From: Micromonospora endophytica
Lineage (GTDB): Bacteria > Actinomycetota > Actinomycetes > Mycobacteriales > Micromonosporaceae
Length of the DNA stretch: 37,762 nucleotides
NCBI RefSeq assembly: GCF_003236305.1
Contig: NZ_POTX01000032.1
Span: forward strand, 1-37,762
Reading direction: 5' to 3'
Shown here: one piece after another, positions 1-37,762 of the stretch
Position numbering within the stretch: the stretch's first letter is position 1
Layout: every line of letters starts with the position of its first letter
Made by a program: the position numbers and the translations under genes
Notes under the pieces: generated by a model
Told to the model about the DNA's origin: nothing
Seen by the model: only the letters and a program-made list of their open reading frames with translations
The model's database searches: none

Positions 1-983
1 GTGCTGGGCGGTGGGCTGGTGGTCGGCGGAGGCGGCGTGGGACCGGCGGTGCTCAGGCCGAAGAAGTCGATGGCGGCCCGGGCCATGCCGGACGACGGCA
101 GGCTGTGGCCGGCACCCTGGATGCTGTACGCCTCCACCCGCACCGCCCCGGTCGAGTCGGCGAAGCGGCGGCGGTTCCAGTTGGCCTGCGGGGTGTCCGT
201 GGACGTCGGCGTCTGGCTCAGCCCGGCCACGTTCGTCCACTGCTCGACCGACTCCTGCAGGAGTTGGAAGGGGATCAGGTTGTCGGCGGTGCCGTGCCAG
301 AGTTGCACCCGGGGACGGGGTCCGCTGTAGCCCGGGTACGCCTGCCGGACCGCGTCGCCCCACTGCTGCGGGGTCCGGTCCATCCGGCCGTTGACGCACT
401 GGCTGTTGGTGGGTGGGAAGTCGGCGGCGTTGGCGAAGCAGTTGACCGGCACCCCCATGAACGCCGCGCCGGCCTTGTAGACGTCCGGGTAGAGCGCCAT
501 CAGGGCCTGGGTCATCATCCCGCCCGACGAGCTGCCGGTGGCGAAGACCCGGTTCAGGTCGCCGGCGTACTGCCGCTGTGCGTAGTTCACCATCGACATG
601 ATGGAGACCGGGTCGCTGCCGCCGTCGCGCCGCTTGGCCGCGGCCGACCACACGTCGAAGCAGTTGCCGAAGCCTGCCTGCTGGGTGGCGGTGGGATAGA
701 TGACCAGGAAGCCGAACTGGTCGGCCAGTCGGGCGAACTCACTGCCGGAGTAGAAACCCGGGCCGGATCCACTGCAGCCGTGCATGGCCACCACGATCGC
801 CGGGTTCGCCGGCCGGTTGTCCGGCGCGTAGATGTGCATCCGCATGTTGCCCGGGTTGGTGCCGAAGTTCGTCACCTCGACCAGGGACGCGGCGGCGGCC
901 GGTGGCGGGGCCAGCACGATGCCCGCCACGGCGAAGAGGAGCGCGGCGGCCAGCGATGCCAGCGCCGCTGTGGTTCGGTTCAC
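1..983 (-). CDS. Secreted esterase, PHB depolymerase/CE1 family (3' end outside window)
   Basis: The product is an exported serine esterase of the family that holds PHB depolymerases, acetylxylan esterases and feruloyl esterases; it probably acts on polymer esters outside the cell. Residues 1-32 form a signal peptide ending in an Ala-rich cleavage region. The nucleophile is S152 in GSSSG; downstream are the HGTADNLIP acid motif and an AGHSLP histidine, so the triad looks complete. After the catalytic domain comes a Pro/Thr/Ser-rich linker (PTPPPPTTSPPPST), typical of enzymes that go on to a carbohydrate-binding module, but the frame runs off the left edge, so that module is a guess. The GTG at 983 is chosen because a GGAGGT ribosome site lies just before it; an in-frame ATG at 995 would place that site inside the gene. 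The gene is divergent from the large operon that starts at 1595. Confidence 0.85.
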   Translation of the reverse strand, partial: MNRTTAALASLAAALLFAVAGIVLAPPPAAAASLVEVTNFGTNPGNMRMHIYAPDNRPANPAIVVAMHGCSGSGPGFYSGSEFARLADQFGFLVIYPTATQQAGFGNCFDVWSAAAKRRDGGSDPVSIMSMVNYAQRQYAGDLNRVFATGSSSGGMMTQALMALYPDVYKAGAAFMGVPVNCFANAADFPPTNSQCVNGRMDRTPQQWGDAVRQAYPGYSGPRPRVQLWHGTADNLIPFQLLQESVEQWTNVAGLSQTPTSTDTPQANWNRRRFADSTGAVRVEAYSIQGAGHSLPSSGMARAAIDFFGLSTAGPTPPPPTTSPPPS

Positions 984-1480
984 GTCCACCTCCATGGAGT
1001 ACGGATCGACACCGGAACCGGCCACGGCGGACCGCTGCGCCGAGGCGCAGCTCAGCCGTAGGAGAGAGGACCGATGTCGCGATGCGGGAGGTGCTGCCCT
1101 ACGGAACATGGTGTCCGTCCACCTCGCCCTGCGAGCAGTACATATCGTGCCAATCCGCAGCTCACGCGTAGCCAAAGTATGTGCCTACGTCGATGGAAGG
1201 GGCAAGATGCTTGCAGGTATCGATAGTTTCGGAACTCCATGATCGCGCTTCTCAATGACCCGGCAGGTGTGGACCTTGGTTCCGCCGGGCTCGCCGACGA
1301 ATCGTGGCGGCAGGCGCTGGTCCGGATGAAGGCCCGGAGCCCGCCGCCCCAGACCTTGCCGGCTGCCCTGCCGGAAGGCTCTGCCGCAATGTGCGCGAAA
1401 CACTGCCGGCCCTGTTGTTCGGCTGGGAGAAACAGCAGGTCAAAGCTTTGTCTCGAAATAAGTTACTGATCGGTAGTTCA

Positions 1481-1510
1481 TTGACTGGCGGTCGCGGCCT
1501 GACTTAGCGT
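1481..1510 (+). promoter_or_regulatory. Candidate sigma70-type promoter of the catabolic run
   Basis: A TTGACT -35 box (1481-1486) is followed after 18 bp by TAGCGT (1505-1510), which fits the actinobacterial TAnnnT -10 pattern. Transcription would start near 1517, about 78 bases before the first gene. The boxes are read by eye; no start site is known. Confidence 0.5.
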
Positions 1511-1536
1511 TCCCCCCAATCGAACGGCGTGCGGCT

Positions 1537-1556
1537 CAACCGAACGAATTTGGTTG
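1537..1556. promoter_or_regulatory. Candidate operator: 20-bp palindrome
   Basis: CAACCGAA-CGAA-TTTGGTTG is an inverted repeat with 7 of 8 arm positions paired around a 4-base centre. It lies just downstream of the proposed -10 box and upstream of the ribosome site, where a bound repressor would block transcription. The IclR gene at 12877 in the same run is the natural candidate to bind it, by inference only. Confidence 0.5.
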
Positions 1557-1594
1557 CGGTTGACCGGGCACCGTCCAGACGGGAGGCCGTGGGC

Positions 1595-3628
1595 ATGGCC
1601 AACGACGGACAGCTTCGATCACTACTCACCCCAGTGCTGCTGGGACCGGTGCAGCTGCGCAACCGGGTCTTCGTGCCCGGCCACACCACAAACTTCGGGC
1701 ATCGGAACGAGCCCACCGCCCGGCTGGCGGCCTACCACGCCGAACGGGCGCGCGGCGGCGTCGGTCTGATCATCACCGAGGCGATCCGGGTGCACCCGAC
1801 CAGCGCGGGTCGCAGCATCAGCCTGGGCAGCTTCAGCGACCAGGTCATCCCCGCCTACCGTGCGGTCACCGACGCGGTGCACGAGCACGGTGCCCGGATC
1901 TTCGCCCAGCTCATGCACGCCGGACGGCAGGCCAACGGGGACGCCACCCGCACCGCTGCCTGGTCGTCGTCGCCGGTTCCGTGGGCCGCCGGCGCGCACG
2001 TACCGCACGCCATGGGTCGTCAGGACATCGCCGTGGTGGTGCAGGCCTTCGCCGCCGCGGCGCGGCGGATGCACCGGGCCGGCTTCGACGGCCTGGAGGT
2101 GCACGCCGGACACGGCCACCTGCTCCAGCAGTTCCTGTCGCCGCACACCAACCAGCGCACCGACGGGTACGGCGGCAGCCTCGACAACCGGCTGCGGCTC
2201 ACCCGGGAGGTGCTCGGGGCCGTGCGGTCGGCCACGGACCTCCCCATCGGACTGCGGGTCAGCGCCGACGAGTTCCTGCCCGGCGGACTGGACCCGGACG
2301 CGGTGGTGGAGATCGTCGCCCGGCTTCGGGCGGATTTTCCACTCAGCTACGTCCACGTGAGCCACTCCGCCTACCACGGCAGCTACTCACTGGCGACCCA
2401 GATGGCGGACATGAGCTTCGGCCACGCACCGTTTCGACACCACGCGGCCCGGTTCAAGCGCGAGTTTCCCGACCTGCCGGTGCTGGCGGTGTGCCGGCTG
2501 GACAGCCTGCCCGAGGCGGCCGAGTTGATCGCTGCCGGTGAGGCTGACCTGGTCGGCCTGGCCCGCCCACACATCGCCGATCCGCACCTGGTCGTCAAGG
2601 CCGTCGAGGGGCGCCAGCACGAGGTGCGCTCCTGCCTGGCCTGCAACCAGGGCTGCATCGGCCGGTTGGAGACCAGCCTGCCGATCTCGTGCGTGGTCAA
2701 TCCGGAGGTGGGTGCCGAACGGGAGTGGCGTACCGCCTGGGACGAACTCGACCGCTCGCCAGGCCGTCGCCGGGTGCTGGTGGTCGGCGGCGGCCCGGCG
2801 GGTCTCGCGGCGGCGGTCGCCGCCCGGCGCGCCGGTCACCACGTCGACCTGGCCGAGGCCGGCGCGGCGCTCGGCGGACAACTGGCCATCGCCGCCCAGG
2901 TGCCCGGCCGGGAACGACTCGACCTGCTCACCCGCGACCTCGCCACCCAGGTCCACGCGGCCGGCGTCGAGGTACGGCTGGGCTGGCGACCCGGTGTCGG
3001 CGAGGTGCTCGACGGCGGATACCACGACGTGGTCGTCGCGACCGGCTCCCGTCCGGCCCGACGATCGCTGCCTGGTGGGCCGCCGGTGCTCGACCTCTGG
3101 CAGGCGGTGACGCGGCTGGTCGCACCGCCCGAGGCCGCCCAGCTCGCCGGCACCTTCGTGGTGATCGACGACGAGGGGACCTGGGCCGCCGCGTCCGTCG
3201 CCGAAGGGATCGCCAGGCGGGGCGGCAAGGTGCACCTCGTCTCACCCACCGCCGGCATCGCCGCCCGGATCACCACCTACTCCCGGCTGGCGTTGCTGAA
3301 ACGCCTCGCCGATCTGCGCGTGGTGGCGCACCCGCTGCGCACGGTCCACCCGGCCGACGCCACCACGGTGCTGCTCACCGGTCCGCTCGCCGACGCCGAC
3401 GCCACCATCGCCGACGTCACCGCGGTGATCGACGCCGGTGCGGCGGTCGCCGTCGACGACCTGTTCCGGGACCTCGACGCCCGCATCGAAGGACCCACCG
3501 TTCACCTGGTCGGAGATGCCAACGCACCGCGCACCGCCCTGGAGGCGGTCTACGAGGGCCACCTCGCCGGTGCCTTCCTCGGCCGGCACGACACCGCCGC
3601 CGCCGAACTGGTGAGCCATGCCCACTGA
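1595..3628 (+). CDS. OYE-type FMN/4Fe-4S/FAD oxidoreductase (2,4-dienoyl-CoA reductase / amine demethylase-like)
   Basis: A 677-aa two-part flavoenzyme. Residues 1-380 form an Old Yellow Enzyme TIM barrel with the family signature around 168-200 (QFLSP, YGGSLDNR). C347, C350, C354 and C366 form the CxxCxxxC plus C set that binds a 4Fe-4S cluster in trimethylamine dehydrogenase and dienoyl-CoA reductase. From residue 392 an NAD(P)/FAD Rossmann domain begins with GGGPAG (398-403). Relatives reduce enoyl or dienoyl compounds or oxidatively demethylate N-methyl compounds. At residue 175 (HGHLL) there is His where many ene-reductases carry an active-site Tyr, which leans slightly towards the demethylase side. 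ATG 1595 is preceded by GGGAGG at 1581-1586. It is the first gene after the promoter, so it probably performs an early step. Confidence 0.85.
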   Translation: MANDGQLRSLLTPVLLGPVQLRNRVFVPGHTTNFGHRNEPTARLAAYHAERARGGVGLIITEAIRVHPTSAGRSISLGSFSDQVIPAYRAVTDAVHEHGARIFAQLMHAGRQANGDATRTAAWSSSPVPWAAGAHVPHAMGRQDIAVVVQAFAAAARRMHRAGFDGLEVHAGHGHLLQQFLSPHTNQRTDGYGGSLDNRLRLTREVLGAVRSATDLPIGLRVSADEFLPGGLDPDAVVEIVARLRADFPLSYVHVSHSAYHGSYSLATQMADMSFGHAPFRHHAARFKREFPDLPVLAVCRLDSLPEAAELIAAGEADLVGLARPHIADPHLVVKAVEGRQHEVRSCLACNQGCIGRLETSLPISCVVNPEVGAEREWRTAWDELDRSPGRRRVLVVGGGPAGLAAAVAARRAGHHVDLAEAGAALGGQLAIAAQVPGRERLDLLTRDLATQVHAAGVEVRLGWRPGVGEVLDGGYHDVVVATGSRPARRSLPGGPPVLDLWQAVTRLVAPPEAAQLAGTFVVIDDEGTWAAASVAEGIARRGGKVHLVSPTAGIAARITTYSRLALLKRLADLRVVAHPLRTVHPADATTVLLTGPLADADATIADVTAVIDAGAAVAVDDLFRDLDARIEGPTVHLVGDANAPRTALEAVYEGHLAGAFLGRHDTAAAELVSHAH

Positions 3629-3716
3629 GCTGTGCCGTACGCCGACGGCGTACCGGTCATCCGCCTTGATCCGTACCGGAACCTGACCTCGGTCGGGCCG
3701 ACCCCAAGGAGTTGCG

Positions 3717-4793
3717 TTGTTGGACATCGAGAAACGCCTCACGCTTGACGAACGTTCGGCAGTGGATTTCGTCCTCGGCCTGCGCAAGCGCTGGGCCGAC
3801 ACGGTCTATCCGGCCCTGACCCGCGAGTACGCCGCCACCGGCGGACAGGCCGAGGACATCGACGAGGCCGGCCGGGCACTGCGCGAGCTGCCGCTCTACC
3901 CATGGTTCAGCCACCTGGAGCGGGTACAGCAGAAGATGCTCTGGAAGACGGCCGGTGACGCGGTGCTCAGCCGCCGGGACGAGTTGGCCGAGCAACTCGC
4001 GGCGATCCCCGCGCAGCCGTTGGGCTCCCTGCAACTCGACCCCGACCTGGCCCTGCCGGACTGGTACACCGACTACGACATCCACATCCAGCCGGGCGGC
4101 TTCTTCTCCGACGACATGTCCGCCTACGTCTACGAGTTCGGCGCGCGCATCGTGATGCTGCGCGACAACGACGGCTACAAGTTCCACAAGCTGTTCACCG
4201 AAACCGCCCTGCCGGACCTGCCGGCGGCGACCCGGGTGGTCGACGTCGGCTGCGGGTTCGGCAAGAGCACCCGGCCACTGGCCCTGCGGTACCCGACCGC
4301 CGAGGTGATCGGCATCGACCTGGCCGCGCCTGGCCTGCGTCTCGCCCACGCCGAGGCGGAGGCTGCCGGGCTGGCCATCGACTACCGACAGGGCGACGGG
4401 CGGGCCACCGGTCTGCCGGCCGGCAGCTGCGACGTGGTCACCGGAACCATGGTGCTGCACGAGATGCCGACCGAGGCCATCCGGGAGACCCTCGCCGAGG
4501 CCGCCCGGCTGCTCAAGCCCGGTGGCGCGCTGCGGTTCCTGGAGTTTCAGCTCACCGGGGACCCGCTGCGCGACGCGACCGTCTACGAGCACGCCGAGCG
4601 CAACAACGAGCCGTTCTTCCACGCCCTGTTCGGCTCCGACCTGCTGGCGGTCTGCACCGAACTGGGGCTGACCGACGCCACCTGGACGCCGTTCGACGAA
4701 CGCCGCAACGGCCTGCAGCCGGAGGGCTGGGGCGACCGTTCCGAGTGGCACTTCCCCTGGGCGGTTCTGTCGGCGACGAAGCCGGAGGCGTGA
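3717..4793 (+). CDS. Class I SAM-dependent methyltransferase
   Basis: A 358-aa protein with a Rossmann methyltransferase domain from about residue 165. Motif I is VVDVGCGFGKS (174-184), with acidic D201 placed to bind the SAM ribose, then a TGTMVLHEM post-motif and LLKPGGALRF. The first 160 residues are an extra helical domain with no family I recognise and may hold substrate. The start is TTG at 3717 or TTG at 3720, both behind AAGGAG (3706-3711); no ATG or GTG fits as well. It follows the flavoenzyme by 88 bp and overlaps the next gene by one base (TGATG). The acceptor cannot be told; with a demethylase-like neighbour it might handle a methyl or C1 product, but that is inference. Confidence 0.8.
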   Translation: MLDIEKRLTLDERSAVDFVLGLRKRWADTVYPALTREYAATGGQAEDIDEAGRALRELPLYPWFSHLERVQQKMLWKTAGDAVLSRRDELAEQLAAIPAQPLGSLQLDPDLALPDWYTDYDIHIQPGGFFSDDMSAYVYEFGARIVMLRDNDGYKFHKLFTETALPDLPAATRVVDVGCGFGKSTRPLALRYPTAEVIGIDLAAPGLRLAHAEAEAAGLAIDYRQGDGRATGLPAGSCDVVTGTMVLHEMPTEAIRETLAEAARLLKPGGALRFLEFQLTGDPLRDATVYEHAERNNEPFFHALFGSDLLAVCTELGLTDATWTPFDERRNGLQPEGWGDRSEWHFPWAVLSATKPEA

Positions 4794-5104
4794 TGAGCAG
4801 CGAGTTCGACTACTTCGGCGATCCTCGATTCGGCAAACTGTTCGACCTGGTCCTCCAACTCTCCACCGAGCTGCACGTGAGCCGGCAGCGGCTGCGGGTG
4901 CTGGAGGCGTTGCTGGTCCGCCGCGAGGTGCTCGGCGCGGGCGACGTGGACGGCTTCGACCCGCAAGCTGACGAGCAGCAGGTGCTCGACGGCGAACGGG
5001 ACGCGCTGCTGGCTCGGCTGATGCGGATCCTCACCGAGGACGGTCCCGCCGAGCACCCGCTGCGCAGCCAGTGGGAAGCGGCACTGAGCGGCAAGAGCGG
5101 CTGA
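4793..5104 (+). CDS. Hypothetical 103-aa protein, translationally coupled
   Basis: I do not recognise this protein. It is short, acidic and mostly helical, with a strongly amphipathic central stretch (residues 20-45, rich in Leu and Arg) and no signal peptide or membrane segment. The segment ALLVRREVLGAGDVDGF loosely recalls the helix-turn of nitrile hydratase accessory subunits, but this is too weak to name it. ATG 4793 overlaps the methyltransferase stop as ATGA, and its own stop overlaps the next start in the same way. Such tight coupling on both sides suggests the three products are made in fixed ratio and may form a complex. Confidence 0.7.
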   Translation: MSSEFDYFGDPRFGKLFDLVLQLSTELHVSRQRLRVLEALLVRREVLGAGDVDGFDPQADEQQVLDGERDALLARLMRILTEDGPAEHPLRSQWEAALSGKSG

Positions 5105-5484
5105 TGAACCTGACGCAACCGGCCAGCCTGGTGGATCACTACCTGCAGCTGTGCGAGGACCGGCAGCTCGACCAGGCCGGCCGGCTGCTCGCTCCGGGGG
5201 CCCGGCTGGTGTTTCCCGGCGGGCGCTGCTTCGGCTCGCTCGATGAGATGGTCGCGGCGTCGACCGGAACCTACCGGTGGGTGCGCAAGCACCGCGACCG
5301 GTACCTGGTCGCCCCCGACGGCGACGACATTGCGGTCACCTCGCTCGGCCGCCTGTACGGGCAGTGGCCGGACGGCACCGAGTTCGACGGGATCCGGTAC
5401 GCCGACGTGTTCCTGCTCCGCGACGGGCTGATCGTCGAACAGCACGTTTTCAACGACCTGGCGATGGCGGTCGCGCAGCGGTGA
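5104..5484 (+). CDS. NTF2-like / SnoaL-type small protein
   Basis: A 126-aa protein with the pattern of an NTF2-like fold: an N-terminal helix (VDHYLQLCEDRQLDQAGRLL), a strand pair around LVFPGG, a middle helix, and long C-terminal strands with RYADVFLLRDGLIVEQHVF, close to the usual SnoaL ending. Members act as dehydratases, isomerases or cyclases, or simply bind small ligands. It has no export signal. ATG 5104 overlaps the preceding stop (ATGA). As the third member of the coupled trio it may bind or dehydrate a pathway intermediate; the reaction cannot be read from sequence. Confidence 0.75.
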   Translation: MNLTQPASLVDHYLQLCEDRQLDQAGRLLAPGARLVFPGGRCFGSLDEMVAASTGTYRWVRKHRDRYLVAPDGDDIAVTSLGRLYGQWPDGTEFDGIRYADVFLLRDGLIVEQHVFNDLAMAVAQR

Positions 5485-5532
5485 CACCGCGTGCACTGAG
5501 CCTCCACCGCACTACCAACCACCTGCCTCGAC

Positions 5533-5553
5533 CCGGCCGACTCCGTGGGCCGG
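5533..5553. other. Small GC hairpin in the 108-bp gap before the ABC transporter genes
   Basis: CCGGCC (5533-5538) pairs with GGCCGG (5548-5553) across a 9-base loop. It sits between the trio and the transporter genes and could trim or modulate the transcript. No T-run follows, so it is not a classical terminator. Confidence 0.35.
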
Positions 5554-5592
5554 ACATTCCTATCCCTGACATTCGTTGACGAGGTGTTCGAG

Positions 5593-6705
5593 ATGAAGAA
5601 GAAGTGGGGTTTGCTGCCGGCGGCGCTTGTCGCCGCGGTGGTGCTCGCCGGTTGTGGGGGATCCGGCAGCGACGAGTCGAGCGGTGCGGAGGGCGCGCCG
5701 GCGGAGCTGACCTTCGCCATCGCCTCCGCCGTGATCGGCCCGAAGGAAGAGGTCGCCATGTTCGCGGTGGCCAAGGAGCTGGGGTACTTCGCCGAAGAGA
5801 AGCTGACCGTCGAGACGATCAACACCGACGGCTCGGTGGCCGCGCTGCAGGCGGTCGCGAGCGGCAGTGCCGACGTGACCGCCGCCGACAGCGGATCCAT
5901 TCTCGGCGCGGTGGAGAAGAACGTGCCGGTCAAGGCGATCGGCGGGCTGGTGCAGAACTGGCCGTGGGTGATGGCGGTCAAGCCGGACAGCACCCTCACC
6001 GGCGGTGCCGACCTGCGGGGCAAGAAGATCGGCGTGATCAGCCTGGCGTCCGGCTCGGCACCGTACGCGCGGGCCTACGTGGCGGCGGCCGGGCTCGACC
6101 CGGCCAAGGATGTGGAACTGCTGCCGGTCGGGGTCGGCGCGCAGGCCGCCGCCGCGCTCAACGACGGTCAGGTCGATGTGCTGGCGCTCTACACCCAGGC
6201 GTACGCGGTGATCGAGAACTCCGGTACGACGCTGAAGTACCTGGACAACCCGGACGCGTTCGACGGGATTCGGTCACTGAGCTTCGCCGTCGGCGCCCGC
6301 GATCTCGACGACAAGAAGGACGTCCACACCCGCTTCCTGCGGGCGGCGTACAAGGCGATGTTGTTCTCCGCGAACAACCCGGAGGCGGCCATGCGGATCG
6401 GCTACCAGGTCTTCCCGCAGATCCTCGCCGGCAAGTCGGCCGACGAGCAGCTGGCCAACGATGTGCGCAGCCTCCAGGCGTGGCTGAAGACGGCCACTCC
6501 CGCCTCAGGTGAGCCCAAGGACTTCGCCGACTGGGGTGCCATCACCGAAGCGGAATGGACCAAGACCCAGGCGTACACGAAGGAGGCCGGGCAGATCACC
6601 GGCGACGTGGCGCTGGCCGACGTGTGGGAGCCGGGGCTGCTGGCCGGGGCCAACGACTTCGACAAGGCCGCGGTGCTCGACAAGGCAGCGAACTACACCA
6701 AGTAG
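5593..6705 (+). CDS. ABC transporter substrate-binding lipoprotein, NMT1/SsuA type
   Basis: A 370-aa solute-binding protein of the class that captures nitrate, sulfonates, thiamine pyrimidine precursors and related small molecules. The signal ends in the lipobox LAGC with C21 as the lipidated residue, followed by a Gly/Ser-rich tether. The mature domain shows the NMT1/SsuA order: an AKELGYFAEEKLTVE region, a VASGSADVTAAD motif in the first lobe, and DLRGKKIGVI opening the second. ATG 5593 follows GAGGTG (5581-5586). The ATPase and permease follow directly, so this is a full importer and probably brings in the substrate of the pathway. The ligand cannot be told from sequence; a small polar or aromatic heterocycle would fit the family. 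Confidence 0.9.
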   Translation: MKKKWGLLPAALVAAVVLAGCGGSGSDESSGAEGAPAELTFAIASAVIGPKEEVAMFAVAKELGYFAEEKLTVETINTDGSVAALQAVASGSADVTAADSGSILGAVEKNVPVKAIGGLVQNWPWVMAVKPDSTLTGGADLRGKKIGVISLASGSAPYARAYVAAAGLDPAKDVELLPVGVGAQAAAALNDGQVDVLALYTQAYAVIENSGTTLKYLDNPDAFDGIRSLSFAVGARDLDDKKDVHTRFLRAAYKAMLFSANNPEAAMRIGYQVFPQILAGKSADEQLANDVRSLQAWLKTATPASGEPKDFADWGAITEAEWTKTQAYTKEAGQITGDVALADVWEPGLLAGANDFDKAAVLDKAANYTK

Positions 6706-6731
6706 CGGCAGCGGACGCGGAAGGGATGAGG

Positions 6732-7556
6732 ATGGCCATCAAGGCGATGGGTCGCCGGATGCAGCAGCCGGCAGCGGTGTCGGAGGACTCCTGGATCGAG
6801 GTCGTCGGTCTGGACAAGCGGTACCAGCCGCGCAGATCGGCCCCGACCCAGGCACTCAGTGATATCAACCTGACAGTACGACGTGGGGAGTTCGTCTCCG
6901 TCGTCGGACCGTCGGGATGCGGCAAGACCACCCTGCTGAAGATCCTCGCCGGCCTCAGCCCGAAGACCGACGGTGCCGTACGCATCGCCGGCCGAGAGGT
7001 GACCAAACCCCTTCCCGAGGTCGGGATGGTGTTCCAGGCCCCCACGCTGCTGCCCTGGCGCACCATCTTCGACAACATCATGGTGCCGGCGGAGATCCAG
7101 AAACTGGACCGCGACAAGCACCGCGAACGCGCCCAGCAACTGCTGGAACTTGTCGGCCTGACCGGCTTCGAGCGGAAGTACCCGCACGAGCTGTCCGGCG
7201 GGATGCAGCAGCGGGCCGGCATCTGCCGGGCCCTGGTGCACGACCCGGCGGTGCTGCTGATGGACGAGCCGTTCGGCGCGCTGGACGCGATGACCCGCGA
7301 GTACATGAACGTCGAGCTGCTGCGGATCTGGCGGGAGAGCGGCCAGACCGTGGTGCTGGTGACCCACTCCATCCCGGAGGCGGTGTTCCTCTCCGACCGG
7401 GTGGTGGTGCTCAGCCCACGTCCCGGCCGCATCGCCGAGATAGTCCCGATCGAGCTGGAACGCCCGCGCGAGCTGAGCGTGATGTCCTCCGACCGGGCCG
7501 GGGTCTACGTGGACCGGATCCGCAGCCACTTCAACGCCGCCGGCGTTATCGACTGA
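6732..7556 (+). CDS. ABC transporter ATPase, SsuB/TauB type
   Basis: A 274-aa nucleotide-binding subunit that powers the importer at the inner face of the membrane. It has Walker A GPSGCGKTT (59-67), the Q-loop at FQAPTLLPWRT, the LSGGMQQR signature (154-161), Walker B and D-loop MDEPFGALD (177-185) and the switch His of VTHS (212). Everything needed for ATP hydrolysis is there. ATG 6732 lies 6 bases after GGAAGGG; ATG 6726 is in frame but overlaps that site. It sits between the binding protein and permease genes with short gaps. Confidence 0.93.
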   Translation: MAIKAMGRRMQQPAAVSEDSWIEVVGLDKRYQPRRSAPTQALSDINLTVRRGEFVSVVGPSGCGKTTLLKILAGLSPKTDGAVRIAGREVTKPLPEVGMVFQAPTLLPWRTIFDNIMVPAEIQKLDRDKHRERAQQLLELVGLTGFERKYPHELSGGMQQRAGICRALVHDPAVLLMDEPFGALDAMTREYMNVELLRIWRESGQTVVLVTHSIPEAVFLSDRVVVLSPRPGRIAEIVPIELERPRELSVMSSDRAGVYVDRIRSHFNAAGVID

Positions 7557-7568
7557 CAAGGGGACGCC

Positions 7569-8420
7569 ATGGCAACAACCGATGTGGTCGACAAGCCCCC
7601 GCGTACCGACGCGTCGCCGCCGGGTGGCACCCGGCGGCGGCTGGACCTGCGGGAACGACCCCAGCTCTGGCTGGTACCGACGGTGTTCGTGGTGGTCGTG
7701 CTGGCCTGGGAGTACGGCACCCAGCTGCTCGAAGTCGACGCCTACGTGCTGCCCCGACCCTCGCAGATCGTCGAGGCGTTGCAGCGGCAGCTCGGCGACC
7801 CCCAGTTCTGGAGTCACCTCTGGGTGACCTCCCAGGAGGCACTGCTCGGCTTCGTCATCGGCGTCGGCGCGGCAGTCCTGCTCGGCACCTTCATCTCCCA
7901 GATCAAGGTGGTCGAGGCGACGCTGATGCCGTACATCGTGGCCTTCCAGACCGTGCCCAAGGTCGCCCTGGCCCCGCTGTTCGTGCTCTGGTTCGGCTTC
8001 GGCCTGACCAGCAAGGTGGTGATGGCCGCGGTCATCTCGTTCTTCCCGATGCTGGTGAACGTCATCGAGGGGCTCCGGGCCGCCGACGCCGACCGGATCC
8101 AGATGCTCACCGTCTTCGGCGCCAGCAAGACGCAGATCTTCCGGATGGTCCGGCTGCCCAGCGCCCTGCCGTTCATCTTCGCCGGGCTGGACATCGGCAT
8201 CGTCTTCGCCATTCTCGGCGCGGTCGTCGGCGAGTTCATCGGCGCCAAGGAGGGCTTGGGCTACCTGCTGCTGCAGACCAACTACAACTTCGACATCGCC
8301 GGCATGTTCGCCGTGCTGGTGGTGCTGTCGGTGATGGGCCTGCTCGCCCACTTCGTGATCCGGCTGCTGCAACGTCGCCTCGCCTTCTGGGCCGAGGAGA
8401 CGAAGGTGATCGGCGCATGA
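7569..8420 (+). CDS. ABC transporter permease, SsuC/TauC type
   Basis: A 283-aa membrane subunit with about six hydrophobic segments. The first is at residues 37-54; the rest lie in the BPD-transport domain. The cytoplasmic EAA loop that docks to the ATPase is visible as EGLRAADADRIQMLTVFGASK followed by a PSALP turn. The start ATG 7569 follows AAGGGG. The stop overlaps the SDR start as ATGA, tying transport to metabolism in one transcript. Confidence 0.92.
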   Translation: MATTDVVDKPPRTDASPPGGTRRRLDLRERPQLWLVPTVFVVVVLAWEYGTQLLEVDAYVLPRPSQIVEALQRQLGDPQFWSHLWVTSQEALLGFVIGVGAAVLLGTFISQIKVVEATLMPYIVAFQTVPKVALAPLFVLWFGFGLTSKVVMAAVISFFPMLVNVIEGLRAADADRIQMLTVFGASKTQIFRMVRLPSALPFIFAGLDIGIVFAILGAVVGEFIGAKEGLGYLLLQTNYNFDIAGMFAVLVVLSVMGLLAHFVIRLLQRRLAFWAEETKVIGA

Positions 8421-9190
8421 ACCCCGCTCACCCCGAGGACCCGAACCGCTTCGACGGACGTGTGGCGCTGGTGACCGGCGCGGCCCGGGGAATCGGTGCC
8501 CGGATCGCCGCCACCCTCGCCGAGCGGGGCGCCACAGTCGCCGGCGCCGACATCGCGGCGGACTGGGCGGACGACCCAGCGGCAACGGCGGAAGCAGCGG
8601 GGGCGGTGCACACCCGGCACCGGGTCGACGTGCGCTCCGCTGGCTCGTGCCGGGACCTGGTGGCCGAGGTGCTCGACCGGCATGGCCGACTGGACCTGCT
8701 GGTCAACAACGCCGGCGTCGTACGGCGGGGACCTGCCGCCACGATGTCCGAGGACGACTTCAACACGGTCCTGGACGTCAACCTGACAGGCACCTTCCGG
8801 ATGTGCCAGGCCGCCTACCCGGCGCTGCGCGACGCCCGGGGCGCCGTGGTCAACCTCGGCTCCACGAACGGACACATCGCCGTGCTCGACACGGTCGGCT
8901 ACTGCGTCAGCAAGGCCGGGGTGCTGCACCTGACCCGGGTGCTGGCCCTGGAATGGGCCGCCGACCAGGTCCGGGTCAACGCGGTGGGCCCGACCATCGT
9001 GCCCACTGACATGACCACCGACGTACGCGGCGACGCGGCCTATCTCGCCGACAAGCTGGCCACCATCCCGCTCGGGCGGATGGCCCAACCCGCCGACGTC
9101 GCCAACGCGGTCGCCTACCTGCTCAGCGACGCCGCCGCCATGGTCACCGGCCAGACGATCTTCGTCGACGGCGGCGTGACCATCCACTGA
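8417..9190 (+). CDS. SDR-family NAD(P)-dependent oxidoreductase
   Basis: A 257-aa classical short-chain dehydrogenase/reductase. It shows the cofactor motif TGAARGIG (20-27), D46 after the second strand (favouring NAD over NADP), NNAG (97-100), catalytic S149, Y162 and K166 of YCVSK, and the C-terminal GQTIFVDGG end typical of FabG-like enzymes. It would oxidise an alcohol or reduce a ketone in the pathway. ATG 8417 overlaps the permease stop. The frame is open far upstream, but that stretch only shadows the ABC genes. Confidence 0.9.
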   Translation: MNPAHPEDPNRFDGRVALVTGAARGIGARIAATLAERGATVAGADIAADWADDPAATAEAAGAVHTRHRVDVRSAGSCRDLVAEVLDRHGRLDLLVNNAGVVRRGPAATMSEDDFNTVLDVNLTGTFRMCQAAYPALRDARGAVVNLGSTNGHIAVLDTVGYCVSKAGVLHLTRVLALEWAADQVRVNAVGPTIVPTDMTTDVRGDAAYLADKLATIPLGRMAQPADVANAVAYLLSDAAAMVTGQTIFVDGGVTIH

Positions 9191-9221
9191 CCCGTCCCGC
9201 AACAACCAGTGGGAGGAACCC

Positions 9222-10586
9222 ATGACTCACCCCGACACCGCTGCCGCACTCGCCGCGGTCGACACCCACTTCGACGAGTTCGTGGCGGAACTGCAGGAGC
9301 TGTGCCGCATCCGCAGCCGCCGACCCGAACCCGAGGAGATGGTCCGCACCGCCGAGTTCATCGCCGCCTCGGTACGCCGCTGGGGCGGGCAGGCCGACAT
9401 CATCGACTGGGAGCACTCCTACCCGTACGTGCTGGCCGAGGCGCCCGGGGCCTCCGACCGGTCGCTGCTGCACTTCACCCACTACGACGTGGAGGTGGAG
9501 CCGGCCGGTGACGACGCCGACTGGATCAGCCCGCCGTACGCGGCCGAGATCCACGACGGTCGGCTGTACGCCCGGGGAGTGGCCGACGACAAGGGCGCCC
9601 TGATGTCCCGCATCCACGCGGTCGCCGCCTGGCGGCTGGCCGGGCTGGCCCCGCCGGTCACCAGCCGGTTCATCTTCGAGGGCAAGAAGTGGCTGCACAG
9701 CCCCGGGCTGGGCTCCTTCGTCACTGCCCACGCGGATCGGCTGACCAGCGACGGCACGCTCTGGGAGAACTCCTGGGTGGACGCGCACGACCGGTTGCTG
9801 CTCAAGCTCGCCGAGAAGGGCGTGCTCTACCTGCGACTCACCGCGCGTACCCTGCCCCGGGATCTGACCAGCCAGAACACCGCGCTGCTGCCGGCTGCGA
9901 CCGCCCGGCTCGCGGCGGCCCTCACCCGCCTGCAGGACCCTGACGGCACCGTCACCGTCCCCGGCTTCACCGATGGCGTACGCCCGCTGACCGACACCGA
10001 ACGTGACCTGCTGGCCCAGGTGGACTTCGACGGTGACTTCCTTCGTCGCCGGGCCGGGGTCGACGCGTTCACCGGTGGCCTGGACGACCGGCAGGCGGCC
10101 GAGGCGATCCGCACCGTACCGACCCTGACCGTCACCGGCTTCACCGGCGGCGACATGCGCGACGACGTCACCCTCGGCATCCCGTCGACCGCCTCGGCCA
10201 AGCTGGAGATCCGGCTGGTGCCCGGTCAGGACCCTGACCGGGTGCTCACCGCGATCCGTGCGCACCTGGCCGCCACCGGCTTCGGCGACCTCGACATCGA
10301 GGTGATGGCGACCAGCCGGCCGAACGTCACCGACCACCGGGACCCGTTCGTCGCGCTCGTCGCCGACGCGGCCCGTCGGGTCTACGGCACCGAGCCGGTG
10401 ATCGAGCCGTACACCCAGTGGATCGGCAACCAGGGCGTGCTCGCCGGCCGCCCGATCGTCGGCGTCGGGGTGTCCCGGGCCGACTCCGGGGTGGACGGCC
10501 CCAACGAGAACATCCGTCTCGACGACTACCGGGCGGGAATCAAACACGTGGTGGAGGTCATGGCGGCGATGGCGGTGCAGGCATGA
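9222..10586 (+). CDS. M20-family peptidase-like protein lacking key catalytic residues
   Basis: A 454-aa protein that aligns by motif over the whole length with M20 di-peptidases. The N-terminal metal motifs are near normal: THYDV (H87, D89) and DDKG (D122, D123). But the segment that reads EGEEE or EGMEE in active enzymes is EGKKW here (153-157), so the general-base Glu and the metal-ligand Glu fall on K156 and W157. The dimer-domain DLHSG is DLTSQ (H to T216), and the final HxPNE is DGPNE (H to D425). The codons are ordinary, with no frameshift. It is either a non-peptidase enzyme with an altered metal site or a binding or scaffold protein. ATG 9222 follows GGGAGG. It overlaps the next gene by ATGA. 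Confidence 0.8.
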   Translation: MTHPDTAAALAAVDTHFDEFVAELQELCRIRSRRPEPEEMVRTAEFIAASVRRWGGQADIIDWEHSYPYVLAEAPGASDRSLLHFTHYDVEVEPAGDDADWISPPYAAEIHDGRLYARGVADDKGALMSRIHAVAAWRLAGLAPPVTSRFIFEGKKWLHSPGLGSFVTAHADRLTSDGTLWENSWVDAHDRLLLKLAEKGVLYLRLTARTLPRDLTSQNTALLPAATARLAAALTRLQDPDGTVTVPGFTDGVRPLTDTERDLLAQVDFDGDFLRRRAGVDAFTGGLDDRQAAEAIRTVPTLTVTGFTGGDMRDDVTLGIPSTASAKLEIRLVPGQDPDRVLTAIRAHLAATGFGDLDIEVMATSRPNVTDHRDPFVALVADAARRVYGTEPVIEPYTQWIGNQGVLAGRPIVGVGVSRADSGVDGPNENIRLDDYRAGIKHVVEVMAAMAVQA

Positions 10587-11407
10587 CCCGGGTACGCGGA
10601 ATCAGCCGGCGCGGCTACGTCGACGTGCCGTGGGGCCAGGTGCACTACCGGACGGCCGGCGACGACAGCGCGCCGGTGCTGTTGATCGTCCACCAGTCCC
10701 CGCTGTCGTCGGCCACCTACGACATCGCACTGGCGCCGCTTGCCATCCGAGGACTGCGGGTGGTGGCCGTGGACACGCCCGGGTTCGGGATGTCCGATCC
10801 GCCGCCGCGCCCCTGGTCGATCCCGGAGTACGCGGCCGGGCTGTGGCAGACCGCCGACGCCCTCGGTCTGGACCGGGTGCATCTGCTGGGGCAGCACACC
10901 GGCGCGGTGGTCGCCGCCGAGGCGACCCTGCGTGACCCGGGCCGGGTGCACCGACTCCTCCTACAGGGTCTGCCGCTCTACGACGCGGCGGAACGGCAGG
11001 AGAAGAAGACCTCGTACGCCCCCGGCTACCGCCCCGACCGCGACGGCAGCCACCTGCGAGTGATCTGGGACCGGGTGTACGGCCTCTACCCCCGGCTCAC
11101 CCCGCCGGAAGCCGACCGGCAGGTCGCCGAGTATCTGCTGACCGGCCCGGACTACGCCACCGCCTACCGGGCGGTCTTCGCGCACGAACTCGACACTGCT
11201 GCCCTCAACGCGACGGGCGTGCCGCTGGTCCTGCTGCACGGCGACGAGGACCTGGTGCACCGGTTCACGCCGGTGGTGCGGGCGGCGCTACCGCAGGCAC
11301 CGCTCGTCACCATTCCCGGCGGTACCGACTTCGTGTCCGACGAGCAGCCGGAGGCGTTCGCCGACGCGGTGGCCGCCCAGGTCCACGGCACGGAGGTGAC
11401 CCGGTGA
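10583..11407 (+). CDS. Alpha/beta-hydrolase-fold protein without the usual Ser and His
   Basis: A 274-aa protein with the hydrolase fold: a first strand and oxyanion region VLLIVHQSP, then DTPGFGMSD, then the nucleophile elbow. The elbow reads GQHTG (103-107), so the normal Ser is H105. The acid region HGDED (221-223) is kept, but the position normally occupied by the catalytic His, just before the last helix, is T248 (PGGTDFVSDEQPEAF). Two of the three triad residues are therefore changed. I recall scattered hydrolase-fold proteins with a similar GxHTG elbow, which would suggest a real subfamily rather than decay, but cannot confirm it here. ATG 10583 overlaps the M20-like stop, so the two unusual proteins are co-translated and may work together. 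Confidence 0.8.
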   Translation: MTRVRGISRRGYVDVPWGQVHYRTAGDDSAPVLLIVHQSPLSSATYDIALAPLAIRGLRVVAVDTPGFGMSDPPPRPWSIPEYAAGLWQTADALGLDRVHLLGQHTGAVVAAEATLRDPGRVHRLLLQGLPLYDAAERQEKKTSYAPGYRPDRDGSHLRVIWDRVYGLYPRLTPPEADRQVAEYLLTGPDYATAYRAVFAHELDTAALNATGVPLVLLHGDEDLVHRFTPVVRAALPQAPLVTIPGGTDFVSDEQPEAFADAVAAQVHGTEVTR

Positions 11408-11847
11408 CCGGCATCGTCGTCCCGGCCGAGGTGCAGTACACCGCGACGGTGCGGGTCAGTGGTGGGCGCGGCGGCGCAGCCGAGTCACTCACCGGCACGC
11501 TGCGGGTCGACCTGACCCGACCCGCGCAGCGCGGCCCCGACGCGCCGGGCACCGACCCGGAGGAGCTCTTCGCCGCCGGCTACGCCGCCTGTTTCGACAG
11601 CGCCCTCGCCGTGGCCGCCCGGCAGGAAGGGGTCCGGACCGGTCCGACGAGCGTGACCGCGTCGGTGTCGCTGGGCCCCACCGACGACGGCCGGTACGCC
11701 ATCGCCGTGGCGCTGGCGGTCGCCGCACCCGACTGCCCCCAGACCGACCTGGACCGGGCCGTCGCGGCGGCGGACCGGCTCTGCCCGTATTCGAACGCCC
11801 TGCGGGGCAATACCGCAGTGACGATCCGGGCCGATGGACGACCGTGA
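11404..11847 (+). CDS. Ohr/OsmC-family organic hydroperoxide reductase
   Basis: A 147-aa protein of the OsmC/Ohr fold. The two redox cysteines are in their usual settings: C63 in GYAACF and C127 in LCPYSNALRGN, the Ohr-type pair that reduces organic hydroperoxides using lipoyl or thiol donors. GTG 11404 overlaps the preceding stop (GTGA). Its place inside a catabolic run suggests that the pathway, perhaps via its flavoenzyme, makes peroxides, or that this protein handles a pathway thiol ester or reactive intermediate; both are inference. Confidence 0.85.
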   Translation: MTGIVVPAEVQYTATVRVSGGRGGAAESLTGTLRVDLTRPAQRGPDAPGTDPEELFAAGYAACFDSALAVAARQEGVRTGPTSVTASVSLGPTDDGRYAIAVALAVAAPDCPQTDLDRAVAAADRLCPYSNALRGNTAVTIRADGRP

Positions 11848-12826
11848 CCCGCGTGGTACCGCCCTGGTGCCGCCGCCGTCGGCGTCGCCCGGGGGCACCA
11901 CGCCCACCACACCTGTCGCCCTGGCGGTCGGCTTGGCACTGCTCTACCTGGTGTGGGGTTCCACCTACCTCGGCAACCGGATCGCGTTGGAGAGCCTGCC
12001 GCCATTCGTGTCCACCTCGACCCGGTTCCTCGCCGCGGCGGCGGTGCTGTTCGCGGTGGTGGCGGTGCGGCGGGGCGGCGCCGGTCTGCGACTGCCCCGC
12101 GCCGAGTGGACAGCAGTGGCGGTGACCGGAACGCTGATGGTGGGTACCGGCAGCGCCCTGCTCGCCGTCGGCCAGCAGTACGTGCCGTCCGGACTGGCAT
12201 CGTTGCTGGTCGCCGCGATGCCGGTGTGGGTGCTGGTGATCCGGCTCGGCACCGGGCAGCGTCCGGCGTCACTGGCGGTCGCCGGGGTGCTCGGTGGGCT
12301 GGCCGGATTGGCGCTGTTGCTGGCCGCACCGACCGAGCGTTGGCACCTGGTCGGGATGCTGACCATCGTGGCCTCCACTGTGGTGTGGGCACTCGGGTCG
12401 GCACTGGCCCAACGACTGCCGATGCCGGCCGACCACCTGGTCGGCACCGGCTGGCAGATGCTCGTCGGTGGGGTCGGGGTGGCGCTCGCCGGCCTGGTCG
12501 TCGGCGACTGGGGCGAGCTGCGGCTGGCCGCGGTCACCGGCCGGTCCTGGCTGGCCTGGGCCTACCTGATGTTGGTCTGCACCGTCGTCGGGTTCAGCGT
12601 CTACACCTGGTTGCTGCGCCGCGCGCCGCTGCAGCTCGTCGCCACGTACGCGTACGTCAACCCGGTGTTGGCGGTGCTGCTCGGCATGGCGGTGCTGGGC
12701 GAGCGGCTCACCGGCCAGCAGGTGCTCGCCGGTGGCGTGGTGCTCGCCGCCGTGGCGCTGGTGGTCGCCCGGGAACGGCCGAGACGATGGGCGGGATTGC
12801 CGCCGGGTACGCCCACGCCACCGTGA
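11834..12826 (+). CDS. EamA/DMT-superfamily transporter
   Basis: A 330-aa integral membrane protein with about ten hydrophobic segments arranged as two EamA repeats. The first opens with LLYLVWGSTYLGNRIAL and includes a QYVPSGLASLLVAAMPVW motif; the second ends with ATYAYVNPVLAVLLGMAVLGE, both typical of the RhaT/YdcZ-like exporter group. About 30 Pro/Thr-rich residues precede the first helix. The ATG overlaps the Ohr gene by 14 bases. With an ABC importer already in the run, it probably exports an end product or toxic intermediate; direction and cargo are inferred. Confidence 0.88.
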   Translation: MDDRDPRGTALVPPPSASPGGTTPTTPVALAVGLALLYLVWGSTYLGNRIALESLPPFVSTSTRFLAAAAVLFAVVAVRRGGAGLRLPRAEWTAVAVTGTLMVGTGSALLAVGQQYVPSGLASLLVAAMPVWVLVIRLGTGQRPASLAVAGVLGGLAGLALLLAAPTERWHLVGMLTIVASTVVWALGSALAQRLPMPADHLVGTGWQMLVGGVGVALAGLVVGDWGELRLAAVTGRSWLAWAYLMLVCTVVGFSVYTWLLRRAPLQLVATYAYVNPVLAVLLGMAVLGERLTGQQVLAGGVVLAAVALVVARERPRRWAGLPPGTPTPP

Positions 12827-12876
12827 GCGCCGGCTGACTCCGCACACCGGGCACGTCGACAGTGAGGACACAGAGG

Positions 12877-13698
12877 ATGACCACCACGACCTTCGTCGAG
12901 CGGGACGACAGCCGGGTTCGCTCCGGCCTCGGCCGGGCCCTCGACGTCATAAACACCATCGCCCAACGGGCACCGGAGACGCTTGGCGTGTCGGCGATCG
13001 CGCGGGAACTGGGCCTGCCCAAGGCGGTGGCGTACCGGATCGTGAAGGAGTTGGTGGCGGACGACTTCCTCAGCTTCAACGAGGACACCAAGCAGTACCG
13101 GCTCGGTGCCGGGGCGCTCGCGGTGGGACTGGCCGCGCTGCGCACGCTGGATGTGCCGGACACCGCCCGCCGTTACCTGGTCCGGCTGGTGCGCGACAGC
13201 GGTGAGACGGCGACGCTGTCGGTGCGGCAGGGCTGGCTGCGGGTCTACATCGATCAGGTGCTCTCGCCGCACGAGGTGCGGATGTCGGTGTCGCTGGGCA
13301 CCAGCCACCCACTGCACTCGGGTTCGTCGTCCAAGGCGATCCTGGCCGCCCTGCCCGACATCGAGGTGGCGGAGTACCTCGCCCAACCGATGCGGCAGGT
13401 GACCCCGTTCACCATCACCGACGCGAGTGCCCTCCGCGCCGACCTGGACCGCATCCGGCGGCAGGGCTACGCGGTGAGCATCGGGGAGCGGCAGAACGGG
13501 GCGGGCAGCGTCGCTGCGGCGGTGCGCTACGGCACCGGGCAGGTCTTCGGCTCGATCTCGCTCTGCGGGCCGCAGGACCGGTTCACCCCGCAGGTCTGCG
13601 CGGCGCACGGTGCCCTGGTCACGGCGGCGGCAGCGGAGATCTCCGCCGAACTCGGCTACCGGATCCCGGGCGTACGCCCGCCCGCCGACCCGGACTAG
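12877..13698 (+). CDS. IclR-family transcriptional regulator
   Basis: A 273-aa regulator. Residues 17-80 form the IclR winged helix-turn-helix (GRALDVINTIAQ, VSAIARELGLPKAVAYRIVKEL); the C-terminal effector domain follows, with the SLGTSHPLHSGSSSKAILA core and the final GSISLCGP strand. Effectors of this family are usually small organic acids or aromatics. ATG 12877 is 50 bases after the transporter stop. It is the only regulator in the 18-gene run and the likely reader of the palindrome at 1537-1556. A hairpin follows the gene, so downstream genes may be expressed at a different level. Confidence 0.9.
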   Translation: MTTTTFVERDDSRVRSGLGRALDVINTIAQRAPETLGVSAIARELGLPKAVAYRIVKELVADDFLSFNEDTKQYRLGAGALAVGLAALRTLDVPDTARRYLVRLVRDSGETATLSVRQGWLRVYIDQVLSPHEVRMSVSLGTSHPLHSGSSSKAILAALPDIEVAEYLAQPMRQVTPFTITDASALRADLDRIRRQGYAVSIGERQNGAGSVAAAVRYGTGQVFGSISLCGPQDRFTPQVCAAHGALVTAAAAEISAELGYRIPGVRPPADPD

Positions 13699-13738
13699 CG
13701 CGAGCGTTCCCGGCAACGGAAACCGACGACATGACGAC

Positions 13739-13768
13739 GCCGGGCGGGGCACCCCGTACCCGCCCGGC
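13739..13768. terminator. Hairpin between the IclR and CoA-transferase genes
   Basis: Positions 13739-13748 pair perfectly with 13759-13768 (10 bp, all G-C) across a 10-base loop. No T-run follows, as is common for actinobacterial hairpin terminators. It could end or attenuate the transcript and split the run into two units. Confidence 0.45.
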
Positions 13769-13804
13769 CGACAAGCAACTCGGGGACATGGGGAGGTGGA
13801 TCTG

Positions 13805-15004
13805 GTGAGCGACGGACCACTCGCGGGCGTGCGGGTACTGGATGTCTCGACGATCCTGGCCGGGCCGCTGTGCTGCCAGATTCTCGGTGACTTCGGTGCC
13901 GACGTGATCAAGATCGAGCACCCGACCGCTGGTGACAGCATGCGTGGGCACGGTAAGTCCAAGGACGGGCATCCGCTGTGGTGGAAGGAGATCTCCCGCA
14001 ACAAGCGCACACTCGGGTTGAGCTTGTCCGCTCCGGAGGGTGCGGCGCTGCTGCTGCGCCTGGCCGAACAGGCCGACGTGCTGGTGGAGAACTTCCGGCC
14101 GGGCACGCTGGAACGCTGGGGAGTGGGGCCGGAACAGCTACACCGGGCCAACCCCGGGCTGGTCATCGCCCGGATCACCGGCTTCGGTCAGACCGGCCCG
14201 TACGCCGGCCGGGCCGGCTTCGGCACCCTGGCCGAGGCGATGAGCGGCTTCGCCCACCTCACCGGTGCCGAAGACGGCCCGCCCACCCTGCCGGCGTTCG
14301 GCCTGGCCGACAGCATCTGCGGCATCGCCGCCTCGTCGGCGGTGCTGATGGCGCTCTGGCACCGGGACCGCTCCGGCGGTGCCGGCCAGGTCATCGACCT
14401 CAGCCTGCTGGAGCCGATCATGGCGGCGGTCGGTCCCGGTCCCACCGTCTACGACCAGCTCGGCATCGTCGAACACCGGCACGGCAACCGGTCGACGAAC
14501 AACGCGCCGCGCAACACGTATCGCACCAGTGACGGTGCCTGGGTGGCGGTGTCCACAAGCGCCCAGGCGATCGCCGAGCGGGTGCTGCGGCTGGTCGGGC
14601 ATCCGAAGGTGATCGACGAGCCGTGGTTCCGTACCGGCGCCGGCCGGGCCGCGCACGCCGACGAACTCGACGCCTACGTCGGTGCCTGGATCGGCGCGCG
14701 TACCCGCGACGAGGTGAGCCGCGCGTTCACCGAGGCGGGGGCGGCCGTCGCCCCGGTCTACGACGCCCGGGACATCGTCTCCGACCCGCACGTGCGCCAG
14801 ACCGGGATGATCACCGAGGTCGACGATCCGGATCTCGGTCCGCTGCGGATGCACAACGTCATGTGGCGGATGTCGGCCACTCCCGGCCGGATCCGGTTCA
14901 CCGGGCGTGCCGCCGGCGCCGACACCGACTCCCTGTTGATCGACGAACTCGGCTGTGACCCGGCCGAGGTCGCCGATCTCCGAGCCCGCGACATCGTCTC
15001 CTGA
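13805..15004 (+). CDS. CaiB/BaiF-family (class III) CoA-transferase
   Basis: A 399-aa CoA-transferase of the formyl-CoA:oxalate / succinyl-CoA:acid type. The family opening VRVLDVSTILAGPLCCQILGDFGADVIKIE is intact, as is VENFRPG. The catalytic aspartate, which forms the acyl anhydride, is D169 in FGLADSICG, the same number as in the well-studied formyl-CoA transferase. GTG 13805 has GGGAGG 8 bases before it. It would activate a carboxylic acid intermediate as its CoA ester, fitting the CitE-like lyase five genes on. The acid cannot be named from sequence. Confidence 0.92.
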   Translation: MSDGPLAGVRVLDVSTILAGPLCCQILGDFGADVIKIEHPTAGDSMRGHGKSKDGHPLWWKEISRNKRTLGLSLSAPEGAALLLRLAEQADVLVENFRPGTLERWGVGPEQLHRANPGLVIARITGFGQTGPYAGRAGFGTLAEAMSGFAHLTGAEDGPPTLPAFGLADSICGIAASSAVLMALWHRDRSGGAGQVIDLSLLEPIMAAVGPGPTVYDQLGIVEHRHGNRSTNNAPRNTYRTSDGAWVAVSTSAQAIAERVLRLVGHPKVIDEPWFRTGAGRAAHADELDAYVGAWIGARTRDEVSRAFTEAGAAVAPVYDARDIVSDPHVRQTGMITEVDDPDLGPLRMHNVMWRMSATPGRIRFTGRAAGADTDSLLIDELGCDPAEVADLRARDIVS

Positions 15005-15034
15005 CGTCGCCGACCTGCTGAAACGCGAGGAACC

Positions 15035-15871
15035 GTGACCATCACCGCAAGGCCCGCCGATCCTCTGCTCGACGCCGTACGCGGCGGCGCGCAGATCTAC
15101 GATCTCGGCCGGCTACTCACCATCGGGATGCCCCAGTCGCCGAACCATCCACCGTTCTGGCTGAGCATGCCCCGCCGTCACGGCGACATGGTCCGCGCCG
15201 ATGGCGGCTCCGCCGCGAACGACCTGCTGGTCATGGGCACCCACGTCGGCACCCATGTGGATGCCCTCGCGCACGTGTCGCACGAGGGCCGGTTGCACGG
15301 TGGGGCCGACGCGGCGCAGGCGCAGGCCGGGGGCCGGTTCACCGAACTCGGCGTGCACACGGTCGAGCCGATGCTGCGCCGTGGCGTGCTGCTCGACATC
15401 CCGGCGGTGCTCGGCGAACCCTGCCCGGCCGGCTACGAGATCACCCCGGCCGACCTGGAGGCCGCGGTCGATCGCCAGCGCACGCCCGTGGAGCCCGGCG
15501 ACGTGGTGCTGATCCGCAGCGGCTGGGGCCGCCACTTCGACCACGAGGACCGCCGGGTCTACGTCGGGCACGACACCGGGGTACCCGGCATCAGCAGCGA
15601 CGGCGCGCAATGGCTGGCACAGCGGCGGGTGCATGCCGCCGGTGCCGACACCATCGCCTTCGAGTGCCTGCGCCCGGGGCAGGGGCACGCGAGCCTGCCC
15701 GCGCACCGCATCCTCCTCGTCGAGCAGGGCATCTACCTGATCGAGGCGATGGCATTGGAGGAGATCGCCCGCGACGAGGTGTACGAGTTCACCTTCATCA
15801 TGATCCCGCTGCCGTTGTTCGGCGCGACCGGATCGCCGGTGCGTCCGCTGGCGGTGGTGAGCCGTGGCTGA
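15035..15871 (+). CDS. Cyclase-family metal hydrolase (kynurenine formamidase / isatin hydrolase-like)
   Basis: A 278-aa protein with the signature HxGTHxDxxxH at residues 70-80 (H70, H74, D76, H80), which binds Mn or Zn in bacterial kynurenine formamidase and isatin hydrolase. The family opens amides, lactams or lactones. The C-terminal region has a conserved-looking PAHRILLVEQGIYLIEAM stretch, as in other members. GTG 15035 lies behind GAGG. It overlaps the MmgE/PrpD gene by 8 bases. A ring-opening or N-acyl hydrolysis step is the sensible role, upstream of CoA activation. Confidence 0.85.
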   Translation: MTITARPADPLLDAVRGGAQIYDLGRLLTIGMPQSPNHPPFWLSMPRRHGDMVRADGGSAANDLLVMGTHVGTHVDALAHVSHEGRLHGGADAAQAQAGGRFTELGVHTVEPMLRRGVLLDIPAVLGEPCPAGYEITPADLEAAVDRQRTPVEPGDVVLIRSGWGRHFDHEDRRVYVGHDTGVPGISSDGAQWLAQRRVHAAGADTIAFECLRPGQGHASLPAHRILLVEQGIYLIEAMALEEIARDEVYEFTFIMIPLPLFGATGSPVRPLAVVSRG

Positions 15872-17324
15872 GCAGACCCTCGGGCAGCGCCTGGCGGCCT
15901 TCGCCGTCGACACCTCCGCCGCTGACCTGCCCGCCGAGGTGGTCGGCAGCGTACGCCAGCGGGTGCTGGACGTGCTCGGGCTCTGCGTGGCCGCGTACCC
16001 GCTGCCCACCAGCCAGGCAGTGCTGGCCTACGTCCGCGAGCAGGGTGGTCGGGGTCAGGCGCAGGCGATCGGCCTGGAAACCCCGGTGCCGGCCGCGCTC
16101 GCCGCGTTCGCCAACGGCGTGCTGGCGCACTCGCTCGACTACGACGACACCCACCTGCCGTCGGTGCTGCACCCCAGCGCCTCGGTGGTGCCGGCCGCGT
16201 TGGCCGCGGCCGAGGCCAGCGGAGCCAGCGGCCGGGAGACCGTCGCCGCCATCGCGGTCGGCATCGAGGTCTGTGTCCGGCTCGGCATGGCCGGCTACGA
16301 CCGTGCTGCCGGAAACTCGGTCTTCTTCGAGCACGGCCAGCACGCCACCTCGATCTGCGGCACCCTCGGCGGTGCGGTCGCCGCCGCCCGCCTGTTCGGT
16401 CTGGACGCCGGACAGACACTGGACAGCCTCGGCGTCGCGGCGTCGATGGCCGCCGGCCTGATTGAGGCGAACCGTACCGGCGGCACGGTGAAGCGGATCC
16501 ACTGCGGTTGGGCGGCACACTCCGCGGTGACCGCCGCCTCGCTGGCCCGGCACGGCATCACCGGTCCACCGACGGTGTTGGAGGGGCGGTTCGGCTTCTT
16601 CCAGGCGTTCCTGCGCGGCGAGTTCGACCCGGCGGAAGTCGTCGACGGGCTCGGCACGAACTGGGCGGTGCCAGACATCTTCTTCAAGCCGTACCCGGCC
16701 AACCACTTCACCCACGCGGCGATCGACGCGGCCATCGCGCTGCGGGAACGGGGGCTGCGCGTCGAGGAGATCGACACGATCACGCTCGGCGTACCAACTC
16801 CGGTGATCCGCACCATCGGCGCGCCACTGGAACGCAAGCAGGCGCCCCGCACCGGCTACGAGGCACAGTTCAGCGGCCCGTACGCGGTGGTCGCCGGCCT
16901 CTACGGCGGCGGTGTGCTCGGCGTCGGCCCGGACGACTTCACCGACGCCCTCGCCGTCGATCCGGACCGGCGGTCGTTGATGGCACGGGTGCAGGTGGTG
17001 CCCGACGACAGGTGCGACGCAATCTTTCCCTACCAGTTCCCGGCGGTGCTGCGGGTGCGCACCCGGGACGGCCAGGTCTGGACCGAGGAGGTGCTGGCCA
17101 ACCGGGGTGGCCCGCAGCGTCCACTCTCCGCCGACGAACTGGCCCGCAAGTTCCACCACAACGTCGCCGGGCGGCTTGCGGCCGACGTCGCCAACCAGGT
17201 CGAACAGGAGATCGACCGGTTGGACCAGGCCGCCGACGTGACTCGGCTGACCGGCCTGCTGGCCGCCGTGGCCACCGCACCCACCCCAACCGGCACGCCA
17301 ACGGCTGGCCCCTTCGAGGAGTGA
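15864..17324 (+). CDS. MmgE/PrpD-family protein
   Basis: A 486-aa protein of the family that holds 2-methylcitrate dehydratase, cis-aconitate decarboxylase and iminodisuccinate epimerase. The all-helical first half carries LDYDDTH (91-97) and GIEVCVRLG; the second half has the KPYPANHFTHAAIDAAI motif and the alpha/beta lid domain. Length and motif order are normal. GTG 15864 overlaps the cyclase-type gene by 8 bases. It would dehydrate, epimerise or decarboxylate a di- or tricarboxylate-like intermediate; the family is too broad to say which. Confidence 0.88.
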   Translation: MAEQTLGQRLAAFAVDTSAADLPAEVVGSVRQRVLDVLGLCVAAYPLPTSQAVLAYVREQGGRGQAQAIGLETPVPAALAAFANGVLAHSLDYDDTHLPSVLHPSASVVPAALAAAEASGASGRETVAAIAVGIEVCVRLGMAGYDRAAGNSVFFEHGQHATSICGTLGGAVAAARLFGLDAGQTLDSLGVAASMAAGLIEANRTGGTVKRIHCGWAAHSAVTAASLARHGITGPPTVLEGRFGFFQAFLRGEFDPAEVVDGLGTNWAVPDIFFKPYPANHFTHAAIDAAIALRERGLRVEEIDTITLGVPTPVIRTIGAPLERKQAPRTGYEAQFSGPYAVVAGLYGGGVLGVGPDDFTDALAVDPDRRSLMARVQVVPDDRCDAIFPYQFPAVLRVRTRDGQVWTEEVLANRGGPQRPLSADELARKFHHNVAGRLAADVANQVEQEIDRLDQAADVTRLTGLLAAVATAPTPTGTPTAGPFEE

Positions 17325-17328
17325 GACC

Positions 17329-18804
17329 ATGAGTTCCTTCGACCTGTTGCTGCGTAACGTCCGGGTGGTCCGGCACGACCGGCCAGATCCTGAGGCGGCC
17401 GACATCGCCGTCGCCGACGGACGGATCGTCCGGGTCGCGCCCGGCATCGATCCCGAGCAGGCGACGACAGTCGTCGACGGTGGTGGGCGACTGGCCTTTC
17501 CCGGTGTGGTCGATGCCCACCAACACTGGGGGATCTACAACCCGCTGAGCGAGGACACCGCCTCCGAGAGTCGCGCCTGCGCGCAGGGCGGCGTCACCAC
17601 GGCGCTTACCTACATGCGGACCGGGCAGTACTACCTCAACCGGGGTGGCCGCTATGAGGACTTCTTCCCCGACGTGTTGGCTGCCAGCGCCGGCCGATCC
17701 TACGTGGACTACGGCTTTCACCTCGCACCTATGATGAGCGAGCACATCGACGAGATTCCCGACCTGGTGGAGAAGTTCGGCGTCACCTCGTTCAAAATCT
17801 TCATGTTCTACGGCAGCCACGGTCTGCACGGCCGGTCCGCCGATCAGAACTCGTTCCTGATGATCCCCGAGGGGGAGCGGTACGACTACGCCCACTTCGA
17901 GTTCGTGATGCGCGGAGTGCAGGCGGCCCGGGAACGCTTCCCCGAGCTCGCCTCGGAGATCTCGCTCTCCCTGCACTGCGAGACCGCCGAGATCATGAGC
18001 GCCTACACCCGGCGGGTGGAGCAGGAGGGCACGCTGCGCGGACTGGAGGCGTACCACGCCTCCCGGCCGCCGCACTCCGAAGGGCTCGCCGTCTCGATCG
18101 CCTCCTACCTGGCCCACGAGACCGGCCTGCCCACCATCAACCTGCTTCACCTGTCGTCGGCCAAGGCGCTCGACGCGGCACTGCGGATGGCGCAGGCGTT
18201 CCCGCACATCGACTTCCGTCGCGAGGTGACAATCGGGCACCTGCTGGCCGACATCACCACCGCCCACGGTCTCGGCGGCAAGGTGAACCCGCCGCTGCGT
18301 CCCCGCGAGGACGTCGAGGCACTGTGGGGCCACCTGCTCGACGGCCGGGTCGACTGGGTGGTCAGTGACCACGCCTGCTGCCGCGACGAGCTGAAGTTCG
18401 GCGATCCCCGCGACGACGTCTTCCTCGCCAAGTCCGGCTTCGGCGGCGCGGAATATCTGCTGCCCGGCCTCTTCACCGAGGGCCGCCGCCGGGGCCTGCC
18501 GCTGTCCGCCGTCGCCGCGCTCACCGCCTGGAACCCGGCCCGCCGGTTCGGCCTTGCCACCAAGGGCGCCATCGCCGAGGGGTACGACGCCGACCTGTGC
18601 CTGGTGGACCCCGACACGACCTGGACGGTGCGGGCGGAGGACTCCGAGTCGACCCAGGAGTACACGCCGTTCGAGGGCTTCGAGTTGACCGCGCGGGTCA
18701 CCGACACCTTCGTCCGCGGCGCACACGTTTTCGTCGACGGCAAGGTGACAGGTGCACCGCAGGGCCGGTACGTGCCCCGGGCCGGCGGTAGGCACGCGCG
18801 GTGA
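17329..18804 (+). CDS. Hydantoinase/dihydroorotase-type amidohydrolase
   Basis: A 491-aa TIM-barrel amidohydrolase with a complete two-metal site: HxH at H64/H66 (VDAHQHW), the carbamylated-lysine candidate K156 (TSFKIFMF), H216 (SLHCETAE), H274 (LLHLSS) and D347 (VSDHACC). Relatives open cyclic amides: dihydropyrimidines, hydantoins, dihydroorotate, allantoin. The C-terminal composite beta domain (DADLCLVDPD) is present. ATG 17329 has GAGGAG 7 bases before it. Together with the cyclase-type hydrolase it is the best clue that the substrate contains a cyclic amide or imide, though the exact ring is unknown. Confidence 0.9.
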   Translation: MSSFDLLLRNVRVVRHDRPDPEAADIAVADGRIVRVAPGIDPEQATTVVDGGGRLAFPGVVDAHQHWGIYNPLSEDTASESRACAQGGVTTALTYMRTGQYYLNRGGRYEDFFPDVLAASAGRSYVDYGFHLAPMMSEHIDEIPDLVEKFGVTSFKIFMFYGSHGLHGRSADQNSFLMIPEGERYDYAHFEFVMRGVQAARERFPELASEISLSLHCETAEIMSAYTRRVEQEGTLRGLEAYHASRPPHSEGLAVSIASYLAHETGLPTINLLHLSSAKALDAALRMAQAFPHIDFRREVTIGHLLADITTAHGLGGKVNPPLRPREDVEALWGHLLDGRVDWVVSDHACCRDELKFGDPRDDVFLAKSGFGGAEYLLPGLFTEGRRRGLPLSAVAALTAWNPARRFGLATKGAIAEGYDADLCLVDPDTTWTVRAEDSESTQEYTPFEGFELTARVTDTFVRGAHVFVDGKVTGAPQGRYVPRAGGRHAR

Positions 18805-19649
18805 GCGATGTCGCCCGCAGTTACCTCTACGTGCCCGGCGACCGGGCGGACGTGCTCCGCAAGGCCGCCGGGCGGGGCGCCGACGCCCTCGTGCTCGATC
18901 TGGAGGACGCGGTCGCGCTGCCGCACAAGGAAAAGGCCCGCGAGACGGTCGCCGCATACCTGCGAGACGCGCCGTCCGGGGTGGCCCACTGGGTACGCGT
19001 CAACAGCGACCAGGTCGAGACGGACCTGACGGTGCTCGGCGCTTCGGCGGCCGGGATCTGGCTGCCGAAGGCGGAACCTGACCTGCTGCACGAGGTCGAC
19101 CGGGCGTTGCTGAGCGCGGAACGGCGACTGGGCCTGCCGGAGCGGACCTTTCAGGTGGTGGCACTCATCGAGACCGCACGGGGTGCGCTCGCCTGCGCGC
19201 AGGTGGCCATCGCACCTCGGGTGCTGCGGCTGGGCATCGGAGAGGCGGATCTCGCGGGCGAACTCGGCCTGCAACCGGATGCTGACCGCACCGAGTTCGC
19301 CGCGATTCGCTCGCAGGTCGTGCTCGCCTCGGCGGCGGCCCGGATCACCCCGCCGGTCGGCCCGGTCGAAACCGTCCTGCACGACCCCGTGCGACTGGAG
19401 AAGACAAGCCGGGCCCTGCTCCGGCAGGGTTTCCGCGCTCGCAGTGCCATCCATCCCGGGCAACTCGCCACCATCAACGGGGTGTTCACCCCCACCCCGG
19501 AGGAGGTGGCCGCCGCCCGGCGGGTTCTCGACGCCATGGCGCGGGCCGAGCGAGACGGCTCGGGGGTGGCTGTTGACGACCACGGGCGGCTGGTGGACCG
19601 CGCCGTGGTCCGCAGCGCGGCGGAGGTATTGAGCCGGGCCGAGGCATGA
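18801..19649 (+). CDS. HpcH/HpaI aldolase / CitE-like CoA-ester lyase
   Basis: A 282-aa TIM-barrel lyase of the citrate-lyase beta / malyl-CoA lyase / citramalyl-CoA lyase group. It has the opening RSYLYVPGDR, LDLEDAV, the CoA-phosphate or substrate Arg R67 in WVRVN, and the Mg ligands E124 (ALIETARGAL) and D150 (GEADLAGELG). These enzymes split 3-hydroxyacyl-CoA esters into acetyl- or propionyl-CoA plus a 2-oxoacid. GTG 18801 overlaps the preceding stop (GTGA). As the last gene before a strong terminator, it probably ends the pathway by sending carbon to central metabolism. Confidence 0.88.
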   Translation: MSDVARSYLYVPGDRADVLRKAAGRGADALVLDLEDAVALPHKEKARETVAAYLRDAPSGVAHWVRVNSDQVETDLTVLGASAAGIWLPKAEPDLLHEVDRALLSAERRLGLPERTFQVVALIETARGALACAQVAIAPRVLRLGIGEADLAGELGLQPDADRTEFAAIRSQVVLASAAARITPPVGPVETVLHDPVRLEKTSRALLRQGFRARSAIHPGQLATINGVFTPTPEEVAAARRVLDAMARAERDGSGVAVDDHGRLVDRAVVRSAAEVLSRAEA

Positions 19650-19661
19650 ACGCTCATCCAC

Positions 19662-19677
19662 CCCGCGCACGCGCGGG
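19662..19677. terminator. Small GC hairpin after the lyase gene
   Basis: CCCGCG (19662-19667) pairs with CGCGGG (19672-19677) around a 4-base loop, 13 bases after the lyase stop. It may act with the larger hairpin further on. Confidence 0.35.
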
Positions 19678-19740
19678 CCGGCGAGCCGTCCGCGGTGGGA
19701 CCGGCGTGTCGACGAGCATCTCGCCGATCCGATGTGGACG

Positions 19741-19778
19741 GTGACGCGGCGGCCGGGTGAGGCCGCCCGCCGCGTCAC
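19741..19778. terminator. Strong bidirectional terminator hairpin
   Basis: GTGACGCGGCGG (19741-19752) pairs perfectly with 19767-19778 (12 bp), and further G-C pairs can form in the loop. It lies between two convergent gene sets, the lyase gene ending at 19649 and the PepSY gene ending at 19799, and can stop transcription from both sides. Confidence 0.7.
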
Positions 19779-19798
19779 CGCTGCCCCCGGTCGGTCAA

Positions 19799-20158
19799 TC
19801 AGTCATCGTCGTCGGCGAGGATCGCGCCGGTGACGGCGTCCACGTCGACGTCGCGTTCCCGGCCACCGAGCACGAACTCGACCTCCCAGATCGGGCCGCC
19901 GTTGCGTTCGTCCAACTCGGCCTCGAGCACCCGGGCCCCGACGAACTGCGCGGTGACGATCTCCGCGGCCTGCACGGCGTTGACCGGGCGTGGCCCGAAC
20001 TTCGCGTCCAACCGGGGGTCGATCTCGATCTCGAAGCTCGCGCCGGATCGGCTACCGGTCTGCTCGCGGGAGTCCTTGGCGGTGGCCAGTGCGGTGCCGG
20101 CGATCAATGGGACGGCGACACCGGCGACGGTGACGGCTACCAGCACTGCTCTACGCAT
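19799..20158 (-). CDS. Exported PepSY-domain protein
   Basis: A 119-aa protein with an N-terminal signal or anchor segment (residues 4-26) and one PepSY domain: AVQAAEIVTAQFVGARVLEAELDERNGGPIWEVEFV with the closing DVDAVTGAIL. PepSY domains usually bind or inhibit partners outside the membrane. The ATG at 20158 overlaps the kinase gene by 8 bases, so it is translated with the two-component pair and probably monitors or tunes the sensor. It ends in four Asp residues. Confidence 0.85.
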   Translation of the reverse strand: MRRAVLVAVTVAGVAVPLIAGTALATAKDSREQTGSRSGASFEIEIDPRLDAKFGPRPVNAVQAAEIVTAQFVGARVLEAELDERNGGPIWEVEFVLGGRERDVDVDAVTGAILADDDD

Positions 20159-21686
20159 TGTGACCTCCGGGCAGGTGTAACGATGCCGGTGCCCGGCCGC
20201 CGGATGGCGGCTCGGTGTCGACCGGCTGACTACACCCGGGGGTACGCGTGCCTGCGGATGCCCGGCTCAGCACGAGGTCGAATTCTGGTCGTTCCCTGGC
20301 CGAATCCTGGCATTGCGCCGCGGGCAGCGCCACCACCGCGGTCAGCCCTGGTCCGTCGGCGTTCTCCAGCCGGGCCGATCCGCCGCCGGCCTCGGCGAGT
20401 TTGCGGACCAGCGCGAGCCCGAGCCCGGTCCCGCCGGGTGCCGCGCCGGGCGCCCGCCAGAACGGCTGGAAGGCCTGCGTACGCTGCGCGGCGGTGAGCC
20501 CGCAGCCGGCGTCGGTGACCCGCAGTTCGACGTGACCGGCATCGGCGGCGGCCCAGGCGACGGTGATCGTACTGTCGACTGGGGCCACCGCCAGCGCGTT
20601 CGCCAGCAGGTTGTCCAGGATCTGGTCGACGGCGCCGGCAAGGGACCGGACCTGGGCCGAGTCAGGGCCGGACACCCGTAGCGTCACCCCCCGGTCGGCG
20701 GCGATCGGCGACCAGGAGTCGACCCGGGCCGCCACCGCGGCGGCCAGCCGCACCGACTCGGTGGGGTGCACGGGCTGCCCACCACGGGTCATCGCCAGCA
20801 GCGTGTCGACCAGCCGCGCCAGCCGGTCGGTCTCCACGAGCGCAGCCCGCAGGTTCGCGTCACCGGCCGCGCCAACGTCGGGTTCGAGGTTCTCCAGCCG
20901 CAGCCGCAGCGCCGCGAGCGGGGTCCTGAGCTGGTGCGAGGCGTGCCCGACGAACGACTGCTGGGCGGCGATCAGCTCCTGGAGCCGGGTGGCGGTGGCG
21001 TTGAAGGTGGCCGCCAGGCGGCGCAGCTCGGGTGGTCCGTTAGCCGGCGTGGCCGACATCTCGCCGTCGGCCAGCCGCCGGGTGGCCCGCTCCAGGGCCC
21101 GCACCGGCCGGCCGATCCAGCGGGCCAGCCCGACGGCCACCAGTGCCACGGCGGCCAGTACGACGACAGCGACCCCACCCAGCACCGACCAGAACTGGTG
21201 CACCCGCGTGGTCATCGGCGCGGTGGGGGCGCTGAACAGCAACGCCCCCTGGCCGGGCTTGCCCGGATGCAGCGGCACCGCGACCCACATCATCGTCACC
21301 CCGTCGGCGTCGCGGAATCCGCTGCTGACCTGTCCGCCGGCCACCGCTGGCAGATCGACCACCGGGGCGGCCGTGGCAGTGGCCGGCCCGGTCGGCGTGG
21401 CGCCGTCGCGCCGGGTCGCCGCGAGCACCCGGCCGGTGCCGTCGACGATGTCGACCTCCCCGTCCCACCGCCGCGCCGACTCCAGCGCCAGCAGGTCGAT
21501 CTGACCCTGCTCACCGTGGTCGAGCGCGGTGTCGACGAACGCGGCGAGCACCTCCGCGTCGTGTTCCAGGTGACCGAAGACCCGCTGCTGCTCGCCACGC
21601 TGGTAGACGTAGCCGAGCGGCACGGCGAGGGCGACCAGGATCAGCAGCGCGAAGCTGAGATAGGTGACGAGGAGCCGGCGGACCAC
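20151..21686 (-). CDS. Sensor histidine kinase
   Basis: A 511-aa membrane kinase. Transmembrane segments at residues 5-27 and 166-190 enclose an extracytoplasmic sensor region; a HAMP linker follows (about 190-240). The phospho-acceptor is H251 in SHQLRTP. The ATPase part has the N-box (LDNLLANA), the G1 box DAGCGL and the G2 box GGTGLGLAL. GTG 21686 starts 2 bases after the regulator stop. The frame is open further upstream but that overlaps the regulator. The tail after the G2 box is about 70 residues long and poorly conserved in look. Confidence 0.92.
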   Translation of the reverse strand: MVRRLLVTYLSFALLILVALAVPLGYVYQRGEQQRVFGHLEHDAEVLAAFVDTALDHGEQGQIDLLALESARRWDGEVDIVDGTGRVLAATRRDGATPTGPATATAAPVVDLPAVAGGQVSSGFRDADGVTMMWVAVPLHPGKPGQGALLFSAPTAPMTTRVHQFWSVLGGVAVVVLAAVALVAVGLARWIGRPVRALERATRRLADGEMSATPANGPPELRRLAATFNATATRLQELIAAQQSFVGHASHQLRTPLAALRLRLENLEPDVGAAGDANLRAALVETDRLARLVDTLLAMTRGGQPVHPTESVRLAAAVAARVDSWSPIAADRGVTLRVSGPDSAQVRSLAGAVDQILDNLLANALAVAPVDSTITVAWAAADAGHVELRVTDAGCGLTAAQRTQAFQPFWRAPGAAPGGTGLGLALVRKLAEAGGGSARLENADGPGLTAVVALPAAQCQDSARERPEFDLVLSRASAGTRTPGCSQPVDTEPPSGGRAPASLHLPGGHNA

Positions 21687-21688
21687 GG

Positions 21689-22363
21689 TCAGGACGCCGC
21701 AGTGAGTCGGAACCCCACCCCGCGTACCGTCTCGATCCACGCCGGGTCGCCGAGTTTGCGGCGCAGGCAGGCGATGTGGAAGTCCAGCGTCTTGCCGCGC
21801 CCGAAGAAGTTCGGCGACCACACGGTCTCCAGCAGGGTCCGGCGGGTCACCACCGCGCCCGGATCCTCGGCCAGCGCCACCAGCACGTCGTACTCCTTCG
21901 GCGCGAGCGGCAGCGGCGTGCCGTGCAGCCGGACCTGGCGGGTGCGGCGGTCGATGACCAGGTCGCCCACCCGCTGCGTGCCGTCTTTCGACGCTTTCCC
22001 AACGGCACCGGCCGGTTGGGTCCGGCGCCCCACCGCGTGCATCCGGGCCACGAGTTCCCGCAGGCTGAACGGCTTGGCCAGGTAGTCGTCCGCGCCCAAC
22101 TCCAGGCCCAGCACCCGATCGGCCTCACCGCCCCGGGCGGTCAACATGATGACAGGCGTGTCGGTGCGCCGGCGCAACGTCCGGCACACCTCGATCCCGT
22201 CGATGTCGGGCAGCCCCAGATCCAGCAGCACCATGTCGGCCGGGGGCGCGGCCAGCGCCTGCGCGCCGGTGACCACCCGCCGCGCCCGGATCCCGTAGCG
22301 GGCCAGGCCGTCGACGAGTGGCTCGGCGATCGAGTCGTCGTCCTCCACCAGCAGCACGTCCAC
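21689..22363 (-). CDS. OmpR-family response regulator
   Basis: A 224-aa regulator. The receiver domain shows VEDDD at 7-11, phospho-acceptor D48 (LLDLGLPD), T75 (MLTAR) and K97 (AKPFS). The C-terminal winged helix carries LAPKEYDVLVALAEDPGAVVTR and the closing DFHIACLRRKLG...IETVRGVGFRL. GTG 22363 has GAGGAG before it; the longer open frame lacks a better start. It is the first gene of an operon with the kinase and PepSY protein. Confidence 0.93.
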   Translation of the reverse strand: MDVLLVEDDDSIAEPLVDGLARYGIRARRVVTGAQALAAPPADMVLLDLGLPDIDGIEVCRTLRRRTDTPVIMLTARGGEADRVLGLELGADDYLAKPFSLRELVARMHAVGRRTQPAGAVGKASKDGTQRVGDLVIDRRTRQVRLHGTPLPLAPKEYDVLVALAEDPGAVVTRRTLLETVWSPNFFGRGKTLDFHIACLRRKLGDPAWIETVRGVGFRLTAAS

Positions 22364-22488
22364 CGAGGTCTCCTCACGCCTGTCGCACCGCGCCGAGGGC
22401 CGTCGCGTGCGGTCCGAGCCCGAGAGCCGGGACGCGCAGGAGTACGCGCCGACGCCGCCACACAGTTCAAAGCGGACGTGTCGGTGGC

Positions 22489-22545
22489 CGTTTCGGCGCA
22501 ACGGCGGGGTTCGGGGTGGGCGGATGCCGCCGTTGCGCCGAAACG
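22489..22545. repeat. 19-bp perfect inverted repeat (hairpin) between the PepSY membrane gene and the two-component operon
   Basis: Positions 22489-22507 are the exact reverse complement of 22527-22545, separated by 19 bases. It begins 18 bases past the stop of the PepSY membrane gene and 126 bases before the regulator start, all on the minus strand. It can act as that gene's terminator, insulating the two units. The arm length is unusually long and perfect for a simple terminator. Confidence 0.75.
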
Positions 22546-22563
22546 ATGTCGGTCAGTCGGACG

Positions 22564-24051
22564 TCACCTGCCGGTGGATGCCGGGGCGTCGTCGCGCAGC
22601 CGGTCGTGATCGCGCAGCCGGTTGTCGCGTCGCCGGGCGAGCACACCGAGGACCACGTCGACGACGAGGAAACCGAGCAGGGTGACACCGAACCACGGCA
22701 GGGCCCAGCCGATCGCGGCGACCACCGGGACGCCGACCAGCAGCGCCCACCAGGGCAGGCCGCGCAGGGCACCACGGGCGGGCGGGGCACCGACCGGCGC
22801 GCGCCGGTCACCCCGGGTGGGGCGGCGCTGCCACCACATGCGGTAACCCCAGACGATGACGCAGAGCAGGCCGACGGCGAGCGCCGCGAGCAGGATCTGG
22901 TTGACCGTACCGAAGAGCAGACCCATGTGCGCCTGTACGCCGAGGGCGCTGAGCTTGGCCAGCGCCGGCCAGTCGGCGAAGTCGTTGCGGGCGGTCACCG
23001 TACCGGTCTCGGGGTCGACGGCGACCTGGTCCCGCCGCACCGGCCAGGTGTTGTCGGTCTGGGTGACCGTCCAGGCGTGGTCGGGCTCACCGGGGACGAC
23101 CTCGACCGGTCCGGAGAGTCCCGCCTGGCGGGCCGCCGCCAGCACCCGGTCGAAGGTGGCCGGGTCGGCGCTCGCCGCCGTCGGCGCGCCGCCGTGCTGG
23201 TGCTCGCCGCCGCCGGCGCTGGGCGCGTCCGTCAGGCTGGTGGAGACCGCCGGCCGGCGGGCGTCGAGCGCGTCCAGCCCGGCGGCGAAGTTCGCCCCGG
23301 CGAACCGGGACCAGGTCAGGCCGGTCGCGGAGAGGATGAGCAGCCCCACGACGAGCCAGAGACCGGTGGTGGCGTGCCACCCCCGGGTACGTCGCACCCC
23401 TTTGCCGGCCGAGAGGTCGGGCACCAGCAGGTGCTTCACCTGGCCGCGTCCGGTGCGACGGCGCCGCCACCAGAGGATGACGCCGCCGAGTGCCAGCACC
23501 CAGAGCCAACTGGCGGCGATCTCCGAGTAGTGCCGTCCCAGGTCGCCCAGGTGCAGGTTGCGGTGTAGATCGTCGAGCCAGGTGGTGGCAGGCGTGGAAC
23601 CGAACCAGGTGGTCAGCTGCCCCCGCACCTCGCCGGTGTACGGGTCGACGTAGACGGTGTGCTGCCTGTCGCCCAGTTCCGGCAGCGAGAACACCACAGC
23701 GGTGGTCTGCTCACCGGTGCCGGGCGCGACCGCCGTGAGCGTGCCGTCCGGATGCGCGGCCCGCGCGGCGGTGACCTGTTCGGCGAGCGGCTTGGGCTGG
23801 TCGCCGGCGGTGGCCACGGTGAGCTGGTCGCCGTACAGGATCTGGTCCAACTGCGGGGTGACGGTGTATGCCAGGCCGGTCAGCGCGGCCACCACCAGGA
23901 ACGGGGCGACCAGGACGCCGGCATAGAAGTGCAGCCGAAGCAGCAGCGCCGCCAGCGGTGCAGGGCGACGTGGGGCACGGGTCGCCGGCGCGGCGGCGGG
24001 TTCGGGGGAGGACTCCGGTGTGGAGGCGCCGGAGACTTCGGTCAGAGACAT
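22564..24051 (-). CDS. PepSY-associated transmembrane protein (PiuB-like)
   Basis: A 495-aa membrane protein of the PepSY_TM group, often linked to iron or copper handling and flavin- or haem-based electron transfer. A Pro/Ala-rich cytoplasmic start is followed by membrane segments near residues 45-68, 180-198, 253-275, 395-420 and 445-475. Between them lie two PepSY-like extracytoplasmic domains with DPYTGEV and DPETGTV turns. A His-rich patch GGGEHQHGG sits in the second outer loop and could bind metal. ATG 24051 has only a weak GGAAAAG ribosome site. It lies upstream of the two-component operon that also carries a PepSY protein, suggesting one sensory or metal system. Confidence 0.85.
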   Translation of the reverse strand: MSLTEVSGASTPESSPEPAAAPATRAPRRPAPLAALLLRLHFYAGVLVAPFLVVAALTGLAYTVTPQLDQILYGDQLTVATAGDQPKPLAEQVTAARAAHPDGTLTAVAPGTGEQTTAVVFSLPELGDRQHTVYVDPYTGEVRGQLTTWFGSTPATTWLDDLHRNLHLGDLGRHYSEIAASWLWVLALGGVILWWRRRRTGRGQVKHLLVPDLSAGKGVRRTRGWHATTGLWLVVGLLILSATGLTWSRFAGANFAAGLDALDARRPAVSTSLTDAPSAGGGEHQHGGAPTAASADPATFDRVLAAARQAGLSGPVEVVPGEPDHAWTVTQTDNTWPVRRDQVAVDPETGTVTARNDFADWPALAKLSALGVQAHMGLLFGTVNQILLAALAVGLLCVIVWGYRMWWQRRPTRGDRRAPVGAPPARGALRGLPWWALLVGVPVVAAIGWALPWFGVTLLGFLVVDVVLGVLARRRDNRLRDHDRLRDDAPASTGR

Positions 24052-24230
24052 GCACTTTTCCGATCGGGATAGAGGTGAATGTGGCGACCTGCCCCGTGCC
24101 CTTCGGGTCAGTGTGTTGCTGCCGCTGCCCGGATGCCCGCCGCTCGATCACCTAGTCGGACGACGACCCACCCCGGTTCCCGCCGTCTCCACCGCGGCTT
24201 CTTCCTTCTTGCGCGTCGTCCAACCGCCTG
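24052..24230. other. Short gap upstream of the PepSY membrane gene
   Basis: About 180 bases between two minus-strand genes. No clear promoter, operator or hairpin was found by eye; it presumably holds the promoter of the PepSY membrane gene. Confidence 0.3.
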
Positions 24231-24698
24231 TCACCTGGGTCGCAGCGCCGCCTCGAGACCGTTGAGCCGCAGCATGGTCGCGCCGCGCAGGTGTGCCACA
24301 TCGTTGGCGCCGTCCCCGACGTAGCGGAGGAAGGCGACCTGCTCGGTCCAGTCCAGCCGGGTCCCACCTGTCTCCTCGGCCAGTTCGACGGTGGCCAGCG
24401 CGGTCCAGCGCAACTCGCCGTCGACGACGGCCTCGTAGCCGTACACGATCTGCCGCATGCTCGTGATGGCGATGTACCGCGACCGGTACTCCAGCCGTTC
24501 CGGCGGACTGTCCAGGCTGGTGAAGGTGCTGCCCGCCGCCTCGCCGCCACCCACCCGGAAGTCGTGTTCGTGCCAGCTGTCGCCACCGGGCAGCCGGAAC
24601 CATCGTCGCCGCAGCGCGGTGTCGGCGAACGCTGCGAAGACCTCCTCCGGCGCCACGTCCAGTTGCCGCGAGATCGTGAAGGTGTCGTGTCGGACCAT
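24231..24698 (-). CDS. SRPBCC/AHSA1-domain protein
   Basis: A 155-aa protein of the START/Bet v1-like fold. It has the usual opening (FTISRQLDVAPEEVFAAFADTALRRRWF), the middle strand pattern RLEYRSRYIAITSMRQIVYGYEAVV, and the closing long helix after TRLDWTEQVAFL. Such proteins bind hydrophobic ligands or act as Hsp90-type co-chaperones; many actinobacterial ones are of unknown function and often paired with ArsR regulators, which is not seen here. ATG 24698 follows GGGGGAGGA. It seems to be transcribed alone. Confidence 0.85.
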   Translation of the reverse strand: MVRHDTFTISRQLDVAPEEVFAAFADTALRRRWFRLPGGDSWHEHDFRVGGGEAAGSTFTSLDSPPERLEYRSRYIAITSMRQIVYGYEAVVDGELRWTALATVELAEETGGTRLDWTEQVAFLRYVGDGANDVAHLRGATMLRLNGLEAALRPR

Positions 24699-24825
24699 GC
24701 CGTCCTCCCCCTGCCGTGACCCCGAAGGCGTCGGGGCGCGTTTTCACCCACCGGTCTGCTGGCTCAGAATGCCATTGCCGCAGAGCAGAACCGATGGGCA
24801 GAGGGTGCGTGCGGTGGTGGTTAAC

Positions 24826-24867
24826 AGGGGACCCCTGCTATGCACGAGGCGTTAGCAGGGGACCCCT
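24826..24867. repeat. Paired AGGGGACCCCT repeat forming a long hairpin after pobA
   Basis: Two copies of a CAGGGGACCCCT unit (near 24825 and 24856) are arranged so that 24826-24840 pairs with 24853-24867 (14 of 15 bases) around a 12-base loop; each unit is also nearly palindromic on its own. It begins at the pobA stop codon and can serve as its terminator. From memory, GGGG/CCCC palindromes of this look recur between genes in Micromonospora and Salinispora, which would make it a dispersed element. Confidence 0.65.
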
Positions 24868-24869
24868 CC

Positions 24870-26039
24870 TTACACCTCGGGGAGGCCGACGTAGTTCTCG
24901 GCGAGGCTCGTGGCGTACGCGGGGGAGGTGGTCACGTAACGCAGCGTGGCCGACTGGAGTTTCGCCGCGTACGGGTCGTCGGCGTCGAGCTGGTGCAGCA
25001 TCGAGGTCATCCACCAGGAGAACTGCTGGGCCCGCCAGACCCGGCGTAGCGCGGTGCGGGAGTAGCCGTCGAGCAGGTCGGTGCGGCCGTCGGCGTACCA
25101 GGCGGCGAAGGCGTCGCCGAGCAGCGCCACGTCGGCCAGGGCCAGGTTCATGCCCTTGGCGCCGGTCGGCGGCACGATGTGCACCGCGTCGCCGGCCAGG
25201 TAGAGCCGCTGCCACTGCATCGGCTCGACCACCAGGCTGCGCAGCGGGGTGATCGACTTTTCCAGGATCGGGCCCTCGTTGAGGGTCCAGTCCGGCACCG
25301 TCTCCAGCCGGGTGCGCAGTTCGGCCCAGATCCGCTCGTCGGGCCAGTCGGCGATGTCCGCGTCGGCCGGCACCTGGAGGTAGAGCCGGGAGATCTGTGG
25401 TGACCGCATGCTGTAGAGCGCGAAGCCACGCTGGTGGTGGGCGTAGATGAGTTCCTCCACCGCGGGTGGGGCGGCGGCAAGAACCCCCAGCCAGGCGAAG
25501 GGGTAGGTGCGCTCGTAGGTGGTGAGCACGCCGTCGGGCACCGTCGGGCGGCTCACCCCGTGGTAGCCGTCGCAGCCGACCACGAAGTCGCAGTGCAGCT
25601 CCTCGTCACGGCCCTGGTGCCGGAAGTGGATCACGGGTGCGGTGTCCAGGTCGGACAGCCGGTCGGCGCGGGCCTCGAACAGGATCGTGCCGCCGGCGTC
25701 GAGCCGGGCCGCGATCAGGTCCTTGACCACCTCCTGCTGCCCGTACACGGTGATCGCCCGGCCGGTCAGCTCGGTCATCGGCACCCGGTGCGACTCGCCG
25801 TCGAACCGCAGCTCGATGCCCTCGTGCCGCATGCCCTCGCGGTCCAGGCGGGCCCCCAGGCCGGTGTCGCGCAGCAGGTCGACCGAGCCCTGTTCGAGCA
25901 CGCCCGCGCGCAGCCGGTGCTCGACGTACTCCCGGCTGCGGCTCTCCAGCACCACCGAGGAGATGCCGTGCCGGTGCAGCAGGTGCGACAGCATGAGACC
26001 GGCCGGTCCCGCGCCGACGATGCCGACCTGGGTACGCAT
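24870..26039 (-). CDS. pobA: 4-hydroxybenzoate 3-monooxygenase
   Basis: A 389-aa flavoprotein that hydroxylates 4-hydroxybenzoate to protocatechuate with NAD(P)H and O2, feeding the pca genes across the divergent gap. GAGPAG (9-14) binds FAD; R44 sits at the same number as the FAD/NADPH contact of the Pseudomonas enzyme. The substrate pocket residues Y199, S210, R212, R218 and Y220 match Pseudomonas Y201, S212, R214, R220 and Y222. DG (GCDGYHGVSRP) and GD (GDAVHIVPPTGAKGMNLA) motifs are intact. ATG 26039 has AAGGAGG ahead of it. Confidence 0.95.
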   Translation of the reverse strand: MRTQVGIVGAGPAGLMLSHLLHRHGISSVVLESRSREYVEHRLRAGVLEQGSVDLLRDTGLGARLDREGMRHEGIELRFDGESHRVPMTELTGRAITVYGQQEVVKDLIAARLDAGGTILFEARADRLSDLDTAPVIHFRHQGRDEELHCDFVVGCDGYHGVSRPTVPDGVLTTYERTYPFAWLGVLAAAPPAVEELIYAHHQRGFALYSMRSPQISRLYLQVPADADIADWPDERIWAELRTRLETVPDWTLNEGPILEKSITPLRSLVVEPMQWQRLYLAGDAVHIVPPTGAKGMNLALADVALLGDAFAAWYADGRTDLLDGYSRTALRRVWRAQQFSWWMTSMLHQLDADDPYAAKLQSATLRYVTTSPAYATSLAENYVGLPEV

Positions 26040-26167
26040 CGATGCCTCCTTCGTCAGCCCGTCGTCGCTCAGAACGGGTAGCGGGTGATCTCGCCCTGCA
26101 CGGTCAGCCACCGTGATCCTCCGTGCGGGCCGGTGGGACAGCGATGGGGTCACCGCCGCGCAGGTGT

Positions 26168-26190
26168 GTTCGCCTGCCGAACAAGCGTTC
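26168..26190. promoter_or_regulatory. Candidate regulator site near pobA: three GTTCG-type half-sites
   Basis: GTTCG (26168-26172) and CGAAC (26178-26182) face each other across 5 bases, and a third half-site, CGTTC (26186-26190), follows; GAACAAGCGTTC is also a 12-bp palindrome. Three half-sites are the known layout for PobR/PcaU-type IclR proteins in Acinetobacter. It lies downstream of the proposed pobA promoter. Confidence 0.5.
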
Positions 26191-26290
26191 TCATCTAGGA
26201 CATTTTCACGCGGTGTCGTCCGCGTCAACGGCCGGGCGCAACATTTCCGCAATCGACCGCGCGGCCGGGTTCCGGCCGGCCGAGGGTACG

Positions 26291-26320
26291 TTGACGAACA
26301 CCGCCGTAGCCGTTTACGTT
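26291..26320 (+). promoter_or_regulatory. Promoter of the pca operon with overlapping CGAAC repeats
   Basis: TTGACG (26291-26296) and TTACGT or TACGTT (26314-26320) are spaced 17-18 bp. ACGAAC (26294-26299) and GTTCGT (26318-26323) form an inverted pair over the two boxes. A 10-bp direct repeat CGAACACCGC occurs at 26295-26304 and again at 26347-26356, 52 bp apart, five helical turns. These fit control by the IclR protein at the operon end. Confidence 0.55.
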
Positions 26321-26419
26321 CGTGATAAGTACGCCGGTCCGCATGCCGAACACCGCTTCGCCGCTCGGGAGAAGCCGTGACGCCGTGGGGAGGGCGTGGA
26401 GGCAGGAGGCGGGAGACAC

Positions 26420-27238
26420 ATGGCCAAGCTCGTCTCGCTGGCCGACGGCGTCGCGGAACTGGTCCGCGACGGGGACACGGTGGCGCTGGAAGGGTTCACC
26501 CACCTCATCCCGTTCGCCGCCGGTCACGAGATCATCCGACAGCGGCGGCGCGACCTGACCCTGGTCCGGATGACCCCCGATGTCATCTACGACCAGCTCA
26601 TCGGCGCCGGCTGCGCCCGCCGGCTGGTCTTCTCCTGGGGCGGCAACCCCGGCGTCGGCTCGCTGCACCGCTTCCGCGACGCGGTGCAGAACTCCTGGCC
26701 GGTCCCGCTGGAGTTGGAGGAACACAGCCACGCGGGGATGGCCAACCGGTACGTCGCCGGCGCCTCCGGCCTGCCGTTCGCCGTGCTGCGTGGCTACACC
26801 GGCACCGACCTGCCCCGGCACACCACGAACATCCGCCCCATCGAGTGCCCGTTCACCGGCGAGACCCTCACCGCCGTGCCCGCGCTGCGTCCCGACGTGA
26901 CGGTGGTGCACGCCCAGCGCGCCGACCGCGCCGGCAACGTGCAGATGTGGGGCATCACCGGGGTGCAGAAGGAGGCAGTGCTGGCCGCGCAGCGGTCGCT
27001 GATCACCGTCGAGGAGATCGTCGACGAGCTCGAACCCGTACCGGGACAGGTGGTGCTGCCCGGCTGGGCGGTCACCGCGGTGGCGCGGGTGCCCGGTGGG
27101 TCCCACCCGTCGTACACCCAGGGCTACTCCGTCCGCGACAACGAGTTCTACCGCGCCTGGGACGCGATCAGCCGGGACCGCGACACCTTCACCGACTGGA
27201 TCGCCCGGCACGTGCACGAGGCGGAGGTGCCGGCATGA
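26420..27238 (+). CDS. pcaI: 3-oxoadipate CoA-transferase subunit A
   Basis: A 272-aa class I CoA-transferase subunit; with PcaJ it moves CoA from succinyl-CoA to 3-oxoadipate. The N-terminal GDTVALEGFTHLIPFAAGHEII and FSWGGNPGVGSL motifs are those of the actinobacterial PcaI type, longer than the proteobacterial form. ATG 26420 follows AGGAGG and GGGAG. It is the first pca gene and overlaps pcaJ by 4 bases. Confidence 0.9.
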   Translation: MAKLVSLADGVAELVRDGDTVALEGFTHLIPFAAGHEIIRQRRRDLTLVRMTPDVIYDQLIGAGCARRLVFSWGGNPGVGSLHRFRDAVQNSWPVPLELEEHSHAGMANRYVAGASGLPFAVLRGYTGTDLPRHTTNIRPIECPFTGETLTAVPALRPDVTVVHAQRADRAGNVQMWGITGVQKEAVLAAQRSLITVEEIVDELEPVPGQVVLPGWAVTAVARVPGGSHPSYTQGYSVRDNEFYRAWDAISRDRDTFTDWIARHVHEAEVPA

Positions 27239-27999
27239 CGGAATACACCGCCGACGAGATGATGACCGTCGCCGCCGCCCGGCAACTGCGCGACGGCACC
27301 GCCTGCTTCGTCGGCATCGGGCTGCCCAGCACCGCGGCCAACCTGGCCCGCGCCACCCACGCCCCCGGCCTCGTGCTGATCTACGAGTCGGGCTGCCTCG
27401 GGGCGAAACCCGACCGACTGCCCCTCTCCATCGGTGACGGCGTGCTCGCCGACACCGCCGACGCGGTGGTGTCGGTGCCCGAGGTCTTCAACTACTGGCT
27501 CCAGCCCGGCCGCATCGACGTCGGTTTCCTCGGTGCCGCGCAGCTCGACCGGTACGGCAACATCAACACCACGGTCGTCGGTGGCGACTACACCGACCCG
27601 AAGGTACGCCTGCCCGGCGCGGGCGGGGCACCGGAGATCGCCGCCTCCTGCGGTGAGGTGGTGGTAGTGGTCCGGCAGAGCCTGCGTACCTTCACCGAAC
27701 GGGTCGACTTCGTCACCTCGGTCGGCTACGGCAGCGGCCCCGGTGACCGGGCCCGGCTCGGACTGCGTGGCGGCGGGCCGCGTACCGTCATCACCGACCT
27801 CGGCGTCCTCGAAGCGGACCCCGCCACCTGCGAACTCACCCTCACCCGACTGCATCCCGGCGTCACCGTCGACCAGGCCCGCGCGGCCACCGGCTGGCCG
27901 CTCGCGGTCGCCGACGAACTGGCCACCGGCGAGCCGCCGACCGCCGACGAACTCGCTGTGCTGCGTGCCCTGGAAGCGACCAAGAGGACGGCCCGATGA
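27235..27999 (+). CDS. pcaJ: 3-oxoadipate CoA-transferase subunit B
   Basis: A 254-aa partner of PcaI. The catalytic glutamate that carries CoA as a thioester is E51 in IYESGCLG. Family motifs GIGLPSTAANLA and GRIDVGFLGAAQLDRYGNIN are present. ATG 27235 overlaps pcaI as ATGA, and its stop overlaps pcaH likewise, which suits a 1:1 heteromer. Confidence 0.92.
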   Translation: MTEYTADEMMTVAAARQLRDGTACFVGIGLPSTAANLARATHAPGLVLIYESGCLGAKPDRLPLSIGDGVLADTADAVVSVPEVFNYWLQPGRIDVGFLGAAQLDRYGNINTTVVGGDYTDPKVRLPGAGGAPEIAASCGEVVVVVRQSLRTFTERVDFVTSVGYGSGPGDRARLGLRGGGPRTVITDLGVLEADPATCELTLTRLHPGVTVDQARAATGWPLAVADELATGEPPTADELAVLRALEATKRTAR

Positions 28000-28745
28000 C
28001 CCGCGACGGGTACGACACCACCCATCCGCTGACGCTGCCGAGCTACCGGCGCGACGACGTCGACGCCCACCCGCCGCTGCTCAGTCCCGGCTACAAGTCC
28101 ACCGTGATCCGCGCGCCGCACCAGCCGCTGGTGTACCTGCCGCAGCGGCTCACCGAGGTCACCGGCCCGCTGCTCGGCGAGGGACGCCTCGGCGAGTTCG
28201 ACCACGACCTGACCCGCCAGCACGACGGCGAGCCACAGGGGCAGCGCATCATCGTGCACGGCCGGGTGCTCGACGGCGACGGCCGGGCCGTGCCGCACAC
28301 CCTGGTGGAGATCTGGCAGGCCAACGCCGCCGGCCGCTACCGGCACATCCTGGACAACTGGCCGGCCCCGCTGGATCCGCACTTCACCGGCGTCGGGCGC
28401 ACCCTCACCGACGAGCGGGGCCGCTACGAGTTCATCACCGTGCAGCCGGGCGCCTACCCGTGGCGCAACCACGACAACGCCTGGCGGCCCGCGCACATCC
28501 ACTTCTCGCTCTTCGGCCGGGCGTTCACCCAGCGGCTGGTGACCCAGATGTACTTCCCCGGCGACCCGCTGTTCTTCCAGGACCCGGTGCTCAACTCGGT
28601 GCGTGACGAGCAGGCCCGACAGCGGCTGATCGCCCGGTACGACCACGCCACCACCCGGCCGGAGTGGGCGCTGGCCTACGAGTTCGACATCGTGCTGCGG
28701 GGCCGGGACGAGACCCCCTTCGAGGACGAGGACGACGATGAGTGA
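27996..28745 (+). CDS. pcaH: Protocatechuate 3,4-dioxygenase beta subunit
   Basis: A 249-aa non-haem Fe(III) subunit that, with PcaG, cleaves protocatechuate to 3-carboxy-cis,cis-muconate. The four iron ligands are Y115, Y154, H167 and H169; their spacing (39, 13, 2) is exactly that of the Pseudomonas enzyme (Y408, Y447, H460, H462). It has an acidic C-terminal tail (FEDEDDDE). It overlaps pcaG by 8 bases. Confidence 0.96.
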   Translation: MTRDGYDTTHPLTLPSYRRDDVDAHPPLLSPGYKSTVIRAPHQPLVYLPQRLTEVTGPLLGEGRLGEFDHDLTRQHDGEPQGQRIIVHGRVLDGDGRAVPHTLVEIWQANAAGRYRHILDNWPAPLDPHFTGVGRTLTDERGRYEFITVQPGAYPWRNHDNAWRPAHIHFSLFGRAFTQRLVTQMYFPGDPLFFQDPVLNSVRDEQARQRLIARYDHATTRPEWALAYEFDIVLRGRDETPFEDEDDDE

Positions 28746-29310
28746 ACGCCTGGGCGTCACGCCCGCCCAGACCGTCGGGCCGTACCTGCACATCGGCCTG
28801 CCCTGGCCCGACGGCCCGTACGCCGTGCCCGAGGGCACCCCGGGCGCGTGCTGGATCCGCGGCCAGATCGTCGACGGCACCGGCGCGCCGGTGGTCGACG
28901 CGCTGGTGGAGAGCTGGCAGGCCGACCCGGATGGCCGCTTCGACCACCCCGACGACCCGCGTGGCGCCCGGCCTTCGACGGTGCCCGGTTTTCGCGGCTT
29001 CGCCCGCACCGAGACCGACGGGCAGGGCTGGTACGGGCTGCTCACCGTCAAGCCGGGACCGCTGCCCACGCCGGAGGGGGAGACCGAGGCGCCGCACCTG
29101 ACCCTGTCGGTCTTCGCCCGTGGCCTGCTGCACCGCCTGGTCACCCGGGTCTACTTCCCCGACGAGGCGACGGCCAACGCCGCCGACCCGGTGTTGCGGG
29201 GCGTCGATCCCGATCGCCGGGACACGCTGCTGGCGAGCCCCGCGCCGGACGGCTACCGGTTCGACATCCGCCTCCAGGGAGAACATGAAACCGTCTTCTT
29301 CGCGGTCTGA
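28738..29310 (+). CDS. pcaG: Protocatechuate 3,4-dioxygenase alpha subunit
   Basis: A 190-aa subunit that pairs with PcaH. It shows the alpha opening TPAQTVGPYLHIGLPWPDGPY, the shared fold core WIRGQIVDGTGAPVVDALVESWQADPDGRF and the RGLLHRLVTRVYFPDE segment, and lacks the full iron ligand set, as alpha subunits do. The next gene starts 26 bases before its end. Confidence 0.95.
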   Translation: MSERLGVTPAQTVGPYLHIGLPWPDGPYAVPEGTPGACWIRGQIVDGTGAPVVDALVESWQADPDGRFDHPDDPRGARPSTVPGFRGFARTETDGQGWYGLLTVKPGPLPTPEGETEAPHLTLSVFARGLLHRLVTRVYFPDEATANAADPVLRGVDPDRRDTLLASPAPDGYRFDIRLQGEHETVFFAV

Positions 29311-30625
29311 GGCGCTGCTGCGCCCCCTGTCCGGCACGCCCGACGTGGACGCCGAACTCGACGACCGCGCCCTGTTGCAGGCGCTGCTGGACGCGGAGGC
29401 CGCGCTCGCCCGCGCCGCCGCCGACACGGGGCTGCTGCCCGTACCGGTCGCCGAGGAGATCGCCCGGCACTGCCGCGCCGAGCGGTACGACCCGGCCGCG
29501 CTCGGCGCGGCGGCCGACGCCGCCGGCAACCCGGTCGTGCCGTTGGTGCGGGAGTTGACCGCCGCCGTCGACGCCTCGGCCCGGCCCTGGGTGCATCACG
29601 GCGCCACCAGCCAGGACATCCTCGACACCGCCCTGTCGCTGGTGGCGGTCCGGGCCGGCGCAGTGCTGCTGCGGCAGCTCGACGCGGCGGCCGACGCCGC
29701 CGCCGACCTGGCCCGCGTCCACCGGGACACCCTCATGGTCGCCCGCACCCTCGGCCAGCAGGCCGCACCGACCACCTTCGGCCTGAAGGCGGCCGGCTGG
29801 CTGCTCGGCCTGGACGAGGCGCGCACCCGCCTGGCGCGCGCCCGCGCGGCACTGCCGGCGCAGCTCGGCGGGGCGGTCGGCACCCTCGCCGGGTACGGGC
29901 CCGCCGGCCCGGACCTGGTCGACCGGTTCGCCGCCCAGCTCGGCCTGGCGGCCAGCCCGCTGCCCTGGCACACCCGCCGCCAGCCCGTGCTCGACCTCGC
30001 CGCGGCGCTCGGCGGACTGCTCGCCGCCACCGGCAAGATCGCGATCGACGTCGGCCTGCTGGCCCAGACCGAGATCGGTGAGGTGACCGAGGGCGGGGAG
30101 GGGCGCGGCGGCTCCTCGGCCATGCCGCACAAACGCAACCCGGTCGACTCGGTCCTGGTCACCGCGGCGGCCCGACGCGGACCCGGACTCGTCGGCACCC
30201 TGTTCACCGCGGCCGTGCAGGAACACGAGCGGGCCACCGGCGGCTGGCACGCCGAATGGGAACCACTGGGCGACCTGCTGCACCTGGCCGGTGGCGCCGC
30301 CGCCCGTACCGCCCGCATGCTGGCCGGCCTGCGCGTCCACCCGGAGCGGATGCGGGCCAACCTGGACGCCACCGGCGGCCTGCTGCTCGCCGAGGCCGTG
30401 GCCACCCGGCTGGCTCCGGCGCTGGGCCGCGCCGCCGCCCACGACCTGGTCCGCCGCGCCGCCGCCCGACCGCCGTTGCGGGACGCCCTGCTCGCCGAGC
30501 CCGACGTCCGGGCCCACCTGTCCGAGGCCGACCTCGACGCGGCCCTGGACCCGGCCGGCTGGCTCGGCTCCGCCGGCCACCTGGTCGACCGCGCCCTCGA
30601 CCTGCACCGGGACGGATCGCGGTGA
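29285..30625 (+). CDS. pcaB: 3-carboxy-cis,cis-muconate cycloisomerase
   Basis: A 446-aa member of the fumarase/aspartase superfamily that forms 4-carboxymuconolactone. The superfamily signature GSSAMPHKRNP lies at 276-286, and the first conserved region is HHGATSQDILDTA (104-116). ATG 29285 overlaps pcaG by 26 bases and has AGGGAGA just before it; no later start looks better. It overlaps pcaD by GTGA. Confidence 0.93.
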   Translation: MKPSSSRSEALLRPLSGTPDVDAELDDRALLQALLDAEAALARAAADTGLLPVPVAEEIARHCRAERYDPAALGAAADAAGNPVVPLVRELTAAVDASARPWVHHGATSQDILDTALSLVAVRAGAVLLRQLDAAADAAADLARVHRDTLMVARTLGQQAAPTTFGLKAAGWLLGLDEARTRLARARAALPAQLGGAVGTLAGYGPAGPDLVDRFAAQLGLAASPLPWHTRRQPVLDLAAALGGLLAATGKIAIDVGLLAQTEIGEVTEGGEGRGGSSAMPHKRNPVDSVLVTAAARRGPGLVGTLFTAAVQEHERATGGWHAEWEPLGDLLHLAGGAAARTARMLAGLRVHPERMRANLDATGGLLLAEAVATRLAPALGRAAAHDLVRRAAARPPLRDALLAEPDVRAHLSEADLDAALDPAGWLGSAGHLVDRALDLHRDGSR

Positions 30626-31425
30626 CCCCGGACGGGTCGCACCGGGCGCGAGGGCTGCACGCCACGGTGGACGGACCGCCGGACGCGCCGGTGCTGGTGC
30701 TGGGCAGCTCCCTGGGCACCACCGGCGCCATGTGGCAGCCGCAGGTGGCGGCCCTGGCCACCCGGTTCCGCCTGATCCGGTACGACCATCTCGGCCACGG
30801 CGGATCGGCCGTGCCGACCGGGCCGTACACCATCGACCTGCTCGGCCGGAAGGTGCTGCACCTGCTCGACGAGCTGGGTGTCGAGCGGGCCCACTACGCC
30901 GGACTCTCCCTGGGGGGCATGGTCGGCATGTGGTTGGCCGCGCACGCCCCCGAGCGGGTCGACCGGCTCGCCCTGCTCTGCACGTCGGCGGCGCTCGGTC
31001 CGGCGGAGGGTTGGCGGTCCCGGGCGGCCGCCGTGCGCGCCGGCCGGCTGGACACCATCGCCGACACGGTCGTCGAACGCTGGTTCACCCCCGCCTTCGC
31101 CGCCGCCCACCCCTTCACCGTGGCGACCTACCGGGACATGCTGACCCACACCCCGCCGACCGGGTACGCGGCCTGCTGCGAGGCCATCGCCGGCATGGAC
31201 CTGCGCGCGGACCTGGCCGCCGTCCGCGCACCGACGCTGGTGATCGGTGCCGCCGACGATCAGGCGACCCCACCACAGCACCTCGAGGAGATCGCGCGGC
31301 GGATCCCCTCCGCGCGGCTGGTCATGCTGGCGCACGCCGCGCACCTGGCCAGCGTCGAACAACCCGAGGCCGTGGCCGGCCTGCTGGCCGCCCACTTCAA
31401 GCCGGAAGGCGGGACCAGCCCGTGA
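30622..31425 (+). CDS. pcaD: 3-oxoadipate enol-lactonase
   Basis: A 267-aa alpha/beta hydrolase that opens the enol-lactone to 3-oxoadipate. The triad is normal: S96 in GLSLGG, an Asp at 212 or 213 (GAADDQATPP) and H241 (AHAAHLASVEQPE). GTG 30622 overlaps the pcaB stop. Many actinobacteria fuse this domain to PcaC as PcaL; here a stop codon and GTGA overlap keep them apart. Confidence 0.92.
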   Translation: MTPDGSHRARGLHATVDGPPDAPVLVLGSSLGTTGAMWQPQVAALATRFRLIRYDHLGHGGSAVPTGPYTIDLLGRKVLHLLDELGVERAHYAGLSLGGMVGMWLAAHAPERVDRLALLCTSAALGPAEGWRSRAAAVRAGRLDTIADTVVERWFTPAFAAAHPFTVATYRDMLTHTPPTGYAACCEAIAGMDLRADLAAVRAPTLVIGAADDQATPPQHLEEIARRIPSARLVMLAHAAHLASVEQPEAVAGLLAAHFKPEGGTSP

Positions 31426-31802
31426 CCGACAAGCAGCGACACGACGCCGGGATGACGGTACGCCGGCAGGTGCTCGGCGACGCCCACGTCGACCGGGCGG
31501 TGGCCGGCACCGACGAGTTCACCGCCGACTTCCAGGATCTGATCACCCGGTACGCCTGGGGCGAGATCTGGAGCCGCGACGGCCTGGATCGGCGTACCCG
31601 CAGCTGCATCACCCTCGCCATGCTGGCCACCCTTCAGCACGAAGAGGAACTGGCGATGCACGTACGGGCCGCGCGACGCATCGGTCTCACCCCCGCCGAG
31701 ATCAGCGAGGTGCTGCTCCAGGTGGCCGTCTACGCCGGCGTACCGGCGGCGAACCGGGCGTTCAAGGTGGCCCAGGCGGCCCTGCGGCAGGAGGCCGAGT
31801 GA
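31422..31802 (+). CDS. pcaC: 4-carboxymuconolactone decarboxylase
   Basis: A 126-aa protein of the CMD/AhpD fold: VRRQVLGDAHVDRAVAG start, the WSRDGLDRRTRSCITLAMLATL helix, and a closing EISEVLLQVAVYAGVPAANRAF helix with the expected His (ELAMHVRAA). It decarboxylates 4-carboxymuconolactone to the enol-lactone used by PcaD. Translation is coupled on both sides by GTGA overlaps. Confidence 0.93.
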   Translation: MTDKQRHDAGMTVRRQVLGDAHVDRAVAGTDEFTADFQDLITRYAWGEIWSRDGLDRRTRSCITLAMLATLQHEEELAMHVRAARRIGLTPAEISEVLLQVAVYAGVPAANRAFKVAQAALRQEAE

Positions 31803-32581
31803 CCGACACGGCGCGATCGGGGGAATTCGTCCAGTCGCTGGAACGCGGACTGGCCGTGATCCGTGCCTTCGACGCCGAACATCCCCAGCTCACCCTCAGC
31901 GAGGTGGCCCGGGCCACCGGGCTGACCCGGGCCGCCGCCCGCCGTTTCCTGCTCACCCTGGTCGAGCTGGGCTACGTGCACACCGACGGGCGGCTCTTCT
32001 CGTTGCGCCCACGCATCCTCGACCTCGGCTACGCGTACCTGTCCAGCCTGAGCCTGCCCGAGGTGGCCCAGCCGCACATGGAAACCCTCGTCGCCCAGGT
32101 GCACGAATCCTGTTCGGTGTCGGTGCTCGACGGCGACGAGGTGGTCTACGTCGCCCGGGTACCCACCAAGCGGATCATGACGGTGGGGATCAGCGTCGGC
32201 ACCCGCTTTCCCGCGTACGCGACCTCGATGGGGCGGGTGCTGCTCGCCGCACAGCCCGCCGACTGGCTGGACCACTACCTCGCCACCGCGCAGCTTCGGC
32301 CGTTGACCCGGCGTACCCTCACCGACCCGGTGAAACTGCGGGCCACCCTGACGAAGATCGCCGCCCAGGGGTACGCCATCGTCGACCAGGAGTTGGAGGA
32401 GGGGCTGCGCTCGCTGGCCGCGCCCATCCACGGCGACCGGGGAGCGGTGATCGCCGCGGTGAACGTCTCGGCCCACGCCAGCCGTGGTTCGTTCGAGGCG
32501 ATCCGCAGGGAGCTGCTGCCCCCGCTGCTGGCCACCGCGAAGCGCATCGAGGAGGACCTGGCCGTCGGCCCGCGCCGCTGA
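31799..32581 (+). CDS. pcaR: IclR-family regulator of the pca/pob genes
   Basis: A 260-aa regulator of the PcaR/PobR/PcaU subgroup. The winged helix lies at about 10-70 (SLERGLAVIRAFDAEHPQLTLSEVARATGLTRAAARRFL in its first half), and the effector domain has the SVSVLDGDEVVYVARVPTKRIM and LEEGLRSLAAPI motifs of that subgroup. GTG 31799 overlaps pcaC, so it is made with the enzymes and can regulate itself. The CGAAC/GTTCG sites before pobA and pcaI are its likely targets. The symbol follows its place and subgroup. Confidence 0.82.
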   Translation: MTDTARSGEFVQSLERGLAVIRAFDAEHPQLTLSEVARATGLTRAAARRFLLTLVELGYVHTDGRLFSLRPRILDLGYAYLSSLSLPEVAQPHMETLVAQVHESCSVSVLDGDEVVYVARVPTKRIMTVGISVGTRFPAYATSMGRVLLAAQPADWLDHYLATAQLRPLTRRTLTDPVKLRATLTKIAAQGYAIVDQELEEGLRSLAAPIHGDRGAVIAAVNVSAHASRGSFEAIRRELLPPLLATAKRIEEDLAVGPRR

Positions 32582-32636
32582 GCCGGCTGTCGACGATCCG
32601 CGCTCACCGCGCCGCCTGACGTACCACCATGGGTAC

Positions 32637-34208
32637 GTGAGCGAGCTGCTGCTGATCATCACGCTGGGCGTCACCGTGCTGGTCGGCACCACGATCGGTG
32701 GCCGGTACCGGGTCGCGCCACCGGTGTTGCTCATCTGCTTCGGCGCCCTGCTGGCGCTGCTGCCACCGTTGGCGGACGTGGTGCTGGCCCCGGAAGTGGT
32801 GCTGGTGCTGTTCCTGCCGGCGATCCTCTACCGGGAGAGCCTGGCCACCAGCCTGCGGGAGGTGCGGGCGAACTTCGTGGTGATCACCCTGCTGGCGGTC
32901 GGGCTGGTCGGCGCCACGATGGTGGCGGTGGCGCTCGTGGCGCAGCGGCTCGGCGTCGACCCGGCGGTGGCCTGGGTGCTGGGTGCCGTGCTCGCGCCGA
33001 CCGACGCGGCGGCAGTGGCCGGCCTGGCCAAGCGGATGCCGCGCCGGCTGCTCACCACGCTGCGCGCGGAGAGCCTGATCAACGACGGCACCGCCCTGGT
33101 GCTGTTCGCCGTCGCGCTCGGCCTGCTGCACGGAGGTGAGGCGCCGAGCGTCTTCGAACTGCTGGGGCGGATCGGGCTCTCCTTCCTCGGCGGCATCGCG
33201 GCCGGCGTGCTGGTCGGCACGGTGGTGATCCTGATCCGTAAGCGCCTGGACGATCCGCTGCGCGAGGGGGCGCTCAGCGTACTCACGCCGTTCGCCGCGT
33301 TCTTCCTGGCCGACAGCATCCACGAGAGCGGGGTGCTCGCGGTGGTGGTGGCCGGTCTGATGATCGCCTTCGCCGGTCCCCGGGTGATCCGTGCCCCGTC
33401 CCGGGTGCTGGCGCTGGCGTTCTGGGATCTCACCACCTTCCTCATCAACGGTGGACTCTTCGTGCTGGTCGGGATGCAGATCCCCCGGGCGGTGCGGGGC
33501 GTGTCAAGCGTGTCGCTGGCGCGTGCGATCGTCATCGCGCTGGTGGTGGCCGGTGTGCTGGTGGCGGTGCGGATGCTCTGGCTGCACCTGACGGCGGGGA
33601 TCGCTCGACTGCTGGACCGGCGCAAGGCCCGCCTCGATCGGCGGGTGAACTGGCGGGTGCGTACGGTCGCCGGCTGGGCCGGTTTCCGGGGCGCGGTCTC
33701 CCTCGCGGCGGTCCTCGCCGTGCCGTTGAACGCCGACGGCGGTCCGGTGCGGGAGCGTGACCTGATCATCTTCTGCGTCGCGACGGTGATCCTGCTGACC
33801 ATGCTGGTGCAGGGCACCACGCTGCCGCTGGTGATGAGCTGGGCCGGGCTCGCCGGCGACGCGGATCGCGACGACGAGACCCGGCAGGCGAAGGCGCACG
33901 CCACCCGGGTCACCCTCGGTGCGCTGCCGGGCATCGCCGACCGGGTCGGCGCCGACCAGGAGGCCACGCAGCGACTCCGGGACGAGTACGAGAGTCACCT
34001 CGGTGCCGTGCAGGCCGGACCGGAAAGCGAGTCGGCGGCGGCCCGGGAGACCGAACGCCGGCTGCGGCTGGCCGCGCTCGAACACAAGCGACAGGAGATC
34101 ACCCGGATGCGCGACTCCCGGGAGATCGACGAGGCGGTGCTGCGTGAGTTGCAGGCTGAGCTGGACCTCGAGGAACTCCGCCTGCTGGGGCAGAAACCCG
34201 CCGACTGA
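32637..34208 (+). CDS. CPA1-family Na+/H+ antiporter
   Basis: A 523-aa membrane protein with about 12 hydrophobic segments in the first 420 residues and a charged helical cytoplasmic tail (about 440-523) likely to form a coiled coil. Exchange motifs are intact: LAPTDAAAVAGL (T122, D123) and ESLINDGTALVLF (N149, D150). GTG 32637 gives a clean first helix; an ATG at 32629 is closed at once by a stop, and no ribosome site is clear, so a leaderless start is possible. It faces the PucR gene with an 18-base gap between stops. Confidence 0.88.
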   Translation: MSELLLIITLGVTVLVGTTIGGRYRVAPPVLLICFGALLALLPPLADVVLAPEVVLVLFLPAILYRESLATSLREVRANFVVITLLAVGLVGATMVAVALVAQRLGVDPAVAWVLGAVLAPTDAAAVAGLAKRMPRRLLTTLRAESLINDGTALVLFAVALGLLHGGEAPSVFELLGRIGLSFLGGIAAGVLVGTVVILIRKRLDDPLREGALSVLTPFAAFFLADSIHESGVLAVVVAGLMIAFAGPRVIRAPSRVLALAFWDLTTFLINGGLFVLVGMQIPRAVRGVSSVSLARAIVIALVVAGVLVAVRMLWLHLTAGIARLLDRRKARLDRRVNWRVRTVAGWAGFRGAVSLAAVLAVPLNADGGPVRERDLIIFCVATVILLTMLVQGTTLPLVMSWAGLAGDADRDDETRQAKAHATRVTLGALPGIADRVGADQEATQRLRDEYESHLGAVQAGPESESAAARETERRLRLAALEHKRQEITRMRDSREIDEAVLRELQAELDLEELRLLGQKPAD

Positions 34209-34226
34209 CCGGTCGCCTGCCGACGC

Positions 34227-35441
34227 TCATGCCGTGGGTCCGGCGGGTAGGGCCAGGGCGACGGTGAGGTCGAGCAGCGTACGCGGGTCGTTGAGCCGCT
34301 CGCCGTAGAGCTGCCGCAGCTGGCCCATCCGGTAGCGCACGGTCTGTGGATGGACGAACAGGTCGGCCGCCACGTCGTCGCGCCGCCCCTGGTGCAGCAG
34401 CCACGAGCGCAGCGTCTCGGTGAGCCGTTCGGCGGTGGCGGCGGGCAACTCGGCGAGCGGGCGCAGGACCCGGGCCCGCAGATCCGCCAGGGCCTCGAGG
34501 TCGGCGCTGAGCAGCAATTCGGCCAGGTGCTGCTCGGTGTCCAGCGGCTCGCCGTCGGGTGGGTGGGCGATGCCGAGTTCCACGGCGCGGGTGACCCGCT
34601 GGTAGGAGGCGTTGGCCCGGGTCCACGGCCGGGCGGGACCCAGCACCGCGCGGCGGCGGTGCAGCACCCGGGTGAGCTGCCGCCGGTCGGCGTCCGGCAC
34701 CAGCACCACCGCCCGCTCTCCACCGGGCTCACCGGCGGGCGACTCCTCGCTGCTCTCCAGGGTGTGCTCGCCGAGCAGGGCGAGCACCCCGCGTAGGTTG
34801 GCCCGGGGGAGCAGGACGACGGTGAGGGTCTGCGGCACCGGCCAGTCCGCCCGTTCGGCGCTGCGCCGCAGCACCTCCTCCGGCTCGCCGATGAGCAGTT
34901 GCTGGGTGAGTCGTTCCAGGTTGCGCCGGCGGGCCCGGCCGACGCTCGCCAACTCGTCGGCGTGCCCCGCGACGCTGGCGGCGGAGAGTTCGTCGATGTA
35001 GGCGAACATCAGCTCGGCGAACTCGGCAACGGTGGCGGCGGGCAGCCCGATCGCCACGGTCGCCGCGGCCATCTCCCGCCAGGAGACCCGGGCACCGACC
35101 CGGTAGGCGGCCAGCAGCGCGTCCATGCTGCGGCCGGAGCGGGCCTCACCGCTGCCCAGCGCGTACGCTGCCTCCAGCGCGGGGATCAGCGGGGTGCTCG
35201 GGTCGGTGGCCTGGGAGCGTTCCAGCAGTTGCAGGAAGGTGCCGAGAGCTATCTGCACGGCATTTTCGATCTTGTCGCGCATCTGTCCGGTCAGGGTGCC
35301 GGAATAGCTCGGCACCTCCGCCGTGATCGCGGTGACGGTGCGGCCGGCTACCAGCGGTAGCCGGTCGCGCAGCTCACGGGCGACCCGCTCGTCCAGTTCG
35401 AGACGGGCGGCTCGATGGGTGGTTCCGGAGGTATCCGCCAC
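34227..35441 (-). CDS. PucR/CdaR-type transcriptional regulator
   Basis: A 404-aa regulator ending in the PucR C-terminal helix-turn-helix: VAADLFVHPQTVRYRMGQLRQLYGERLNDP (first part of the motif at about 360). The N-terminal 200 residues are helical, with a RsbRD/GGDEF-like look seen in regulators next to fatty-acid desaturase genes. GTG 35441 has GGAGAG before it. It is divergent from the ferredoxin reductase gene with an 84-base gap, so it probably controls the desaturase pair. Confidence 0.85.
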   Translation of the reverse strand: MADTSGTTHRAARLELDERVARELRDRLPLVAGRTVTAITAEVPSYSGTLTGQMRDKIENAVQIALGTFLQLLERSQATDPSTPLIPALEAAYALGSGEARSGRSMDALLAAYRVGARVSWREMAAATVAIGLPAATVAEFAELMFAYIDELSAASVAGHADELASVGRARRRNLERLTQQLLIGEPEEVLRRSAERADWPVPQTLTVVLLPRANLRGVLALLGEHTLESSEESPAGEPGGERAVVLVPDADRRQLTRVLHRRRAVLGPARPWTRANASYQRVTRAVELGIAHPPDGEPLDTEQHLAELLLSADLEALADLRARVLRPLAELPAATAERLTETLRSWLLHQGRRDDVAADLFVHPQTVRYRMGQLRQLYGERLNDPRTLLDLTVALALPAGPTA

Positions 35442-35525
35442 GGTTGTTCTCTCCGCACAAAAGGGGTGGATCGCTTTACCTTCGCAGGCCAAGATTTTAT
35501 GCCAGCCTGCCGCGACCATCGTTAT
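35442..35525. promoter_or_regulatory. Divergent gap between PucR and reductase genes
   Basis: It is A/T-richer than its surroundings (GATTTTATG near 35491, GTTATATG at the reductase start). GCAGGC and GCCTGC form an inverted pair 15 bases apart around this A/T core, a possible regulator site. Promoter boxes could not be fixed. Confidence 0.4.
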
Positions 35526-36617
35526 ATGACCACTACCGTCCCGCGACCGGAAGCATCAGGATCCCTGCGTCGCCGGCTGTGGCGGCTGGCCGAGACGGTG
35601 ACCACGCCCGTGCTGCCCGGCGACTACCTCGACCTGATCGCGCCGCTGCGGGCCGGCACCGACCTGCGGGGCAGGATCCTCGCCGTACGCCCGGAGACCC
35701 CGGACGCGGCGACACTCGTGATCCGGCCGGGACGCGGCTGGCGCGGGCACCTGCCGGGGCAGTACGTGCGGCTCGGCGTCGACGTCGACGGCGTACGCCA
35801 GTGGCGGGCCTACTCGGTCACCTCGCCCCCCGGTCGGCATCCCGAGCCGATCTCGGTGACGGTCAAGGCGATCGAGGACGGCGTGGTCAGCAACCACCTC
35901 GTCCGGCGGGTCCGACCGGGCACGATCGTGCAGCTCGACCAGGCGCAGGGCGACTTCGTGCTGCCGGAGGCCACCCCGGACCGGGTGCTGTTCCTGACCG
36001 CCGGCAGCGGCATCACCCCGGTCGCCGGGATGCTGCGCTCCGGCGCGCTCGCCGGCCGCGACGTGGTGCTCGTGCACTCGGCCCCCACCGCGGCCGACGT
36101 GGTCTTCGGCGCCGAGCTGCGCGGCCTCGCCGAGCAGGGGGTGATCCGGCTGGTGGAACGGCACACCAGCGTCGACGGGCTGCTGGACGTGGCCGAACTC
36201 GACACCCTGGTGCCCGACCACCTCGACCGCGAGACCTGGGCGTGCGGCCCGCTCGGGCTGCTCGACGCGGCCGAGGCGCACTGGTCGGCCCGGGGGCACG
36301 CGCAGCGGTTGCACACCGAGCGGTTTCGGCCCACGATCATTACCGCAGGTGAAGGCGGCACTGTCACCTTCACCCGCTCGTCGGTCACGGTCGAGGCCGA
36401 TGGTGGCACGCCGTTGCTGGACGCCGGCGAGAACGCCGGGGTGCTGATGCCCTCCGGCTGCCGGATGGGGATCTGTTTCGGCTGCGTGCTGCCGCTGCGT
36501 CAGGGTGCGGTCCGGGACCTGCGCAACGGGGAACTGACCACCGCCCTACCGGGTGACGGCGTACGCGTGCAGACCTGTGTGTCAGCCGCCGCCGGCCCGT
36601 GCGAACTCGAGATCTGA
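35526..36617 (+). CDS. Ferredoxin reductase with C-terminal 2Fe-2S domain
   Basis: A 363-aa electron-transfer protein. The FAD site is RAYS (94-97), the NAD(P) site opens with GSGITP (160-165), and the plant-type 2Fe-2S ferredoxin domain has C312, C317, C320 and C351 (Cx4Cx2Cx30C). This is the layout of reductases that feed acyl desaturases in actinobacteria, such as the partner of mycobacterial DesA3. ATG 35526 is chosen because upstream codons fall in the PucR gap. The desaturase follows 15 bases on. Confidence 0.93.
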   Translation: MTTTVPRPEASGSLRRRLWRLAETVTTPVLPGDYLDLIAPLRAGTDLRGRILAVRPETPDAATLVIRPGRGWRGHLPGQYVRLGVDVDGVRQWRAYSVTSPPGRHPEPISVTVKAIEDGVVSNHLVRRVRPGTIVQLDQAQGDFVLPEATPDRVLFLTAGSGITPVAGMLRSGALAGRDVVLVHSAPTAADVVFGAELRGLAEQGVIRLVERHTSVDGLLDVAELDTLVPDHLDRETWACGPLGLLDAAEAHWSARGHAQRLHTERFRPTIITAGEGGTVTFTRSSVTVEADGGTPLLDAGENAGVLMPSGCRMGICFGCVLPLRQGAVRDLRNGELTTALPGDGVRVQTCVSAAAGPCELEI

Positions 36618-36632
36618 TCGGAGAGCATCGAC

Positions 36633-37743
36633 GTGACCGTCATCCAGAAAAAGGCCACCAACCCGATCGCCCACCTCAGCGCCGAGGACATCGAAACCCT
36701 CGGTAAGGAACTCGACGCCATCCGCCAGCGGGTGATCGACAGTCGGGGCGAGCGGGACGCCGCGTACATCCGCAAGGTCATCTCGACGCAGCGCAAGCTG
36801 GAGGTCGGCAGCCGGGTGGTGCTGCTCTTCTCGCTCTTCCCGCCGGCCTGGATCGTCGGCACCGCCGGCCTGTCGGTGGCGAAGATCCTGGAGAACATGG
36901 AGATCGGGCACAACGTCCTGCACGGCCAGTGGGACTGGATGCGTGACCCGAAGATCCACTCGACCAGTTGGGAGTGGGACCACGCCACCCCGGCCGATCA
37001 GTGGAAGCAGTCACACAACGAGCTGCACCACCGCTACACCAACGTGGTCGGCAAGGACAACGACCTCGGTTACGGCATCATGCGCGTCGACGAGGACCAG
37101 CCCTGGCACCCGGCATACCTGGGCCAGCCGTTCTACAACTTCCTCAACGCCTGCTTCTTCGAGTACGGCGTCGCCGCGTACGACCTGGAGCTGGGGAGGA
37201 GGCTGAAGGAGAAGGACGGGCTCAAGGACCCGGAGTTCCGGGCCAAGGCCCGCGCGGCCGGCCGGAAGATCCGCCGCCAGGTGCTCAAGGACTACCTGCT
37301 GTTCCCGCTGCTCTCCGGTCCGTCGTTCTTCCACACCATGGCCGCCAACTTCACCGCGAACCTGATCCGCAACCTGTGGAGCCACTCGGTGATCATGTGC
37401 GGGCACTTCCCGGAGGGCGTGGAGACCTTCGAGAAGACCTCGATCGAGGGCGAGACCCGGGGCGAGTGGTATCTGCGGCAGATGCTCGGCTCAGGCAACA
37501 TCAGCGGCAGCCGGCTGCTGCACATCATGACCGGCAACCTGTCGTACCAGATCGAGCACCACCTCTACCCGGACCTGCCCAGCAACCGTTACCAGGAGAT
37601 CGCCCCCGAGGTGCGGGCGCTCTTCGACCGCTACGGGTTGAAGTACACCACCGGTTCGCTGCCCCGGCAGGTCTTCTCGGCCTGGAAGAAGGTCTTCCGG
37701 CTCGCCCTGCCGAACCGCCGCCAGCGGGCCACCCCCGCCGAGC
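36633..37743 (+). CDS. Membrane fatty-acid (acyl-CoA) desaturase, 3' end cut by contig end
   Basis: About 370 residues are visible. The three His boxes of the FADS family that hold the di-iron centre are there: H93/H97 (GHNVLHGQ), H128/H132/H133 (HNELHHRYTN) and QIEHH (306-310). Hydrophobic segments lie near 60-85 and 215-245. It inserts a double bond into long acyl chains in the membrane, using electrons from the reductase gene before it. GTG 36633 has GGAGAG 7 bases before it. The frame stays open to the window end, but bases from 37744 are adapter-like, so the last genuine codons are near 37743 and the true C-terminus is missing. Confidence 0.92.
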
Positions 37744-37762
37744 CTGTCTCTTATACCCATCT
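37744..37762. other. Sequencing-adapter remnant (Tn5/Nextera mosaic end)
   Basis: CTGTCTCTTATACCCATCT differs from the Tn5 mosaic-end adapter CTGTCTCTTATACACATCT by one base (37757). It sits at the very last base of the contig, as untrimmed library adapter does. It is not host sequence and should be trimmed. Confidence 0.9.

Follow-up and report, generated by a model that had tools for sequence, protein, structure and literature searches.

The locus

The DNA analyzed here, which we call the window, is a stretch of 37,762 nucleotides from Micromonospora endophytica (contig NZ_POTX01000032.1). Its forward strand carries the genes listed in Table 1, and among them is an open reading frame of 454 amino acids that starts with ATG, runs through an undamaged frame, and has a Shine-Dalgarno-like GGGAGG ahead of it at positions 9211-9216. 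The product of this open reading frame, which we refer to as the M20-like protein, is the subject of this work.

A scan of bacterial and archaeal genomes that required exact 8-residue patterns from the window returned 20 loci (Micromonospora 7, Phytohabitans 1, Pseudonocardia 4, Streptomyces 7, Nocardioides 1), and these are for that reason not a census. When gene order is compared by tblastn, it is the same in all 20, and in every one of them the M20-like gene sits between the SDR dehydrogenase and the alpha/beta hydrolase. The counts of 19/20 for the CoA-transferase, cyclase, PrpD, and amidohydrolase genes arise because the stretch for locus L020 ends before them. Three junctions overlap, with ATGA at 8417 and 10583, and GTGA at 11404. 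Several genes separate the amidohydrolase from the M20-like gene in most loci. The amidohydrolase of L025, the cyclase of L019, and the 119-aa protein of L011 are omitted from the residue readings; the genes are present by tblastn.

Table 1. Genes of the operon and motifs of the M20-like protein, in window coordinates.
Feature	Coordinates	Strand	Remarks
OYE/FadH-type flavin oxidoreductase, 699 aa	1529..3628	+	20/20 loci
SAM methyltransferase	3717..4793	+	20/20 loci; tracks the M20-like gene
119-aa protein	4745..5104	+	no Pfam match; 20/20 loci
SnoaL-like protein	5071..5484	+	19/20 loci, absent from L016
NMT1/THI5-like ABC substrate-binding protein	5545..6705	+	20/20 loci
ABC transporter ATPase	6555..7556	+	true start possibly downstream: ABC domain from residue ~82-101
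ABC transporter permease	7569..8420	+	
SDR dehydrogenase	8417..9190	+	20/20 loci; ATGA overlap with permease stop
M20-fold protein	9222..10586	+	454 aa; substituted at the general base, the site-1 metal ligands, and the dimer-domain His
HYDVEVEP, codons 87-94	9480..9503	+	site-2 His87 and Asp89 kept; then two-residue insertion region with Glu91/Glu93
DDKG, codons 122-125	9585..9596	+	bridging Asp122 kept
EGKKWLH, codons 153-159	9678..9698	+	base Glu to K156, site-1 Glu to W157; invariant K155
WENSW, codon 182	9765..9767	+	site-2 acid E182 kept
LTSQN, codon 216	9867..9869	+	DLHS to DLTS; dimer-domain His to T216
DGPNE, codon 425	10494..10496	+	HAPNE to DGPNE; site-1 His to D425
alpha/beta-hydrolase-fold protein	10583..11407	+	20/20 loci; GQHTG; ATGA overlap with M20-like stop
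OsmC/Ohr-like protein	11404..11847	+	18/20 loci, absent from L010 and L011
EamA transporter	11834..12826	+	7/20 loci
IclR-family regulator, BhcR/AllR-like	12862..13698	+	20/20 loci
CoA-transferase family III	13610..15004	+	domain from residue ~70; 19/20 loci
'cyclase'-family protein, HxGTHxD motif	15035..15871	+	19/20 loci
MmgE/PrpD protein	15864..17324	+	nearest solved structures: cis-aconitate decarboxylase, IDS-epimerase; 19/20 loci
allantoinase/hydantoinase-like cyclic amidohydrolase	17329..18804	+	HxH, Lys, His, His, Asp kept; 19/20 loci
HpcH/HpaI-CitE-type lyase, RipC-like	18801..19649	+	12/20 loci; most other stretches end nearby

Going by the families of its genes, the operon looks catabolic. 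The amidohydrolase keeps its metal-ligand set and should thus be active, and the CoA-transferase is nearest to succinyl-CoA-dependent ones. We infer the pathway from family names rather than identify it, because the NCBIfam scores are below the equivalog cut-offs. An isonicotinate-type pathway was considered for the operon and dropped, as nothing relevant to it is among the literature matches listed. Those matches include no description of the conserved actinobacterial operon either.

Two of the neighboring genes have features of their own. The OYE/FadH-type reductase is nearest to the mycofactocin-associated OYE_2 model, at a score below the cut-off (563 vs. 793 bits). In the alpha/beta hydrolase, both of the window and of 20/20 loci, a His occupies the nucleophile position (G-Q-H-T-G), and an Asp stands at the expected triad His by a weak alignment to 5mxp. 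Nine distant homologues of this hydrolase have at the nucleophile position either His (4: L080, L081, L082, L088) or Ser (5). The His is thus a trait of a wider subgroup, and not unique to this operon.

An M20 fold with a changed active site

The M20-like protein matches Pfam Peptidase_M20 (PF01546) with 72.1 bits against a cut-off of 24.6, and M20_dimer (PF07687) with 34.1 bits against a cut-off of 21, so that both the catalytic and the dimerization domains place it above the curated cut-offs for the M20 homology family. No extra domain is seen in the protein. The best sequence match is Sso-CP2 (4mmo), full-length, with 194.8 bits and an E-value of 2e-56, and the carnosinases are also related. 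The top annotated NCBIfam subfamily is PRK06446 (NF005034), with 251 bits against a curated cut-off of 369, and the PRK08201 dipeptidase scores 184 bits against 441; being below both curated cut-offs, the protein is not a member of either subfamily.

The first-pass annotation, made from the letters of the DNA, had suggested a structure prediction. An AlphaFold2 model built from 21 clade sequences (pLDDT 85.5, pTM 0.87) has a predicted two-domain M20 fold, and the closest known fold is again Sso-CP2 (4mmo_A), with a TM-score of 0.81 by query length, a Z-score of 38.5, and an rmsd of 3.2 over 414 aligned residues. The weakest parts of the model, with pLDDT <50 at 93-102, 218-222, and 418-427, are within the changed motifs or next to them.

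The first Glu of the EE pair of M20 enzymes is the general base. We mapped the residues of the active site by alignment to Sso-CP2, to the carnosinases, and to M20 homologues outside the clade, and the EGEEE/EGMEE motif of Sso-CP2 and the carnosinases becomes E153 G154 K155 K156 W157. In place of the base there is K156, a position that is K, Q, or R in the 21 clade rows and E in 29/29 outsiders. At metal site 1, W157 and D425 stand where a Glu and a C-terminal His are expected, with a relocated ligand possible. The dimer-domain His is T216 in 21/21 clade rows. The residues that make up site 2 and the bridge (H87, E182, and D122) are all present in 21/21 clade rows, and R331 and D89 are kept as well. 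We take the Arg equivalent to R331 to be the one that binds the substrate carboxylate in M20 enzymes. As far as the alignments tell, this protein, an M20 homologue in family and fold alike, lacks three of the features tested for a functional M20 hydrolase, and one metal site is without both its own ligands while the other is intact.

The letters given in the first-pass annotation were all correct when aligned to 4mmo and the carnosinases: EGEEE to EGKKW, DLHSG to DLTSQ, and HxPNE to DGPNE. Its statement that HYD (H87, D89) and DDKG (D122) persist also stands, to which we add E182, which it did not mention. So does its statement that the general base, one metal ligand, and two His are changed (K156, W157, T216, and D425) with no damage to the frame.

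Some of these residues have assigned roles in related enzymes. In a paper on the CN-1 carnosinase, H478 and E200 bind zinc 1, H132 and D228 bind zinc 2, D165 bridges the two, and zinc 1 is described as often weakly bound in homologues (PMC4723063). For the dimer-domain His206 of Acy1, an alanine mutant is reported to be almost inactive (PMC4012986).

Sso-CP2 (4mmo) and the carnosinases CN1 and CN2 (3dlj, 2zof) resemble the clade in their two-domain layout and in having equivalents of H87, D122, and R331, and an acid at 182. They differ from it at four positions, where they keep two Glu (the base and the site-1 ligand), the His of the dimer domain, and the C-terminal His; the clade reads K/Q/R, W/M/R, T, and D there. 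The clade also has an insertion of two residues behind HYD, and its loop at 397-404 is not the same.

Could the missing residues have moved elsewhere in the protein? Such a displacement would have contradicted the first-pass annotation. Among all acidic pairs of the protein, there is no relocated Glu pair: the sole other EE (38-39) is EE in just 2/21 clade rows, and the conserved DD at 122-123 is the DDKG motif itself. The alignments likewise show no His at either of the positions that lost one. There are, on the other hand, new residues. The two positions that the clade has after HYD, in comparison with the 29 outsiders, bring in E91 and E93, both invariant in 21 rows, and invariant His appear in the clade at 84, 132, and 159, where the outsiders lack them. 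Given these three new His, a relocated metal ligand is possible.

A clade that shares the changes

The clade rows comprise the window protein and its 20 homologues (n=21), which are 69-94% identical to it. K155, T216, and D425 are an invariant signature of the 21 rows, while position 156 is K in 8, Q in 12, and R in 1, and position 157 is W in 17, M in 3, and R in 1. The first-pass annotation had proposed to check whether a clade shares KKW: the first Lys is shared, and the two positions that follow it vary. The same signature is found in 9 further copies, and also in L075 and L089. The most diverged copy is L075 (67% identity), which reads EGKRRLDSPG, and in which H159 is replaced by Asp and Q399 by Thr; Arg at 157 is found in L021 and L075. 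In none of the 31 clade homologues read (20, plus 9, plus L075 and L089, with some genomes possibly of the same species) do the canonical residues appear; homologues that kept them would have counted against the first-pass reading.

Conservation within the clade concentrates around the active site. In windows of five residues around the canonical positions, 48/69 positions are invariant, compared to 133/385 elsewhere. Adding one loop (centre 399) gives 55/77 compared to 126/377, but that loop, one of seven windows, was picked after its conservation had been seen, and the 48/69 test omits it. Around the lost positions alone, the excess is weaker (20/34 vs. 161/420). We also find 21 positions that are conserved both in the clade and in the outsiders with a different residue in each; 8 of them are in the active-site windows, with 3.6 expected. 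The residues that are invariant in the clade and absent from 29/29 outsiders include H84, E91, E93, K155, H159, N183, Q218, N219, T398, Q399, W400, N403, Q404, and D425. Position 91 is a gap in 29/29 outsiders, and the clade-invariant W185 and R213 are each present in one outsider.

The clade is under purifying selection. For the window gene compared to its 20 homologues (20 pairs), dN/dS is 0.12-0.40, with dS probably underestimated at this G+C content.

The best 29 outsiders among the matches listed from 396 genomes of the phylum, with at most 37% identity, all have EGEEE and both His, such that the four changed positions read E, E, H, H in 29/29 outsiders, and carry the four substitutions in 21/21 clade rows. 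These counts leave out L002 (a partial alignment), L005 (a paralogue in the same genome), and L006 (the window itself). The genome of the window has 10 other M20-profile matches, one of which is L005, with a canonical EGEEE.

We observe no intermediates between the clade and the canonical proteins among the matches listed from the 396 phylum genomes (residues from 29). There are none either among the matches listed from 394 class or 300 family genomes (E <= 1e-70), from 298 order genomes searched with a clade profile (E <= 1e-60), or from 111 genomes of the genus of G023 (E <= 1e-60), and weaker intermediates would escape these thresholds. The sole non-clade match in the 298 order genomes by the clade profile is L072, with a canonical DGEEE. 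The searches of viral contigs and phages gave no relative, and 8 plasmid records match with 29.7-38.2% identity. Relatives with intermediate residues may exist; coverage beyond the Actinomycetota consists of the pattern scan, viral contigs, plasmids, and phages.

In a tree of 51 rows, a branch with support 100 separates the 21 clade rows from the others, and the stem is 3.86 changes per column, long compared with the short branches inside the clade. The tree was made by a quick method that gave long-branch warnings, omits L002 and L006, and leaves the sister group of the clade unsure. The clade is monophyletic, with a long stem, and the substitutions are old and common to all of it.

Distribution and variant clusters

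The gene is patchy. It is found in 15/300 family genomes (E <= 1e-70), in 1/394 class genomes (E <= 1e-70), which is the window's own, and in 1/111 genomes of the genus of G023 (E <= 1e-60), the match being a clade member. All 15 family genomes are counted here, with the residues of G852, G1036, G974, and G787 left out of the readings; G863 is the genome of L075. L068-L070 repeat genomes already covered as L067, L066, and L063.

The 15 family genomes with the M20-like gene are the same 15 that have the methyltransferase at >=71% identity. Three more family genomes have a methyltransferase at 50-65% identity, without an M20-like match (E <= 1e-70). L075, one of the 15, has a compact cluster in which the OYE, the methyltransferase, the 119-aa protein, the M20-like protein, and the amidohydrolase adjoin, with the M20-like gene directly next to the amidohydrolase. 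In the 19.9 kb of L075, the transporter, SDR, SnoaL, and alpha/beta hydrolase are all without a match. L076, one of the three, has in 19.9 kb the methyltransferase, the 119-aa protein, PrpD, and the cyclase, together with an FAD monooxygenase, an aldehyde dehydrogenase, and an Amdase-family protein; there, tblastn reports no match to the M20-like gene or to the amidohydrolase or OYE of the window, and the locus does carry a different Amidohydro_1 protein. The other two of the three, L077 and L078, were read in less detail. In these few genomes, it is the amidohydrolase and the reductase that the M20-like protein seems to accompany, and not the transporter.

The counterpart of the methyltransferase (3717-4793, forward strand) in the other cluster is at L076:9703-10836. 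The 119-aa protein (4745-5104, forward strand) follows the methyltransferase in 20/20 loci, in L075, and in the different cluster of L076, and is possibly its partner. This distribution suggests that the methyltransferase, the 119-aa protein, PrpD, and the cyclase are a shared core of two catabolic clusters. The amidohydrolase of L075 (L075:7645-9090) has SDY beside the metal-binding Asp, where the other retrieved copies have SDH.

What could the protein do?

Our best explanation, to which we give roughly even odds (about 0.5), is that the clade is a neofunctionalized M20-fold protein, probably with one metal, that acts in the pathway of the operon, and that is neither a peptidase nor the product of a decaying gene. 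The residues lost would make it a non-peptidase, which favors the specialised non-peptidase proposed in the first-pass annotation. The residues fixed across five genera in the active-site motifs are K155, E91/E93, H84, T216-S-Q-N219, N183-S-W185, the 397-404 loop, and D425. A pocket fixed across the clade would not be expected of a merely broken enzyme, and would be expected of a protein that uses it for another ligand or another reaction.

As we picture it, one divalent metal in site 2 together with R331 would hold a carboxylate-bearing intermediate of the pathway. The chemistry would not be the Glu-activated attack of water on an amide; it could instead be a step assisted by the metal, a Lys, or an acid, or else a hydrolysis that uses a different base. 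The substrate may be the product of the hydantoinase-like amidohydrolase of the operon, or a nearby intermediate, so that the slot next to a cyclic amidohydrolase, which an M20 amidohydrolase can take elsewhere, would be taken here by a re-tooled M20 protein. Because positions 156 (K/Q/R) and 157 (W/M/R) vary, they are not themselves the new catalytic residues, and the changes of H159 to Asp and Q399 to Thr in L075 imply that not every new residue is essential. A more specific version, which we put forward only tentatively, is an enzyme with one metal that no longer hydrolyzes anything (a lyase, an isomerase, or another kind) and works through Lys155, Glu91/Glu93, and the site-2 metal. Its pathway would be an actinobacterial one so far undescribed, for a nitrogen-containing compound that the NMT1-type transporter brings in.

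The comparison with known systems gives partial precedents for such a re-tooled protein. Mono-zinc DapE proteins keep all ligands and the base. By the titles of the structures (3isz, 4o23), they are a case of an M20 fold crystallized with one metal; the clade differs from them in that one site's own ligands appear to be gone. The 5-nitroanthranilate aminohydrolase (5k8m-p) has an M20-like fold, and the reaction in the title is not peptide or N-acyl hydrolysis, which makes it a precedent for other chemistry, at only 16-18% identity to the M20-like protein. Cyclic amidohydrolases and M20 proteins form pairs, such as hydantoinase with N-carbamoylase and allantoinase with allantoate amidohydrolase, and in these pairs, as in YgeY/YgeZ, the M20 partner is taken to be a canonical hydrolase. 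A published account has ygeY (M20) adjoining ygeZ, a phenyl-hydantoinase (PMC2276186). Our operon is like YgeY/YgeZ in having an M20 gene and a cyclic amidohydrolase in one cluster, and unlike those pairs in that its M20 partner is without the canonical residues. The literature matches listed, which include few subscription papers and do not extend to MEROPS, contain neither a pseudoenzyme of the M20 family nor a non-hydrolytic clade like this one, and in the main text of a 2024 review of inactive metallopeptidase homologues, the whole word M20 is absent (PMC11266112).

High conservation of the pocket also fits a protein that binds a ligand without catalysis. A pseudoenzyme would bind the substrate of the pathway or a partner, most plausibly the amidohydrolase, as an allosteric subunit, a chaperone, or a sensor. 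The missing base and metal site, the variability of positions 156-157, and the co-occurrence with the rest of the operon are all compatible with such a role, and the same review mentions pseudo-active sites used for binding in other metallopeptidase families (PMC11266112). A pure scaffold, however, would need neither the site-2 ligands and R331, which are there in 21/21 rows, nor the new invariant polar residues in the same motifs, and no extra domain is seen. We regard the pseudoenzyme as a doubtful alternative, if one to be taken seriously.

Unlikely in our judgment is a rebuilt dinuclear hydrolase, in which H159 (Asp in L075) would replace the Glu at 157, D425 would replace the His, and either E91/E93 or a metal-bound hydroxide would be the base, giving an amidohydrolase for an unusual substrate. 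H159 is invariant in 21 rows and its replacement in L075 is a ligand-capable Asp, D425 could bind a metal, E91/E93 come directly after the His-ligand motif and do not vary in the 21 rows, and it is ordinary for an M20 protein to be found next to a hydantoinase-like enzyme (PMC2276186). Against such a site stand the K, Q, or R at residue 156 and, in L021 and L075, the Arg at 157, which would put a positive charge beside a metal.

Finally, a decaying or recently damaged peptidase gene, for which nothing speaks other than the absence of several textbook catalytic residues, is an explanation we give practically no credence, in agreement with the first-pass annotation: the frame is intact, every clade member read has the same substitutions, the low dN/dS and the conserved synteny of the operon are strongly against it, and 69-94% identity argues against one very recent transfer behind all copies.

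Outlook

Annotation treats M20 enzymes as peptidases or amidohydrolases, and the clade would be filed likewise despite its missing residues. It amounts to a clean natural experiment, in which the base and the ligands of one site appear to be gone, the other site is fixed, and the replacements are the same across genera. The role of the clade would show whether the M20 fold is able to support other chemistry or acts as a partner in binding; it would also help decode the conserved actinobacterial operon.
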